In this document: positions 1 to 64,000 of the stretch, piece after piece | Layout of the letters: each line of letters opens with the position of its first letter | How positions within the stretch are numbered: the stretch's first letter is position 1 | From: Micromonospora sp. HK10 | GTDB lineage: Bacteria; Actinomycetota; Actinomycetes; Mycobacteriales; Micromonosporaceae | NCBI RefSeq assembly: GCF_000982955.1 | Contig: NZ_KQ058772.1 | Location: 1 to 64,000, forward strand | Direction: 5' to 3' | Length of the DNA stretch: 64,000 nt | The notes under the pieces: generated by a model | Told to the model about the DNA's origin: nothing | What the model saw: the letters and a program-made list of their open reading frames with translations, nothing else | Databases searched by the model: none | Program-made: the position numbers and the translations under genes

Positions 1-25
1 CGCGTGATGGTGACACCGATCGCCG

Positions 26-53
26 CCAGGGCGGACCGGCCGGTCCGCCCTGG
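26..53. terminator. Perfect palindrome upstream of ruvX
   Basis: A 14-base arm (CCAGGGCGGACCGG) is followed directly by its exact reverse complement, giving a strong GC hairpin. No T-run follows, so it may be a GC-only actinobacterial terminator for the gene left of the window (alaS in many actinobacteria, not visible here) or a leader structure for ruvX. Confidence 0.5.
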
Positions 54-81
54 CCCGTACCGGCGGGGAGGTGTCCGGTAG

Positions 82-543
82 ATGGCTGACTCGACCCCCG
101 GCGTCCGCCTCGGGGTGGATGTCGGACAGGTCCGGGTGGGCGTGGCCCGTTCCGATCCGCACGGCATCCTGGCCACCCCGCTGGTCACCCTGGCCCGGGA
201 CCTGAGCACCGGCCCCGACGGGGTGCCCGGCGACATGGCGGAGCTGGTCCGGTTGGCCGCCGAGCACGAGGCGGTCGGGATCGTGGTCGGCCTTCCGGTG
301 AACCTCGCCGGAAAGCATGGCCCGGCCGCGGCGAACGTATCGGCCTACGCTGCCCGGTTGGCCGATGTAATGGGGTCGATTCCGGTGACGCTGACGGACG
401 AGAGGATGTCGACCGTGGTGGCTAGTCGTAGGCTGGCCGAACGGGGCGTCCGGGGAAAGCGCCAACGGGCGGTGGTCGACCAGGCCGCCGCGGTGGAGAT
501 TCTGCAGAGCTGGCTGGACGCACAGCGGAGGCGGACGCAATGA
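82..543 (+). CDS. ruvX: RuvX/YqgF-type putative pre-16S rRNA nuclease / Holliday junction resolvase-like protein
   Basis: A 153-residue RNase H-fold protein of normal family length. It starts with the family motif GVDVGQVRVGVA near residue 11, which supplies the first acidic active-site residue. GLPVNLAGK near residue 71 and TDERMST near residue 104 follow. The family is linked to 5' processing of 16S rRNA and is often annotated as a Holliday junction resolvase. The ATG at 82 follows a GGGGAGG-like ribosome site around 64-71. Its stop overlaps the mltG start by four bases (ATGA), so the two are probably co-translated. The order ruvX-mltG-aroE is conserved in actinobacteria. Confidence 0.93.
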   Translation: MADSTPGVRLGVDVGQVRVGVARSDPHGILATPLVTLARDLSTGPDGVPGDMAELVRLAAEHEAVGIVVGLPVNLAGKHGPAAANVSAYAARLADVMGSIPVTLTDERMSTVVASRRLAERGVRGKRQRAVVDQAAAVEILQSWLDAQRRRTQ

Positions 544-1760
544 TCGACGATCTTGATCTGGGGTTCGACGAGCCGGAGAGGGGGGAGAAGGGCCGGCACC
601 GACGCAGCGCGGTTCGCAAGCGCAACGGCGGCTCGGGCGGCAGCCGCGGCAAGACGATCTTCGCCCTTTTGATGGCCATCGTGCTGCTGGGCGGCATCGG
701 CGGCGGCGCGTACGTCGGCTTCGACCGGATCCGTAACCACTTCGTCACCCCCGACTACGACGGTCCGGGCTCGGGCGAGGCGACGGTGCAGGTCAAGGCG
801 GGGGACACCCTCACCGACATCGGCAACTCCCTCTACGACGCCGGCGTGGTCAAGAGCACCAAGGCGTTCATCGAGGCCGCCGACGCGAACTCCCGCAGCA
901 AGAACATCCAGGTCGGCACGTACAAGGTGCGCAAGCAGATGAAGGCCGCCGACGTGATCGTCCTGATGCTCGATCCGAAGAGCCGGGTGGTCAACGGGGT
1001 GACCATCCCGGAGGGCACGATCAGCCTGAACATCTACGCGATCCTGTCCCGGGAGACCAAGATCCCGGTGGCCGAGTTCAAGGCCGCCGCGAAGGACCCG
1101 GTCAAGCTGGGCGTGCCGGCCTTCTGGTTCAACCGGCAGGACGGCAAGAAGGGCCCGAAGAGCATCGAGGGCTTCCTCTTCCCGTCCACCTACGAGATCC
1201 CGCCGAAGGCCACCGCCGCGCAGATCCTGTCGATGATGGTGGACGAGTTCCTGCGGGTCACCGAGCAGCTCAACTTCGTCGACCGGGTGCAGAAGGAACG
1301 GAAGATCTCCCCGTACGAGGCGCTGATCGCCGCCTCCATCGCGCAGGCCGAGTCGGTGGACCCCAAGGACTTCGCCAAGGTCTCCCGGGTGATCTACAAC
1401 CGGGTCTACGCCGGCAAGATCGGCTGCAAGTGCCTGGGCATCGACAGCGGCATCAACTACTGGTTCCGGTTGCAGGGCAAGGACCCGAAGGACTCCAACG
1501 AGCTGCTGCAGAGCGAGATCAACGACCTGAAGAACCCGTACAACACGCACGATGTGGCCGGCCTGCCGATCACCCCGATCAGCAACCCGGGCGAGGGCGC
1601 GCTCAAGGGCGCGCTGGACCCGCCGACCGGGGACTGGATCTACTTCATGACGATCGACAAGAAGGGCACGATGGGCTACGGCTCCAACGACGCCGAGTAC
1701 CGCCGGCTCATCAAGACCATGTGCGACAACAAGGTGCTGACGGGATCGAACTGCGCGTGA
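540..1760 (+). CDS. mltG: Endolytic murein transglycosylase MltG (YceG family)
   Basis: A 406-residue membrane-anchored protein that cleaves nascent glycan strands to limit peptidoglycan chain length. It has a charged cytoplasmic N-terminus, one transmembrane helix at about residues 40-60 (FALLMAIVLLGGIGGG), a LysM-like segment (VKAGDTLTDIGNSL), and the YceG catalytic domain. That domain includes EGFLFPSTYEIP, the likely catalytic Glu in IAASIAQAE, SRVIYNRV, and the conserved end DVAGLPITPISNPG. The ATG overlaps the ruvX stop, and the end overlaps aroE (GTGA). Confidence 0.95.
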   Translation: MIDDLDLGFDEPERGEKGRHRRSAVRKRNGGSGGSRGKTIFALLMAIVLLGGIGGGAYVGFDRIRNHFVTPDYDGPGSGEATVQVKAGDTLTDIGNSLYDAGVVKSTKAFIEAADANSRSKNIQVGTYKVRKQMKAADVIVLMLDPKSRVVNGVTIPEGTISLNIYAILSRETKIPVAEFKAAAKDPVKLGVPAFWFNRQDGKKGPKSIEGFLFPSTYEIPPKATAAQILSMMVDEFLRVTEQLNFVDRVQKERKISPYEALIAASIAQAESVDPKDFAKVSRVIYNRVYAGKIGCKCLGIDSGINYWFRLQGKDPKDSNELLQSEINDLKNPYNTHDVAGLPITPISNPGEGALKGALDPPTGDWIYFMTIDKKGTMGYGSNDAEYRRLIKTMCDNKVLTGSNCA

Positions 1761-2566
1761 GGGCCGCCGTCGTGGGCAAGCCCATCGCCCACTCGCTCTC
1801 CCCGGTCATCCACCAGGCCGGGTACGCGGCGGCCGGGCTGACCGGCTGGTCGTACACCCGGATCGAGTGCGCGGCCGACGAGCTGGCCGGCCTGGTCGCG
1901 GGCCTGGGCCCGGAGTGGGCCGGGCTGTCGGTGACCATGCCCGGCAAGGAGGCGGCGCTCGCGCTGGCCGGCGAGGCCTCCCCGGTCGCCGCCGCGGTCG
2001 GTGCCGCCAACACGCTGGTACGCCGCTGCGACGGCACCTGGTACGCCGACAACACCGACGTCACCGGCATGGTCGACGTGCTCACCGCCGCCGGGGTGCC
2101 GGCCGGGGCCACGGTGACCCTGCTCGGCGCGGGTGGCACCGCCCGGGCGGCGCTCGCGGCGGCGGCCCGGCTCGGCGCCGCCGAGGTGACCGTGGTGGCC
2201 CGCCGCCCCGAGGCGGTGCACGAGTTGCGCCCGGTGGCGCGGGCGGTCGGGGTGCCGCTGACCGGCGCCGCGTGGGACGGCGCGCCCGCGCACGCCCGCG
2301 CCGACGTGGTGCTCTCCACGGTGCCGAAGGGGGTGGCCGACCCGCTGGCCGAGAACTTCGACTGGCGGCCCGGCACGGTCTTCTTCGACGCCCTCTACGA
2401 CCCCTGGCCCACCCCGCTCGCCGCCGCGGCGCTGGCCGCCGGCTGCCGGGTGCTCTCCGGCCTGGACCTGCTGCTGGCCCAGGCGGTCGACCAGTTCGCC
2501 CAGTTCACCGGGGTTGCCGCGCCGGTGGAGGCGATGCGGGCGGCGCTGGCGGCGGCCCGCGCCTGA
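1757..2566 (+). CDS. aroE: Shikimate 5-dehydrogenase
   Basis: Reduces 3-dehydroshikimate to shikimate with NADPH. The protein is 269 residues from the GTG at 1757, which overlaps the mltG stop by four bases; the open frame reaches further upstream but there it only shadows mltG. Visible motifs are the shikimate-binding SLSPVIH near residue 13, SVTMPGKEAA with the catalytic Lys, NTDVTG with the partner Asp, and the dinucleotide loop GAGGTARA. It belongs functionally with aroC, aroK, aroB and aroQ, but about 13.8 kb of surface-glycan genes separate it from aroC. Confidence 0.95.
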   Translation: MRAAVVGKPIAHSLSPVIHQAGYAAAGLTGWSYTRIECAADELAGLVAGLGPEWAGLSVTMPGKEAALALAGEASPVAAAVGAANTLVRRCDGTWYADNTDVTGMVDVLTAAGVPAGATVTLLGAGGTARAALAAAARLGAAEVTVVARRPEAVHELRPVARAVGVPLTGAAWDGAPAHARADVVLSTVPKGVADPLAENFDWRPGTVFFDALYDPWPTPLAAAALAAGCRVLSGLDLLLAQAVDQFAQFTGVAAPVEAMRAALAAARA

Positions 2567-2591
2567 GCCGGCCGGGCTCGAACACCGGCCC

Positions 2592-2688
2592 GGTGGCGAC
2601 GCGCACCGGCGGTGACGACGCGCACCGGCGGTGACGACGCGCACCGGCGGTGACGACGCGCACCGGTCCGGTGACGACGCGCAGCGGT
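2592..2688. repeat. 19-bp tandem repeat, about five copies
   Basis: The unit GGTGACGACGCGCACCGGC is repeated head to tail with period 19. The middle copies are nearly identical and the outer ones degenerate. It lies between the aroE stop and the likely GH16 start at 2788. The unit reads open in frame (TTRTG...), which artificially lengthens the downstream frame, so it should not be taken as protein. Confidence 0.85.
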
Positions 2689-2787
2689 GCGACAGCGGCG
2701 TCGCCGGGACGGCGACCGGCGCGGGCGGGCCGCCGCAGCCACCGGGATACCCTGCTGGGCGACCGCCGCCGACGCAGGGAGCCCTCC

Positions 2788-3714
2788 GTGACCGGGCAGC
2801 CGCCCCCACCCGACCGTCCGGCCCGGCGGCTGCGCCGCCGGGCCGCGCTGCTCGCCCTGCTCGGCGGCGGACTGGTCACCACGCTCGCGGCCACCGCCAC
2901 GCCCCCGCAGCGGGGCGGCGCGCGGCCGGCCCCCGCCGAGCCGGCCGTGTCGGTCCCCGCCCGGCCCGCGCCGCCGCCCACCGAGCCGCCCGGCGCCCAC
3001 CTGCCGGGCTGGCGGCTGGTCTGGACGGACGAGTTCGACGGGACGGCGGTCGACCGGTCCCGGTGGAACGTCCGCGACGGCGAGGCGCGCGACGTCGACC
3101 TCGGCTGCAACGTCGACGACCCGGCGAACGTCGTGGTGGCCGGCGGGGTGCTGACCCTGCGGGTGCAGCGGCGGGTGGTCGCCTGCGGTTCCCAACTGCG
3201 GCAGTACACCGAGAGCTACCTGGACACCATCGGCAAGGCCGCGTTCCGGTACGGCCGCTTCGAGGTGCGGGCCCAGGCGCCGGCCGGGCCGGACGGTTCG
3301 CAGGGGCTGTGGCCGGCGTTCTGGCTGCGCGCCGACGACGCCGGCAAGGGCGAGATCGACGTGGTCGAGCTGCCCGGCGGCGCCGCCCACCACCGGGCCG
3401 CCACCCAGGCGATCTTCTACGACTACACGCCCGTGAAGCAGGACCAGCGCTGGCCGTTCCCGGCCGGGCACCCGGGCGACGGCTTCCACACCTACACCAC
3501 CGAGTGGGAGCCGGGGGTGATCCGCTGGTACGTCGACGGCCGGCAGGTGTGGCAGCGGGACCGGCGCAGCACGCCCTGGTTCGACGAGGTCTTCGACAAG
3601 CCGTACAACCTGCGGCTGAACGTCCAGGTCGGCGGCTGGCTCGGCGCGCCCGGCCCGGCCACCCGGTTCCCGGCCGACTTCCGGGTCGACTACGTCCGGG
3701 TCTGGCAGCGCTGA
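2788..3714 (+). CDS. Secreted glycoside hydrolase family 16 (beta-glucanase-like)
   Basis: A 308-residue exported enzyme predicted to cleave beta-1,3 or mixed-linkage glucans or related polysaccharides. Starting at the GTG at 2788 (GCAGGGAG upstream) gives a clean signal peptide: an Arg-rich N-region (RRLRRRAA), then a hydrophobic stretch (LLALLGGGLVTTLAATA). A Pro-rich linker to about residue 70 leads into the GH16 fold, with WTDEFDG, then GLWPAFWL, then the signature GEIDVVE (E189, D191, E194: nucleophile, helper Asp, acid/base). It ends with the family-typical DYVRVWQR. Longer starts run through the tandem repeat and lack a signal peptide. It could process the glycan encoded downstream, but substrate is not readable here. 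Confidence 0.88.
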   Translation: MTGQPPPPDRPARRLRRRAALLALLGGGLVTTLAATATPPQRGGARPAPAEPAVSVPARPAPPPTEPPGAHLPGWRLVWTDEFDGTAVDRSRWNVRDGEARDVDLGCNVDDPANVVVAGGVLTLRVQRRVVACGSQLRQYTESYLDTIGKAAFRYGRFEVRAQAPAGPDGSQGLWPAFWLRADDAGKGEIDVVELPGGAAHHRAATQAIFYDYTPVKQDQRWPFPAGHPGDGFHTYTTEWEPGVIRWYVDGRQVWQRDRRSTPWFDEVFDKPYNLRLNVQVGGWLGAPGPATRFPADFRVDYVRVWQR

Positions 3715-3772
3715 CCGCCGACCCGGCCCGCCGCGGGCGGGCTGACCGCCGACCCGGCCCGCCGCGGGCGGG
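3711..3772. repeat. Two tandem 31-bp hairpin units after the GH16 gene
   Basis: CTGACCGCCGACCCGGCCCG begins an exactly duplicated 31-base unit (3711-3741 and 3742-3772). Each copy contains the short palindrome GCCCGCCGCGGGCGGGC. The first unit overlaps the GH16 stop. The pair probably acts as a double terminator. Confidence 0.7.
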
Positions 3773-3845
3773 CTGGCCGGCGGGCAATATCGTGGCCGCC
3801 GACGTGCCGGGACAGCGGGACGGGCACAGGGGAGGGCAGGGCGCG

Positions 3846-5078
3846 GTGCAGGATCCACGGAACCGCCAGGACGGTATCGGCTGGGTGAGCCGGGCCATCT
3901 TCGCCGACGCGCGGCTGTGGCTGGGCGTCGCGTCCGGCCCCGCCCCGCCGCCCCCGGGTCACCGGGTCGTCGCCCGGTACGCCGTGGTGCCCTCGGTGGA
4001 GCGGGCGAAGTTCCTGCTGCCGTTGGCCTCCCGCCGGGTCGGCGCGGCGTCGACGCTGGCGTACAACGCGCTGCGGCCGCCCCGGGTCCGGGCCAACCGG
4101 CTCGCCGTCGGCGTGCTGGCCGGTTTGGGCGCCACCCGGCTGGCCCGGATGCCGGTGCTGACCGTCGCCGTCCCGAACGCCGCCGACCCGGCTGAGCTGC
4201 TGCTGACCGCGAGCCTCGCCCGGGCCGAGGGCCGGCCGCTGCACGCCGCCATCGGGATCCGGCCGCCCGACCCGCACCACAAGCCGACGCTGCAACTCTT
4301 CGACGACCGGGGCGCGGCGTGGGCGTACGCGAAGGTGGGGTGGAACGAGGCGACCCGGGCGATGGTCCGCGCGGAGGCCGCGGCGCTGCGCGACCTGCCC
4401 CGCGGCGGCGGCGACCTGCCCGACGCGCCCCGCCTGCTGCGCGAGCTGAGCTGGGGTGATCTGGCGGTCACCCTGGTCGAGCCGATGCCCGCGGGCGTGC
4501 GCCGGCTGGCCCGCCCGGACCGGCCGGAGGTGGCCGCGATGCTGGCCGTCGCGCGGCGCGGCGGACCGCCGGCCGCGCCCCGGCCGCTCGCCGGCTCACC
4601 GTTCCTCGCCGACCTCACCGCGCGGGCCGAACGCGCCGGCGGGCCGGTCGTCGCGGCGCTGGCGGCGTTCGCCGACCGGGACGGGGCGGTCGCGCTGGAG
4701 TTCGGCCACTGGCACGGCGACTGGGTGCCGTGGAACCTCGGCACCCACCGGGGACGGCTGTACGCCTGGGACTGGGAGAACAGCGGCGCCGCGCGGCCGG
4801 TCGGCTTCGACCTCGCCCACCAGGGCTTCCAAAGTGCCCTGTCGCTGCGCGGGCGACCGGCGGCGCAGGCGGCCGACGAGATGGCGGCGGTGCTGGCCCG
4901 GCACGGCCGGTCGCTCGGCCTTGACCCGGCCCGCTGCCGCCTCGTCGCGGACGCCTACCTGGTCGAGCTGTGGCTGCGGACCGCGGAGCTCGCCGCGGGG
5001 GGCGGCGGCTGGAGCCCGAAGCTGCACCCCGCGCTGCTGCACGTGCTCGCCGAGCGGCTGCCGGCGACGGGCGACTGA
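3846..5078 (+). CDS. APH-fold phosphotransferase-like protein
   Basis: About 410 residues. The GTG at 3846 follows GGGGAGGGCAG at a good distance; the upstream open frame is a shadow of the GH16 gene. The C-terminal half carries the kinase catalytic loop HGDWVPWN (residues 290-297: HxDxxxxN), followed by a metal-binding YAWDWEN (Asp309), as in aminoglycoside/choline kinase-like proteins. A candidate ATP-binding Lys lies in YAKVGWNEAT around residue 163. The first 150 residues match no domain I recognise. Similar proteins occur near exopolysaccharide genes in actinomycetes, so a sugar or lipid-linked substrate is possible; drug modification is not indicated. Confidence 0.75.
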   Translation: MQDPRNRQDGIGWVSRAIFADARLWLGVASGPAPPPPGHRVVARYAVVPSVERAKFLLPLASRRVGAASTLAYNALRPPRVRANRLAVGVLAGLGATRLARMPVLTVAVPNAADPAELLLTASLARAEGRPLHAAIGIRPPDPHHKPTLQLFDDRGAAWAYAKVGWNEATRAMVRAEAAALRDLPRGGGDLPDAPRLLRELSWGDLAVTLVEPMPAGVRRLARPDRPEVAAMLAVARRGGPPAAPRPLAGSPFLADLTARAERAGGPVVAALAAFADRDGAVALEFGHWHGDWVPWNLGTHRGRLYAWDWENSGAARPVGFDLAHQGFQSALSLRGRPAAQAADEMAAVLARHGRSLGLDPARCRLVADAYLVELWLRTAELAAGGGGWSPKLHPALLHVLAERLPATGD

Positions 5079-5365
5079 CCTGTCCCGCCGGCGCGACTGT
5101 CGGGGTGCCGACCGGCAAACCGGGGAAATGCCCCGGGGCCGCCGCCCCCGCTACCGCTGGCCGGCACACCTCCACTAGGGTGTCAGCACTCGATCACCAC
5201 CACGATGGTGACGGCTTCGATCGGTCCGGGTGTGCGTGGGGCGCCTCAGGGTCGTCGGGCACCCCAGGGGCACAGCGTTCGGGAGGTCCGGCCGGTGGCT
5301 GGCATGGCAGGAAATGTTCACGTGGCCGTCGCGGGGCGCGCGGCCCGGACAGGTGGTGACCGACG
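5079..5365. other. Intergenic region before the glycan locus
   Basis: 287 bases without a gene. It contains a modest hairpin (CCGGGG AAATG CCCCGG, about 5118-5135) that may end the kinase-like gene, and a possible -10 hexamer TAGGGT near 5175 that could start the glycan-locus transcript. I could not fit a known riboswitch class. Confidence 0.35.
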
Positions 5366-6199
5366 GTGACGTTGATCTACCTGTTGGGGGCGCTGGCCGT
5401 GCTCGTGCCGGCACTGCTCGTACCGTGGCTGGCCACGAGGTGGGCGCCGGCCGTCGCCGCCAGCCGGACCGCCGACCGGCTACGCCAGGCCGTCGCCGGG
5501 CTCACCGCCGCCTTCGGCCGGCTCGGCGCCGCCCTGGTCGTGCTGCTCGCCGGGTCCGCCGCGGTCATCGCGCTCTGCTGGCCGCTGGGCGAGGCGCTGT
5601 CCCGGCTCGAACCGCACGTCGACCGCCCGGTCTTCGAGTACGTGCACGCCCGGCGGGTCGACGGCTGGGCCGACCTGAACAGCTTCGTCACCGCGATCGG
5701 CGACCGGTACCCGCTGAAGTGGGTCACCGTGGTGGGCGCGATCGCCCTGGCCGTGGCGTGGCGCCGCCGGCGCTGGTGGCTGCCGCTGGTCGCGATGCCG
5801 CTGCAGTTCGTTCTCGAGCAGTACACCCAGCAGATCCTCGCCGTGGTGGTCGACCGCGGTCACCCGCCGACCGACCTGGGCACCTACCCGTCCGGTGGGT
5901 GCGCCCGGGTGCTGATGACCTTCGGCACCATGCTGGCGCTCGCCGCGCTCGTCTGGCGGATCCCGCGCCGGGTCCGGGTGGGACTGCTCACCGCGCTGGC
6001 CGTGCTGGTCAGCGTGGAGGGCTACACCCGCATCTACGCCGAGAAGCACTGGCTCACCGACGTCCTCGGCGGCTGGACCTTCGCCATCCTGCTCACCGCC
6101 GTGATGGTGTTCGCCGTCGCGGTGGCCGACGGGCGGGTCCGGCCCCCGGCGCAACGGCCCACCACCCCGGCCCGGGAACGCGTCCCGGTCGGCACCTGA
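5366..6199 (+). CDS. PAP2-superfamily membrane phosphatase-like protein with variant motif
   Basis: A 277-residue protein with about six membrane segments. It may dephosphorylate lipid pyrophosphates such as undecaprenyl-PP, which would suit its place at the head of a glycan locus. The third PAP2 motif is intact (TR-x5-H-x3-D, residues 221-232, YTRIYAEKHWLTD). The second is PSGG (175-178) instead of PSGH, so the usual motif-2 His is missing. The first motif is degenerate (VVVDRGHPP). The GTG start at 5366 leads straight into a membrane helix. Activity is uncertain. Confidence 0.72.
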   Translation: MTLIYLLGALAVLVPALLVPWLATRWAPAVAASRTADRLRQAVAGLTAAFGRLGAALVVLLAGSAAVIALCWPLGEALSRLEPHVDRPVFEYVHARRVDGWADLNSFVTAIGDRYPLKWVTVVGAIALAVAWRRRRWWLPLVAMPLQFVLEQYTQQILAVVVDRGHPPTDLGTYPSGGCARVLMTFGTMLALAALVWRIPRRVRVGLLTALAVLVSVEGYTRIYAEKHWLTDVLGGWTFAILLTAVMVFAVAVADGRVRPPAQRPTTPARERVPVGT

Positions 6200-6265
6200 A
6201 CCGGCGGCCCGCCGCCACCCCGCACCTGTCCCACGCCACCCCTCGATCGGAAGGTGGGCAACGAC

Positions 6266-7213
6266 GTGACCACCCTTCTCGTCGCCTCCACCGGTGGGCA
6301 CCTCGCCGAGTTGTACGACCTGAAGCCCCGGCTGGGCCTGGGTGACGACTGCGTCTGGGCGACCTTCGACTCGCCGCAGAGCCGGTCCCTGTTGGACGGT
6401 CACGAGGTCATCCACGTGCCGCCCGCGACCACCCGGGACGCGCTCGGCACGCTGCGCGACCTGCTGGCCGCTCGCCGGGTGCTGCGCGGCGGGCGGTTCA
6501 CCCGCGTGGTCAGCACCGGCGCCAGTGTGGCCATGTCGTTCTTCGTGCCCGCCAGCCGGCACGGGCTGGCCTGCCACTACATCGAGAGCGCGACCCGCAC
6601 GGCCGGGCCCTCGCTCACCGGCCGGCTGGTCTCCCGGGTACCCCGCACCCGGCTCTACACCCAGCACCTGGACTGGGCCGACGACCGGTGGCGCTACGGC
6701 GGCACCGTCTTCGACGGCTACCAGGCCAGCCGCCGGGTCACCCCCCGACCGGTGTCCCGGATCGTGGTGGCCCTCGGCACGCACGGGCGGTTCGGCTTCC
6801 CCCGGCTGCTGGCCCGCCTGGTCGAGGTGGTGCCGCCCGAGGCGGAGGTGCTCTGGCAGGTCGGCGCCACCCGGATCCCCCGGATGCCGGCCGGGGCCCG
6901 CCCGCACGTCCCGTACGCCGAGATGCAGCAGGCGATGCGGGAGGCCGACGTCGTGGTGACCCACGCCGGCGTGGGCTCGGCGCTGGCCGCGATGCGGGCC
7001 GGCCACCGGGCCGTCTTCGTGCCGCGCCGGCGTAGCCACCGCGAGCACGTCGACGACCACCAGGTCGAACTGGCCCGGCAGCTGGACCGCCGGCAGTTGG
7101 TCCGGCACCGGGAGGCGGACGCCGTGACGGTCGAGGACCTGGCGGAGGCGGCGTCCTGGACGGTCGCCGCGACCGGTGCCGTGGCGCCGTTCGAGTGGAC
7201 GGAGCTGGCATGA
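6266..7213 (+). CDS. Alg14/Alg13-like (PssD/PssE-like) fused glycosyltransferase
   Basis: About 315 residues. The N-terminal half resembles the Alg14/PssD membrane-recruiting subunit (LLVASTGGHLAELYDL at the start, then STGASVAMSFFVPA). The C-terminal half resembles the Alg13/PssE GT-B catalytic half (VVALGTHGRFGFPRLLARL, VVVTHAGVGSALAAMRAG for UDP-sugar binding, then PRRRSHREHVDDHQ). Such proteins usually add a sugar from a UDP donor to a lipid-linked acceptor on the cytoplasmic face. I chose the GTG at 6266 because GAAGGTGG lies just upstream and the protein then begins at the conserved first beta strand; the GTG at 6254 is possible. Confidence 0.8.
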   Translation: MTTLLVASTGGHLAELYDLKPRLGLGDDCVWATFDSPQSRSLLDGHEVIHVPPATTRDALGTLRDLLAARRVLRGGRFTRVVSTGASVAMSFFVPASRHGLACHYIESATRTAGPSLTGRLVSRVPRTRLYTQHLDWADDRWRYGGTVFDGYQASRRVTPRPVSRIVVALGTHGRFGFPRLLARLVEVVPPEAEVLWQVGATRIPRMPAGARPHVPYAEMQQAMREADVVVTHAGVGSALAAMRAGHRAVFVPRRRSHREHVDDHQVELARQLDRRQLVRHREADAVTVEDLAEAASWTVAATGAVAPFEWTELA

Positions 7214-7409
7214 GGCCGCCACCGCACGGCCGACCCGGCAGCCCGCCCGGCCGGTCGACACCGGCCCCCGTCCGCACCGGGCGCTCGGGACGCGACCCGT
7301 ACGGCCCGGCCGGACCGAGCCGGTGATCGAGCGAACCGGACGGTTGATGGTGCGCAATGTCCGTTCCCCGCAAGCTACCCGTGATTTCTCTACCTCTTTG
7401 GGGGCAGTA

Positions 7410-9353
7410 GTGCTTCACAGAACGTCTCGTCCGGTGTGGCGGCGGTGGTGCGCCGCGGTCGCCGTACCGGTGCTCGCCGTCGGGCTGCTCGGGGCGCCGG
7501 CCGCCGCGGCCAACCCCACGCCGGTGACCAGCACGCTCACCTCGGCGAACCCGGCGGACAACACGCCGCACGCGCAGAACGGCGACACCAAGGCGTTCGC
7601 CGAGATCGGCAACACCGTCTACGTGGGCGGTTCCTTCACCTCGGTGAAGGCGGCCGGCGACGCCAGCTGGACGGCCCGCAACTACCTCTTCGCGTACGAC
7701 CGCTCCACCGGCGCGCTGAAGACCGGCTTCACCCCGGAGCTGAACGGCGCGGTGCACGCCCTCGCGGTCAGCCCGGACGGCAAGCTCATCGTCGGCGGCG
7801 CCTTCAACACCGTGAACGGGGTCAGCCGCAAGAACCTGGTCGAGCTGGACCCGGCCACCGGCGCGACGGTGACCAGCTGGGTCGGGCGCAGTGACGGCGG
7901 CCTGGTGCGGCGCACCATCGTGGTCGGCAACAACCTCTACATCGCCGGCGCGTTCCACTGGGTCAACGGCACCGAGCACTCGCTGCTCGCCCGGTTGAAC
8001 GCCACCACCGGCGCGATCGACCCGAGCTTCCAGATCGACGCCAGCGTGCCCCGGGCCAGCAGCGAGTTCGTCTGGGGTCTCGCGGTCGCGCCCGACCAGA
8101 AGACCCTCGTGGCGGTCGGCAACTTCACCCAGGTCAACGGCCAGGCCCGCAACCAGGTCGTGGTCGTCGACCTCGACGGCACCCCGGCGGTGGCCGACTG
8201 GAGCACCCAGCGCTACGTCGCGCCGTGCTACAGCGACTCGTTCCCGTTCTACGCCCGGGACGTCGACTTCTCCGACGACGGCACGTACTTCGTCATCATC
8301 GCCGACGGCGGGCGGGGCACCGGCGCGTACTGCGACGCGATCGCCCGGTTCGAGACCGCCGACCGGGGCGCCGGCATCGACGCCACCTGGGTCAACTACA
8401 CCGGGACCGACTCGGTGACCTCGGTCGAGGTCGCCGACAACGTGGTCTACGTGGGTGGGCACTTCCGCTGGCTGAACAACGCCAACGGCAACGACGCGGC
8501 CGGCGCCGGCGCGATCAACCGGTTCGGGCTGGGCGCCCTGGACCCGGTCAACGGGCTGCCGCTGGTCTGGAACCCGACCCGCTCGGGCGCCCCGGCGGGC
8601 ACCACCACCTGGGGCCCGATCATGTGGGAGCTGTGGCGCGGCAGCACCGGCCTGTACGCCGGCTTCGACTCCGACGGGGTGGGCAACGAGTACCACGGCC
8701 GGCTGGGCCACTTCCCGCTGGCCGGTGGCCGTACCGTGGCGGCGGTCAACGCGCCGTCCGCGGCGTCGGGCTACCTCTACGTCTCCGCCGCCGACGGGCA
8801 GGCGACCAAGGTGCCGTTCAACGGCAGCACGCTGGGCACCCCGGTCAGCAGCAGCCAGCCGAACCTCACCGCCGCCGGTGCGGCGTTCTCGGTCGGCAAC
8901 AAGCTGTACTGGTCGAAGACCGACGCGAGCGCGCCGAACGGCAGCTACCTCGACGTGTCGATCTTCTCGGGCGGCTCGGTGGGCGCGCCCTGGGTCAGCA
9001 GCGGCTACAACGACTGGTTCAAGCCGTCGACGATGAGCGGCGCGTTCGCTCTGGACGGCCGGATGTACTACACCAAGTCCGGGACGAACAAGCTCTTCTA
9101 CCGCTACCTGGAGCCGGACGGCTACATCCTCGGCTGCACCGAGTTCACCCTGCCCAGCATCGGCCTGGCCTGGGGCAACGTCCGGGGCCTGGCCTGGGTC
9201 AACGGCAAGATCGTGTACGGCAACACGGACGGCTCGCTGCGGGCCGTGCCGTTCGACGGTGCGGCCGTCGACGGCGCCGCGTCGGTCGAGCTCGCGGCCG
9301 CCGGTGGCGCCGTGAACTGGTCGAGCCGGACGCTGTTCTTCGCCACCTCCTGA
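7410..9353 (+). CDS. Secreted beta-propeller protein with delta-60-type repeats
   Basis: About 647 residues. Starting at the GTG at 7410 (G-rich stretch 7400-7404 upstream) gives an N-region HRTSRPVWRRW, a hydrophobic core and an AAAAN cleavage region, a good signal peptide. The alternative ATG at 7347 would add 21 residues. The body repeats a roughly 50-residue blade motif: VYVGGSFTSV, LIVGGAFNTVNG, LYIAGAFHWVNG, LVAVGNFTQVNG, VYVGGHFRWLNN. This is the delta-60/DUF5122 type. No catalytic motif or cell-wall sorting signal is visible. Its place between a glycosyltransferase and a Wzz-like gene suggests a surface or matrix protein tied to the glycan; that is inference. Confidence 0.75.
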   Translation: MLHRTSRPVWRRWCAAVAVPVLAVGLLGAPAAAANPTPVTSTLTSANPADNTPHAQNGDTKAFAEIGNTVYVGGSFTSVKAAGDASWTARNYLFAYDRSTGALKTGFTPELNGAVHALAVSPDGKLIVGGAFNTVNGVSRKNLVELDPATGATVTSWVGRSDGGLVRRTIVVGNNLYIAGAFHWVNGTEHSLLARLNATTGAIDPSFQIDASVPRASSEFVWGLAVAPDQKTLVAVGNFTQVNGQARNQVVVVDLDGTPAVADWSTQRYVAPCYSDSFPFYARDVDFSDDGTYFVIIADGGRGTGAYCDAIARFETADRGAGIDATWVNYTGTDSVTSVEVADNVVYVGGHFRWLNNANGNDAAGAGAINRFGLGALDPVNGLPLVWNPTRSGAPAGTTTWGPIMWELWRGSTGLYAGFDSDGVGNEYHGRLGHFPLAGGRTVAAVNAPSAASGYLYVSAADGQATKVPFNGSTLGTPVSSSQPNLTAAGAAFSVGNKLYWSKTDASAPNGSYLDVSIFSGGSVGAPWVSSGYNDWFKPSTMSGAFALDGRMYYTKSGTNKLFYRYLEPDGYILGCTEFTLPSIGLAWGNVRGLAWVNGKIVYGNTDGSLRAVPFDGAAVDGAASVELAAAGGAVNWSSRTLFFATS

Positions 9354-9529
9354 CGGTCGGCCCGACCGGGCGGCCCGCCGCCGTCCCCGTGACCCGGCGG
9401 ACCGCCCGGAACGGCCGAACCGCTCTGCCGGCCGGGCGGCTCCGTCGGCCACAATGAGACGTCACCGCCCCGGCCGGCCCGTGCCGCCCGGGGCGGTCAC
9501 CGATCCCTCCATGCGCAAGGACCTGACTG

Positions 9530-11215
9530 ATGGACGTGACCGACGTCGCCCCCGCCCGGCAGAGCCCGGTCGGCCTCGTCGAGCTGGCCCGCATCCCGCT
9601 CCGCCGGTGGCGGCTCGTGCTCGGCACGGCGGCGGCGGTGCTGGTGGCCGTGCTGGTCTACCTGTTCGTGCTGCCGGCGACGTACACCGCGACCACCGCC
9701 GTGGTGGTCCGCCCGGTGGTCACCGACCCGTTCTCGGTGCCCTCCGGCGGCGCGGACCGCGCGGTGAACATGACCGCCGAGAGCGGCATCGCGACCAGCA
9801 ACGAGGTGATCGACAAGGTCGCCGCGATCACCCGCCGGGACACCAAGGACGTCGCCGACGCGCTCGAGGTGGAGGTCCCGGTCGGCGGCCAGGTGATGCG
9901 CTTCAACTACTCCGCCGACAGCGAGCGGGAGGCGGTCGACGGCGCCAACGGGGCCGCCCAGGCCTACCTGGACCAGCGCCGCGGCATCTACGAGAACCAG
10001 CGCGCCGCCGTGCTGAAGTCGTACGACGAGACCATCGACGTGGTGACCGCCCAGCGCACCACCACCCAGCGGTCCCTGCCGGACCACCAGTCGTCGGACA
10101 ATCCGTCGCCGCGTACCAGCGCCCTGCTGGACCAGCTGCGGGCCCTGAACGACCAGCTCGCCACGCTGGCCGAGCAGCGCTCCAAGATCGCCTCGGCGGA
10201 TCTCAGCCCCGGTTCGATCACCAGCGCCGCCCGCACCCCGGTGCCGTCCAGCCGCGACGCCGCCCCGCTGATCCTCGCCGCCGGCCTGCTCGGCGGCCTG
10301 CTCCTCGGCGGCCTGGTCGCGTTCGTCCGGGAGTCGCTGGACCGGCGGCTGCGCACCACCGCCGAGGCGGTCAGCACGATCGGCGCGCCACTGCTCGGCA
10401 CGGTCCGCTGGGCGCGCAGCGGGCACCCCGACGAATCCGACCTCCGCTACCTCTCGCTCGCCCTGGCCCGCTGGGTCGACGGCCCGCAGCGCGGCCCGCT
10501 GGTGCTGCTCTCCGCCGGCAGCGACGAGGGACGCGAGCAGGTGACCGCCGGCCTCGCCGCGATCCTGGCCGGCGCCGGTCATGAGGTGCGCCTGGGCGTC
10601 ACCCCGGAGAGCCTGGACCGGATCCGCCCGCTGATGCTCGACGCGCAGCGCCGCAACCCGCCGACCGAGCCGGCCCTGACCAAGCTGCCCCGGCCGCGGC
10701 CGGCCCCGAGCCCCACCCCGGCCGCCGCCGGCACCCCGGCCGCCACCGGGACGCGGGCCGCCACCGGGACGCCGACCGCCGGTGGCGGCGACCCCGAGGC
10801 GACCGCGGTCATCCCCGCCGTACGCAAGCCCCGCCCGTTCCCGACCTCGGACGCGAAGAACGGCGGCGTCTACCGGTCCACCACCACCGAGGACAAGACC
10901 CAGGTCATCCCGGCCGCCCGCACCGCCTCGACCGGCTCGACCACCCGGACCGACGGGCAGGAGCTGCGGATCGGCTCCGGCACCGTGCGGCTGGTCGGGC
11001 TGGACGCCCCGCCGGCCGACGGCCTCACCCTGCTCGACGCGCCGCCCGCGCTGCACGACGAGCGGGGCGTACGGGCCGCCCGGGAGGGGCGCGCCGTGCT
11101 GGTGGCCGCCCGCGACCGGACCCGGTCGGCGCGGCTGGTCCGCCTGGTGGAGCGGCTGCGTTCGGTCGGCGTGGAGCCGTTCGGGTTCGTGCTGACGGGA
11201 GAGGGACGTGACTGA
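9530..11215 (+). CDS. Wzz-like polysaccharide chain-length protein with degenerate BY-kinase-like tail
   Basis: 561 residues. The N-terminal Wzz domain has transmembrane helix 1 at about 29-50 and helix 2 at about 246-267, with an extracellular region between. The cytoplasmic tail looks like a tyrosine-kinase (CpsD/Wzc C-terminal) fold that has lost its nucleotide site. The P-loop position reads LLSAGSDEGREQVTAGLAA (327 on), with no GK[ST]. A Walker-B-like LLDAPPALHD (501-510) and the family-like end VGVEPFGFVLTG remain. About 100 Pro/Ala/Thr-rich residues (380-480) interrupt the fold. No Tyr-rich C-terminal cluster is seen. It overlaps the next gene by eight bases. Confidence 0.82.
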   Translation: MDVTDVAPARQSPVGLVELARIPLRRWRLVLGTAAAVLVAVLVYLFVLPATYTATTAVVVRPVVTDPFSVPSGGADRAVNMTAESGIATSNEVIDKVAAITRRDTKDVADALEVEVPVGGQVMRFNYSADSEREAVDGANGAAQAYLDQRRGIYENQRAAVLKSYDETIDVVTAQRTTTQRSLPDHQSSDNPSPRTSALLDQLRALNDQLATLAEQRSKIASADLSPGSITSAARTPVPSSRDAAPLILAAGLLGGLLLGGLVAFVRESLDRRLRTTAEAVSTIGAPLLGTVRWARSGHPDESDLRYLSLALARWVDGPQRGPLVLLSAGSDEGREQVTAGLAAILAGAGHEVRLGVTPESLDRIRPLMLDAQRRNPPTEPALTKLPRPRPAPSPTPAAAGTPAATGTRAATGTPTAGGGDPEATAVIPAVRKPRPFPTSDAKNGGVYRSTTTEDKTQVIPAARTASTGSTTRTDGQELRIGSGTVRLVGLDAPPADGLTLLDAPPALHDERGVRAAREGRAVLVAARDRTRSARLVRLVERLRSVGVEPFGFVLTGEGRD

Positions 11216-12149
11216 CCACGACCGGCCGGCGACCGGGCCGGCGTACCCGCCGGTGACCGTGGTGGTGGCCACCCGGGACCGGCCAGGGCTGCTGGAACGG
11301 GCCGTCGGCGCGGTCCTCGACCAGGACTACCCCGGCCCGGTGGAGTGCCTGGTCGTCTACGACCACACCGAGATCCGCCCGCTGGACCTGCCGGTGCCGG
11401 CCGACCGGAGCCTGCGGTACGTCACCAACACCCACTCCCGGGGCCTGCCCGGCGGTCGCAACACCGGCGCCGAGGAGGCGTCGCACGACCTGCTGGCCTT
11501 CTGCGACGACGACGACCGCTGGCTGCCCGCCAAGCTGCGCCGCCAGGTGGAGCTGCTGCTAACCCGCCCGGACGCCGCGGCGGCCAGTTGCGGCATCCGG
11601 CTGGAGGGCCCCGGCATCGCCAAGGAACGCCGGCTCGACGCTGCCGAGGTGACCCTGCCCGACTTCGTCGAGGACCGGATCATGGAGGTGCACTCCAGCA
11701 CCATCCTGCTGCCGCGCGCCACCTGGGACGCGGTCGGCCCGGTCGACGAGGAGCTGCCCGGCGGCTACGGCGAGGACTACGAGTGGCTGCTGCGGATCGC
11801 CGCGCACGGGCCGGTGGTGATCGTGCCCGAGGTCCTGGTGGTGGTCGACTGGCACGGCGGCTCGTTCTTCTTCGGCCGCTGGGCGCTGATCGTCGAGGCG
11901 ACCCGCTACCTGATCGACAAGCACCCCGAGCTGGCCGGCAGCCGCACCGGACTGGCCCGGCTGCACGGGCAGATCGCGTTCGCCCTCGCCTCCGGGCGGC
12001 GGCGCCGGGAGGCGGTGCGGGAACTGGGCCGGGTGATCCGGCTCAACCCGCGCGAGAAGCGGGTCCTGGTCACCGTGCCGGTGGTGCTCGGCCTGCTCTC
12101 CGGGGAGCGGGTGCTGCGGCTGGCCCAGCGGACGGGACGGGGTGTCTGA
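11208..12149 (+). CDS. Family 2 glycosyltransferase
   Basis: 313 residues with a GT-A fold. VTVVVATRDRPGLLERAV is the nucleotide-binding first strand, FCDDDDRWLPAKL gives the metal/UDP-binding DxD region, and GGYGEDYEWLLR has the ED acid pair near the acceptor site. It probably adds one sugar of the repeat unit on the inner membrane face. The GTG start lies within the end of the Wzz-like gene (8-base overlap), and its own end overlaps the polymerase gene by eight bases, so the cluster is tightly coupled. Confidence 0.87.
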   Translation: MTDHDRPATGPAYPPVTVVVATRDRPGLLERAVGAVLDQDYPGPVECLVVYDHTEIRPLDLPVPADRSLRYVTNTHSRGLPGGRNTGAEEASHDLLAFCDDDDRWLPAKLRRQVELLLTRPDAAAASCGIRLEGPGIAKERRLDAAEVTLPDFVEDRIMEVHSSTILLPRATWDAVGPVDEELPGGYGEDYEWLLRIAAHGPVVIVPEVLVVVDWHGGSFFFGRWALIVEATRYLIDKHPELAGSRTGLARLHGQIAFALASGRRRREAVRELGRVIRLNPREKRVLVTVPVVLGLLSGERVLRLAQRTGRGV

Positions 12150-13845
12150 CCGGACGGCGGCCACCGCCCCGCCGCCGGTGACCGGCCGAACCCGGACGCC
12201 GGCCCGCGCCGGCCGGTGGTCGCGGCGATCGGCCGTCCCGCCGCTGCCCGTCTGGCCGTTGACCGTGATGTTCGCGCTGATGCCGCTCTGGTGGGCGCTC
12301 GGCGCGTTCTATCTGGGCTGGTCGGTCCTCGGCGTGGTGCTGCTCGCGCTGCTGGTCGCCCGCGGCCGGGTGCCGCTGCCCGCCGGGACGGCCTGCTGGC
12401 TGCTCTTCCTCGCCCTGGTGCTGCTCAGCGCCACCCGGCTGGACCGGGCCACCGCCTACTTCACCTTCGGGCTGCGCTACGGCTTCCTGGTGACCGCCCT
12501 CGTCGTCGGCGTGTACGTGTACGCCCTGGTCCGCGAGGGCGTCGCCTGGGAACGGGTGCTGCGGCCGCTGGGCTGGTACTGGCTCGGTGTCGTGGCGCTG
12601 GGTTGGCTGGCCGTGCTCGCCCCCACCCTCACCCTCACCACGCCGGTGGAGTTGGTGCTGCCGCACGCGATCAGCGGGGAGCGGTTCGTCCAGGCGTTGA
12701 CCCACGTGCGGGTCAACGAGTTCAACCCGGTGTCCCGTACGCCGATCTACCGCACCGCCGCGCCCTACCCGTACACGAACAACTGGGGCACCGCCTACGC
12801 GCTGCTGGTGCCGTGCGTGCTCGCGTACCTGACGTCGGTGCGGACCGGCCGGTTCCGGACCGTGCTCTGGGTGTCGCTGCCGCTGTCGGTGGTGCCGGCC
12901 TTCCTGACCCTCAACCGCGGCATGTTCCTGGGCCTCGGCGCCGGCCTGGTCTACCTGGGCCTGCGGGCCCTGCTGCGGGGCAACGCCCGGCTCATCGTCT
13001 CGATCGCCGGGCTGGTGCTGCTGGTCTGGGTGGTCAGCCTGGTGGTCCCGGTGCAGGACATGATCAACGCGCGGGTGAGCACCACCGACACCAACGTCGA
13101 CCGGATGGACCTGTACCTGCGGACCTGGCAGGCGGTCGAACGGTCTCCGCTGCTCGGCTACGGCGCGCCGAAGAGCGTGGACACCACGCTGGCCGAGGAG
13201 CCGCTCGGCACCCAGGGGCTGATCTGGCAGATCCTCTACAGCCACGGCATCCCGGCGCTGGTCGTCTTCCTCTCCTGGCTGGTGCTGGTCGCCCGCCGGC
13301 TGGCCGCCGCGGTGTCGCCGGCCGGGTACTGGCTGAGCACCATCCCGGTGATCGCCCTGGTGGTGATCCCGGTGTACGCGTACATCGACCCGAACCTGTC
13401 GGTGATCTTCTTCGGTGTCGGCGCGGGGTTGGCCGCCGTCGCCGGCCCGGTCAACCGCCCCGCTCTCGGACCGTCGGCGATGTCCCGGCCGGCGCCGCTG
13501 ACCCCGTGGCGGACCCGCGGTTTCGGCCGGGCCGCGGTGCCCGGCCGGCGGCGGCCGTCCGCGACGGCCGGGGTGGCCGCCGTTCCGCTGCGCCTGGCGG
13601 GCCGTCCCGGCGCCGCCGCGCCGCCGACCGGTGCGGCGGCCCAGCCGGCCTCGGACCGCTCGGACCGCTCGGACCGCTCGGAGCACCCGGAGCACCCCGA
13701 GCGCCCGGACCGTCCGGACCGCTCGGAGCGCCCCGGACCGGCCGCCGGCTCGGCGCCGGTCCCGCCGAGGCCGCGCCCGCCGGCCGACCCGCCGCTGGCC
13801 ACGCCGCCGGCCGGGATCGACGCGGACCGGGGAGGGACACCATGA
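12142..13845 (+). CDS. O-antigen ligase/polymerase-like (Wzy) membrane protein
   Basis: 567 residues with around ten hydrophobic segments between residues 40 and 435. The large extracytoplasmic loop (about 170-215, containing RVNEFNPVSRTPIYRT) and the second loop with STTDTNVDRMDLYLRTWQ...GYGAPKS fit the Wzy/WaaL superfamily. It would join lipid-linked repeat units outside the membrane. The last 120 residues form a hydrophilic tail rich in Pro, Arg and Ala, with a short repeated tract (SDRSDRSDRSEHPEHPERP) unlike the rest. The start is the GTG at 12142. The stop overlaps the flippase ATG (ATGA). Confidence 0.8.
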   Translation: MSDRTAATAPPPVTGRTRTPARAGRWSRRSAVPPLPVWPLTVMFALMPLWWALGAFYLGWSVLGVVLLALLVARGRVPLPAGTACWLLFLALVLLSATRLDRATAYFTFGLRYGFLVTALVVGVYVYALVREGVAWERVLRPLGWYWLGVVALGWLAVLAPTLTLTTPVELVLPHAISGERFVQALTHVRVNEFNPVSRTPIYRTAAPYPYTNNWGTAYALLVPCVLAYLTSVRTGRFRTVLWVSLPLSVVPAFLTLNRGMFLGLGAGLVYLGLRALLRGNARLIVSIAGLVLLVWVVSLVVPVQDMINARVSTTDTNVDRMDLYLRTWQAVERSPLLGYGAPKSVDTTLAEEPLGTQGLIWQILYSHGIPALVVFLSWLVLVARRLAAAVSPAGYWLSTIPVIALVVIPVYAYIDPNLSVIFFGVGAGLAAVAGPVNRPALGPSAMSRPAPLTPWRTRGFGRAAVPGRRRPSATAGVAAVPLRLAGRPGAAAPPTGAAAQPASDRSDRSDRSEHPEHPERPDRPDRSERPGPAAGSAPVPPRPRPPADPPLATPPAGIDADRGGTP

Positions 13846-15380
13846 CCGGGACGACGACCGCGCCGGGCGGCACCGCCACCAGCGCCGACCGGGAGGTCCG
13901 GCGCAGCACCCGCAGCGGCGCCGTCGGGCTGCTCGGCGCGGCGGTCAACGGCGTGCTCGGGTTCGTGCTGACCGTGGTGATCGTGCGCGGGCTCGGGCCG
14001 GCCGGGTCGGGCGCCATGTTCACCGCGATCGGCGTGGTCACCGTCCTGGCCGGGCTCTGCTGCGCGGGCGCGGACACCGCCCTGGTCTGGGCGCTGCCCC
14101 GGCGCACCACGGGCCGCGACGGCGACGGGGCGCGGCTGCTGCCGGTGGCGCTGCTGCCGGCGCTGCTGCTCGGCGTCGCCGTGGCGGTGGCCGGCGTCGC
14201 CCTGTCCGGGCCGCTCGCGCCGGTCTTCTTCGACCCGGGCACCGCCGCCGGCGCAGACCTGCTCCGACTGGCCTTCGCCGGGCTGCCGTTCGTGGTGGCG
14301 ATGACCGTGCTGCTCGCCGCCGTCCGCGCGGTCCGGCCGGTCGCCGCGCTGGTCGCCGTGCAGTACGTGCTGCTGCCCGCGGCCCGACCCGCGCTGGTGC
14401 TGGCCGCGGTCGCCGCCGGTGCGGGGGTCACCGTCGCGTTCGCCGGCTGGCTGGCCCCGGTGCTGGCGGCCGGACTGGTCGCCGCGGCACTGCTGGTCGG
14501 CCCGCTCGGCCTGGCCAACGGGGCCGCGCTGCGCCCGACCGGGCGGGACTGGCGCACCCTGTGGGGCTTCGCGCTGCCCCGGGCCGCGTCGGCGGCCATC
14601 GACGCCAGCAGCATGTGGCTCACCGTGCTGCTCACCGCCGCCCTCGCCGGCCAGGCCGACGCGGGCGTCATCGGCGCCGTCGGCCGGTACGCCCTGGCCG
14701 GGCTGCTCGTCATGCAGGGCCTGCGGGTGGCCGTCGCCCCGCAGCTGTCCCGGCTGCTCGGTGCGGGACGCACCGCCGAGGCGGCGCTGGTCTACCGCCG
14801 GATCACCAGCGTGATCATCGCGCTCTCCTGGCCCGGCTACCTGCTCCTGGCGATCTTCGCGCCGGGGTTCCTGCGGCTGTTCGGGGCGGAGTTCACCGCC
14901 GGCGCGGCCGCCATGGCGGTGCTCGCCGCCGGCATGATGGTCAACTCGGGCACCGGCATCGTGCAGACCCTGCTGCTGATGAGCGGCAGCAGCGGACGGC
15001 ACCTGGTCGCCGCCGCGACCGGCCTGGCGCTCAACGTCGGGCTGGCGCTGCTGCTGATCCCGGCGCACGGCGCGCTCGGCGCGGCGGCGGCCTGGACGGC
15101 CGGCATCGTGACCGAGAACGTGCTGGCCGCGCTGGCCGCCCGGCGGGTGGTCGGCGAGCCGCTGCTGACCCGTACCGTGCTCCGGACGGCCGGCGCCGCC
15201 ACGGCGGGCACCATCGCGGTCGCCGGCGCGGGCGCGGCGGCCGGCGGGCGCGGGGTGGCCGGACTTTTTCTCACCCTCGGGGTGGTGGTGCTGCTCGCCG
15301 GCGCGGCGCTGCTGCACCCCGGGGTACGCCGGCGGGTCCGGGCCGCGGTGCCCACCCTGCTCGGCCGGGCAGCGCGATGA
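13842..15380 (+). CDS. Wzx-like polysaccharide flippase (MOP superfamily)
   Basis: 512 residues with 12 or more predicted membrane helices, starting from the ATG at 13842. It begins in the family way: a polar N-terminus, then STRSGAVGLLGAAVNGVLGFVLTVVIVRGLGPAG, the typical first helix and loop of Wzx/RfbX proteins. It would move undecaprenyl-linked repeat units across the membrane before polymerisation. The open frame upstream of 13842 is a shadow of the polymerase gene. Polymerase and flippase being adjacent supports a Wzx/Wzy pathway. Confidence 0.85.
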   Translation: MTGTTTAPGGTATSADREVRRSTRSGAVGLLGAAVNGVLGFVLTVVIVRGLGPAGSGAMFTAIGVVTVLAGLCCAGADTALVWALPRRTTGRDGDGARLLPVALLPALLLGVAVAVAGVALSGPLAPVFFDPGTAAGADLLRLAFAGLPFVVAMTVLLAAVRAVRPVAALVAVQYVLLPAARPALVLAAVAAGAGVTVAFAGWLAPVLAAGLVAAALLVGPLGLANGAALRPTGRDWRTLWGFALPRAASAAIDASSMWLTVLLTAALAGQADAGVIGAVGRYALAGLLVMQGLRVAVAPQLSRLLGAGRTAEAALVYRRITSVIIALSWPGYLLLAIFAPGFLRLFGAEFTAGAAAMAVLAAGMMVNSGTGIVQTLLLMSGSSGRHLVAAATGLALNVGLALLLIPAHGALGAAAAWTAGIVTENVLAALAARRVVGEPLLTRTVLRTAGAATAGTIAVAGAGAAAGGRGVAGLFLTLGVVVLLAGAALLHPGVRRRVRAAVPTLLGRAAR

Positions 15381-15393
15381 CGAGGAGGACGAG

Positions 15394-16287
15394 ATGACGA
15401 CGCTGCGGGACCGGGTCAAGACGCTGGTGCCCAGCCCGATGGTGAACGGGGTGCGCAGCTCACTGGTGCGCTACGGGGAGCGGACCAGCGACCGGCGTCC
15501 GCTGCCGGACTTCCTCGTCATCGGCACGAAGCGCGGCGGGACCACCTCGCTCTGGCGCTACCTGCTGGAGCACCCGCTGGTGCCGCGGCTCTTCCCGGCC
15601 TGGAACACCAAGACCTCGCACTACTTCGAGGACACCCATGCCCGGGGCGAGGCCTGGTACCGCTCGCACTTTCCCACCGAACGGCACCGGCGCGCCCTGG
15701 AACGCCGGCACGGCGGGCCGACCCGGGTGGGGGAGGCGGCACCGCTGTACATGTTCCACCCGCTCGCTCCGGCTCGGGTCGCCGAGCTGATCCCGGCGGT
15801 GCGGCTGATCGTGCTGCTGCGCGACCCGGTGGAGCGGGCGTACTCGCACTGGAAGGAGCGGCGCACCGAGGGGGTGGAGCCACTCGGCTTCGCCGAGGCC
15901 CTGGCCGCCGAGGAGGAGCGGACGGCGGGGGAGCGGGAGAAGCTGATCGCCGACCCGACGTACGTCAGCAACGCCTACGACTGGTACAGCTACCGCGCCC
16001 GGGGCCGCTACCTGGAGCACCTGGAGCCCTGGCTGGACCGGTTCGAGCGGGAGCAGCTGCTGATCCTGCCCAGCGAGACGCTGTACCGGGAGCCGGCCGC
16101 CACGTACGCCCGGGTGCTGGACTTCCTCGGCCTGCCGGCGCACCAGCTCGACCGGTACGAGGTCTTCAACGACCGGCGCAGCAGCGCCATGGACGACACG
16201 GTCCGCGCCGAGCTGACCCGGTACTACGCGCCGCACAACCGGGCCCTCGCCGACCGGCTGGGAATGACCTTCGACTGGGCCCGCTGA
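15394..16287 (+). CDS. PAPS-dependent sulfotransferase (heparan sulfotransferase-like)
   Basis: 297 residues. Both PAPS-binding elements are clear: the 5'-phosphosulfate loop GTKRGGTTSLW (residues 44-54) and the 3'-phosphate motif RDPVERAYSHW (143-153). Between them lies VGEAAPLYMFHP. The pattern is that of bacterial relatives of heparan N-deacetylase/sulfotransferases, which transfer sulfate to carbohydrates. It is the last gene of the glycan locus, 13 bases after the flippase and with GAGGAGG just upstream, suggesting a sulfated surface glycan. No PAPS synthesis gene is in the window. Confidence 0.88.
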   Translation: MTTLRDRVKTLVPSPMVNGVRSSLVRYGERTSDRRPLPDFLVIGTKRGGTTSLWRYLLEHPLVPRLFPAWNTKTSHYFEDTHARGEAWYRSHFPTERHRRALERRHGGPTRVGEAAPLYMFHPLAPARVAELIPAVRLIVLLRDPVERAYSHWKERRTEGVEPLGFAEALAAEEERTAGEREKLIADPTYVSNAYDWYSYRARGRYLEHLEPWLDRFEREQLLILPSETLYREPAATYARVLDFLGLPAHQLDRYEVFNDRRSSAMDDTVRAELTRYYAPHNRALADRLGMTFDWAR

Positions 16288-16297
16288 CCGCCCCCGC

Positions 16298-16331
16298 CCC
16301 GCCCTGCGGACGTCCGCGTCCGCAGGGCGGG
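16298..16331. terminator. Strong hairpin closing the glycan locus
   Basis: A 15-bp GC stem (CCCGCCCTGCGGACG with its complement) encloses a TCCG loop, 10 bases after the sulfotransferase stop. It has no T-run but is very stable. It separates the glycan locus from aroC. Confidence 0.8.
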
Positions 16332-16370
16332 ACGGGACGGGCGGCGCACCGGGGCGGCCACCGGGCGTGA

Positions 16371-16376
16371 CAGACT
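16371..16376 (+). promoter_or_regulatory. Possible -10 element for aroC (leaderless)
   Basis: CAGACT lies seven bases before the aroC GTG, a spacing that would start the transcript at or next to the start codon. There is no Shine-Dalgarno sequence in front of aroC, which fits a leaderless message. No convincing -35 is visible. Confidence 0.4.
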
Positions 16377-16383
16377 GACCGCT

Positions 16384-17562
16384 GTGTTGCGCTGGCTGAC
16401 TGCAGGTGAATCGCACGGACCCGCCCTCGTCGCGCTGGTCGAGGGGGTGCCCGCCGGGGTCGAGGTGACCACGGCGGAGATCGCCGGCGAGCTGGCTCGG
16501 CGCCGGCTCGGCTACGGGCGTGGCGCGCGGATGGCGTTCGAGCAGGACGAGGTCGAGATCATCGGCGGGCTGCGGCACGGGGTGACGATCGGCAGCCCGG
16601 TGGCGATCCGGGTGGGCAACTCCGAGTGGCCCAAGTGGCAGACCGTGATGGCCGCCGACCCGGTCGACCCGGACGAACTGGCCGGGCAGGCCCGCAATGC
16701 CCCGCTCACCCGCCCCCGTCCCGGCCACGCCGACCTGGCCGGCATGCAGAAGTACGGCCACACCGACGCCCGGCCGATCCTGGAGCGGGCCAGCGCCCGC
16801 GAGACCGCCGCCCGGGTGGCCGTCGGCACGGTGGCCAAGGCGCTGGTCCGGCAGGCGCTCGGCGTCGAGATCGTGTCGCACGTGGTGGAGCTGGGCCCGG
16901 TCGCCGTGAAGCCGGGCCTGCGGCCCACCCCGGAGGACGCGGTCCGGATCGACGCCGACCCGCTGCGCTGCCTCGACCCGGAGGCCAGCGCCCGGATGGT
17001 GGCCGAGGTCGACGCCGCGAAGAAGGCCGCCGACACCCTCGGCGGCGTGGTCGAGGTGCTGGCGTACGGGGTGCCGCCCGGCCTGGGCAGCCACGTGCAG
17101 TGGGACCGCAAGCTCGACGCCCGGCTGGCCGCCGCGCTGATGTCCATCCAGGCGATCAAGGGGGTGGAGATCGGTGACGGGTGGCAGCAGGCCCGGTCCC
17201 GGGGATCCGCCGCGCACGACGAGATCATCCCGACCGCGACCGGGGTACGCCGGGTGACCGACCGGGCCGGTGGCCTGGAGGGCGGCATCACCACCGGCGA
17301 GCCGTTGCGCGTCAAGGCCGCCATGAAGCCGATCTCCTCGCTGAACCGGGCACTGTCCACGGTCGACGTCACCACCGGCGAGCCGGCCACCGCGATCAAC
17401 CAGCGCTCCGACGTCTGCGCGGTGCCGGCCGCCGCGGTGGTCGCGGAGGCGATGGTCGCGCTGGTGCTGGCCGAGGCGGCGGTGGAGAAGTTCGGCGGCG
17501 ACTCGGTCGCCGAGCTGCGCCGCAACCTGGCCGGCTACCTCGACAACCTGGTGATCCGATGA
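16384..17562 (+). CDS. aroC: Chorismate synthase
   Basis: 392 residues, the usual length. It converts EPSP to chorismate using reduced FMN. The protein begins [20 protein letters not shown] and carries the signature [15 protein letters not shown] around residues 136-150, plus GVEIGDGW and the C-terminal [15 protein letters not shown]. The GTG at 16384 is the only sensible start, since the family begins at exactly this residue. The stop overlaps the aroK ATG by four bases. Confidence 0.97.
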
Positions 17563-18068
17563 GCGGCCGGCCGGTCTGCGTGCTGGTCGGGGCGCCCGGC
17601 TCCGGTAAGACCACGGTGGGGCAGGCGCTCGCGGCGATCCTCGGCGTGCCGTTCCGGGACACCGACGCCGACATCGAGGCGCTGGCGGGCAAGCCCATCC
17701 CGGAGATCTTCGTGGACGAGGGGGAGGAGCACTTCCGTACCCTCGAACGGGCCGCGGTGGCGGCGGCGCTGGCGTCGCACCCGGGCGTGCTCGCCCTCGG
17801 TGGCGGCGCGGTCCTCGCCGAGGAGAACCGGGCCGCGCTGGTCGGGCACACCGTGGTGCACCTGTCGGTGGAGCTGCCCGACGCGGTGAAGCGGGTCGGC
17901 CTGGGCGCCGGCCGGCCGTTGCTGGCGCTCAACCCGCGCGCCACCCTGAAGCACCTGATGGAGCAGCGCCGCCCGCTCTACGCCGAGGTGGCGACCGCGA
18001 CGGTGGTCACCGACGGGCGCAGCCCGGAGGAGTTAGCCGCCGAGATCGCCGCGCTGCTCAAGCCCTGA
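17559..18068 (+). CDS. aroK: Shikimate kinase; 3' end apparently replaced
   Basis: 169 residues. The ATP loop GAPGSGKTT is at about 11-19, FRDTDADIE binds shikimate, and GGGAVL and the lid region follow ([25 protein letters not shown]). The ATG at 17559 overlaps the aroC stop. Its last 89 bases (17980-18068) have a second, 91%-identical copy at 19164-19252. The copy fused to aroK contains a TTA leucine codon (18033-18035), rare in such GC-rich genomes. I infer that this end came in with the downstream regulator pair while the displaced native end was left behind. The enzyme itself looks intact. Confidence 0.95.
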
Positions 18069-18177
18069 TGCGGCGGCGCCGCTCCGGCTGAGGATCCTCT
18101 GGACCGCCTGCCACCCACAGTGGAGAATGCCAGGGCATACTACGGAGCGCGTTCGCACGGTTGCAAAAGGAGTCGTG

Positions 18178-18963
18178 GTGGACTTCGACATGTGGATCCG
18201 CGCGTTGAAGGCCGCGCGGGCGAGTGCGGACGTCTCCCAGGAACGGATGGCGAGCCTGGTCAAGTGGAGTCCGTCCACGGTGGCGGCGATCGAGACCGGC
18301 CGGCGCAGGCCGACCCGGGAGTTCGCGATCGCGGCCGACCAGGTGCTGGAGACCGGTGGCCTGCTGACGGAGCTGCTGGAGGCGGCCGACCGGGAACGCT
18401 CGCCGAGCTGGTTCGCCACCTGGCGCTCCTACGAGTCGCAGGCCGTGCGGCTGCGCGCCTTCGAACCCTGCCTGATCCCGGGGCTCCTGCAGACCGAGGA
18501 GTACGCCCGGGCGATCATCTCGGCCGGCGGCTTGAACCCGTCGGACAAGGTGGACGAGCTGGTCAGCGTCCGGATGGAGCGGCAGCACCTACTGACCCGG
18601 GACGATCCTCCAGAACTCGTGGCCATCCTGGACGAGAGTGCGCTGCGTCGGCCGGTCGGCGGCCCCGCGGTGTTGGATGCGCAGCTCGGGCACCTGTTGG
18701 AGCTCGCTCGGCTCCCGCACCTTTGGATCCACGTCATTCCGAACGATGTCGGCGGGCACGTCGGGCTCGCGAGCGGATTCATTCTGGCGGACCTGCCCGC
18801 TGACGAGCAGGTGCTGTATCTGGAAACCGTCGCCCGGGGCCAGGTCGTCGACGACCCGGACTCGTTGCGCCTGATTCGGCGTAAGTGGGATAGCCTGCTC
18901 GGCGAAGCTCTATCCGAGCGGGCCTCGCTTGATCTGATCACGAAGCTGAAGGTGATCCCATGA
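18178..18963 (+). CDS. WhiJ-like XRE helix-turn-helix regulator with DUF5753 domain
   Basis: 261 residues. The N-terminal helix-turn-helix (about residues 5-60) has the pattern ASADVSQERMASLVKWSPSTVAAIETGRRRPT. The remaining 190 residues are the DUF5753 ligand/partner domain, with IPGLLQTEEYARAI and the end LRLIRRKWDSLLGEALS. The GTG at 18178 follows AAAAGGAG (18165-18172) at the right spacing; a longer ATG at 18127 has no ribosome site. It overlaps a DUF397 gene (ATGA), the classic pairing in Streptomyces and Micromonospora, where WhiJ/BldB-type pairs influence development and antibiotic production. Codon use is slightly less GC-biased than in its neighbours. Confidence 0.88.
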   Translation: MDFDMWIRALKAARASADVSQERMASLVKWSPSTVAAIETGRRRPTREFAIAADQVLETGGLLTELLEAADRERSPSWFATWRSYESQAVRLRAFEPCLIPGLLQTEEYARAIISAGGLNPSDKVDELVSVRMERQHLLTRDDPPELVAILDESALRRPVGGPAVLDAQLGHLLELARLPHLWIHVIPNDVGGHVGLASGFILADLPADEQVLYLETVARGQVVDDPDSLRLIRRKWDSLLGEALSERASLDLITKLKVIP

Positions 18964-19154
18964 CCCTCACCGACAGCCCGCGCTGGCGGACGTCGATTCG
19001 GTCCGCCGATGGCGGGGGTAACTGCATCGAGGTCGCGGACAATCTGCCCGGTCGGGTGCTGGTCCGGGACAGCAAGGACCGGCAGGGGCCCGTGTTGACC
19101 TTCGTCCCCGGTGCCTGGCGGGCATTTCTCGGGTACGCCCGAACCCGTTCGTAA
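18960..19154 (+). CDS. DUF397 (BldB-like) small protein
   Basis: 64 residues with the DUF397 pattern: WRTSIRSADGGGNCIEVADN, then VLVRDSKDRQGPVLTFVPGAWRAFLGY. BldB of Streptomyces is the best-known member. The start overlaps the stop of the WhiJ-like gene, so the two are co-translated. Such proteins are thought to modulate the partner regulator; the specific target here is unknown. The gene ends ten bases before the displaced aroK fragment. Confidence 0.88.
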   Translation: MTLTDSPRWRTSIRSADGGGNCIEVADNLPGRVLVRDSKDRQGPVLTFVPGAWRAFLGYARTRS

Positions 19155-19163
19155 TCCGCCGAG

Positions 19164-19252
19164 ACGCCGAGGTGGCCACCGCGACCGTGGTGACCGACGG
19201 GCGCACCCCGCAGGAGCTGGCCGCCGAGATCGCCGCGCTGCTCAAGCCGTGA
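19164..19252 (+). pseudogene. Orphan duplicate of the aroK 3' end
   Basis: 89 bases that align without gaps to the last 89 bases of aroK including the stop (8 mismatches by eye). They translate to [20 protein letters not shown] and onward, two residues different from aroK (S to T, E to Q). There is no start or 5' part. The copy uses GC-rich codons throughout (CTG where aroK has TTA), so it may be the original chromosomal end of aroK. Confidence 0.88.
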
Positions 19253-19347
19253 GGCGCTGCTAAAGCCCTGAGGCGCTGCTCAAGCCGTGAGGCGCTGCTC
19301 AAGCCGTGAGGCGCTGCCTCAGCCGTGAGGCGCTACTCAAGCCCCGA
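19235..19347. repeat. 19-bp tandem repeat grown from the aroK end
   Basis: Six head-to-tail copies of GCGCTGCTCAAGCCGTGAG, period 19. The first copy is the actual end of the orphan aroK fragment including its TGA; later copies carry one to four changes. The array runs into the stop codon of the convergent CtaG-like gene. It looks like local slippage or amplification of a gene terminus. Confidence 0.87.
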
Positions 19348-20143
19348 CCTGTGCGGTCCGCGCCGGTGCGGAGCGCGCGGCGCGGCGGCGCCGGGACGGC
19401 TCGGGCCGCCAGGTGGCGAGCAGCGCGAGCGCCAGCGCGATCTCGGCCAGGTCACCCAGGTAGTACATGAGCGTCGCTCCGGCCCGCAGCTCGGCGGCGG
19501 TGGCCGGCACGTCCACCAGCACCCCGGCGTAGAGCAGTTGGGCGATGGTGGCGTGCGCGGCGACCCCGAAACCGAGCACCACCAGCCGCACCGGCACCCG
19601 CGGGCGGTGCGGGCCCGGGTCCGGCCCGGCGATCGACCAGGCGAACAGGGCGCCGCTGAGCAGGAAATGAAGGTTCACCAGCGCGTGCAGGGCCGGGCTG
19701 TCCAGGGTCGCCCGGTACAGCGGGGTCAGGTAGAGCAGCCACAGGCCGCCCGCGCTGAGCAGCAGGCCGGTCACCGGATGGCCGAGCACCCGCGCGACCG
19801 GGTGCCGCAGCAGGCGGACCAGCGCCCGGCCGGTACGCCGGTCCAGGGTGCGCAGCAGCAGCGTCACCGGCGCGCCGAGCACCAGCGCCAGCGGCGCAAG
19901 CATGCCGATCAGCAGGTGCTGCCACATGTGCCCGACGAAGTCGCCGGCGGGCCAGCACAGCCCGGCCACCAGCAGCAGCGCGCCCAGCCCGAAACTCGCC
20001 GTCCGGGCGTGCGGCCAGCCCGGTCGGCCCGGGTCGCGCAGCCGCAACGCCGCGGCCAGGTACGCCCAGAACACCACCACCGGCACCAGCGCGGACGCCG
20101 GGAAGCCACCGGCTGCGACGTGCCCGGTGTGGGCGAGGTTCAC
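19337..20143 (-). CDS. CtaG-like (caa3-type) cytochrome c oxidase assembly membrane protein
   Basis: 268 residues with about seven membrane helices. Typical caa3_CtaG features are VGHMWQHLLIGMLAPLALVLGAPVTLLLR (conserved His residues), HALVNLHFLLSGALFAW, and the last helices ATLMYYLGDLAEIALALALLATW. Family members help build or metallate cytochrome oxidase. The GTG at 20141-20143 overlaps the stop of the upstream DUF2243 gene by four bases on the same strand. The longer open frame upstream is a shadow. Confidence 0.78.
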   Translation of the reverse strand: MNLAHTGHVAAGGFPASALVPVVVFWAYLAAALRLRDPGRPGWPHARTASFGLGALLLVAGLCWPAGDFVGHMWQHLLIGMLAPLALVLGAPVTLLLRTLDRRTGRALVRLLRHPVARVLGHPVTGLLLSAGGLWLLYLTPLYRATLDSPALHALVNLHFLLSGALFAWSIAGPDPGPHRPRVPVRLVVLGFGVAAHATIAQLLYAGVLVDVPATAAELRAGATLMYYLGDLAEIALALALLATWRPEPSRRRRAARSAPARTAQVGA

Positions 20144-20682
20144 CGGCGCTCCGGAGCGCAGAGGTCGACGGCATCGGCCCGGCGCTGGATCGCCCAGCCG
20201 ACCGCGATCAGGATCACGCCGAGCGCGAGGAACCCGAGGTCCCACCAGGTCTGGTGCGGGCCGCTGCGGACGTGGTGGATGCCGAGCAGGTGGTGGTCGA
20301 CGATCCCCTCGACCAGGTTGAACAGCCCCCAGCCGACCAGCACCCACCCCCACAGCATCGGGGAGCGCCAGAGCCGGCCGCGGGAGCGGGTCACCCGGGC
20401 GTAGAGCAGGGCCAGCCCGGTCAGCACCGCCACCCAGGTGACGACGTGGAACAGGCCGTCCCACACCGTGTTCATCTGCAGCCCCGGCACGGTGTCGACC
20501 GGATAGTCCTTGATCCCCACCCGGTCGGTGGCGGTGCTGCTGAGCATGTGGTGCCACTGGAAGACCTGGTGCAGGAGGATGCCGTCGACGAAGCCGCCCA
20601 GGCCGATACCGAGGATCGTGGCGGGGACCCGGATGCTCGTCGCGGTCTCCGGCTCGGTCAGGTGTCGGGTCCGCTCGCTCAT
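20140..20682 (-). CDS. DUF2243 membrane protein
   Basis: 180 residues with four predicted membrane helices. It matches the DUF2243 pattern: GFVDGILLHQVFQWHHMLS near the start, DGLFHVVTWVAVLTGLALL in the middle, and GWGLFNLVEGIVDHHLLGIHHVR, with several conserved His residues that could bind metal or heme. Function is unknown. Its co-translation with the CtaG-like gene suggests a link to respiratory-chain assembly. The ATG is at 20680-20682, back to back with aroB. Confidence 0.78.
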   Translation of the reverse strand: MSERTRHLTEPETATSIRVPATILGIGLGGFVDGILLHQVFQWHHMLSSTATDRVGIKDYPVDTVPGLQMNTVWDGLFHVVTWVAVLTGLALLYARVTRSRGRLWRSPMLWGWVLVGWGLFNLVEGIVDHHLLGIHHVRSGPHQTWWDLGFLALGVILIAVGWAIQRRADAVDLCAPERR

Positions 20683-20762
20683 CCGGCCGCCGTACCCGTC
20701 GGTCGGGCCGGGCAAACGCCCCACGGAGTGGACAGTCGCCCCGCCAGGAGCGGCCGCTGGAC

Positions 20763-20768
20763 TAGGCT
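20763..20768 (+). promoter_or_regulatory. Possible -10 element for aroB (leaderless)
   Basis: TAGGCT ends seven bases before the aroB ATG, with no ribosome site between. It gives aroB its own promoter after the minus-strand interruption. No clear -35 is visible. Confidence 0.45.
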
Positions 20769-20775
20769 GCCGGCG

Positions 20776-21852
20776 ATGGACGAGGTGACCCGGATCCCGG
20801 TCGGCGGCGAGCGGCCGTACGACGTACTCGTGGGACGTGACCTGCTCGACCCGCCGCCCCGCCTGCTGCCCGGCGCGGAGCGGATCGCCTTCCTGCACGC
20901 GCCGCCGCTGAAGGGCCTGGCCGACAGGCTGGCCGAGCGCGTGCGCGCGGCCGGCGTGGCGCCGCTGCTGATCGAGGTGCCGGACGCCGAGGCGGGCAAG
21001 CACGTGGACGTGGCGGCGGCCTGCTGGGACCGGCTCGGCGCGGCCGGCTTCACCCGTACCGACGCGGTGGTCGGGGTGGGCGGCGGCGCGGTCACCGACC
21101 TGGCCGGGTTCGTGGCGGCCTGCTGGCTGCGCGGGGTGCGCTGGGTGCCGGTGGCCACCTCGCTGCTCGGCATGGTGGACGCCGCCGTCGGCGGCAAGAC
21201 CGGGATAAACACCGCCGCCGGCAAGAACCTGGTCGGCGCCTTCCACCCGCCGGCCGGGGTGATCTGCGACCTGGCGACCCTGGACAGCCTGCCCCCGGCC
21301 GACCTGGCCGCCGGAATGGCCGAGGTGGTCAAGTGCGGGTTCATCGCCGACCCGGTGATCCTGGACCTCGTCGAGCGGGACCCGGCCGCCGCGCTGGACC
21401 CGACCGGGCCGGTGGCCCGCGAGCTGATCGAACGGGCGGTGCGGGTCAAGGCCGGCGTGGTCTCCGGCGACCTGCGCGAGTCCGGGGTACGCGAGGTGCT
21501 CAACTACGGGCACACCCTGGCGCACGCCATCGAGAAGGTGGAGGGCTACCGCTGGCGGCACGGGCACGCCGTCGCGGTGGGGCTGGTCTACGCCGCCACC
21601 CTGGCCCGGCTCGCCGGCCGGCTCGACGCGGCCACCGCCGAGCGGCACCGGGCGGTGGTGGCGGCCCTCGACCTGCCCACCGGCTACCGGGCCGACGCCT
21701 GGCCGGAGCTGCTGGCCGCGATGCGGGTGGACAAGAAGGCCCGGGGGAACACGTTGCGCTTCGTGGTGCTGGACGGGCTGGCCCGGCCGGCGATCCTGGA
21801 GGGCCCGCCGGACGAGCTGCTGCACGAGGCGTACCGAGAGATCAGCTCGTGA
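20776..21852 (+). CDS. aroB: 3-dehydroquinate synthase
   Basis: 358 residues, standard length. It converts DAHP to 3-dehydroquinate with NAD and a divalent metal. Motifs are [46 protein letters not shown] with a metal-ligand Glu, and [13 protein letters not shown] with a metal-ligand His. The ATG at 20776 is directly behind a -10-like hexamer; the upstream frame is a shadow of the minus-strand gene. The stop overlaps aroQ (GTGA). Confidence 0.96.
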
Positions 21853-22289
21853 AGGTGTACGTGCTCAACGGGCCGAACCTGGGCCGGCTCGGCACCCGCC
21901 AGGTCGACGTGTACGGGGCGACCAGCTACGCCGATCTGGTGACCATGTGTGTGGACGCCGGCCGGGAGCTCGGGCTGGAGGTGGTGGTCCGGCAGACCGA
22001 CGCCGAGCACGAGCTGCTGGGCTGGCTGCACGAGGCGGCCGACGAGGGCGCGGCCGTGGTGCTCAACCCGGCCGCCTGGTCGCACTACTCGATCGCCGTC
22101 CGGGACGCCTGCGCGATGCTCCGTGGCCCGCTGGTCGAGGTGCACATCTCCAACATCCACGCCCGGGAGGAGTTCCGGCACCACTCGGTGGTCTCCGCGG
22201 TGGCCACCGGGGTGATCTGCGGCCTCGGCGTGGACGGCTACCGGCTGGCCCTGCACCACCTGGCGGCCCGGCCGGACCTCCGCGCCTGA
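21849..22289 (+). CDS. aroQ: Type II 3-dehydroquinate dehydratase
   Basis: 146 residues, the type II size. It dehydrates 3-dehydroquinate to 3-dehydroshikimate. [16 protein letters not shown] carries the essential Arg on the flexible loop, [15 protein letters not shown] the substrate-binding segment, and [18 protein letters not shown] the catalytic His. The GTG at 21849 overlaps the aroB stop. With aroB it completes the shikimate genes of the window except DAHP and EPSP synthases. Confidence 0.95.
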
Positions 22290-22401
22290 CCGGCGGCCGT
22301 CCAGCCGGCCGGCGTACCGTCCACGGCAACGGCCGCTCGCGCCCGCCAGCCCGACGGCGACGGTCGCTCTCCGTAACCCTGCTATTCGTCACACTGCGTG
22401 G

Positions 22402-22430
22402 CCAGCCCTGGCGCTCGCCGCCAGGGCTGG
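22402..22430. terminator. Hairpin downstream of aroQ
   Basis: A 12-bp stem CCAGCCCTGGCG with its complement around a CTCGC loop, followed by TTGCCGCCTTTG. A probable terminator of the aroB-aroQ unit. Confidence 0.65.
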
Positions 22431-22436
22431 TTGCCG

Positions 22437-22562
22437 CCTTTGCTCTGCAGCCATCGGCGCACCACCCCGCCGACCTGCGCCGACCCGGTCGGCCCGCTCT
22501 GCAGCCATCGGCGCAGCCCTCACTCAGCGTCGAGTGTTGCGCGGGTGGCTGCAGAGCAAAGG
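22437..22562. repeat. Intergenic repeat element with 16-bp inverted ends
   Basis: The 447-base gap between aroQ and efp holds no gene I can support. Within it, CCTTTGCTCTGCAGCC (22437-22452) and its exact complement (22547-22562) bracket 94 bases. A 20-base direct repeat (GCTCTGCAGCCATCGGCGCA) sits at 22442-22461 and 22496-22515. A -10-like TAGACT at about 22691 may serve efp. A pepQ-type peptidase gene sits between aroQ and efp in some relatives and is absent here. Confidence 0.7.
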
Positions 22563-22736
22563 GACCGACGGGTGGGGTGGGAGGGGCGGCGTGCGGTTGC
22601 GCTGAGTGATGTCACTCACCGCCGGGGTGCCGGCGCTGGGCGGGACAGCCGGGCGGGCGCGTAGCGCGCCGGACCCGGTTCGACACAGCTAGTAGACTTC
22701 GTGGGTCTGTCCGCCAATTGATGATCAAGGCAGGAA

Positions 22737-23294
22737 ATGGCCACCACCAACGACCTGAAGAACGGCCTGGTGCTCAACCTCGACGGCGAACTCTGGGCCG
22801 TCGTCGAGTTCCAGCACGTCAAGCCCGGTAAGGGTGGCGCATTCGTGCGTACCACGCTGAAGAACGTGCTGTCCGGGAAGGTGGTCGACAAGACCTTCAA
22901 CGCGGGCACGAAGGTCGAGACCGCGACCGTAGACAAGCGCACCATGCAGTACCTCTACGCCGACGGCGAGGACTTCGTCTTCATGGATCTGGAGACGTTC
23001 GACCAGATCACCGTCCCCGGCGGCACCGTCGCCGAGGCCGCCAACTACCTCCTCCCCGAGGCCGAGGCGACCGTCGCCACCCACGAGGGCGTGCCGCTCT
23101 ACATCGAGCTGCCCACCTCCGTGGTGCTCGAAGTCACCTACACCGAGCCGGGTCTGCAGGGCGACCGGTCGACCGGCGGCAACAAGCCGGCCACCGTCGA
23201 GACCGGCGCGACCGTGCAGGTGCCGCTCTTCATCACCACCGGCGAGAAGATCAAGGTCGACACCCGCGACGGCCGTTACCTCGGCCGCGCCTGA
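22737..23294 (+). CDS. efp: Elongation factor P
   Basis: 185 residues, the three-domain EF-P length. It rescues ribosomes stalled at polyproline. The domain I tip reads [17 protein letters not shown], with Lys at the modifiable position. The C-terminus [17 protein letters not shown] is the EF-P signature. The ATG follows CAAGGCAGGAA. Its stop overlaps the nusB start by one base (TGATG). Confidence 0.97.
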
Positions 23295-23728
23295 TGGCTG
23301 AGGGTCCCAAGCAGCAGATGCCGGCGCGTCGCAAGGCGCGCAAGCGGGCGCTGGACGTGCTTTTCGAGGCCGATCTGCGGGACCGGCCCCCGGTCGAGGT
23401 GCTCGCTGGCTACCTCGAGCGGATCGAGAAGCCCCACCCGGAGCACCTCGGCTACGCGGTGGGGCTGGTCGAGGGCGTCGCGGCGCACCTGGACCGGATC
23501 GACGAGGTGATCGCCAGCTACGCCGAGGGTTGGACGCTGGACCGGATGCCGGTGGTCGACCGCAACCTGGCCCGGATCGCGGTCTACGAGTTGCTCTACG
23601 TCGACGAGATCGACGACGCGGTGGCGATCAGCGAGGCTGTCGAGCTGGCCCGGCAGATGTCGACCGACGACTCGCCGCGCTTCCTCAACGGCCTGCTCGG
23701 CCGGATCGCCGAGTACGCCACCCGCTGA
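23294..23728 (+). CDS. nusB: Transcription antitermination factor NusB
   Basis: 144 residues, all-helical. ARRKARKRALDVLFEADLR at the start is the Arg-rich, boxA-RNA-binding first helix. DRNLARIAVYELLY and ISEAVELARQMSTDDSPRFLNGLLGRIA are the family signature helices. It acts with NusE/S10 in rRNA antitermination. Co-translated with efp, as is common in actinobacteria. Confidence 0.95.
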   Translation: MAEGPKQQMPARRKARKRALDVLFEADLRDRPPVEVLAGYLERIEKPHPEHLGYAVGLVEGVAAHLDRIDEVIASYAEGWTLDRMPVVDRNLARIAVYELLYVDEIDDAVAISEAVELARQMSTDDSPRFLNGLLGRIAEYATR

Positions 23729-23745
23729 GCGACCCCGGCAGCGGA

Positions 23746-23888
23746 CCCGTGCCGGACGGCGCGGCCCGGAACGCGACGAGGGACCCGTGCCGGACGGCGC
23801 GGCCCGGAACGCGACGAAGGCCCGTGCCGGACGGTACGGGGCAGGACGCGACGAAAGGGCCCGTGCCGGACGGCACGGGCCCTTTCGT
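23746..23888. repeat. Array of four terminator-like hairpins between nusB and bldD
   Basis: Four degenerate units of 37-39 bases begin with CCCGTGCCGGACGG (at 23746, 23784, 23821 and 23860). Each folds into a short hairpin around GGAC; changes on one arm are often matched by pairing or GU-tolerant changes on the other. The last unit (23851-23888) is a perfect 18-bp palindrome ending CCCTTTCGT on both strands and is a bidirectional terminator for the convergent nusB and bldD genes. Confidence 0.87.
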
Positions 23889-23902
23889 CTGCGACAGGTG
23901 GG

Positions 23903-24391
23903 TCAGGACGCGAAGAACGCGCGCGGGTCGGCGACCAGCACACCGTGCTCGGTGAGCCGCTCGATCAGGCCCGACGGCGAGGCGTCGTAGACGATCGCGA
24001 GGGCGCGCAGGTCGTCGGCGCGGATGGAGAGCACCCGGCCGTTGTAGTCACCGCGCTGCTGCTGGATGGCACGCGCGTACCGGGCCACGTAGGCGAGGTC
24101 CTCGGAGGCCTCGTCGTAGAGCCGCTCCAGGTCCAGGACGATCTTGCTGGTCGGCTCGTGGCGCACCCCGCTGCCGTCGGGGAGCAGCTCCGAGACGGGA
24201 ACGCGGTAGAACTCGGCCAGCTCCGCCAGGCGGGACACGGTGACGGCCCGGTCGCCGCGCTCGTACGAGCCGACCACCACGGCCTTCCACCGCCCGTTCG
24301 ACTTCTCCTCCACCCCCTGCAGGGACAGGCCCTGCTGCTGGCGGATGGAGCGCAGGCGGGCGCCCAGCGACTTGGCGTATTCAGAGGGCAT
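23903..24391 (-). CDS. bldD: BldD master developmental regulator
   Basis: 162 residues. The N-terminal XRE helix-turn-helix contains YAKSLGARLRSIRQQQGLSL, then GVEEKSNGRWKAVVVGSYERGDRAVTV. The C-terminal domain binds cyclic di-GMP in Streptomyces and contains the RxD/RxxD-type stretch IRADDLRALA near residue 120. BldD represses sporulation genes when c-di-GMP is high. The location beside nusB and the pyr operon matches other actinomycetes. A response regulator with a GGDEF-like domain lies 28 kb away in this window. Confidence 0.94.
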   Translation of the reverse strand: MPSEYAKSLGARLRSIRQQQGLSLQGVEEKSNGRWKAVVVGSYERGDRAVTVSRLAELAEFYRVPVSELLPDGSGVRHEPTSKIVLDLERLYDEASEDLAYVARYARAIQQQRGDYNGRVLSIRADDLRALAIVYDASPSGLIERLTEHGVLVADPRAFFAS

Positions 24392-24632
24392 TCGGACACT
24401 CCCAGTGCTGCTCGGGGTTCTCCCAGCTATCGCTACGGAGCGTGACGGTACGGGGATTGCGACACGTGGTCAAGTGTTCGAGGCGACCCGGTCGGGAGCG
24501 CCGGTGTGGGTTGTCCGCATTTCTCCGGGCTGACCCGGCGGTCAGTACCGGCGACGGCCACCCCGGTGACCGCTGGTAACGTGGCGTGCAGCCCCGGTCC
24601 GGGCCGTACCCGGTCCGCCGGAAGACCAGACG

Positions 24633-24670
24633 TCCTTTAACGACCCGTCCCGTGAGGCGGGGAAGGAGGT
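24633..24670 (+). promoter_or_regulatory. PyrR-binding leader that masks the pyrR ribosome site
   Basis: The leader has CCCGTGAGGCGGG (24649-24661), matching the PyrR loop consensus CNGNGAGGY. Flanking TCCTT (24633-24637) can pair with AAGGA (24663-24667) of the pyrR Shine-Dalgarno sequence AAGGAGGT. When uridylate-loaded PyrR stabilises the hairpin, translation of the pyr operon would fall. This is the mycobacterial-type translational mechanism, as opposed to Bacillus attenuation. Confidence 0.78.
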
Positions 24671-24675
24671 CCGCC

Positions 24676-25263
24676 GTGGCCTACCCACCGGCTGCCCAGT
24701 CACCGTCGCCGCCGCGACAACCCTCGGTGAAGGTGATCCTCGCCTCCGCCGACGTGTCGCGGGTGGTCGACCGCATCGCCCACCAGATCCTGGAGAAGAC
24801 CCAGGGCGCCGCCGACACCGTGCTGCTCGGCATCCCCACCCGGGGCGTGCCGCTGGCCCGCCGCCTCGCCGCCCGGATCAGCACCTTCGAGGACGTGACC
24901 GTCCCGGTCGGCGTGCTCGACATCACGCTCTACCGCGACGATCTGCGCCGGCACGCCACCCGCGCGGTCGGCCCGACCGACCTGCCGCCCGGCGGCATCG
25001 ACGGCAAGCGGGTCGTCCTCGTCGACGACGTGCTCTTCTCCGGCCGCACCGTGCGGGCCGCCCTCGACGCGCTCAGTGACGTCGGCCGCCCGGCCTCCGT
25101 GCAGCTCGCCGTGCTGGTCGACCGCGGCCACCGCCAGCTGCCGATCCGCGCCGACTACGTCGGCAAGAACATCCCGACCGCGCTCGCCGAGAGCGTGAAG
25201 GTCACCCTCGCCGAGACCGACGGCGCCGACGAGGTCAGGCTGTACGGGGGGACCACCTCATGA
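24676..25263 (+). CDS. pyrR: Bifunctional pyr operon regulator / uracil phosphoribosyltransferase
   Basis: 195 residues. The PRTase loop is [42 protein letters not shown] is the PyrR-specific C-terminal segment. It binds leader RNA in response to UMP/UTP. The GTG at 24676 stands right after GGAAGGAGGT; an upstream start at 24586 would run through the RNA element and is rejected. The stop overlaps the pyrB ATG. Confidence 0.95.
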
Positions 25264-26186
25264 TCAGGCACCTGCTCTCCGGGGCCGACCTGGACGCGGC
25301 CACCGCCACCCAGATCCTGGACACCGCCGCCGAGATGGCCACCGTGGCCGGGCGCGAGGTCAAGAAGCTGCCCGCGCTGCGCGGCCGGACCGTGGTGAAC
25401 CTCTTCTACGAGGACTCCACCCGGACCCGGATCTCGTTCGAGGCGGCCGCCAAGCGGCTCAGCGCCGACGTGATCAACTTCTCGGCCAAGGGCTCCAGCG
25501 TGACCAAGGGCGAGAGCCTGAAGGACACCGCGCTGACCCTGCAGGCCATGGGGGCCGACGCGGTGGTCGTCCGGCACCCCGCCTCGGGCGCCCCGCACCG
25601 GCTGGCCAACTGGGTCGACGGCTCGGTGGTCAACGCCGGCGACGGCACCCACGAGCACCCCACCCAGGCGCTGCTCGACGCGTACACCATGCGGGCCCGG
25701 CTGGGCCGGCTGGCCGGCCTGCACGTGGCGATCGTGGGCGACGTGCTGCACTCCCGGGTGGCCCGCTCCAACGTGCTGCTGCTCTCCACCCTCGGCGCCA
25801 AGGTCACCCTGGTCGGCCCGCCGACCCTCATCCCGGTCGACATCCCGCAGGCGCTCGCCCCGGGCACCGACGTCTCCTACGACCTCGACGCCGTTCTACC
25901 GGGTGTGGACGTGGTGATGATGCTGCGGGTGCAGCGCGAGCGGATGGGCGACTCCTACTTCCCCTCGGCCCGCGAGTACGCCCGCCGCTACGGGCTGGAC
26001 GGGCCACGGATGCGCCGGCTGCCCGAGCACGCGATCGTCATGCACCCGGGCCCGATGAACCGGGGCATGGAGATCACCGCCGAGGTGGCCGACTCGCCCC
26101 GCTCCACCATCGTCGAACAGGTCGCCAACGGGGTCTCCGTGCGGATGGCCGTGCTCTACCTGCTGCTCGGAGGGAACAACCGGTGA
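25260..26186 (+). CDS. pyrB: Aspartate carbamoyltransferase catalytic subunit
   Basis: 308 residues. The carbamoyl-phosphate site [17 protein letters not shown] and the aspartate-side [11 protein letters not shown] are both intact, and the C-terminal MHPGPMNRG is present. No pyrI regulatory gene follows, as in other actinobacteria. The end overlaps pyrC (GTGA). Confidence 0.97.
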
Positions 26187-27460
26187 CCGCGTACCTGATC
26201 AGGAACGTCAGCGTGGTCGGCGCGGAGCCGACCGACCTGCTCATCCGCGACGGCCTGGTGGCGGAGGCCGGCGCGGGGCTGACCGCGCCGGACGCCACGG
26301 TGCTCGACGCCACCGGCCTGGTGGCCCTGCCCGGCCTGGTCGACCTGCACACCCACCTGCGCGAGCCGGGCCGCGAGGACGCCGAGACCGTGGAGTCCGG
26401 CTCCCGGGCGGCGGCGCTGGGCGGCTACACGGCGGTCTGCGCGATGGCGAACACCTCGCCGGTGGCCGACACGGCCGGTGTGGTCGAGCAGGTCTGGCGG
26501 CTCGGCCGGGAGGCCGGGCTGGTCGACGTGCAGCCGATCGGCGCGGTCACCGTCGGCCTGGCCGGTGAGCGCCTGGCCGAGCTGGGCGCGATGGCCGACT
26601 CCGCCGCCCGGGTGCGGATCTTCTCCGACGACGGGCACTGCGTGGCCGACCCGCGGCTGATGCGCCGGGCGCTGGAGTACGTGAAGGCCTTCGACGGGGT
26701 GGTCGCCCAGCACGCCGAGGAGCCCCGGCTCACCGAGGGCGCGCAGATGCACGAGGGGGAGGTCTCCACCCGGCTCGGGCTGGCCGGCTGGCCGGCCGTG
26801 GCCGAGGAGGCGATCATCGCCCGGGACGTGCTGCTGGCCGAGCACGTGGGCAGCCGGCTGCACATCTGCCACGTCTCCACCGCCGGCAGCGTCGAGGTGC
26901 TGCGTCAGGCCAAGACGCGCGGGGTACGGGTCACCGCCGAGGTGACGCCGCACCACCTCCTGCTGACCGACGAGAAGGCAGCCAGTTACGACCCCGTCTT
27001 CAAGGTCAACCCGCCGCTGCGCACCGCCACCGACATCGCCGCGCTGCGGGCCGCGCTCGCCGACGGGGTGATCGACATCATCGCCACCGACCACGCCCCG
27101 CACGCCGTGGAGGACAAGGAGTGCGAATGGGCGTACGCCAGGCCGGGCATGCTCGGCCTGGAGACCGCCCTCTCCATCGCGCTGGACGTGCTCGGCCCGC
27201 AGTGGGACCTGATCGCCGAGCGGATGTCCCGCGCCCCGGCCCGGATCGCCGGGCTGGACTCGCACGGCCTCGACCCGGCACCCGGCGTGCCGGCGAACCT
27301 GACCCTGGTCGACCCGGCCGCTCGTCGCGTCATCGAGCCGGCGGAGCTGGCCAGCCGCAGCCGCAACACCCCGTACGCCCGCATGACGCTGCCGGGTCGC
27401 ATCGTGGCGACCTTCCTGCGCGGCGAGCCGACGGTCCTGGACGGAAAGGCAGTCAAGTGA
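26183..27460 (+). CDS. pyrC: Dihydroorotase (class I)
   Basis: 425 residues, amidohydrolase fold. Metal-site motifs are [10 protein letters not shown] (two His), the GHCVADPRL region, [15 protein letters not shown] (His) and [12 protein letters not shown] (catalytic Asp). It closes carbamoyl-aspartate to dihydroorotate. Overlaps with pyrB and carA are four bases each, so translation is coupled. Confidence 0.96.
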
Positions 27461-28595
27461 GTCGCAGGCGTTCAGCGATCCTCGTTCTCGAGGACGGGCG
27501 CACCTTCCACGGCGAGGCGTACGGCAGCGTCGGAGAGACCTTCGGCGAGGCGGTCTTCAACACCGGCATGACCGGCTACCAGGAGACCCTCACCGACCCC
27601 TCGTACCACCGGCAGGTCGTGGTGCAGACCGCGCCGCACATCGGCAACACGGGCGTCAACGCCGAGGACGACGAGTCCGCCCGGATCTGGGTGGCCGGCT
27701 ACGTGGTCCGCGACCCGGCCCGGATCAGCTCGAACTGGCGGGCCACCGGCTCGCTGGAGGACCGGCTCGCCACCGAGGGCGTGGTGGGCATCAGCGGGGT
27801 GGACACCCGGGCGCTCACCCGGCACCTGCGCGAGCGGGGCGCCATGCGGGTGGGCATCTCCAGCGTGGACACCGATCCGCAGGGCCTGCTGGACCGGGTC
27901 CGCCAGGCGCCGCAGATGGTCGGCGCGAACCTGTCCGCCGAGGTGACCACCGCCGAGCCGTACGTCGTCGAGGCCGTCGGCGCGCACCGGTTCACGGTGG
28001 CCGCGGTGGACCTCGGCATCAAGCGCAACGTGCCGCGCCGGCTCGCCGCCCGCGGCGTCACCACCCACGTGCTGCCCGCCGGGTCGACGATCGAGGACCT
28101 GCTGGCCACCGGCGCGGACGCGGTCTTCTTCTCGCCCGGCCCGGGTGACCCGGCGACCGCCGACGGCCCGGTGGCGCTGGCCCGGGAGGTGCTGGGCCGG
28201 CGGATCCCGCTGTTCGGCATCTGCTTCGGCAGCCAGATCCTCGGCCGGGCGCTCGGCTTCGGCACCTACAAGCTCGGGTACGGCCACCGCGGCATCAACC
28301 AGCCGGTGCTCGACCGGGCCACCGGCAAGGTCGAGGTGACCAGCCACAACCACGGCTTCGCGGTGCAGGTGCCGGGGGCCGGCGACGGCGCGGTCGTGCC
28401 GGACCGGGTGATCGACACGGAGTTCGGCGGCGTCCAGGTGTCGCACGTCTGCCTCAACGACAACGTGGTCGAAGGGCTGCGGGCCATGGATGTGCCCGCC
28501 TTCACCGTCCAGTACCACCCGGAGGCGGCGGCGGGCCCGCACGACGCGGACTACCTCTTCGACCGTTTCGCCGAGCTCATCGAAGGCGGTAAGTG

Positions 28596-28596
<1 letters not shown>
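27457..28596 (+). CDS. carA: Carbamoyl phosphate synthase small subunit
   Basis: 379 residues. The N-terminal CarA domain begins [19 protein letters not shown]. The glutamine amidotransferase half has the nucleophile Cys in [15 protein letters not shown], and the His/Glu pair in [13 protein letters not shown]. It supplies ammonia to CarB. The GTG at 27457 overlaps the pyrC stop; the longer frame is a shadow. Confidence 0.97.
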
Positions 28597-31979
<3,383 letters not shown>

Positions 31980-32004
31980 CCGCCCCGCACGCGTTGAGCA
32001 TGAG

Positions 32005-32041
32005 GGTGTTGCCGCGATACGCCGAGGCGGCCGGCAACACC
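32005..32041. repeat. Intergenic palindromic element between carB and pyrD
   Basis: GGTGTTGCCG and its exact complement CGGCAACACC enclose 17 bases with inner pairing (GCCG/CGGC). It sits alone in the 102-base gap between two operon genes, where a full terminator would be unexpected. The flanks TTGAGCATGA and GCCATGATC look like part of the same unit. It may be a dispersed intergenic repeat. Confidence 0.5.
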
Positions 32042-32081
32042 GCCATGATCGACGGCCGCGGGCGAGGGCGGGGGGTGCGGC

Positions 32082-33098
32082 GTGCTCTTTGAGCAGGTCG
32101 TTCGGCCAGGGCTGTTCCGGATCGGGGGCGGGGACGCGGAGGCGGCGCACGAGTGGACGCTGGCCCGGCTGGCGGGGCTCGCCCGGCGGCCGGCCGCTCT
32201 CGCGGCGCTGCGTGCGCGATACTTCCGGTCCGCGCCGCGCACCGTGTTCGGGGTGCGGTTCCCCAACCCGGTGGGGCTGGCTGCCGGCATGGACAAGAAC
32301 GGGGTGGCGCTGCCGGCCTGGCCGGCGCTCGGGTTCGGCTTCGTCGAGGTGGGCACGGTCACCGCGCACGCCCAGCCGGGCAACCCGCGGCCCCGGCTGT
32401 TCCGGCTGCGCGACAGCGCGGCCGTGGTGAACCGGATGGGCTTCAACAACGCCGGCGCCGACGCCCTCGCGGCCCGGCTGGCGGCGCTGCCGCGCCCGAT
32501 CGGCGTACCGCTGGGGATCTCGCTCGGCAAGTCCAAGGTGACCCCGCTGGACGAGGCGGTCGAGGACTACCTGACCTCGTACCGGGCGCTGCGCGGCCAC
32601 GGTGACTACTTCGCGGTCAACGTGTCCTCACCGAACACCCCCGGCCTGCGGTCCCTTCAGGACCGGGCCCACCTGGACGCGCTGCTCGCCGCCCTGGTGG
32701 GGGAGAAGCCGGTGCTGGTGAAGATCGCCCCGGACCTCTCCGAGCCGGCCATCGCCGAGCTGCTGGAGGTCTGCCTCGACCGGGGTGCGGCCGGGGTGAT
32801 CGCCACCAACACCACGCTGGGCCGGGACGGGCTCGCGCCGGCCGACCGGGCGCGCGGCGCGGAGACCGGTGGCCTCTCCGGGCGCCCGCTGACCGGCCGC
32901 GCCCGCGAGGTGGTCGCCTTCGTGCACCGGGAGACCGGCGGCCGGCTGCCGGTGATCGGCGTGGGCGGCATCCTCGACCCGGACGACGCCGCCCGGATGT
33001 TCGACGCCGGCGCGAGCCTGGTGCAGCTCTACACCGGTTTCATCTACCGGGGCCCGGCCCTGGTCCGCTCGGTCGCCCGGGTGGCCGCCCGGCGTTGA
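32082..33098 (+). CDS. pyrD: Dihydroorotate dehydrogenase (quinone), class 2
   Basis: 338 residues. The N-terminal extension [19 protein letters not shown]...EWTLARLAG is the membrane-associating helix pair of class 2 enzymes. FMN/substrate motifs are [30 protein letters not shown] with the catalytic Ser, ATNTT, GVGGI and [11 protein letters not shown]. It passes electrons to menaquinone. The GTG at 32082 follows GGGGGTG weakly. Confidence 0.95.
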
Positions 33099-33132
33099 CC
33101 GTCGGCCCGCCCGGACCCCAGGAAGGAGCACC

Positions 33133-34407
33133 GTGACGCCCGAGGAGATCCTGGCCGCCGACCGCCGGCACGTCTGGCACCCGTACGCGGCGCTGCCGCC
33201 GGCCAGCCCGCCGTACCTGGTGGAGAGCGCCGCGGGGGTGCGGCTGCGGCTGGCCGACGGTCGGGAGCTGGTGGACGGCATGTCGTCCTGGTGGGCGGCG
33301 ATCCACGGCTACCGGCACCCGGTGCTGGACGCCGCGGTCGCCGACCAGCTCGGCCGGATGAGTCACGTGATGTTCGGCGGGCTCACCCACGAGCCCGCGG
33401 TACGCCTGGCCCGCACCCTGGTCGAGCTGGCCCCGGACGGAATGGAGCACGTCTTCCTGGCCGACTCCGGGTCGGTCAGCGTCGAGGTGGCGGTGAAGAT
33501 GTGCCTGCAGTACCAGCGGGCCACCGGCCGGCCGGAGCGCCACCGGTTGGGCACCTGGCGGGGCGGCTACCACGGCGACACCTTCCACCCGATGAGCGTC
33601 TGTGATCCCGAGGGCGGCATGCACCACCTCTGGGGGGACGTGTTGCCCCGGCAGGTCTTCGCGCCGGTGCCGCCGGCCGGCTTCGACACCCCGCCCGACC
33701 CGGCGTACGAGGCGGCGCTGGTGGACGCGGTCGAGCGGCACGCCGACGAGCTGGCCGCGGTGATCGTCGAACCGGTGGTGCAGGGCGCCGGGGGCATGCG
33801 TTTCCACCACCCGCACTACCTGCGGGTGCTGCGCGAGGCGACCCGGGCGCACGGCATCCTGCTGGTCTTCGACGAGATCGCCACCGGGTTCGGCCGGACC
33901 GGGACGATGTTCGCCGCCGAGCACGCCGGGGTGGCCCCGGACGTGCTCTGCGTCGGCAAGGCGCTCACCGGCGGGTACCTCACCCTGGCCGCCGCCCTCT
34001 GCACCGCCGAGGTGGCCCGCGGCATCTCCGCCGACGGGGTGCTGGCGCACGGGCCGACCTTCATGGGCAACCCGCTGGCCTGCGCGGTGGCCAACGCCTC
34101 GCTGGGCCTGCTGCGGGCCGGGGACTGGGCCGGGCGGGTGGCGGGGATCTCCGCGGGCCTGCGGGCCGGCCTGGAGCCGCTGCGCGGCGCGCCCGGGGTG
34201 GCCGACGTGCGGGTGCTCGGCGCGATCGGGGTGGTCCAGTTGGACCACGAGGTGGACGTTCCCCGGGCGACCGCCGCCGCGGCCGCTCAGGGCGTCTGGC
34301 TGCGGCCGTTCCGAGACCTGGTCTACACCATGCCGCCGTACGTCACCGACGAGGCGGACGTGGCGCGGATCGCGGCCGGCGTCGAGGCGGCGGTCAAGGC
34401 GGGCTGA
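33133..34407 (+). CDS. bioA: Adenosylmethionine-8-amino-7-oxononanoate aminotransferase
   Basis: 424 residues, PLP fold type [42 protein letters not shown], and [14 protein letters not shown] are BioA signatures; the PLP Lys is in [15 protein letters not shown]. It makes 7,8-diaminopelargonic acid in biotin synthesis. The GTG follows AGGAAGGAG at ideal distance. It is a biotin gene lodged between pyrD and pyrF, with no bioF, bioD or bioB in view. Confidence 0.94.
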
Positions 34408-34715
34408 GTTGGCGCGGCCGGGCGGCGGAACGGGGTCGTCCCGGGCCGGCCGGGTGCTGCGGCCGGATCTGCCGGAGCGCCGCACCGATCTGCCGGAGCG
34501 CGCTGCCGGATCTGTCAGCCGGCGGTGCCGGATTTACCAGTCGCGGCGCGGCATCTGCCGGGTCGTGGTACCGGATCGGGTCGAGCCGGCCGGCGCGCCG
34601 GCGCGGGACGGGAACGGACCCGGCCGTCCCATGGGGGCCGGCGGGAGGACGACCGGCGACGGGGAACCCCGTCGCGGGCACGCGCGGCGCAGGCCGCGGG
34701 AGAGGGAGGTTGACG
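34408..34715. other. Gap between bioA and pyrF with degenerate repeats
   Basis: 308 bases without a gene. GATCTGCCGGAGCGC occurs twice with period 20 (34467-34481, 34487-34501), followed by diverged copies of CCGGATCTG/CCGGATTTA to about 34580. The last 16 bases contain GGGAGAGGGAGGT, the pyrF ribosome site. I see no confident promoter. Confidence 0.5.
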
Positions 34716-35552
34716 ATGGAGAGCTTCGGCGCCCGCGTGCACCGGGCCGTGGCCGAGCGGGGACCGCTCTGCGTGGGCATCGACCCGCATCCGGGGCTGC
34801 TGACCCGGTGGGGGCTGACCGACGACGTGGCGGGCCTGGAGCGGTTCTGCGGGACCGTGGTGGAGGCGCTCGGCGACCGGGTCGCCGTGGTCAAGCCGCA
34901 GTCGGCGTTCTTCGAGCGGTTCGGCGCGCGAGGAGTGGGAATCCTTGAGTCAACTATCCGACAGTTGCGAGATTGTGGCTCACTCGTTCTCCTCGACGTC
35001 AAGCGCGGCGACATCGGCTCGACGGTCAGCGCGTACGCGTCGGCGTACCTCGATCCATCCAGCCCGCTGTATGTCGATGCGGTGACCGCCAGCCCCTACC
35101 TCGGGGTCGGCGCGCTGGCCCCGATGTTCGACCTGGCCGCCGCGCACGGCGGGGGCGTGTTCGTCCTGGCGCTGACCTCCAATCCCGAGGGGGCGGCGGT
35201 GCAGCGCGCGGTAACCGCCGACGGACGCACCGTGGCGCAGACCGTGATCGACGAGATTTCCCAGCTCAACCGGGGTGCCGATCCGCTCGGCAGCTTCGGG
35301 CTCGTGGTCGGCGCGACGATCGGCGAGACCGGCCACGACCTGTCCGCGGTGCACGGCCCGCTGCTCGCCCCGGGGCTCGGCGCGCAGGGCGCCACGGCCG
35401 CCGACCTGCGTACCGTCTTCGGCGCCGGCCTGCCGGCGGTGCTGCCCTCGTACTCCCGGGAGGTCCTGCACGCCGGCCCGGACGTGGCCGGACTGCGGGC
35501 CGCGGCGGACCGCGTGCTGGCCCAGTGCCGGGCCGCCCTGGCCGGGTCCTGA
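34716..35552 (+). CDS. pyrF: Orotidine 5'-phosphate decarboxylase (type 2)
   Basis: 278 residues, the larger mycobacterial type. LCVGIDPHPGLL at the start, the active-site LLDVKRGDIGST (Asp-Lys-Asp), and LAPGLGAQGAT for phosphate binding are present. It makes UMP. I prefer the ATG at 34716 behind GGGAGAGGGAGGT over the TTG at 34710. A stretch at about 34928-34990 uses codons rare in the rest of the gene (CTT, TCA, ACT, CGA, TTG, TGT), ending just before the active site. Confidence 0.95.
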   Translation: MESFGARVHRAVAERGPLCVGIDPHPGLLTRWGLTDDVAGLERFCGTVVEALGDRVAVVKPQSAFFERFGARGVGILESTIRQLRDCGSLVLLDVKRGDIGSTVSAYASAYLDPSSPLYVDAVTASPYLGVGALAPMFDLAAAHGGGVFVLALTSNPEGAAVQRAVTADGRTVAQTVIDEISQLNRGADPLGSFGLVVGATIGETGHDLSAVHGPLLAPGLGAQGATAADLRTVFGAGLPAVLPSYSREVLHAGPDVAGLRAAADRVLAQCRAALAGS

Positions 35553-35730
35553 CTGACTGACGACTCGGTCACTTTCTGTTGATCTCGCGCGCCCACGTTG
35601 CCGAAAACTCCGCTGACCGCTAGTTTTCCCCGCGCTGGGAACCACGGACCCCTTTGGTTGCCAGCGTCACCACGTTTCACAGCAGCGGCGGTGCGCCCCG
35701 CCCGCCGCACTAGGGACCTGAGGAGAACTG

Positions 35731-36048
35731 GTGCCGCTCCCGTCACTGACCCCCGAGCAGCGCGCTGCCGCGCTGGAGAAGGCCGCGGAGATCCGCAAGG
35801 CCCGCGCCAAGCTGAAGGAGGACCTCAAGCAGGGCAAGACCAGCCTCGCCACCGTCCTCGAGCAGGCCGAGTCCGACGACGTCGTCGGCAAGCTCAAGGT
35901 GTCGGCCGTGCTGCAGGCGATGCCGGGCATCGGCAAGATCCGGGCCACCCAGATCATGGAGAAGCTCAAGATCGCCGACAGCCGTCGCCTGCGTGGCCTG
36001 GGCGAGCAGCAGCGCAAGGCTCTGCTTGGAGAGTTCGCCGCCAACTGA
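35731..36048 (+). CDS. mihF: Mycobacterial-type integration host factor (nucleoid protein)
   Basis: 105 residues. LPSLTPEQRAAALEKAAEIRKARA forms the N-terminal helix. VLQAMPGIGKIRATQIMEKLKI is the H2TH/HhH-like DNA-contact segment, followed by RRLRGLGEQQRKALL. This is the actinobacterial mIHF/sIHF family, needed for phage integration and nucleoid shape. The GTG at 35731 follows GAGGAGA. The order pyrF-mihF-gmk-rpoZ is standard. The 178-base gap upstream is the least GC-rich stretch nearby and likely holds its promoter. Confidence 0.93.
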   Translation: MPLPSLTPEQRAAALEKAAEIRKARAKLKEDLKQGKTSLATVLEQAESDDVVGKLKVSAVLQAMPGIGKIRATQIMEKLKIADSRRLRGLGEQQRKALLGEFAAN

Positions 36049-36062
36049 GCGCCGCGGGCGTG

Positions 36063-36068
36063 TAGAAA
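36063..36068 (+). promoter_or_regulatory. Possible -10 element for the gmk-like gene (leaderless)
   Basis: TAGAAA lies six bases before the GTG at 36075 with no ribosome site between, which would give a leaderless message. No -35 is evident. Confidence 0.4.
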
Positions 36069-36074
36069 CAAGCG

Positions 36075-36608
36075 GTGAGCACGGATGACGAGGCGCGCCC
36101 GGCGGCTCGGCTCACTGTCCTGACTGGACCTTCGGGTGCCGGTCGGGGCAGTGTCGTCGAGCAGGTCCGGGCGCGTCTCCCGTCCGTGTGGCGGCCGGTG
36201 CCCGCCACCACCCGGGCGCCCGCCCCGGGCGAGCTGCCCGGGATCGACCGGCTCTTCCTCGACCCGGCCGCCTTCGACCGGATGATCGCCGCGGACGAGC
36301 TGCTGGAGTGGTGCCGGATCGGCCCGTACCGGCACGGCGTGCCGCGGGCGGGCATCCGAGACCGGCTCGCCGAGGGCCGGCCGGTGCTGCTCCCGCTGGA
36401 CCTGCCCGGCGCGCTCGCCGTCCGGGCCGTGCTGCCGGACGCGCAGCTGGTGCTGCTCGCCCCGCCGTCGTACCGTCCCGACCCGGCCGTTTCGGCCGCC
36501 GTGGCACACGCCGTGTGGCACGACCGGACCGAGCGCGTGGTCGAGGAGCTGGTAGGCTTGCTCGGTTCTTCCTTCCTGGCTCCGGCCCAGCCGCGCCCGA
36601 GCGGTTGA
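36075..36608 (+). CDS. Degenerate guanylate kinase-like protein at the gmk position
   Basis: 177 residues aligning to guanylate kinase along its length but with key losses. The P-loop reads GPSGAGRGS (18-26), with Arg24 where the family has the ATP-binding Lys. ATTRAP keeps the GMP-binding Arg, and ELLEWC keeps the base-binding Glu. The HYxF segment with the GMP-contacting Tyr is replaced by DRLFLDP, and the lid with its Arg pairs is absent ([18 protein letters not shown]). The family is normally 185-210 residues. The gene sits exactly where gmk belongs, between mihF and rpoZ. It is either inactive, repurposed, or a much altered enzyme. Confidence 0.75.
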
Positions 36609-36654
36609 GAGCCACCCGCTTGCGGGCGGTGCAGACAGACGCAGAGGTTTATTC

Positions 36655-36921
36655 GTGGGATCCATCGCCACCAACCCCGAGGGCATCACCAACCCGCCGA
36701 TCGACGAGCTCCTCGAGAAGACGACCTCGAAGTACGCGCTGGTGATCTTCGCCGCGAAGCGCGCCCGCCAGGTCAACGCCTACTACAGCCAGCTCGGTGA
36801 GGGCCTGCTGGAGTACGTGGGCCCGCTGGTGGAGACCACCCCCCAGGAGAAGCCGCTCTCCATCGCCATGCGCGAGATCAACGCGGGTCTGCTCACCGCC
36901 GAGCCGACCGACCAGCCGTAA
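36655..36921 (+). CDS. rpoZ: RNA polymerase omega subunit
   Basis: 88 residues. [32 protein letters not shown] is the omega core that clamps the beta-prime C-terminus; [14 protein letters not shown] is the actinobacterial end. The GTG at 36655 follows AGAGG. It lies 46 bases after the gmk-like gene and 15 bases before coaBC. Confidence 0.95.
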
Positions 36922-36936
36922 CGCCCGCCCGCGCCG

Positions 36937-38145
36937 ATGGCCGCCGAGATCGTCCTCGGGGTCGGTGGCGGCATCGCCGCCTACAAGGCGTGTGAGCTGC
37001 TGCGGCTCTTCACCGAGTCGGGCCACCGGGTCCGGGTCGTGCCGACCGCGTCGGCGCTCCGCTTCGTCGGGGCGCCGACCTGGGCCGCGCTCTCCGGCCA
37101 ACCGGTGGCCGACGACGTCTGGTCCGACGTGCACGAGGTGCCGCACGTGCGCCTCGGCCAGCACGCCGACCTGGTCGTGGTCGCCCCGGCGACCGCCGAC
37201 CTGCTCGCCAAGGCCGCCCACGGCCTCGCCGACGACCTGCTCACCAACACCCTGCTGACCGCCCGCTGCCCGGTGCTGCTCGCCCCGGCCATGCACACCG
37301 AGATGTGGGAGCACCCGGCCACCGCCGCCAACGTGGCGACCCTGCGGTCCCGGGGCGTGCGGGTGATCGAGCCGGCGGTGGGGCGGCTCACCGGGGTCGA
37401 CACCGGCAAGGGCCGGCTGCCCGACCCGGCGGAGATCTTCGCGGTGGCCCGCCGGGCCCTGGCCCGGGGCGTCGCCGCCCCGGCGGACCTGGCCGGCCGG
37501 CACGTGGTGGTCACCGCCGGCGGCACCCGTGAGCCCCTCGACCCGGTCCGCTTCCTCGGCAACCGCTCCTCCGGCAAGCAGGGGTACGCGTTCGCCCGCG
37601 CCGCGGTGGCCAGGGGCGCCCGGGTCACCCTGGTCTCGGCCAACGTGGCGCTGGCCGACCCGGCCGGCGCGGACCTGGTCCGGGTCGGCAGCACCGCCGA
37701 GCTGCGCAGCGCGACGCTGGCGGCGGCCGCCGACGCGGACGTCGTGGTGATGGCCGCCGCCCCCGCCGACTTCCGCCCGGCCAGCTACGCCCCGGGCAAG
37801 ATCAAGAAGTCGGACGACGGCAGCGCGCCCACCCTCGCGCTGGTGACCAACCCGGACATCGCCGCCGAGCTGGGCGCCGGCCGCCGGCCCGAGCAACTGC
37901 TGGTGGTCTTCGCCGCGGAGACCGGGGACGCCGAGGCGAACGGCCGGGCCAAGCTGGCCCGCAAGCGGGCGGACCTGATCGTGATCAACGAGGTCGGCGT
38001 GGACAAAGTCTTCGGCGCGGAGACCAACGCGGCCACCGTGATCGGGGCGGACGGTGCCGTGCACCGGCTGCCCGAGCAGCCCAAGGAGGATCTGGCCGAC
38101 GCCGTCTGGGACCTCGTGGTGACCCGGCTGCCGGCCCGGTCCTGA
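36937..38145 (+). CDS. coaBC: Bifunctional phosphopantothenoylcysteine decarboxylase / ligase
   Basis: 402 residues. The CoaC flavoprotein half starts EIVLGVGGGIAAYKACELLRLF and has PAMHTEMWEHPAT (the mycobacterial form of the PAMNxxMW substrate clamp) and GRLTGVDTGKGRLPDP. The CoaB half starts about residue 188 with VVVTAGGTREPLDPVRFLGNRSSGKQG and has APGKIKK, whose Lys is essential in the family. It makes 4'-phosphopantetheine for CoA. Confidence 0.96.
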   Translation: MAAEIVLGVGGGIAAYKACELLRLFTESGHRVRVVPTASALRFVGAPTWAALSGQPVADDVWSDVHEVPHVRLGQHADLVVVAPATADLLAKAAHGLADDLLTNTLLTARCPVLLAPAMHTEMWEHPATAANVATLRSRGVRVIEPAVGRLTGVDTGKGRLPDPAEIFAVARRALARGVAAPADLAGRHVVVTAGGTREPLDPVRFLGNRSSGKQGYAFARAAVARGARVTLVSANVALADPAGADLVRVGSTAELRSATLAAAADADVVVMAAAPADFRPASYAPGKIKKSDDGSAPTLALVTNPDIAAELGAGRRPEQLLVVFAAETGDAEANGRAKLARKRADLIVINEVGVDKVFGAETNAATVIGADGAVHRLPEQPKEDLADAVWDLVVTRLPARS

Positions 38146-38243
38146 GAGTTGGTCACTCTCCCGTTCCTCAAGCCACCCTGGGAGCACGGTGACTAAACTG
38201 CCGCCGAGCGACCTTTAAAAGTCTTCACATGCTTAGGAGTGCC

Positions 38244-39434
38244 GTGACACGTCTTTTCACGTCCGAATCGGTCACGGAGGGCCACCCGGACAAGATCGCC
38301 GACCAGATCAGTGACGGCATTCTCGACGCTCTGCTCGCGAAGGACCCGCACAGCCGCGTCGCGGTCGAGACCCTGATCACCACCGGCCAGGTGCACGTCG
38401 CCGGCGAGGTGACCACCAAGGCCTACGCCGACATCCCGACCATCGTCCGGGAGACCATCCTGGAGATCGGGTACGACTCGTCGAAGAAGGGCTTCGACGG
38501 CGCGTCCTGCGGCGTGAGCGTCTCCATCGGCGCCCAGTCGCCGGACATCGCGCAGGGCGTGGACAACGCGTTCGAGCTGCGTACCGGCTCGTCGGAGAGC
38601 GCGCTGGACGCGCAGGGCGCCGGCGACCAGGGCATGATGTTCGGCTTCGCCTGCTCCGAGACGCCCGAGCTGATGCCGCTGCCGATCGCGCTGGCGCACC
38701 GGCTGGCCCGGCGGCTGGCCGCGGTCCGCAAGGACGGCAGCGTGCCCTACCTGCGGCCGGACGGCAAGACCCAGGTGACCATCGAGTACGACGGGCTGCG
38801 CCCGGTCCGCCTCAACACCGTCGTGGTCTCCAGCCAGCACGCCGCCGACATCTCGCTGGAGTCGCTGCTCACCCCGGACATCCGCGAGCACGTCATCACC
38901 CCGGAGCTGGAGGGCCTCGGCCTGGACACCGAGGGTTACCGGCTGCTGGTCAACCCGACCGGGCGGTTCGAAATCGGCGGCCCGATGGGCGATGCCGGGC
39001 TCACCGGCCGCAAGATCATCGTCGACACCTACGGCGGGTACGCCCGGCACGGCGGCGGCGCCTTCTCCGGCAAGGACCCGTCGAAGGTGGACCGCTCCGC
39101 GGCGTACGCGATGCGCTGGGTGGCCAAGAATGTGGTCGCCGCCGGCCTCGCCGAGCGCTGCGAGGCGCAGGTCGCGTACGCGATCGGCAAGGCCCACCCG
39201 GTGAGCCTCTTCATCGAGACCTTCGGCACCGAGACCGTGCCGGTCGCCTCGATCGAGAAGGCCGTCGCCGAGGTGTTCGACCTGCGCCCCGCCGCGATCA
39301 TCCGGGACCTCAACCTGCTCCGCCCGATCTACCGCCAGACCGCCGCGTACGGCCACTTCGGCCGGGAGCTGCCGGACCTGACCTGGGAGAGCACCGACCG
39401 GGCCGCCGACCTCAAGTCGGCCGCGGGAGCCTGA
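38244..39434 (+). CDS. metK: S-adenosylmethionine synthetase
   Basis: 396 residues. [24 protein letters not shown] opens the protein, [13 protein letters not shown] is signature 1, and [20 protein letters not shown] is signature 2 and the ATP loop. I chose the GTG at 38244, five bases after TAGGAG; the ATG at 38229 would put the ribosome site inside the gene. Upstream, TAAACT (38194-38199) is a possible -10. I see no SAM riboswitch. Confidence 0.96.
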
Positions 39435-39450
39435 CCGCCACCAGGCGCAC

Positions 39451-39482
39451 CGACCGGCGACCCGCTGACGGGTCGCCGGTCG
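39451..39482. terminator. Perfect hairpin between metK and priA
   Basis: CGACCGGCGACCC and its exact complement enclose GCTGAC: a 13-bp stem 16 bases after the metK stop. It would end metK transcripts or attenuate priA. No T-run follows. Confidence 0.7.
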
Positions 39483-39493
39483 CTCGTGTCTGC

Positions 39494-41614
39494 GTGGACC
39501 TGCCCCTGGCCCACCTCGACCGCCCCTTCGACTACCTGGTCCCCGCCGAGCTGGACGCGGCGGCCCGGCCCGGGGTGCGGGTGAAGGTGCGCTTCGCCGG
39601 CCAGCTCGTCGACGGCTGGCTGTTGGAGCGGGTGGCCGCGTCCGACCATCCCCGGCTGGCGTACCTGGAGAAGGTGGTCTCCCCGGTCCCGGTGCTGGCG
39701 CCGGAGGTGGCCCGGCTGGCCCGGGCGGTCGCCGACCGGTACGCCGGCAGCCTCGCCGACGTGCTCCGGCTCGCCGTCCCGCCCCGGCACGCCCGGGTCG
39801 AGAAGGACCTGATCACGGCCGCCGCTCCCACCCCGGACCCGGCCGCACCGACCAGCGCCGGCCCAACCGCGCCGACCGCCGCCGCGCCGACGGCCGCCGA
39901 TCCGGCCGCGCCGGCCCTTGATCCGACCGTGCCGGCCGCCGGCCCGACCGTGCCGGCCCTTGATCCGACCGTGCCGGCCCCCGGCCCGACCGCGCCGACG
40001 ACCGCTGCGCCGACGACGGACCCCGGTGCGCGGCCGGTCGATCCGCCCGCGCCGGCCGAGGTCGATCCGCGCGGCTGGCGGGACTACCCGGCCGGGCCGG
40101 CGTTCCTGCGCGCGCTCAGCACCGGCCGGGCGCCCCGCGCCGTCTGGTCGGCGCTGCCCGGCGAGGACTGGGCCGCCCGCTATGCCGACGCGGTGGCCGC
40201 CACCGTGGCCGGCGGCCGGGGCGCGCTGGTCGTGGTGGCCGACGCCCGCGACCTGGACCGCGTCGACGCGGCGCTCACCGGCGTCCTCGGCCCCGGGCGG
40301 CACGTCTGCCTCTCCGCCGCGCTCGGTCCGGCCCGCCGGTACCGGGCCTTCCTGGCCGCGCTGCGGGGGGACGTGCCCGTGGTGGTCGGCACCCGGGCGG
40401 CCATGTTCGCCCCCGTCGACCGGCTCGGCCTGGTCGCCATCTGGGACGACGGCGACGACCTGCACGCCGAGCCCCGGGCGCCGTACCCGCACGCCCGGGA
40501 GGTGCTGCTCACCCGGGCCCAGCTCGCCGACGCGGCCGCCCTGGTCGGCGGGTACGCCCGCACCGCCGAGGCGCAGCTGCTGACCGAGACCGGCTGGGCC
40601 CGTGCGGTGGTGGCCGACCGGGCCACCCTGCGGGCCCGGGTGCCGGTCATCACGCCGACCGGGGACGACCCGCAACTGGCCCGCGACCCGGGCGCCGCCT
40701 CCGCGCGGCTGCCCAGCCTGGCCTGGACCGCCGCCCGGGACGCGCTCCGCGCCGACCTGCCGGTGCTGGTGCAGGTGCCCCGCCGCGGCTACCTGCCCTC
40801 GGTGGCCTGCGCGGACTGCCGTACCCCGGCCCGCTGCCCGCACTGCGCGGGCCCGCTCGCCCTGCCCGCCGCCGACGGCGCGCCGGCCTGCCGCTGGTGC
40901 GGGCGGGTCGCCGCCGCGTACACCTGTCCGGAGTGCGGCGGGCGGCGGCTGCGGGCCGCGGTGACCGGCGCCCGGCGGACCGCCGAGGAGCTGGGCCGGG
41001 CCTTTCCCGGCGTGCCGGTGCGGACCTCGGGCCGGGAGGAGGTGCTCGCCACGGTGCCCGGCGGCGCCGGGCTGGTGATCGCCACCCCGGGTGCCGAACC
41101 GGTCGCCGACGGCGGGTACGGCGCGGTGCTGCTGCTCGACTCGTGGGCCCTGCTCACCCGGGCCGACCTGCGGGCGGGGGAGGAGGCGCTGCGGCGCTGG
41201 CTGGCGGCGGCGGCGCTGGCCCGGCCGGGGCCGGCGGGTGGCCGGGTGGTGGTGGTGGCCGATGGGGCCCTCGCCCCGGTGCAGGCGCTGCTGCGCTGGG
41301 ACGCCCCCTGGTTCGCGGCCCGCGAGCTGGCCGAGCGGCGGGAGCTGGGCTTCCCGCCGGCGGTGCGGATGGCCAGCCTCACCGGCCCGCCCGCCGCCGT
41401 GGCGGACCTGCTGGCCGGGGTCCGGCTGCCGGACGGCGCCGAGGTGCTCGGCCCGGTGCCGGCCGAGGAGGGGCGGGAGCGGATGCTGGTCCGGGTACCG
41501 CGGGCCCGGGCGGGCGCGCTCGCCGGTGCGCTGCACACCGCCGCCGGGCAGCGCAGCGCCCGCAAGGCCGCCGACCCGGTCCGGCTCCAGGTCGACCCGC
41601 TGACCCTGTTCTGA
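39494..41614 (+). CDS. priA: Actinobacterial PriA-like primosomal protein N' (helicase motifs missing)
   Basis: 706 residues. The N-terminal 3'-DNA-binding domain is DLPLAHLDRPFDYLVPAELD. Around residues 115-190 an insert of Pro, Ala, Thr and Asp repeats (PTVPAAGPTVPALDPTVPAP) replaces normal sequence. The zinc-binding region has four CxxC pairs (CADC, CPHC, CRWC, CPEC). No Walker A GKT or DEAH box is visible, as in other actinobacterial PriA, which are thought not to be active helicases. The frame stays open upstream and reads VARVCV, a family-like residue run, through the hairpin, so the true start may be a non-standard codon before 39494. Confidence 0.85.
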   Translation: MDLPLAHLDRPFDYLVPAELDAAARPGVRVKVRFAGQLVDGWLLERVAASDHPRLAYLEKVVSPVPVLAPEVARLARAVADRYAGSLADVLRLAVPPRHARVEKDLITAAAPTPDPAAPTSAGPTAPTAAAPTAADPAAPALDPTVPAAGPTVPALDPTVPAPGPTAPTTAAPTTDPGARPVDPPAPAEVDPRGWRDYPAGPAFLRALSTGRAPRAVWSALPGEDWAARYADAVAATVAGGRGALVVVADARDLDRVDAALTGVLGPGRHVCLSAALGPARRYRAFLAALRGDVPVVVGTRAAMFAPVDRLGLVAIWDDGDDLHAEPRAPYPHAREVLLTRAQLADAAALVGGYARTAEAQLLTETGWARAVVADRATLRARVPVITPTGDDPQLARDPGAASARLPSLAWTAARDALRADLPVLVQVPRRGYLPSVACADCRTPARCPHCAGPLALPAADGAPACRWCGRVAAAYTCPECGGRRLRAAVTGARRTAEELGRAFPGVPVRTSGREEVLATVPGGAGLVIATPGAEPVADGGYGAVLLLDSWALLTRADLRAGEEALRRWLAAAALARPGPAGGRVVVVADGALAPVQALLRWDAPWFAARELAERRELGFPPAVRMASLTGPPAAVADLLAGVRLPDGAEVLGPVPAEEGRERMLVRVPRARAGALAGALHTAAGQRSARKAADPVRLQVDPLTLF

Positions 41615-41817
41615 GCCCCGACCCGGCACCTGAGCTGCCGCACCCGGCCCGCCACGAACGCTCGTGAGCAGCGGTTTGTCGCACACCTCGGGCGGCAAAT
41701 GGGTAGCAACCGCGTGATAGCATCGCCCGTCATGCCGGGGCGTACGGAGCGACGGGGCGTCGGGGCGGACGCGAAATCGATGATGTCAACCAGCCGGTGA
41801 TCAGGAATGGACCAGTC

Positions 41818-42801
41818 GTGACCGTTCGTCAATCGATCGTTTTCAACGGTGACCTCGGCAGCGGCAAGAGCACCGTCTCGGTGGAGATCGCCAAGCGGTT
41901 GAACATGCGCCGGGTCAGCGTCGGCGACCTCTACCGGCAGATGGCCCAGGAGCGGCAGATGACCGCCCTGCAGCTCAACCTGCACGCCGAGCTGGACCAG
42001 GCCGTCGACGGGTACGTCGACCAGCTCCAGCGGGACATCGCCGCCTCCGGGGAGCGCCTGGTGATGGACTCCCGGCTGGCCTGGCACTTCTTCACCGACG
42101 CGCTCAAGGTGCACATGATCACCGAGCCGACCGAGGCGGCCCGCCGGGTGCTGGCCCGCCCGTCCGGCCCGGCCGAGAGCTACACCTCGCTGGAGGAGGC
42201 CCGGGCCAAGCTGCGCGAGCGCAGCGAGAGCGAGCGCAACCGGTTCATCGTCCGGTACGGCGTCGACAAGGCCCGGCTGCGCAACTACGACCTGATCTGC
42301 GACACCACCCGGGCCACCCCGGAACAGGTGATCCAGCACGTCATCGACGTCTACGAGGGCCGGCTCGGCGCCGACGTGCTCCGCGACGGGCACCCGCTGC
42401 TGCTGCTCGACCCGGCCCGGATCTACCCCACCGAGGAGATCACCACCCTGCGGGGCCTGTGGGACTCGGAGTACGTCGGCGACGTGGCTGAGGCCGGCGA
42501 CGAGGCGCTGGAGCCGCTGACCATCGGCTACACGGGGGAGTACTTCTTCGTGGTCGACGGGCACCGCCGGCTCAGCGCCGCGCTGCGCAGCGGCTTCCCG
42601 ATGGTCCCGGCCCGGCTGGTCGCCGAGGTGGACGAGCCGGTCGTCGGCGGGCTGGGCGCGGTCGACTACTTCACCGAACAGGCCCGGCCCAGCCTGATCC
42701 ACGACTGGGAGGCCGCGCACGGCATCCAGCTGCCGCTGCCCGAGCACGCGCTGCTCGGCGGGGACGCGGTGCTGGCCGGGGAGCCGGGCGCCGGGGCCTG
42801 A
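41818..42801 (+). CDS. P-loop (cytidylate kinase-like) protein fused to a ParB/Srx-like domain
   Basis: About 327 residues. Residues 1-185 form a nucleoside-monophosphate-kinase-like domain: P-loop FNGDLGSGKSTVSVEIAKRL (10-29), VSVGDLYRQMA, and a D-S-R stretch (VMDSRLAWHF). Residues 190-300 look like the ParB/sulfiredoxin fold: LDPARIYPTEEITTLRGLW, then EYFFVVDGHRRLSAALRSGF, with DGHRR resembling the catalytic motif of ParB-fold kinases and nucleases. I know of no characterised protein with this order. The GTG at 41818 starts at the first beta strand with AGGA upstream; GTG at 41797 is an alternative. TAGCAT at 41718-41723 may be its -10. Confidence 0.7.
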   Translation: MTVRQSIVFNGDLGSGKSTVSVEIAKRLNMRRVSVGDLYRQMAQERQMTALQLNLHAELDQAVDGYVDQLQRDIAASGERLVMDSRLAWHFFTDALKVHMITEPTEAARRVLARPSGPAESYTSLEEARAKLRERSESERNRFIVRYGVDKARLRNYDLICDTTRATPEQVIQHVIDVYEGRLGADVLRDGHPLLLLDPARIYPTEEITTLRGLWDSEYVGDVAEAGDEALEPLTIGYTGEYFFVVDGHRRLSAALRSGFPMVPARLVAEVDEPVVGGLGAVDYFTEQARPSLIHDWEAAHGIQLPLPEHALLGGDAVLAGEPGAGA

Positions 42802-42876
42802 GCGCCGGCCGGGGGTTCCCCGGATCCGGCGCATCCGGGGCATGATGAAGGTCTCCGATGCCTGGGGAGGCCGACC

Positions 42877-44190
42877 GTGGATCCTGCCGACGCCCTCGCG
42901 CTGCTGATGTCCCCGGCCGGGCGGGTCGACCCCTACCCGACGTACGAGCAGCTGCGCGCGCACGGGCCGGTGGTCCAGGCCGGCCCGGTCTTCTACCTGG
43001 TGACCGGGTACGCGGAGGCCGACGAGATCCTGCGCGACGCCCGCTTCGGGGTGATGGACGACGACCTGCGCGACCAGTTCATGCCCGGCTGGCGGGAGAG
43101 CCCGGCGGTGCTGTCGATCTCCCGGTCGATGCTGCGTACCAACCCGCCGGACCACAGCCGGATGCGCCGGCTGGCGGCCGGCGCCTTCACCCCGCGCCGG
43201 ATCAACGCGATGCGCGACGTGATCGAGGCCCAGGCCGACGAGCTGGTCGACGGCATGCTGGCCGCCGGCCGCGACGGCGCGCCGGTGGACTTCATGGCGG
43301 GCTTCGCCTATCCGCTGCCGGTCGGGGTGATCTGCGCGCTGCTCGGGGTGCCGGCGGCCGACCGGCCGCTGTTCCGGCGCTGGGCCGCCGACCTCACCGG
43401 CGTCCTCGAGCCGGAGACCACTCCGGAGGAGCTGGCCGTCGCCGACCGGGGCGCCGTCGAGCTGCGCGACTACTTCACCGAGCTGGTCCGGGCCCGCCGG
43501 CGCGCCCCGGGCGACGACCTGACCTCCGCGCTCGTGCAGGCGCACGACGGCCCGGATCCGGCCGCGGCGGACCGGACGCGGGCCGGCGCCGACGGCGCCC
43601 GGCTCAGCGCCGACGAGCTGCTGGCCAACCTGATCGTGCTGCTGGTGGCCGGTTTCGAGACCACCACCAACCTGCTGGGCAACGGCCTGGTCGTGCTCCT
43701 GGAGCACCCACGGGAGGCGGCGGCGTTGCGCGCGCATCCCGAGTTCGCCCCCGCCTACGTCGAGGAGCTGCTGCGCTACGACTCCCCGGTGCAGCTCACC
43801 TCCCGGATGAGCACCGCACCGAGCCGGCACGGCGGGCTCGACCTGCCGGCCGTCAGCTGGCTGATCGTGATGCTCGGCGCGGCGAACCGGGACCCGCGCC
43901 GCTATCCGGAGCCGGCGCGCTTCGACCCGTGGCGCCCGCAGCCGCACCCGCTCTCCTTCGGTGCCGGCCCGCACTACTGCCTGGGCGCGGCGCTGGCCCG
44001 CCTGGAGGCCCAGGTGGCCTTCCCGCTGCTGCTGCGCCGGCTGCCCGGCCTGGCCCTGGCCGGAACGCCCGAACGGCGGGTCCGGCTCACCCTGCGCGGG
44101 TACGCCACCCTGCCGGTCACGGTCGGCGACCCGGCCGGGGCGGGCGCCGATCGCGGTACGCCGGCCGGCGCGGCGGGAGCGACTCCGTAG
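42877..44190 (+). CDS. Cytochrome P450
   Basis: 437 residues, soluble bacterial type. The I-helix oxygen-activating motif is AGFETT (258-263), the K-helix ExxR is ELLR (297-300), and the heme loop is FGAGPHYCLG with the thiolate Cys368. NPPDHSRMRRL is the C-helix heme-propionate contact. The GTG at 42877 follows GGGGAGG. No ferredoxin or reductase gene is adjacent and no biosynthetic cluster surrounds it, so the substrate is unknown. A Pro/Ala/Gly tail extends the C-terminus. Confidence 0.93.
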   Translation: MDPADALALLMSPAGRVDPYPTYEQLRAHGPVVQAGPVFYLVTGYAEADEILRDARFGVMDDDLRDQFMPGWRESPAVLSISRSMLRTNPPDHSRMRRLAAGAFTPRRINAMRDVIEAQADELVDGMLAAGRDGAPVDFMAGFAYPLPVGVICALLGVPAADRPLFRRWAADLTGVLEPETTPEELAVADRGAVELRDYFTELVRARRRAPGDDLTSALVQAHDGPDPAAADRTRAGADGARLSADELLANLIVLLVAGFETTTNLLGNGLVVLLEHPREAAALRAHPEFAPAYVEELLRYDSPVQLTSRMSTAPSRHGGLDLPAVSWLIVMLGAANRDPRRYPEPARFDPWRPQPHPLSFGAGPHYCLGAALARLEAQVAFPLLLRRLPGLALAGTPERRVRLTLRGYATLPVTVGDPAGAGADRGTPAGAAGATP

Positions 44191-44232
44191 ACTGGGACGG
44201 CACCACCCGTCCCAGTGAAGGAGCCACCCCGC

Positions 44233-44793
44233 GTGACCGTCCAGCCCATCCGTCTGTTCGGCGATCCGGTGCTGCGCACGCCGGCCGACCCGGTGGTCGA
44301 CTTCGACGCCGAGCTGCGCAAGCTGATCGCCGACCTGACCGACACGATGCGCGAGCAGAGCGGTGCCGGGCTGGCCGCGCCGCAGCTCGGGGTGGGCCTG
44401 CGGGTGTTCACCTTCGACGTGGACGACGTCCTCGGTCACCTGGTCAACCCGGTGCTGGAGTTCCCCGACGAGGAGGAGCAGGACGGCCCGGAGGGCTGCC
44501 TGTCCATCCCCGGGCTCTATTTCGACACCAAGCGCCGGCAGAACGTCATCGCCAAGGGCTTCAACGGCTACGGTGACCCGCTGCAGATCGTCGGCACCGG
44601 CCTGATGGCCCGCTGCGTGCAGCACGAGACCGACCACCTCGACGGGGTGCTCTTCGTGGACCGGCTCGACCCGGCCGGCCGCAAGGAGGCCATGAAGGCG
44701 ATCCGCCAGGCCGAGTGGTACGACCCGGCCGCGCCGCCCACGGTCAAGCTCAGTCCGCACGCCGCCGGCAACCCGTTCGGTCTGGGGCGGTGA
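44233..44793 (+). CDS. def: Peptide deformylase
   Basis: 186 residues. All three motifs are present: [16 protein letters not shown] (Cys metal ligand) and QHETDHLDG (HExxH metal site). It removes the N-formyl group from nascent proteins. The GTG at 44233 is nine bases after AAGGAG; a GTG at 44215 would put that site within the gene. TAGACT at about 44187 could be its -10. It overlaps fmt, the enzyme adding the same formyl group. Confidence 0.95.
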
Positions 44794-45725
44794 CCCGGAT
44801 GCGCCTGGTCTTCGCCGGCACCCCGGCCGTCGCCGTGCCCGCCCTGGCCGCCATCGCCGCGGCCGGCCACGAGCTGCTGGCCGTGGTGACCCGCCCCGAC
44901 GCGCCCGCCGGCCGGGGCCGCGGCCTGGTCCGCTCGCCCGTCGGCGCCTGGGCCGACGCGCACGGCGTCGAGGTGCTCACCCCGGCCCGCCCGCGCGAGC
45001 CGGAGTTCCTCGACCGGCTCCGGGCGCTGGCCCCGGACTGCGTGCCGGTCGTCGCGTACGGCGCCCTGGTCCCGCCGGTGGCGCTGGAGATCCCCCGGCA
45101 CGGCTGGATCAACCTGCACTTCTCGCTGCTGCCGGCGTGGCGGGGCGCGGCACCCGTGCAGCACGCCGTGCTGCACGGCGACGAGCTGACCGGGGCCAGC
45201 GTCTTCCAGTTGGAGGAGGGGCTGGACACCGGCCCGGTGTACGGCACGGTGACCGACGAGGTCCGCCCCACCGACACCTCCGGCGATCTGCTGGAGCGGC
45301 TTGCCCACTCCGGCGCGGGACTGCTCGTGGCGGTGCTCGACGCGCTCGCCGCCGGCACCGCCCGGGCCGAGCCGCAGCCCGCCGACGGGGTCTCCCTGGC
45401 GCCGAAGCTCACCGTCGAGGACGCCCGGGTGCGCTGGGCCGATCCGGCCTTCGCGGTCGACCGGCGGATCCGCGCCTGCACCCCGGCCCCCGGCCCGTGG
45501 ACCACCTTCCGGGACGACCGGGTGAAGCTCGGCCCGGTCACCCCCGTGGCGAACGGCCCCGAGCTGAAGCCCGGTGAGCTGCTGGTGGAGAAGTCCCGGG
45601 TGCTGGCCGGCACGGCGACCACCCCGGTCCAGCTCGGCGAGGTCCGGGCGGCCGGCAAGAAGGCGATGTCGGCCAGCGACTGGGCGCGCGGCGCCCGGGT
45701 CGCGGCGGGCGAGGTGTTCGCGTGA
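44790..45725 (+). CDS. fmt: Methionyl-tRNA formyltransferase
   Basis: 311 residues. [18 protein letters not shown] opens the Rossmann half; [25 protein letters not shown] holds the catalytic Asn-His region (HxSLLPxxRG). The C-terminal tRNA-binding OB domain begins near [15 protein letters not shown]. The GTG at 44790 overlaps the def stop; the ATG at 44799 is an alternative three codons in. The stop overlaps rsmB. Confidence 0.95.
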
Positions 45726-47287
45726 CCGGCCCGTCCGGGCCGCGCGATGAGCGTTCCGCCGGGGGCGGGGCGCGTGGCGGCCGCGCGGGCGACGCCGGAC
45801 GGTTCACCGGCGGCGACCGGTCCCGCGACCGGGGCGGAGCCGAGCGCGGCGGGCGCCGGGGCGACGGGCCGCCGCGCGAGGGGCGCTTCGGCGCGGACCG
45901 GCGCGGCGGGCCGCGCCGGCCGGCCCGGCCGGTGGTGGACCTGCCCCGGCAGGTCGCGTACCAGGCCATCGCGGCGGTGCACCGGGACGACGCGTACGCC
46001 AACCTCGTGCTGCCGGCGCTGCTACGCGAGGAGGGGCTGACCGGCCGGGACGCCGCCTTCGCCACCGAGCTGACCTACGGCACGCTGCGGCACACCGGCA
46101 CGCTGGACGCGATCGTCACCGACGCGGCCGGTCGGGACGTGGCGCGGATCGACCCGCCGGTGCGGGACGCGCTGCGGCTCGGGTCGTACCAGCTCCTGCA
46201 CACCCGGGTGCCGGCGCACGCGGCCGTCTCGTCCACCGTGGACCTGGTCCGGTCGGTGGGTCCCGGCGCCACCGGCTTCGCCAACGCGGTGCTCCGCGAG
46301 GTGGCCGGCCGGGACCTCGACGGCTGGGTGGCCAAGCTCGCCCCGGCCGAGGAGACCGACCCGATCGGGCACCTGTCGCTGGCGTACAGCCACCCGCAGT
46401 GGATCGTCCGGGCCTTCGCCGAGGCGCTCGGCGGCGACCTGCGGGAGACCGCCCGCCTGCTCATCGAGGACAACGAGCGGCCGCCGGTGCACCTGTGCGC
46501 CCGGCCCGGGCTGGCCGACCCGGTGGCGCTGGCCGACGAGGTCGGCGGCGCTCCGGGCGCCTTCTCGCCGTACGCGGTCTATCTCTCCGGCGGGGCGCCG
46601 GGCGAGCTGGCGGCGGTGGCCGACGGGCGCGCGCACGTCCAGGACGAGGGTTCCCAGTTGGTGGCGAACGCCCTCGCGGTGGCCCCGCTGGACGGGCCGG
46701 ACGGCCGCTGGCTCGACCTCTGCGCCGGTCCGGGCGGCAAGGCCGGCCTGCTCGGCGCCCTGGCCGCGGAGCGCGGCGCCCGGCTCACCGCCGTCGAGGT
46801 GGCCGAGCACCGGGCCCGGCTGGTCGCCCAGGCCACCCGGGGGCTCCCGGTCACCGTGCTGCACACCGACGGGCGCACGGTCGGCGCCGACCCGAAGCTG
46901 CCCGAGGCGCACTTCGACCGGGTGCTGGTCGACGCGCCGTGCACCGGGCTCGGCTCGCTGCGCCGCCGGCCGGAGTCGCGCTGGCGGCGCCAGCCGGCCG
47001 ACCTGCCGCCGCTGACCCGGTTGCAGCGGGAGCTGCTCACCGCGGCGCTGCGGGCGGTCCGGCCGGGCGGCCTGGTCGCCTACGTGACCTGTTCGCCGCA
47101 CACGGTGGAGACGCACGTGACGGTCACCGAGGCGGCCCGGCGGTGCGGCTTCCCGGTCGATTTCGTCGACGCCCGTCCGCTGCTGCCCGCCGGGATGCCC
47201 GGTCTGGGGGACGGGCCGACCGTGCAGCTGTGGCCGCAGCGGCACGGCACCGACGCGATGTTCCTGGCGGTGCTGCGCCGGGGTTGA
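45722..47287 (+). CDS. rsmB: 16S rRNA m5C967 methyltransferase RsmB/Sun
   Basis: 521 residues. An 80-residue Gly/Arg-rich disordered N-terminus precedes the NusB-like RNA-binding domain ([27 protein letters not shown]). The SAM domain has [32 protein letters not shown] with one Cys, and VTCSPH with the catalytic Cys. def-fmt-rsmB is a common order. The Arg/Gly tail is longer than in enteric RsmB. Confidence 0.94.
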
Positions 47288-47393
47288 GCGCGCGGGGGTG
47301 GGCCGCCGGGCGGATGTGCCGGAATGGGCCGCGCCTCGGACGCCTCGACCCCCATCGCACCGAAGCTCGCTCCGCGCACCATGTGACACCCCG

Positions 47394-47421
47394 TTGACTC
47401 TTAGATCGATACATGTAACTG
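47394..47421 (+). promoter_or_regulatory. Candidate promoter and palindrome before the M28 peptidase
   Basis: TTGACT (47394-47399) and TAACTG (47416-47421) are spaced 16 bases apart, in a short AT-rich island. GATCGATACATGTAAC is followed by CGATC, so GATCG...CGATC form a symmetric pair around the -10, a plausible operator. The remaining 240-base gap holds nothing else I recognise. Confidence 0.5.
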
Positions 47422-47527
47422 TTCCGATCACCGGTTTCCCCCGCCGGCCCCGGGGCTCTCCCACCGGAGACCACGGGTCGCGCCATCCCCCGCCAGCACG
47501 TCCCGCCGACCCCCACGAGGAGTCTCC

Positions 47528-49264
47528 ATGAGACGCAGCATGCCCGCCGCCGGCCTCGCGCTCGCCCTCTTCGCCACCATGGCGGCGACGGTGACCGCCA
47601 CGGCCGCCGCCGCCGCGCCCGCGCCGGTGAGCGTCGCCGCCCCGCTCGCCGCCGCCGCGCCGGACATCTCGGTGACCAACGTCCAGGCCCACCTCACCCA
47701 GCTCAACACCATCGCCAGCAACAACGGGGGCACCCGGCGGGCCGGCTCGGCCGGCTACACCGCCTCGGTGGCGTACGTGAAGTCCAAGCTCCAGGCCGCC
47801 GGCTACACGGTCACCGAGCAGACCTGCACCAGCTGCACCTACCCGGGCAGCAACCTGATCGCCGAATGGCCGCAGGGCCCGGCCGACCAGGTCGTCATGT
47901 TCGGCGCCCACCTGGACAGCGTCTCCGCCGGGCCGGGCATCAACGACAACGGCTCCGGCTCGGCCACCCTGCTGGAGAACGCCCTGGTGCTGGCCAGCCA
48001 GCAACCGACCATGTCCAAGCGGGTCCGGTTCGCCTGGTGGAACGGCGAGGAGCAGGGCCTGCAGGGCTCGAAGTACTACGTCGGGCAGCTCAGCTCGACC
48101 CAGCGGGGCTACATCAAGGCGTACTACAACTTCGACATGGTGGGCTCGCCCAACGGCGGCTACTTCATCAACCGGATCACCTCGGCCACGGCGGCGCCAC
48201 TGAAGGCGTACTGGGACTCGTTCAACCTGCAACCGGAGGAGAACACCGAGGGCGCCGGGCGCAGCGACGACTACTCGTTCGCCAACGCCGGCATCCAGAC
48301 CTCCGGCTACGCCGCCGGGGCCAGCTACACCAAGACGTCCGCGCAGGCCAGCAAGTGGGGCGGCACCGCCGGGGCGGCGTACGACGGCTGCTACCACCGC
48401 TCCTGCGACACCACCGCCAACATCAACGCGACCGTCCTGAACCGCAGCGCCGACGGCGTCGCCTACACGATCTGGAACACGGCCGTCGGCGGCACCCCGA
48501 CCAACGACTTCTCCCTGGCGGTGAGCCCGACCTCCGGCAGCGTGGCCCGGGGCGGCTCCACCACGGCCACCGTCAGCACCGCGACCACGAGCGGCAGCGC
48601 CCAGACCGTGAGCCTGTCCGCCAGCGGCGCCCCCAGCGGTGTCACGGTGAGCTTCAGCCCGTCGTCGGTCACCTCCGGCGGCTCGGCCACCATGACGGTG
48701 AGCGCCTCGTCGAGCGCCACCACCGGCACCTTCACCATCACCGTGACCGGCACCGGGTCGGCCACCCGCACCGCCGGCTACACCCTCACCGTGACCGGCA
48801 CCGGCGGCTGCGCCGGCGGCCAGCTCATCGTCAACGGCGGCTTCGAGTCCGGCAGCTCACCGTGGACGGCGACCTCGGGCGTGATCACCAACGACTCCGG
48901 CCAGGCGGCCCGGAGCGGGTCGTACAAGGCCTGGCTGGACGGCTACGGCAGCTCGCACACCGACAGCCTCGCCCAGACGGTGAGCCTCCCGGCCGGCTGC
49001 GCCAGCTACACCCTCGCCTTCTGGCTGCACATCGACACCGCGGAGACCACCACGTCGACCGCGTACGACAAGCTGACCGTCCAGGTCGGCGGCACCACCG
49101 TGGCGACGTACTCGAACCTCAACGCCGCCAGCGGCTACCAGCAGCGCACCGTGAACCTGGCCGGGTACGCCGGGCAGACGGTCACCCTGAAGTGGACCGG
49201 GGTGGAGGACGCGTCCCTGCAGACCAGCTTCGTCATCGACGACGTGACGGTGCAGGTCGGCTAG
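47528..49264 (+). CDS. Secreted M28 aminopeptidase with Ig-like and C-terminal beta domains
   Basis: 578 residues. The signal peptide ends near AAAAAPAP (about residue 31). The M28 dizinc site is complete: His128 (GAHLDSV), Asp140 (NDNGSGS), Glu174/175 (NGEEQGL), Asp203 (NFDMVGS) and His290 (CYHRSCD). This matches Streptomyces griseus aminopeptidase. A Ser/Thr-rich Ig-like domain (about 327-425) and a jelly-roll-like domain (from [17 protein letters not shown]) follow and may bind wall or matrix carbohydrate. The ATG follows CACGAGGAG. Confidence 0.92.
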
Positions 49265-49271
49265 CGTTCCG

Positions 49272-49298
49272 GCGGGGCGGGCCCGGTGCCCGCCCCGC
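49272..49298. terminator. Bidirectional terminator
   Basis: GCGGGGCGGGC and its exact complement enclose CCGGT, between the convergent M28 peptidase and lipoprotein genes. It directly abuts the minus-strand stop. Confidence 0.8.
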
Positions 49299-50189
49299 TC
49301 ACCGGACCGGCAGCCCCTTGTTGCCGGCGCCCCGCATGGAGCGGGTCAGCGCCCGGTCGGCCACCCAGAGGAAGCACTGCACGCCCCGCTCGCCGTTGCG
49401 CCACTCCGCCTCGAGGGGGTGGTAGATGATCGTGCCGGCCCGGTACTGCAGGTCGCCGTTCTTCGGCACCTTGGCGTACGTGGCGATCAGATCCCGGCAG
49501 GCCTTGTGCGCGCGCAACGAGGTGCGCTTGAACTCGGCGTACGAGATGTCGGGGAACTGGTAGATCCCGACGAACTCGGCGTGGTGCTTCGCCGTGCAGG
49601 CGACCGGACGCATCTGCTGGATGTCGTCCTTGACCAGCTTCGGGTTGAAGCAGCCGAACGCCAGCGGGGAGCCGGTGGCCAGCGCCCCGCGCAGGCTGGC
49701 GGTACGCGCCGTGACGCTGCCGTCGTCGAGGCTGGTCACCTCCGAGGCGTCGCAGCGGAACCAGCGCGCCCCGCCGCCCCACGCCGAGGCCGACGGGAAG
49801 ACCACCCCGACCGCCAGACGCCCGGACCGCCAGTCCGCGCCGACGGCCTTGCTCACCTGGGTGTCGCACTCGGCGCGGGCGGTGCGCATGCCGGCCGAGC
49901 CGACCCGCGGCGGCGTGGACCGCTCGGCGTCCGGGCCGGTCAGCGTGCCCACGTGCAGCGTCTCCGCCCGGTGCAGGACGGTGCAGTCGACCGGGTTGTA
50001 GCCGCTGAGGTATCCGACGTCCTGGATGGTGACGTGGCAGGTCCCCGCGTCCGGCAGGAACGCGGCGGCCTTCGGCAGCGCGGGCCAGTCGTCGGCCAGG
50101 TCGCGGTCCACCCCGCCCGGCGCGCCGCACCCGGTCAGCGCCAGCGCGGCCGCGGCACCCGCCGCGATCGCCGTCCACCATCGCCGCAT
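49299..50189 (-). CDS. Septum-formation-family lipoprotein, copy 1
   Basis: 296 residues. The lipobox is ALALTGCG (Cys near residue 20). Two repeats follow, each with the Septum_form pattern: a Cys in a DAGTCH/FGCFNP setting, then VDCTVLHRAETLHVG and VACTAKHHAEFVGIY (Cys, then H-x-A-E). The family is associated with actinobacterial cell-surface or septum proteins but its role is unproven. The ATG at 50187-50189 follows GGGGAGGT. It is a tandem paralogue of the next gene; they are separated by 119 bases. Confidence 0.85.
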   Translation of the reverse strand: MRRWWTAIAAGAAAALALTGCGAPGGVDRDLADDWPALPKAAAFLPDAGTCHVTIQDVGYLSGYNPVDCTVLHRAETLHVGTLTGPDAERSTPPRVGSAGMRTARAECDTQVSKAVGADWRSGRLAVGVVFPSASAWGGGARWFRCDASEVTSLDDGSVTARTASLRGALATGSPLAFGCFNPKLVKDDIQQMRPVACTAKHHAEFVGIYQFPDISYAEFKRTSLRAHKACRDLIATYAKVPKNGDLQYRAGTIIYHPLEAEWRNGERGVQCFLWVADRALTRSMRGAGNKGLPVR

Positions 50190-50308
50190 CGCACCGACCT
50201 CCCCGTCGTCGTGGTCACCCGGACCGCACCGCGCGCCGGTGCGCCCGGCGCCCTGCCGCGCGCCGGAACGGCCGACCGTCACGGCGGTGCAGCATACGGC
50301 ACGGACGC

Positions 50309-51190
50309 TCAGATGACCGGTAGTCCCTCCGGGCCGGCGCCGCGCATCGACCGGTTGAGCTTGCGGTCGTCGCTCCACAGGAAGCAGCGCACGCCCCGGT
50401 CGCCCTCCGTCCACTCCCGCTGCGACGGCGGATAGAAGATCGAGCCGGCCCGGTACGGCAGGTCGGCGTTGTCGGGCACCTCGGCGAAGGTGGCGATGAG
50501 CGCCATGCAGCGGCGGTGCACCTGCGGGGCGGCGCGCAGGAAGTCGGCCCAGCTCATGTCCCGCTCCACGAAGACCCCGACGAACTCGGCCCGGTGCGGC
50601 TCGGTGCAGAGCACCGGGGCCATGTAGTTGAGGTTCTCGCCGATCAGCTTCGGGTCGAAGCAGCGGTGCGCCAGCGGGTTGTCGCCGACCAGCGCGCCGC
50701 GCAGGCTGCCCACCCGGTTGACCGGTCGGGTGTTGTCGATGCTGCCGGTCTCGGCCAGGTCGCAGCGGTACCAGCGGGCCCCGGCCAGCCAGGCGGCCGT
50801 CGTGGGCAGCGCGATGTTCAGGGCGAGCCGGGCCGCGTGCCAGTCCCCGCCGATGACCTCGCGGGCCCGCTGGTCGCACTCGGCGCGGGCGGCCCGCAGC
50901 GCGGGCGAGCCCGGCTCGGGGCGGGGGCCGGTCGCGGCGGACCCGGCGAACGTGCCGACGTGCACCACCTCGGCGAGGTGGCTGCGCGCGCAGTCGACCG
51001 TCTCGTAGCTGCCGGCCGGCACCACCGCCGTGATCCGGGGCAGGCAGGCGTCGGTGGCGGGGACGAAGACGCGGGCCTCCGGGAGCGCGGGCCAGTCGTC
51101 GGTCAGGTCGCCGTCGGCCCGGTGCCCGGGCACGCAACCCGCCAGGAGCAGCGTCGCCGCGCCGGCCAGCGCCAGGAGCCACCGTCGCAT
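50309..51190 (-). CDS. Septum-formation-family lipoprotein, copy 2
   Basis: 293 residues, lipobox LLLAGCVPG. Same architecture as copy 1: DDWPALPEARVFVP, VDCARSHLAEVVHVG, RCFDPKLIGE, VLCTEPHRAEFVGVF, and the shared end RSMRGAGPEGLPV. By eye the two share roughly half their residues, with Cys and H-x-A-E positions strictly kept. The ATG at 51188-51190 follows AAAGGGCGG. It lies upstream of copy 1 on the same strand, so a two-gene transcript is likely. Confidence 0.85.
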   Translation of the reverse strand: MRRWLLALAGAATLLLAGCVPGHRADGDLTDDWPALPEARVFVPATDACLPRITAVVPAGSYETVDCARSHLAEVVHVGTFAGSAATGPRPEPGSPALRAARAECDQRAREVIGGDWHAARLALNIALPTTAAWLAGARWYRCDLAETGSIDNTRPVNRVGSLRGALVGDNPLAHRCFDPKLIGENLNYMAPVLCTEPHRAEFVGVFVERDMSWADFLRAAPQVHRRCMALIATFAEVPDNADLPYRAGSIFYPPSQREWTEGDRGVRCFLWSDDRKLNRSMRGAGPEGLPVI

Positions 51191-51440
51191 CGTCCGCCCT
51201 TTCCGGGAGATGACAGGCGGTCGCCGGGGCCCGGATGGCGGGCGTACCGCCGCCGGGGCGTGCAGCATACGGGACCGTCCCTGTTGGAGTGTTGCCGTCT
51301 TTCGGTCGTTCGGCCAGTAGTGTCTGGCTCCTCGTTCCGGATTATTCCTCCGGACGGGTCGATCCCGCACCGCCGGTCACGCCCGGGTCACGGCGCGTTG
51401 CGGTCGGTGCCGGGTGGTGAACGGCGGGTCACCGCGTTCG

Positions 51441-51446
51441 TACACT
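51441..51446 (+). promoter_or_regulatory. -10 element for rpe (leaderless)
   Basis: TACACT stands six bases before the GTG at 51453 without any ribosome site, the typical actinobacterial leaderless layout. Confidence 0.5.
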
Positions 51447-51452
51447 GGCCCG

Positions 51453-52133
51453 GTGACCGTACCGCCGCTGATCGTCGCGCCCAGCATCCTGGCCGCCGAC
51501 TTCGCCCGCCTCGCCGACGAGGTCCGTGCCGTCGAACACGCCGCCGACTGGCTGCACGTGGACGTGATGGACAACCACTTCGTGCCGAACCTGACCATCG
51601 GCCTGCCGGTGGTGCAGAGTCTGCGCGCGGCGACCGAGCTGCCCTTCGACGTGCACCTGATGATCGAGGACCCGCGCCGCTGGGCCCCCGGCTACGCCGA
51701 CGCCGGCGCCTACAACGTCACCTTCCACGCGGAGGCGTGCGACGACCCGGTGGCGCTGGCCAAGGATCTGCGTTCGGCGGGGGCGAAGGCGGGGCTGGCC
51801 ATCGACCGGGACACCCCGATCGAGCCGTACCTGGAGCTGCTGCCCAGCTTCGACACGCTGCTGATCATGACGATCAAGGCGGGCTTCGGCGGGCAGCGGT
51901 TCCTCCCGCAGCTGCTGGAGAAGGTCCGCACCGCCCGGCGGCACGCCGCCGCGGGGCACCTGGAGCTGCGCATCGAGGTCGACGGCGGGATCGCCGACGA
52001 CACCATCGCGCAGGCCGCCGAGGCGGGCGCCGACGCCTTCGTCGCCGGCACCGCGGTCTACGGCGCCGACGACCCGGCCGAGGCGGTACGCCGGCTGCGC
52101 GGCCTGGCGGAACGCGCGGCGACCGGGGCCTGA
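51453..52133 (+). CDS. rpe: Ribulose-phosphate 3-epimerase
   Basis: 226 residues, TIM barrel. [35 protein letters not shown] (catalytic Asp and metal His), VHLMIEDP, and [10 protein letters not shown] (second catalytic Asp) are intact. It interconverts ribulose- and xylulose-5-phosphate. The GTG at 51453 is chosen because the first beta strand begins five residues on and a -10 precedes it. The GTG at 51414 is weaker. Confidence 0.95.
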
Positions 52134-52134
52134 C

Positions 52135-53091
52135 GTGGAGCCGGCCGGCGAGCGACCCGACGTCATCCTCGTCGTCGACGACGACGAGGACATCGCCCGC
52201 TTCGTCGAGTTCAACCTGCGGCTGCACGGTTTCGAGGTGCTGCACGCCGGGGACGGCCAGGAGGCCCTGGAGATCATCGAGCAGCGCCGACCCGACCTGG
52301 CCGTGGTGGACCTGATGATGCCCCGCATCGACGGCCTGGAGCTGACCCGCCGGCTGCGCGCCGACCCGATGACCTCGGCCCTGCCGGTGATCATGCTGAC
52401 CGCCAAGGGGATGACCGTCGACAAGGTCAACGGCCTCAGCGCGGGCGCCGACGACTACCTGGTCAAGCCCTTCGACACCGCCGAGCTGGTCGCCCGGGTC
52501 AGCTCCACGCTGCGGCGCAACAAGGAGTTCCGCGAGGTCTCCCCGCTGACCGGGCTGCCCGGCAACAGCCGGATCCGGCGGGAGATCAGCGACCGGGTGC
52601 GCAACGGCGTCGACTACGCGGTCGGCTACATCGACATCGACCGGTTCAAGAGCGTCAACGACCGGTACGGCTTCGTCCGCGGCGACGAGTTCATCTCCGC
52701 GCTCGCCCGGAGCCTGCACCGGGCGGTCGTCTCGATCGGCCTGCCGCCGGCCTTCCTGGGCCACGTCGGCGGCGACGATTTCGTCATCGTCTGCGCCCCC
52801 ACCCAGGTCCGGCCGCTGACCAGCCGGGCCGTGGTCGACTTCGAGAAGGCCGCCGACGCCCTCTACGACCCCACCGACCGGGAGCGCGGGTTCGTCGAGC
52901 TGAAGGACCGGCGCGGCAACATCCGGCGGGCCGCCCTGGTCACCCTCTCCATCGGGGTCTCCCTCTCCGACTCGGGCAAACGGTTCACCGACCCCCTGGA
53001 GGCGATCGCGGTCGCCTCCGAGATGAAGACGGTCGCCAAGAGCCAACCCGGGTCGTACGTCGCGGTCGACCGGCGGCGTGGCGTGACGTGA
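52135..53091 (+). CDS. Response regulator with GGDEF-like output domain
   Basis: 318 residues. The receiver domain has the acidic pair in VVDDDED, phospho-acceptor Asp59 (VVDLMMPRIDG), Thr90 and Lys111 (VKPFD). The GGDEF-type domain has PLTGLPGN, DIDRFKSVNDRYGFVRGDEF and, at the active site, GGDDF (212-216) instead of GG[DE]EF, which may lower or abolish c-di-GMP synthesis. No RxxD inhibitory site is obvious. No histidine kinase is adjacent. The GTG start is one base after the rpe stop. Confidence 0.88.
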   Translation: MEPAGERPDVILVVDDDEDIARFVEFNLRLHGFEVLHAGDGQEALEIIEQRRPDLAVVDLMMPRIDGLELTRRLRADPMTSALPVIMLTAKGMTVDKVNGLSAGADDYLVKPFDTAELVARVSSTLRRNKEFREVSPLTGLPGNSRIRREISDRVRNGVDYAVGYIDIDRFKSVNDRYGFVRGDEFISALARSLHRAVVSIGLPPAFLGHVGGDDFVIVCAPTQVRPLTSRAVVDFEKAADALYDPTDRERGFVELKDRRGNIRRAALVTLSIGVSLSDSGKRFTDPLEAIAVASEMKTVAKSQPGSYVAVDRRRGVT

Positions 53092-53177
53092 CGAACCACC
53101 CGTCGCTGTGAGGTAGCTCGCCTCGGTGGCACGCGCCCCCGTCCGGCGTGTAAGACTTCCCCTGTACCCACCACGCG

Positions 53178-53345
53178 CTGGCGGGGCTCGGTGAAATTCC
53201 GAACCGGCGGTGATCCACGGTCCGACCGTGGTAAGCCCGCGACCCGGACGGCTTCGGCCGGACGGTGGACCTGGTGAGAATCCGGGGCCGACGGTTGGGG
53301 TGCGGCTGGTCCGCCCCCAGACAGTCCGGATGGGAGACAGCGCGC
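53178..53345 (+). ncRNA. FMN riboswitch (RFN element) of the rib operon
   Basis: The conserved RFN blocks appear in order: GGGGCTCGGTGAAATTCCGA, ACCGGCGGTGAT, AAGCCCGCGA, GGTGAGAATCCGGG, and the closing CAGTCCGGATGGGAGACAG. A -10-like TAAGAC at 53151 lies just upstream. The 168 bases between the aptamer and ribD are the likely expression platform. FMN binding should switch off the downstream riboflavin genes. Confidence 0.96.
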
Positions 53346-53513
53346 GGGACGGGGAGGCCCCTGCCGGCCGCTGGCATGCTCAGCCGCCGCGTGGGCTTCC
53401 CGGGGTCGGCTGTGCCGTCTCCGGATCTCCGCCGCCGCGTGTCCGCGGCACCCGTGCCGCCAGCCTCCCGCCCGTCCGCGCGTGCCCCGGCGAGCGAGAG
53501 GGCAGGGCTGGCG

Positions 53514-54575
53514 ATGGCGAGCGTCTCCGTGGACGAGGCGATGCGTCGCGCGATCGAACTGGCCGCCCGCGGCCTCGGCACCACCAGCCCCAACCCGGTG
53601 GTGGGCTGCGTGCTCCTCGACCCGGACGGCGAGGTCGTCGGGGAGGGCTTCCACGCCTACGCCGGTGGCCCGCACGCCGAGATCGTCGCCCTGGCCCAGG
53701 CCGGCAGCCGCGCCCGTGGCGGCACCGCCGTGGTCACCCTGGAGCCCTGCGACCACACCGGGCGCACCGGCCCGTGCAGCCACGCGCTCATCGCGGCCGG
53801 GATCGCCCGGGTGGTGGTCGCCGTCGGTGACCCCAACCCGGTCGCCTCCGGCGGCGCGGCCACCCTGCGCGCCGCCGGGGTCCAGGTCCAGGTGGGGGTA
53901 CGCGCCGAGGAGGCCGAGGCCGGCAACGTCGCCTGGCTCACCTCGATGCGCCGCGGCTGGCCGTACCTGATCTGGAAGTACGCCGCCACCCTCGACGGGC
54001 GTTCCGCGGCCGCCGACGGCACCAGCATGTGGATCACCTCGGAGGCCGCCCGGATCGACGTGCACGCCCTGCGCGGCACCGTGGACGCGGTGCTCGCCGG
54101 GGTCGGCACGGTGCTCGCCGACGATCCCCGGCTGACCGCCCGCAACCTGCGCGACGGCACGCTGGCCATCCGGCAGCCGCTGCGGGTGGTGGTGGACAGC
54201 ACGGGGCGTACCCCGGCCGACGCCCGGGTCCGCGACGGCGCCGCCCGCACCTGGATCGCCACCGCCGCGGAGGTCGGCGCCGGCCCGGACGGCCGGGTCG
54301 ACCTGCCGGCGCTCCTGGCCGAGCTGCACCACCGGGGCGTGCGCGCCGCCCTGCTGGAGGGCGGCCCCCGGCTGGCCGGGGCGTTCCTCGCCGCCGGCCT
54401 GGTCGACAAGGTCGTCGGGTACGTCGCGCCGAAGCTGCTCGGCGCCGGGCCGACCGCGCTGCTGGACGCCGGCGTGACGACCATCGCCGACGCCATCGAC
54501 CTGGAGATCACCGACGTTACGCAGGTCGGCCCCGACCTGCGGATCACCGCGCTGCCCCGGAAGAGGGAGGCCTGA
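53514..54575 (+). CDS. ribD: Bifunctional riboflavin deaminase/reductase
   Basis: 353 residues. The deaminase half has the zinc motif GGPHAEIVAL (HAE) and EPCDHTGRTGPC (PC..C). The reductase half starts near KYAATLDGRSAAADG and ends VAPKLLGAGPTALL. The ATG at 53514 follows GAGAGGGCAGGG; the longer frame runs back into the riboswitch and is rejected. Confidence 0.95.
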   Translation: MASVSVDEAMRRAIELAARGLGTTSPNPVVGCVLLDPDGEVVGEGFHAYAGGPHAEIVALAQAGSRARGGTAVVTLEPCDHTGRTGPCSHALIAAGIARVVVAVGDPNPVASGGAATLRAAGVQVQVGVRAEEAEAGNVAWLTSMRRGWPYLIWKYAATLDGRSAAADGTSMWITSEAARIDVHALRGTVDAVLAGVGTVLADDPRLTARNLRDGTLAIRQPLRVVVDSTGRTPADARVRDGAARTWIATAAEVGAGPDGRVDLPALLAELHHRGVRAALLEGGPRLAGAFLAAGLVDKVVGYVAPKLLGAGPTALLDAGVTTIADAIDLEITDVTQVGPDLRITALPRKREA

Positions 54576-54576
54576 G

Positions 54577-55188
54577 ATGTTCACCGGCATCGTCGAGGAG
54601 TTGGGCGAGGTCGTCCGGATCACCGAGACCGGGGGCGACTCCGTGCTGGTCGCCCTCCGCGGCCCGCTGGTCACCTCGGACGCCCGGCACGGCGACTCGA
54701 TCGCGGTCAACGGCGTCTGCCTGACCGTGGTCGACGTCGACGGCGGCGTCTTCACCGCCGACGTGATGGGGGAGACCCTGCGCCGCAGCGCGCTGGGCGC
54801 GCTGCGCCCGGGCGACCCGGTCAACCTGGAACGCGCCGCGGCGCTGAACAGCCGCCTCGGCGGGCACCTCGTCCAGGGCCACGTGGACGGGGTCGGCGAG
54901 GTGGTCGCCCGGGAGCCGGCCGCCCAGTGGGAGACGGTCCGCTTCCGGCTCCCCGCCGGCCTGGCCCGGTACGTGGTGGAGAAGGGTTCGATCACCGTCG
55001 ACGGCGTGTCGCTGACCGTCGCCGAGGTCGGCGACGACTGGTTCGCCGTCGGGCTGATCCCGACCACCCTGAAGCTGACCACCCTCGGCGCCAGGGGCGT
55101 CGGCGACCCGGTCAACCTTGAGGTGGACGTGCTGGCCAAGTACGTCGAGCGGCTGCTCGGCGACCGGCTCGCCGGTGGTGCCCGGTGA
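54577..55188 (+). CDS. ribE: Riboflavin synthase (alpha subunit)
   Basis: 203 residues with two similar barrels, each with a lumazine site: MFTGIVEELGEVV and VNGVCLTVVDVD in the first, GHLVQGHVDGVGEVV and VDGVSLTVAEVG in the second. It dismutates 6,7-dimethyl-8-ribityllumazine. The ATG is one base after the ribD stop and behind AGGGAGG. It overlaps the transporter gene. Confidence 0.95.
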   Translation: MFTGIVEELGEVVRITETGGDSVLVALRGPLVTSDARHGDSIAVNGVCLTVVDVDGGVFTADVMGETLRRSALGALRPGDPVNLERAAALNSRLGGHLVQGHVDGVGEVVAREPAAQWETVRFRLPAGLARYVVEKGSITVDGVSLTVAEVGDDWFAVGLIPTTLKLTTLGARGVGDPVNLEVDVLAKYVERLLGDRLAGGAR

Positions 55189-55883
55189 CCGGCCCGCTCG
55201 GCTGGCTGCTCGACGCCCAGGTGCACGTCGCCGGCTCGCCGGTGCTGGTCCGGGAGATCGTCGGCAACGGCTTCGGGCTGGCCTCGGCGCTGCTCGGGCT
55301 GCGCCGGTTGGTCTGGGCCTGGCCGGTCGGCATGATCGGCAACGCGTTGCTGTTCACCGTCTTCCTGGGCGGGGTCTTCGCCACCCCGCAGGCGCACGAC
55401 CTCTACGGCCAGGCCGGCCGGCAGGTCTTCTTCTTCGCGGTCAGCGTCTACGGCTGGTGGCGCTGGTCGCGCAACCGCCGCTCCGGTGACGGCCAGCGGC
55501 CCGCCGTGGTGCCGCGCTGGGCGACCGGGCGGGAGCGGCTCGGCCTGCTCGTCGCGGCCGTGGTCGGCACCGCGGCCGCGTACCCGGTGCTGGCCGCGCT
55601 CGGCTCCTGGGGACCGCTGCCGGACGCCTGGATCCTGGTCGGCAGCCTGCTCGCCACCTACGGGATGGCCCGCGGCTGGGTGGAGTTCTGGCTGATCTGG
55701 ATCGCCGTCGACGCGGTCGGCGTGCCGCTGCTGCTGCGCGGCGGCTTCTACCCGTCGGCCGTCATGTACCTGGTCTACGGCGGGTTCTGCCTGGCCGGTC
55801 TGGCCGCCTGGTGGCGCACCTCCCGGGTCACCCCGCCCGCCCGCACCGACATCCCGCCGACGTACTCGGAGGCCGTGGCATGA
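55185..55883 (+). CDS. ribM: PnuC-family membrane transporter, probable riboflavin importer RibM
   Basis: 232 residues with about seven membrane helices. PnuC-fold markers are [33 protein letters not shown] and [17 protein letters not shown] (family WxxW), then [20 protein letters not shown]. In Corynebacterium and Streptomyces the homologue in the FMN-riboswitch operon imports riboflavin (RibM/PnuX). Four-base overlaps on both sides tie it to ribE and ribBA. Confidence 0.88.
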
Positions 55884-57148
55884 GCAGCACCTTCGGCAGC
55901 ATCGAGCAGGCGGTGGCGGACATCGCCGCCGGCCGACCCGTGGTCGTGGTGGACGACGAGGACCGGGAGAACGAGGGTGACCTGATCTTCGCGGCCGAGC
56001 TGGCCACCCCGGAACTGGTCGCGTTCATGGTCCGCTACACCTCGGGCTACATCTGCGCCCCGCTGACCGAGAGCGAGTGCGACCGGCTGGACCTGCCGCC
56101 CATGCACCACACCAACCAGGATCGGCGGGGCACCGCGTACACGGTCACCGTGGACGCCCGGGAGGGGGTCAGCACCGGCATCTCGGCGGCCGACCGGGCG
56201 CACACCATCCGGCTGCTCGCCGCCGCCTCGACCGACCCCACCGACCTGGCCCGCCCCGGGCACGTGGTGCCGCTGCGGGCCCGCGAGGGCGGGGTGCTGC
56301 GCCGCCCCGGGCACACCGAGGCGGCCGTGGACCTGACCCGGCTGGCCGGGCTGCGTCCGGCCGGGGTCCTCTGCGAGCTGGTCAACGACGACGGCACCAT
56401 GATGCGCCTGCCCGATCTGGAGAAGTTCTGCGCCGAGCACGGGCTGACGCTGATCACCATCGCCGACCTGATCGCCTACCGGCGGCGTACCGAGAAGCAG
56501 GTGGAGCAGCTCGCCGAGGCGCGGATGCCCACCCCGTACGGGGTGTTCCGGGCGCTCGGCTACCGCAGCGACTTCGACTCGGCCGAGCACGTCGCGCTGG
56601 TCATGGGCGACCTCGGCGACGGGCGGGACGTGCTGGTCCGGGTGCACTCGGAGTGCCTGACCGGGGACGTGTTCGGTTCGCTGCGCTGTGACTGCGGCCC
56701 GCAGTTGCAGGCCGCGCTGGCCCGGGTCGCCCAGGAGGGGCGCGGCGTGGTGCTCTACGTGCGCGGGCACGAGGGGCGGGGGATCGGCCTGCTGCACAAG
56801 CTGCAGGCCTACCAGCTCCAGGACCAGGGCCGGGACACCGTGGACGCGAACCTCGACCTGGGCCTGCCGGCCGACGCCCGCGACTACGGCACCGGCGCGC
56901 AGATCCTCTACGACCTGGGTGTCCGCTCGATGCGGCTGCTGACCAACAACCCGGCCAAGCGGGCCGGCCTGGAGGGGTACGGGCTCACGGTGAGCGGCCG
57001 GGAGGGGCTGCCCGTGCGGTCGAACCCGGAGAACGTGCGCTACCTGCGCACCAAGCGGGACCGGATGGGCCACCTCCTGGAGGGGCTGGACGAGGTGACC
57101 GAGGCGCCGATGGGGCGTCCGGTGGCCGGTGACGAGATCGGAGCGTAG
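55880..57148 (+). CDS. ribBA: Bifunctional DHBP synthase / GTP cyclohydrolase II
   Basis: 422 residues. The RibB half has [11 protein letters not shown] (acidic metal loop), [12 protein letters not shown] and [11 protein letters not shown]. The RibA half has the zinc motif [18 protein letters not shown] and the catalytic [14 protein letters not shown]. It makes both precursors of riboflavin. The ATG at 55880 overlaps the ribM stop; the earlier frame is a shadow. Confidence 0.96.
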
Positions 57149-57150
57149 GA

Positions 57151-57648
57151 ATGGCGGGTTTCGGGGAACCGGGCGCGAGCGCGGTGGACGCGGCCGGGCT
57201 GACCGTCGGGATCGTGGCGGCGCGCTGGCACGGCGACCTCACCGACCACATGGTCGACCGGGCGGTGGCCGCCGCCGAGGCGTGCGGCGCCCGGCCGGTG
57301 GTGGCCCGGGTGGCCGGCTCGGTGGAGCTGCCGGTGGTGGCGCAGGCGATGGCCCGCCGGTACGACGTGGTGGTCGCTCTCGGCGTCGTGGTGCGCGGCG
57401 CCACCGCCCATTTCGACTACGTCTGCCAGTCGGTGACCGAGGGGCTGACCCGGGTGGCGCTGGACGAGAGCAAGCCGGTGGCGCACGGCGTGTTGACCGT
57501 GGACACCCTCGAGCAGGCCCGGGACCGGGCCGGCCTGCCCGGCTCGGCCGAGGACAAGGGCTGGGCGGCGACCGTGGCGGCCCTGGACGCCGCCCTGGCC
57601 GTCCGGGGCCTCGACGCGGCCAACGGCCGCCGCGTCGGCTTCGCCTGA
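57151..57648 (+). CDS. ribH: 6,7-dimethyl-8-ribityllumazine synthase
   Basis: 165 residues. GIVAARWHGDLTDHM binds the ribityl chain, VARVAGSVELPVVAQ the phosphate, and VVVRGATAHFDYVC contains the catalytic His. It is the last gene of the rib operon, two bases after ribBA. No clear terminator lies in the following 143 bases. Confidence 0.94.
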   Translation: MAGFGEPGASAVDAAGLTVGIVAARWHGDLTDHMVDRAVAAAEACGARPVVARVAGSVELPVVAQAMARRYDVVVALGVVVRGATAHFDYVCQSVTEGLTRVALDESKPVAHGVLTVDTLEQARDRAGLPGSAEDKGWAATVAALDAALAVRGLDAANGRRVGFA

Positions 57649-57791
57649 CCACCCCCCGCCTGTCTCGCGCCAGCCCGCGCCGAGTCGTCTGGGTCATCAA
57701 GTTGGTAGCGTCTGCGAACCTCTCGGTGGGTTGGCGGGCGAGGCGGCCGTCGGGCCCCCGTCCGGCCCGGTCACGCGCTCGTACGATGCCG

Positions 57792-59084
57792 TCACACGTG
57801 ACCAGTGGGTACGGCGGCTGTCTCGATCGGCGTCCCGGCGGACGGCGCCGAGAGGTGGCGGCCGGTGAGCAGGTAGCCGCCGGCGGCCAGCAGCAGCGCC
57901 CCGATCGCCGCGAACAACAGGCGGTAGTCGACCAGCCCGACCAGCAGCGCGCCCAGCCCGATGGCCAGCGACTGGGGTCCGCTGGCGAGCGCGTCCAGCG
58001 CGGCCGAGGCGCGACCGAGCAGGTCCGGCGGGGTCTGCCGTTGCAGCAGGGTCATGGTGCCCACCAGGGCGACCGGCAGCCCCAGCCCGATCAGCACGGC
58101 GGCGGTCACGGCGAGCCCGAGCACCGGCCAGACCGGGGCCAGGAAACCCACGGCGACGGCGGACACGCCGAGCGCCATGCCGCCCAGCTCGCCGAGCCGG
58201 CGCACCAGGGCCGCCGAGGCCAGCCCGCCGAGCAGCCCGCCGATGCCCTGCAGCGAGACCAGCACCCCGAGGAAGGCCGGCTCCCGCCCGAGTCCCTGGT
58301 CGACGTAGGCGTACCAGAGCGTCTCGCCGAACCCGAGGCCGACGGTCGCGGCGACCACGGCGAGCAGGGCCCGCCGCAGCGCCGGCTCGCGTACCAGGTG
58401 CCGCACGCCGGCGACCACCTCGGCCCGCCAACCCCCGGCGGTCCCCGCCGCCGCCCCGGTGGGCCCGCCGGCCGCCGCCGCCCCGGTAGGCCCGCCCGGC
58501 GTCGGCGTCGCCACGGGTGCCGGAGCCGGGCGTACGGCCAGCCCGACGGCGGCCGCCGCCAGGAACCCGAGCGCGCAGACGGCGGCCATCGCGGGGCCGC
58601 CGAGCAGCACGTAGAGCCCGGCGCCGAGCAGCGGGCCGACCAGCCGCAGCCCCTGTTTGACGGTCTGGGTGACGCCGTTGGCGTCGGGCAGCAGGCCGGC
58701 GGGGACCAGTTCCTGCACGAGGGCGGTGACGGTCGCGCCGAGCGCGATGTAGGACAGGCCGTAGCCGGCGGCGACGGCGTAGACGACCCAGAGCCGGCCG
58801 GCGTCGTGCACGGCCAGCAACGGCAGCAGCAGCCCGGCGGTGGCCGCGTTGAGGACCACGAACAAGGTCCGGCGTGGCACCCGGTCGACCACCCAGCCGG
58901 CCAGCGGGGCGAGCACCATGGGCGCGGTCAGCGCCAGGAAGGTGGCGCCGGCCAGCCCGTCGGAGCCGGTCAGCTCCTTGACCCAGATGGCCAGGGCCAG
59001 CAGCAGGACCGACTCGGCGATCATGCTCATGGTCAGCGCGACGAAGAACAGCCGGAAGCCCGGCCGGCGCAGCAGGCTTCTCAT
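57792..59084 (-). CDS. MFS transporter (drug/efflux type)
   Basis: 430 residues, 12 predicted membrane helices, with a long Ala/Gly/Pro-rich central loop (TPTPGGPTGAAAAGGPTG). The loop after helix 2 reads GWVVDRVPRRTLF, the MFS motif-A-like GxxxDRxxRR. It resembles the enterobactin-exporter/MacB-neighbour MFS_3 group. The ATG at 59082-59084 overlaps the stop of the ArsR-type regulator by four bases, so the regulator most likely controls this exporter. Confidence 0.87.
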   Translation of the reverse strand: MRSLLRRPGFRLFFVALTMSMIAESVLLLALAIWVKELTGSDGLAGATFLALTAPMVLAPLAGWVVDRVPRRTLFVVLNAATAGLLLPLLAVHDAGRLWVVYAVAAGYGLSYIALGATVTALVQELVPAGLLPDANGVTQTVKQGLRLVGPLLGAGLYVLLGGPAMAAVCALGFLAAAAVGLAVRPAPAPVATPTPGGPTGAAAAGGPTGAAAGTAGGWRAEVVAGVRHLVREPALRRALLAVVAATVGLGFGETLWYAYVDQGLGREPAFLGVLVSLQGIGGLLGGLASAALVRRLGELGGMALGVSAVAVGFLAPVWPVLGLAVTAAVLIGLGLPVALVGTMTLLQRQTPPDLLGRASAALDALASGPQSLAIGLGALLVGLVDYRLLFAAIGALLLAAGGYLLTGRHLSAPSAGTPIETAAVPTGHV

Positions 59085-59749
59085 CGGTCCCCGTTCCGCT
59101 CCGCGTCGGTGTCGCCGACGACCGGTCCGTCCTCGGTGCCCGCGCCGCCGGCGACGGGCTCGCCGCCGGCGACCGGCTCGCCGTCGACGTCGGGCGCGGC
59201 CCACGCCAGCAGCCGTACCGGCCGGGAGCCGGGCGGACGGGCCGCCGGATCGCCCAGCCGGTCCAGGTGGCGGCCGAGCAGCGCGCCCAGCTCCTCCTTC
59301 AGCTCGCGCAGTTCCTCGGCGGTGTACCAGCCGATGAACTGGTGCAGGAAGTCGGCGTCGCGCCAGGTGGCGGCGTGCTGGCGGCGGACCGCCAGCCAGT
59401 CCCGCAGCTTGCGGTGTTCCAGGTCGAGCAGGGCCAGCAGGGCGGCGTCCCCGGCCTGCGCCAGCGCCGGGCTCTCCGCGCCCTCGCCCCAGCGGTGTCC
59501 CTCGGTGACCAGCCGCCAGGGCCGCTGCCGGCCGGTGCCGCCGCCCGCCTCGGTGACGAAGCCGTAGCGGGCGAGCTGGCGCAGGTGCCAGGAGCAGTTG
59601 GCCGGGCTCTCGCCGACCCGCTCGGCGACCTCCGTGGCGGTGAGCGGGCCGTGCAGGGCGACCGCGTCGAGGATGCGCAGCCGCAGCGGATGCGCGAGGG
59701 CGCGCAAGGTGTCGACGTCGGTGATCTTCCGGGTTCGCGGTTGCTCCAC
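59081..59749 (-). CDS. ArsR-type winged-helix repressor of the adjacent MFS gene
   Basis: 222 residues. The N-terminal winged helix is TLRALAHPLRLRILDAVALHGPLTATEVAERVGESPANCSWHLRQLARYGFV (about 14-66). No ArsR metal Cys pair is present, so a small-molecule signal is more likely. The C-terminal 130 residues have no recognised domain and end in a repeated PVAGG stretch. The GTG at 59747-59749 is preceded by TTTCGAA palindromes. Confidence 0.86.
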   Translation of the reverse strand: MEQPRTRKITDVDTLRALAHPLRLRILDAVALHGPLTATEVAERVGESPANCSWHLRQLARYGFVTEAGGGTGRQRPWRLVTEGHRWGEGAESPALAQAGDAALLALLDLEHRKLRDWLAVRRQHAATWRDADFLHQFIGWYTAEELRELKEELGALLGRHLDRLGDPAARPPGSRPVRLLAWAAPDVDGEPVAGGEPVAGGAGTEDGPVVGDTDAERNGDR

Positions 59750-59756
59750 GGTCGAA

Positions 59757-59790
59757 GCGTACCTTTCGAAGGTTCCCTTTCGAAAGACCT
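59757..59790. promoter_or_regulatory. Paired TTTCGAA palindromes, likely operator
   Basis: ACCTTTCGAAGGT (59761-59773) and CTTTCGAAAG (59777-59786, perfect palindrome) lie just upstream of the repressor start. Their centres are about 14-15 bases apart, in an AT-rich patch. A likely autoregulatory binding site for the ArsR-type protein. Confidence 0.68.
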
Positions 59791-59870
59791 CTTTCTAGCG
59801 GTCCGGCATGTGGTCCGGGTCCGGACCCGGCGCGTACCGCGACCGGCCGGGGCTGGAAGAATCGCCTCCC

Positions 59871-60134
59871 GTGAAGACGTTCGAGGAGTTGTTCGCCGAG
59901 CTGCAGGCCAAGGCCGCCGCCGGCACCCCGGGCTCGGGCACGGTCGAGGCACTCGCCAAGGGGGTGCACTTCATCGGCAAGAAGGTCGTCGAGGAGGCGG
60001 CCGAGTCGTGGATGGCCGCCGAGCACGAGGGCCCGGAGCGCGCCGCGGAGGAGATCTCCCAGCTGCTCTACCAGGCCCAGGTGCTGATGCTCGCCACCGG
60101 CCTGGACCTGAAGGACGTCTACCGACATCTCTGA
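59871..60134 (+). CDS. hisE: Phosphoribosyl-ATP pyrophosphatase
   Basis: 87 residues. [20 protein letters not shown] has the ExxE acidic helix and [17 protein letters not shown] the second metal-binding helix of the MazG-like HisE fold. It hydrolyses PR-ATP to PR-AMP. The GTG at 59871 gives the standard N-terminus [10 protein letters not shown]; the longer frame is not family-like. hisG follows after 48 bases. Confidence 0.94.
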
Positions 60135-60182
60135 GTGCCCCCGCCCGCTGATCAGCCGATCATTCGAAGGAGCACTCTTTCC

Positions 60183-61028
60183 ATGCTGCGTGTCGCCGTA
60201 CCCAACAAGGGCGCCCTGGCCGAGTCGGCCGCCGGGATGCTGCGCGAGGCGGGCTACCGCCAGCGCACCGACCCCAAGGACCTGGTCTGCCGGGACGAGC
60301 CCAACGACATCGAGTTCTTCTACCTGCGCCCCAAGGACATCGCCACCTACGTCGGCTCCGGCGACCTGGACGTCGGCATCACCGGCCGCGACCTGCTGAT
60401 CGACTCCGGCGCGCCGGCCGAGGAGATCGTCGACCTCAACTTCGGCCGGGCCACCTTCCGGTTCGCCGCCCGCCCCGACGACGTGGACTCCGTCCAGCGG
60501 CTCGGCGGGCACCGGATCGCCACCGCGTACCCGGGACTGGTCGAGCGGCACCTGGCCGAGCTGGGCGTCAAGGCCGAGGTGATCCGGCTGGACGGCGCGG
60601 TGGAGAACGCCATCCGCCTCGGCGTGGCCGACGTGGTCGCCGACGTGGTGGAGACCGGGGCCACCCTGCGCCAGGCCGGCCTCGTGGTCTTCGGCGAGCC
60701 GCTGCTGCGTTCATCGGCGGTGCTGGTCCGCCGGCTCGGCGCCCCCGGCGGCCCGCAGCAGGAGCAGCTGCAGCGCCGGCTGCACGGCGTGCTGGTCGCC
60801 CGCCGGTACGTGATGCTCGCCTACGACGTGCCGGCCGGTCTGCTCGACCGGGCCAGCTCGCTGACCCCCGGCATCGAGTCGCCGACGGTCTCCCCGCTGC
60901 ACCGGGAGGGGTGGGTCGCGGTGCAGGCCATGGTCCTGCGCGACGACGTGCACCGGATCATGGACGAGCTGTACGAGCTGGGCGCCCGGGCCATCCTGGT
61001 CACCAACATCCACGCCTGCCGGCTGTGA
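60183..61028 (+). CDS. hisG: ATP phosphoribosyltransferase, long form
   Basis: 281 residues. VAVPNKGALAESAAGML opens the protein, DVGITGRDLL and ADVVADVVETGATLRQAGL (PRPP loop) are present. The C-terminal ACT-like domain for histidine feedback (from about 205, ending ARAILVTNIHACRL) marks the long HisG form, so no HisZ is needed. The ATG follows CGAAGGAGC. The stop overlaps the next gene. Confidence 0.95.
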   Translation: MLRVAVPNKGALAESAAGMLREAGYRQRTDPKDLVCRDEPNDIEFFYLRPKDIATYVGSGDLDVGITGRDLLIDSGAPAEEIVDLNFGRATFRFAARPDDVDSVQRLGGHRIATAYPGLVERHLAELGVKAEVIRLDGAVENAIRLGVADVVADVVETGATLRQAGLVVFGEPLLRSSAVLVRRLGAPGGPQQEQLQRRLHGVLVARRYVMLAYDVPAGLLDRASSLTPGIESPTVSPLHREGWVAVQAMVLRDDVHRIMDELYELGARAILVTNIHACRL

Positions 61029-61987
61029 GGCCGCTGCCGGTCCCGGCCGCCCTGGCCGTGGTCGTGCTCGGCGGGGTGGCCTCGGCCGCGCAGGGCGTGG
61101 TCAACGCCGAGCTGGGGGAGCGGACCGGCGAACCGCTGCTCGGCGCGGTGGTCAACAACCTGGGCGGCAGCCTGCTGGTGCTGCTCGGGCTGGTCGCGGT
61201 CCCGTCGATGCGCGCCGGCCTGGCCGCGCTGCGCCGGGCGCGGCTGCCCCGGTGGGCCTACCTGGGCGGGCTGGGCGGCGCGGCGATCGTGGTGATCGGT
61301 CCGTACGTCGTACCGGCGCTCGGGGTGGCGGTCTTCACCATCGCCCAGGTGGCCGGGGGCAGCCTCGGCGGGCTGGGCGTCGACCGGGCCGGACTGGCCG
61401 CCACCGGCCGCCTGCCGCTCACCGCGCCCCGGGTCGCCGGAGCACTGGTGGGCATCGCCGCGGTGACCCTCGCCCAGCTCGGCCAGCCGGTCGGTGAGCT
61501 GGCGATCGGGCTGGTGCTGCTCTCGGTCGGCGGCGGCCTGGCGGTGGCGTTCCAGTCCGCCCTCAACGGGCGGGTCGCCGCCGCGGTGGGTCCGGCCGCC
61601 GGGCTGGCGGTCAACTTCGCGGTGAGCACCGCGGCGATCGCGGCGGTGGCCGCGCTGGCCGGCGCGCTGGCCGCGCACCCCGCCTGGCCGGCCCAGTGGT
61701 GGCTGTACGTGGGCGGCCTGTTCGGGGTGGGCATCGTCCTCGCCCTGCTGGTCGGCGTCCGGGCCGCCGGGGTGTTGCGCACCGGCCTGGCCCTGGTGGC
61801 CGGCCAGCTCGGCGGCGCCCTGCTGCTGGACGTGGCGCTGCCGGGCGGCGCCGGGGTGCGGCTGCCGGTGCTCGCCGGCGCGGTGCTCACCGGGGTGGCG
61901 GTGCTGGTGGCCGGAGGGCGGCGGGGCACGCCGGTCCGAGTGGCGGCCGAACCCGACCCGGCACCGGATGGCAGACTGGTCGGGTGA
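61025..61987 (+). CDS. DMT-family membrane protein (DUF606/YdcZ-like)
   Basis: 320 residues, about ten membrane helices in two homologous halves: VASAAQGVVNAELGERTGEPLLGAVVNNLGGSLL in the first half and GGGLAVAFQSALNGRVAAAVGPAAGLAVNFAVSTAA in the second. The repeated Gln...Asn...Leu...Asn-Phe pattern is typical of YdcZ/DUF606 proteins. Substrate unknown. The GTG at 61025 overlaps the hisG stop. Confidence 0.82.
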   Translation: MRPLPVPAALAVVVLGGVASAAQGVVNAELGERTGEPLLGAVVNNLGGSLLVLLGLVAVPSMRAGLAALRRARLPRWAYLGGLGGAAIVVIGPYVVPALGVAVFTIAQVAGGSLGGLGVDRAGLAATGRLPLTAPRVAGALVGIAAVTLAQLGQPVGELAIGLVLLSVGGGLAVAFQSALNGRVAAAVGPAAGLAVNFAVSTAAIAAVAALAGALAAHPAWPAQWWLYVGGLFGVGIVLALLVGVRAAGVLRTGLALVAGQLGGALLLDVALPGGAGVRLPVLAGAVLTGVAVLVAGGRRGTPVRVAAEPDPAPDGRLVG

Positions 61988-62454
61988 GCGATGCAGTGGT
62001 GACCGTGCGGCCGCGCCGGCTGCGGGTGGTCTGCTGGGTGTCGGCCGGTGCCCTGCTGGTGGTGTTCGCCGGGCTGGCCACCTCGCTGACCGGGACCACC
62101 GGTGACGGCTACGGCACCTTCCAGCGCGGCGACCAGCTCGCCATGGTCGGGCTGGGCGTCCTCGCCGCCCTCGGGGTGCTGCTCTTCACCCGCCCCCGGG
62201 TGGTCGCCGACGCGAGAGGCGTCCAGGTGCGCAACGTCCTCGGCTCGTACGACCTGCCGTGGGAGGTCGTCCGCGGGGTCCGGTTCGACCGGGGCGCCCC
62301 CTGGGCCAGCCTCGAGCTGCACGACGACGACCTGCTGCCGATGGTCGCCCTCCAGGCCGCCGACAAGGAGCACGCGGTGGAGGCGGTGCGCGCCCTGCGC
62401 CGCCTGCACGGGGCGCACCCGGCGGTCCGGGCCGACGATCCCGCGCCGCGCTGA
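61984..62454 (+). CDS. Small membrane protein with bacterial PH domain
   Basis: 156 residues with two N-terminal membrane helices (about 15-36 and 50-67) followed by a PH-like beta domain: VVADARGVQVRNVLGSYDLPWEVVRGVRFDRGAPWASLEL. Such proteins are common beside hisG in actinobacteria; function is unknown. Overlaps the transporter gene (GTGA). Confidence 0.8.
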   Translation: MSDAVVTVRPRRLRVVCWVSAGALLVVFAGLATSLTGTTGDGYGTFQRGDQLAMVGLGVLAALGVLLFTRPRVVADARGVQVRNVLGSYDLPWEVVRGVRFDRGAPWASLELHDDDLLPMVALQAADKEHAVEAVRALRRLHGAHPAVRADDPAPR

Positions 62455-62468
62455 GCCCGGGGCCCGGT

Positions 62469-62498
62469 TTGGGCGCCCCTGCGGCGAGGGTGTAATGT
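62469..62498 (+). promoter_or_regulatory. Promoter of the infC-rpmI-rplT operon
   Basis: TTGGGC (62469-62474) and TAATGT (62493-62498, with an extended TG just before) are 18 bases apart. The message would have a leader of about 260 bases. Confidence 0.6.
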
Positions 62499-62666
62499 TG
62501 CCGAGTCGACCAGACCGCCCCCGTCCCTGACGTGCGGGCAGTCGTTGAAGCGGAGCGCCTGCTCCCACCCGAGTCGCCCCCGTAGGCGGCCGGGTCCGGT
62601 CACCGGTTCCGGGCACGTCCCGGTCCCGGATGCGCGATCATTGTGATCGTGCCGACCGGTCGAGTG

Positions 62667-62698
62667 GGCCCTGGCATGCGCCGGGGCCTTCTGCTTTC
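62667..62698 (+). promoter_or_regulatory. Attenuator-like terminator in the infC leader
   Basis: GGCCCTGGC/GCCGGGGCC with an ATGC loop is followed by TTCTGCTTTCC, a terminator shape about 65 bases before infC. Upstream GC-rich segments can pair alternatively. This suggests transcript-level control of IF3/L35/L20 by a ribosomal protein or ribosome stalling. Confidence 0.6.
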
Positions 62699-62764
62699 CG
62701 GGTCGGCTCCCGCCCGGGGGCCCACGGAGTCGGCACCGTAGGAGACTCGACTCGAGGAGGCCCC

Positions 62765-63415
62765 ATCAGCGTCGAACCACGCGTGAACGAACAGATCCGG
62801 GCACGTGAGGTCCGACTGGTCGGCCCTGAGGGTGAGCAGGTGGGCATCGTCCCGCTGGAGCGCGCCCTGCAGCTGGCCGCGGACGTCGACCTGGACCTGG
62901 TCGAGGTTGCGCCGATGGCGCGCCCGCCGGTGTGCAAGCTCATGGACTTCGGCAAGTTCAAGTACGAGAGCGCACTCAAGGCGCGCGAAGCGCGGCGTAA
63001 CCAGCAACAGACCGTCATCAAGGAGATGAAGCTCCGGCCGAAGATCGACCCGCACGACTACGAGACCAAGAAGGGTCACGTGGTGCGGTTCCTCAAGGCG
63101 GGCGACAAGGTCAAGGTGACGATCATGTTCCGCGGTCGCGAGCAGAGCCGCCCGGAGCTGGGTTACCGGCTCCTGCGCCGGCTCGAGTCCGAGATCACGG
63201 ACCTGGGATACGTCGAGGCCGCTCCCAAGCAGGACGGCCGAAACATGATCATGGTTCTCGCTCCGCACCGGGCCGTCAAGGCCTCCGCGGTCGCCGCCAC
63301 GGCGTCCCGCGGTGGACCGCGCGACCGGGCTGCGGAGGAAACGGCCGCCCCGGCGGCCGGCGAGACCGCAGCAGCCGGTGAGACCGGCACGACCGCTGAG
63401 ACCAGCGGCCAGTAA
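62765..63415 (+). CDS. infC: Translation initiation factor IF-3, probable ATC start
   Basis: 216 residues from [26 protein letters not shown] begins the N-domain, [23 protein letters not shown] is the family signature, and the C-domain follows ([18 protein letters not shown]). An Ala/Thr/Glu tail ends it. AGGAGG (62755-62760) is four bases before an ATC in frame. No ATG/GTG is better placed; the next is GTG at 62783. Rare starts are known for infC in other bacteria, where IF3 discriminates against them to control its own synthesis. Confidence 0.9.
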
Positions 63416-63434
63416 CAGGGGAGAAGACGTTCCA

Positions 63435-63629
63435 ATGCCGAAGATGAAGAGCCACACGGGTATGGGCAAGCGGGTCAAGGTGACCGGCAAGGGCAAGATC
63501 GTTGCCCAGCAGGCCGGGCTTCGCCACCACCTGGAGCTGAAGCCCTCCAGCCGGACCCGGCGGCTGACCGGCACGGTCGAGCTGGCCAAGGCCGACGTCA
63601 AGCGCATCAAGAAGCTGCTCGGCCGCTGA
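63435..63629 (+). CDS. rpmI: 50S ribosomal protein L35
   Basis: 64 residues, highly basic, starting PKMKSHTGMGKRVKVTGKGK and ending DVKRIKKLLGR, the normal L35 length. The ATG is 19 bases after infC behind GGGGAGAAG. Confidence 0.97.
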   Translation: MPKMKSHTGMGKRVKVTGKGKIVAQQAGLRHHLELKPSSRTRRLTGTVELAKADVKRIKKLLGR

Positions 63630-63661
63630 CGCGCGCCACCTGAACCGAAGAAGGAGTTGAG

Positions 63662-64000
63662 ATGGCACGCGTCAAGCGGGCTGTGAACGCCCAGAAGAAG
63701 CGTCGTACCCTGCTGGAGACCGCGAGCGGTTACCGCGGTCAGCGCTCCCGGCTCTACCGCAAGGCCAAGGAGCAGGTGCTGCACTCGATGCAGTACGCCT
63801 ACCGGGACCGTCGCGACCGCAAGGGCGACTTCCGGCAGCTCTGGATCCAGCGGATCAACGCCGGCGCCCGGGCCAACGGCCTGACCTACAACCGGCTGAT
63901 CCAGGGCCTGCGCCTGGCCGGCATCGAGGTCGACCGCAAGATCCTGGCCGACCTGGCCGTCAACGACGCCGCCGCCTTCGCGGCGATCGTCGAGCTGGCC
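63662..64000 (+). CDS. rplT: 50S ribosomal protein L20 (3' end outside the window)
   Basis: 113 codons are visible: [20 protein letters not shown], then [20 protein letters not shown] and [21 protein letters not shown], all L20 signatures. The ATG follows GAAGAAGGAG. The frame is open to the window edge; the full protein should be about 120-130 residues. L20 represses its own operon in other bacteria, which fits the long leader. Confidence 0.97.

Follow-up and report, generated by a model that had tools for sequence, protein, structure and literature searches.

The window, i.e., the whole stretch of 64,000 nucleotides of Micromonospora sp. HK10 DNA that was analysed, contains a gene cluster for which an earlier note had described eight genes on one strand, running from a PAP2-like gene to a sulfotransferase gene. 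The open reading frames of the window bear this out: all eight genes are located on the + strand between positions 5366 and 16287, in that order. They encode a PAP2-superfamily membrane phosphatase/phosphotransferase (5366..6199; Pfam PAP2, 33 bits, cut-off 27.2), a GT28-type glycosyltransferase resembling a fused PssD+PssE or WelK (6266..7213), a secreted DUF5122 beta-propeller protein (7410..9353; Pfam DUF5122, 65.6 bits), a Wzz-type chain-length protein with a C-terminal tyrosine-kinase-like part without Walker A (9530..11215; Pfam Wzz, 30.5 bits, cut-off 25.5), a GT2 glycosyltransferase (11208..12149; Pfam Glycos_transf_2, 57 bits), a Wzy-type polymerase (12142..13845; Pfam Wzy_C, 42.4 bits, cut-off 31.7), a Wzx-type flippase (13842..15380) and a heparan-sulfate-type sulfotransferase (ST; 15394..16287; Pfam Sulfotransfer_1, 52 bits). 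Crude hydropathy counts gave about 12 transmembrane segments for the Wzy-type and about 10 for the Wzx-type protein. The families named in the note were confirmed by matches above the Pfam cut-offs for PAP2, Glyco_tran_28_C, DUF5122, Wzz, Glycos_transf_2, Wzy_C and Sulfotransfer_1/3; for the Wzx-like gene, the MatE match is weak (16.4 bits, below the cut-off of 24.9).

The locus starts earlier than position 5366, where the note had placed its beginning. A gene encoding a kinase-fold protein (3885..5078, +) belongs to it and, in the form present in the window (form A, see below), so does an accessory gene for a secreted GH16 glycoside hydrolase (2650..3714, +; Pfam Glyco_hydro_16, 71 bits), the true start of which may be nearer 2788. 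The genes had been placed inside an aro cluster. Since the open reading frames of aroE (1757..2566, +) and aroC (16384..17562, +) are located upstream and downstream, respectively, the cluster is flanked by two aro genes, which form the left and right borders of the insertion site. The identity of aroE is 85-90% in nine of the 10 genus genomes where it was found and 75% in the other one, and that of aroC is 92-95% in all 12 genus genomes searched.

Tight overlaps are a feature of the stretch from the Wzz to the ST gene only (overlaps of 8, 8 and 4 bases, followed by a 13-base gap), whereas the note had assigned them to the whole cluster; the PAP2, GT28, propeller and Wzz genes are set apart by 54-196 bases. 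Conserved blocks are present upstream of three of these four genes in seven form-A genomes. Because of these gaps and blocks, the locus may give rise to more than one transcript. A promoter scan and an Rfam scan found nothing. The gap between the ST gene and aroC, for which a strong terminator had been claimed, does contain a very strong hairpin (16298..16331, +; 15-bp stem; -53.6 kcal/mol for 61 nt; fold z -6.85), but it lacks a run of T and is not among the hits of the terminator scan; we regard it as the probable transcript end.

Several of the encoded proteins have distinctive features. PSGG replaces PSGH in the PAP2 protein in all nine aligned rows. The reading frame of the GT28-type protein is open from 6254, and its NCBIfam matches are to WelK (1.5e-31; 109.7 of 400 bits), PssE (65.1 of 120) and PssD (44 of 110), all below the curated cut-offs. 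Enzymes of the WelK/PssD-PssE group are second-step enzymes that act on undecaprenyl-PP-sugar, and therefore the unusual lipid carrier that the note had considered for an Alg-type glycosyltransferase is not needed; in view of these matches and of PF02397 primers in the genome, we rejected it. The propeller protein has an N-terminal hydrophobic segment (residues 13-35), and its AlphaFold model (pLDDT 77.7) gave mostly generic propellers among the best 50 Foldseek matches listed; our literature searches returned no papers linking DUF5122 with polysaccharide. The Wzz-type protein, aligned in 11 rows, shows a weak match to TIGR03029 at residues 500-556.

The ST matches 3-OST 3A1 (PDB 1t8u, E 6e-21) and NDST (PDB 1nst, E 2.8e-16), and the best PDB match in a profile search was 3rnl, an uncharacterised bacterial sulfotransferase. 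As in the HS 3-OST/NDST-like class, homology extends across the catalytic domain: the donor loop (residues 44-51) and Glu114, which we take to be the catalytic Glu position, align with 1t8u, and the motif RDPVERAYS (143-151) is also aligned. The enzyme is predicted to carry out PAPS-dependent transfer to a polysaccharide or glycan. A crude hydropathy scan detected no N-terminal signal-like segment in the ST or the kinase-fold protein, which fits cytosolic PAPS chemistry; an internal stretch of the ST flagged by the scan (124-142) was read as a core strand. The genome has one APS-kinase domain gene, which over 504 aa shows 76% identity to a gene encoding ATP-sulfurylase/APS-kinase that adjoins the wps-1 copy discussed below (locus L200). 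This gene would provide the PAPS supply, and we count it in favour of sulfation. In a quick tree of 90 ST rows, the window ST falls among 37 rows from forms A and B and similar ones, which make up one starred set; 13 wps-1-like rows are found in another.

The product of the kinase-fold gene had no Pfam match. Its AlphaFold model (pLDDT 93.1) has the aminoglycoside-phosphotransferase/choline-kinase fold, with VIA Z scores of 13.4-16.0 among the best 50 matches listed, choline/ethanolamine kinases, APH and FN3K included. Glucosamine kinase and maltose kinase appeared in the Foldseek matches and not among the best 50 VIA matches listed, which excludes nothing. The motifs HGD...N and DWE are invariant in 20 rows (H276, G277, D278, N283, D295 and E297); we take HGD...N and DxE to be the catalytic motifs of the APH/choline-kinase superfamily, of which both the fold and these residues are present. 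In one row (L069) of the kinase profile (A2), the N-terminal part fails to align, apparently due to a frame error in that genome. The protein is a kinase of this fold, a conserved partner of the ST and a relative of WpsI, which is encoded in Actinoplanes missouriensis by the wps-1 cluster (AMIS_7280-7380; Tezuka and Ohnishi 2026, PMC13390465).

The kinase is present in 233 of the 260 genomes of the window's family and in 12 of 396 of the phylum; this kind of locus is near-universal in Micromonosporaceae. Profile A2 was built from ST-linked loci, and to assess the association between ST and kinase only the 71 loci chosen by kinase, picked from the listed kinase hits, were counted; another 40 + 80 neighbourhoods were left out because they had been chosen by ST. 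Among these 71 loci, an ST is present within 12 kb in 63 and next door in 60, together with Wzx in 67, Wzy in 66, Wzz in 64 and GT2 in 63; since many of the loci are closely related, the number of independent cases is smaller than 71. All eight loci without an ST are near the ends of a contig or of the stretch retrieved. In one locus, on a 7.5 kb contig (L099), the kinase match is weak and ST, Wzx, Wzy and Wzz are all absent. Viewed more widely, the same set of genes, that for the kinase-fold protein included, is conserved while the order of the genes varies.

Within the genus, the locus occurs in three forms, of which A (that of the window) and B are mostly located between aroE and aroC, and C elsewhere. 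One form is present in 64 of the 66 genus genomes with a kinase match, and in form-C genomes the spacing between aroE and aroC is 60-440 bases in eight of nine checked. The eight-gene order, which the note had suggested looking for in other genomes, was found in the form-A loci of the genus (L035-L042). The GH16 gene is beside the cluster in all eight form-A loci and in 11 of the 71 kinase-chosen loci, and the PAP2 gene is present in form A and in some form B loci. The GT28 gene is a single frame in 8/8 form-A loci and two frames in all 24 form-B and C loci examined. The window kind and the wps-1 kind of cluster coexist in five of the genomes retrieved (G574, G609, G673, G676 and G682).

The note was right that the locus has no initiating phosphoglycosyltransferase: the genome contains four PF02397 genes, all on other contigs and none on that of the window. 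One of them (C190, in L002) has 86.8-96.5% identity in eight of nine genus genomes compared, and its neighbourhood is conserved throughout the nine; the corresponding ORF of the ninth genome (L197) was mis-called at 1329 aa. Seven form-C loci (G011, G019, G022, G026, G044, G060 and G071) are 13-23 kb from a PF02397 gene, which is the C190 copy in G022, G044 and G060. Because it is conserved in the genus and near form-C loci, C190 is the first candidate for priming the window polymer. Against this, the PF02397 genes in the vicinity of the ST in L053, L054 and L096 are closer to another G000 copy (C177) than to C190, and that in L092 is only slightly closer to C190.

What the genes encode, how the products fold, which genes accompany one another, the forms of the locus and its site of insertion are established here, and we consider it likely that the window cluster directs the Wzx/Wzy-dependent synthesis of a sulfated polysaccharide that is located at the cell surface or outside the cell, as the note had predicted; homology, the gene company in many genomes and the wps-1 study (PMC13390465) support this. 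We infer the chemistry of the product and the order of steps as follows. An unlinked PF02397 transferase would prime undecaprenyl phosphate with a sugar, which the GT28-type and GT2 enzymes would lengthen to a short repeat. The cytosolic ST would put sulfate from PAPS on the lipid-linked repeat, and its partner kinase would probably add phosphate to one of the sugars of this pathway. Wzx would then flip the decorated repeat, Wzy polymerise it and Wzz set the length, and the secreted propeller and GH16 proteins may bind or trim the product outside. More tentatively, and with less than even confidence, we propose that the Micromonosporaceae share, across the family, a sulfated surface-glycan system that had gone unrecognised: heparan-type ST and APH-fold glycan kinase would form a fixed two-enzyme module for anionic decoration (sulfate and phosphate on one lipid-linked repeat), the surrounding polymer genes would be exchanged like those of serotype loci, and each Micromonospora genome would have one of three forms, two of which are swapped at the aroE-aroC junction. 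Against the explanation that we consider likely, a Wzx/Wzy-dependent locus, we count the MatE match below the cut-off for the Wzx-type protein, the best profile match of the ST to 3rnl, the internal ST stretch flagged by the hydropathy scan and the presence of only two glycosyltransferases (GT28-type and GT2) in the locus; the repeat would thus have about three sugars, priming included, unless others help.

Alternatively, the Wzx/Wzy genes might make an ordinary polysaccharide while the ST, merely present in the operon, acts on a lipid, small metabolite or protein. Bacterial STs also modify small molecules, and some genus genomes have a second ST at another place. A natural-product ST appears in the available excerpts of PMC12135136. 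We nevertheless consider this unlikely: the ST remains in the company of the kinase and of Wzx, Wzy and Wzz in 63 of the 71 kinase-chosen loci, in several families and although the gene order is shuffled, whereas a bystander would not be expected to do so, and its PDB matches include polysaccharide STs. Moreover, according to the available text on wps-1, deletion of the ST gene wpsH results in squashed sporangia like those caused by deletion of the whole cluster (PMC13390465). It is very unlikely that the kinase-fold gene, and not sulfation, provides the main function, either through a phosphorylated glycan or as a resistance-like detoxifier. The structural matches do include APH(4), APH(3'), macrolide kinase, choline kinase and FN3K, and the HGD...N and DWE motifs are intact, but the gene adjoins the ST in 60 of the 71 loci and, unlike a resistance gene, is found in 233 of the 260 family genomes; near-universality and ST linkage led us to reject a resistance gene. 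Deletion of wpsI also gives the phenotype of the glycan cluster, as described for wps-1 (PMC13390465).

There is a reasonable possibility, short of an even chance, that the locus yields a glycan which is bound to the wall and teichuronic-acid-like, or else lipid-anchored, instead of a free exopolysaccharide, in which case an unlinked ligase would move the glycan to the wall and PAP2 would recycle the carrier. The PAP2 gene of form A and some form B loci is consistent with this, as is the PssDE/WelK-type glycosyltransferase: the function of such enzymes fits an acidic, uronic-acid-containing repeat. Against it, a Pfam scan of ten cluster proteins gave no match to a LytR-CpsA-Psr ligase or ABC transporter, and the authors of the wps-1 study assign the product of that cluster to the sporangium matrix (PMC13390465, available text). 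A wall-bound or lipid-anchored glycan is a variant, not the opposite, of the explanation that we prefer, and the probabilities of the two overlap.

If the loci do make sulfated polysaccharides, then these are produced by the greater part of a family of actinomycetes from soil and sea. Among the producers would be Micromonospora and Salinispora strains that form single spores, not sporangia, so the glycan would not be a sporangium peculiarity. Such polymers are described, in the available excerpts of PMC13390465 and PMC8205485, as nearly absent from bacteria outside cyanobacteria. We found no papers joining "sulfated polysaccharide", Actinobacteria, sulfotransferase and Wzx, and no report of such a cluster in Micromonospora among the matches listed. 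Three forms, nearly always one per genome, provide a natural set for comparisons. A bacterial enzyme that is related to heparan 3-O-sulfotransferase and acts before polymerisation would, if true, be of use for glycan engineering.

Compared with known enzymes, the window ST is related in sequence to HS 3-OST/NDST, with aligned donor-loop and Glu positions. The animal enzymes work on finished polymer in the Golgi lumen, whereas the window ST would act in the cytosol on a lipid-linked repeat before export. With respect to WelK, PssD-PssE and Cps14F-G, WelK matches the window GT28 protein over nearly its full length, and PssE and PssD match its two halves, although every match is below the curated cut-off. 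By description, the xss cluster of Synechocystis shares with the window locus a Wzx/Wzy/PCP pathway with ST genes in the cluster, and sulfate was measured in its product, synechan. It is set apart by its cyanobacterial origin, its eight glycosyltransferases including the primer and its two STs of distinct subfamilies; the available text mentions no kinase or propeller (PMC8205485).

The nearest studied relative is wps-1, which according to the available text encodes GT2, Wzx, heparan-type ST (WpsH), kinase-like protein (WpsI), Wzy and Wzz, six genes whose individual deletion led to squashed sporangia in every case; the product of the cluster is predicted to be a sulfated polysaccharide, for which the authors await verification, and no priming transferase is listed (PMC13390465). 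The need for sporangium or spore maturation is known for wps-1 only; by analogy, we infer that the window product may contribute to the coat of spores or hyphae. The window has the same six functions together. In locus L200 (genome G643), gene order and Pfam families correspond to those of wps-1, including the second ST, GH26 and DUF4262 (residues 27-152). Compared with this copy, identities are 41% over 290 residues for ST, 32% over 364 for the kinase, 41% over 304 for GT2, 29% over 374 for Wzy and 27% over 281 for Wzz, and the homology of the Wzx-type protein is partial (36% over 170 aa). We count these identities of only 27-41% against our preferred explanation, and likewise the differences in gene content that follow. 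The second ST, GT26, GH26, methyltransferase and DUF4262 that wps-1 also carries (PMC13390465, available text) were absent from the ten window proteins scanned with Pfam; conversely, the GT28, propeller, PAP2 and GH16 proteins of the window have no match in L200. The window ST is outside the WpsH clade, in another starred clade. We rejected the possibility that the window cluster is wps-1 itself, in view of the different ST clade and the absence of several genes. The type of locus is therefore already known from wps-1 (PMC13390465), and the version in the window and its spread are new.

The window is bases 1-64000 of contig C124 in the 6.9 Mb genome of Micromonospora sp. HK10; the locus in it is bordered on the left by aroE (1757-2566) and on the right by aroC (16384-17562), both on the + strand. 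Between these borders, also on the + strand, we found in this order genes for a GH16 hydrolase, a kinase-fold protein, PAP2, a GT28-type glycosyltransferase (GT), a DUF5122 propeller, Wzz, GT2, Wzy, Wzx and a sulfotransferase (ST). The gene families, their order and the ST homology largely bear out the earlier note, which had seen here a Wzx/Wzy glycan locus with its own ST; its parts list was too short, as the kinase and GH16 genes belong to the locus too. The tight overlaps that it described hold for the coupled genes Wzz-GT2-Wzy-Wzx-ST (overlaps of 8, 8 and 4 bases, then a 13-base gap), but the genes ahead of these are 54-196 bases apart, with 287 bases ahead of PAP2. Likewise, the strong terminator that it placed before aroC corresponds to a 15-bp hairpin downstream of ST (16298-16331; z -6.85), which however lacks a T run. 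Internal promoters are likely, because sequence blocks upstream of PAP2, the propeller and Wzz are kept in seven genomes carrying the window's version of the locus (form A). A block at 7330-7425 ahead of the propeller, kept in seven form-A genomes, is perhaps a promoter or regulatory site. The region also contains repeats: a 19-bp unit present five times between aroE and GH16 (2591-2687), a second 19-bp array of 5.7 copies (19235-19343) and a 31-bp direct repeat in the GH16-kinase gap (3710-3779; 2.3 copies, 97%).

The kinase gene (3885-5078) gave no match in Pfam or NCBIfam. Its AlphaFold model (pLDDT 93.1) matched APH(4), APH(3'), homoserine kinase and glucosamine kinase in Foldseek; VIA gave Z 16.0 for ethanolamine kinase (rmsd 4.0, 276 aligned), and Z 13.4-15.1 for the other matches listed, including choline kinases, APH and FN3K. 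Residues H276, G277, D278, N283, D295 and E297 are unchanged across 20 rows. An ST is present within 12 kb in 63 of 71 loci chosen by their kinase, and next door (<600 bp) in 60, although these loci include many near relatives and the kinase profile was built from ST-linked loci, so that they are not 71 independent tests. The same loci contain Wzx (67), Wzy (66), Wzz (64) and GT2 (63), and more rarely the propeller (34), GT28 (33), GH16 (11) and PAP2 (6). Of the eight loci that lack ST, three (L098-L100) are short contigs and the other five (L209, L234, L236, L237 and L238) are form-A-like, their fetched 20 kb stopping short of the expected ST position. L099, a 7.5 kb contig with a weak kinase match and none of ST, Wzx, Wzy and Wzz, is a possible true exception to the ST-kinase association.

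The ST matches Pfam Sulfotransfer_1 and Sulfotransfer_3. Searched against PDB as a single sequence, its top matches were heparan-sulfate 3-OST 3A1 (1t8u; E 6e-21), bacterial 3rnl (3e-19) and NDST (1nst; 2.8e-16); with a 20-row profile, 3rnl came first (2.7e-40) and 3-OST 3A1 second (1.3e-35). The donor loop GTKRGGTT (44-51), Glu114, which we take to be the catalytic base, and RDPVERAYS (143-151) line up with the 3-OST sequence, and Glu114, R143 and S151 are unchanged in 20 homologs. A crude hydropathy scan detected no N-terminal signal-like segment, so that the repeat is probably sulfated in the cytosol while still lipid-linked; the one internal stretch flagged (124-142) is read as a core strand. 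The query genome can probably produce PAPS, as judged from its one APS-kinase domain gene, which shares 76% identity over 504 aa with the ATP-sulfurylase/APS-kinase gene adjoining the copy of the Actinoplanes missouriensis wps-1 cluster in locus L200. The product of the locus is predicted to be sulfated. Elsewhere in some genomes of the genus there is a further ST, with 44-49% identity to that of the window; the single such neighbourhood fetched (L070, 11711-14133) shows it together with a Wzx-like gene and no kinase match, perhaps marking a different sulfated-glycan locus.

No gene of the priming transferase family PF02397 was found in the locus, and four are present on other contigs of the query genome, in agreement with one of the two options in the earlier note, that the initiating phosphoglycosyltransferase step is encoded elsewhere. 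The copy on contig C190 has 86.8-96.5% identity in eight of nine genus genomes compared (the ninth ORF being mis-called), and its neighbourhood is kept in all nine. That locus (L102, 3366-11610) also encodes a GT4-type GT, a CDP-alcohol transferase, a CBM2 glycoside hydrolase and two proteins without a Pfam match. A PF02397 gene lies about 13-15 kb from the form-C locus, another version in the genus, in five genomes (G044, G060, G022, G019 and G026) and about 17-23 kb in two (G071 and G011). In other families it lies about 4-9 kb from ST (G488, G168, G179, G084 and G114; the last two have no kinase match). These findings support a standard undecaprenyl-phosphate start of the glycan. The C-terminal part of Wzz (9530-11215) resembles bacterial tyrosine kinases and lacks the Walker A motif in 11/11 aligned rows, probably being a dead kinase retained for structure. 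The canonical PAP2 motif is PSGH; as PSGG replaces it in 9/9 rows, this PAP2 (5366-6199) may be a phosphotransferase or inactive.

Of 260 genomes in the window's family, 233 carry a member of the kinase family; of 396 sampled from the phylum, 12 do, two of them belonging to the window's genus. ST, kinase, Wzx and Wzy occur together in, among other named genera, Micromonospora, Salinispora, Couchioplanes, Nucisporomicrobium, Amorphoplanes, Actinoplanes, Planomonospora, Nocardioides and Arthrobacter. The best ST match in 73 genus genomes has 81-100% identity in nine (form A, ordered as in the window), 69-74% in 43 (form B) and 40-45% in 19 (form C), the labels being neighbourhood-checked at fetched loci and taken elsewhere from ST identity; in two genomes no ST was found at E 1e-20. 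A single kinase match was obtained in 64 of the 66 genus genomes with a kinase, the double matches in G052 and G668 being possibly split genes. GT28 is one frame in 8/8 form-A loci and two frames (PssD-like and PssE-like) in 24/24 form-B and C loci. Between forms A and B, ST is best kept (69-74%), whereas GT2 (44-48%), GT28 and Wzz (both about 40%) are the most divergent, as if the decoration were retained while the backbone changes. In a quick tree built from 90 ST rows, whose outer rows are unsure owing to long branches, forms A, B and the like fall into a starred set of 37 rows, and a separate starred set of 33 holds the wps-1-like rows, form C and others.

Among 81 loci of form A, form B or similar (some genomes counted twice), 34 are flanked by both aro genes, with aroE at one end and aroC at the other, 13.1-18.0 kb apart, and enclose ST, kinase, Wzx, Wzy, Wzz and propeller; another 35 have one aro border and 12 neither. 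These 12 are five short or cut contigs, five loci of other genera (L108-L110, L129 and L143), where the aro site was not seen, and two genus form-B loci (L050 and L249) whose examined 20 kb include no aro gene. Because of the latter two, the aro site is the rule within the genus but not without exception; there the gene set may also occupy another site. The aroE-aroC gap is 60-440 bases in eight of nine form-C genomes (2466 in G071), 213 in G032, which has no kinase or ST match, 151 in G609 of the family and 1379 in G643, the genome containing L200; in G710, without a kinase match, aroE was not found. The gene set, which measures some 13-14 kb, is hence an insertion at the aroE-aroC junction.

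In the literature, PMC12691653 describes the sporangium-matrix imp cluster, and among the papers found synechan (PMC8205485) is the one Wzx/Wzy sulfated polysaccharide with measured sulfate. According to PMC13390465, wps-1 encodes GT2, two STs, one of heparan type, GT26, DUF4262, GH26, a methyltransferase, Wzx, the kinase-like WpsI, Wzy and Wzz, and adjoins the ATP-sulfurylase/APS-kinase gene AMIS_7390; sporangia are squashed when wpsA, C, G, H, I, J or K is deleted, as they are when the cluster is, and the product is a predicted sulfated polysaccharide for which its authors await proof. L200 contains this cluster, with ST, DUF4262 at residues 27-152 (an exact match to the publication), GH26 and APS kinase, but the window's proteins have only 27-41% identity to their counterparts there. 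A/B-like and wps-1-like sets are both present in five fetched genomes (G574, G609, G673, G676 and G682). The locus is a new lineage and layout of a type for which, as far as literature searches show, the first report dates from 2026. Its parts list is now fuller by the kinase and GH16, its insertion site is defined, it is spread across the family, and it has three forms, of which a genome nearly always carries one.
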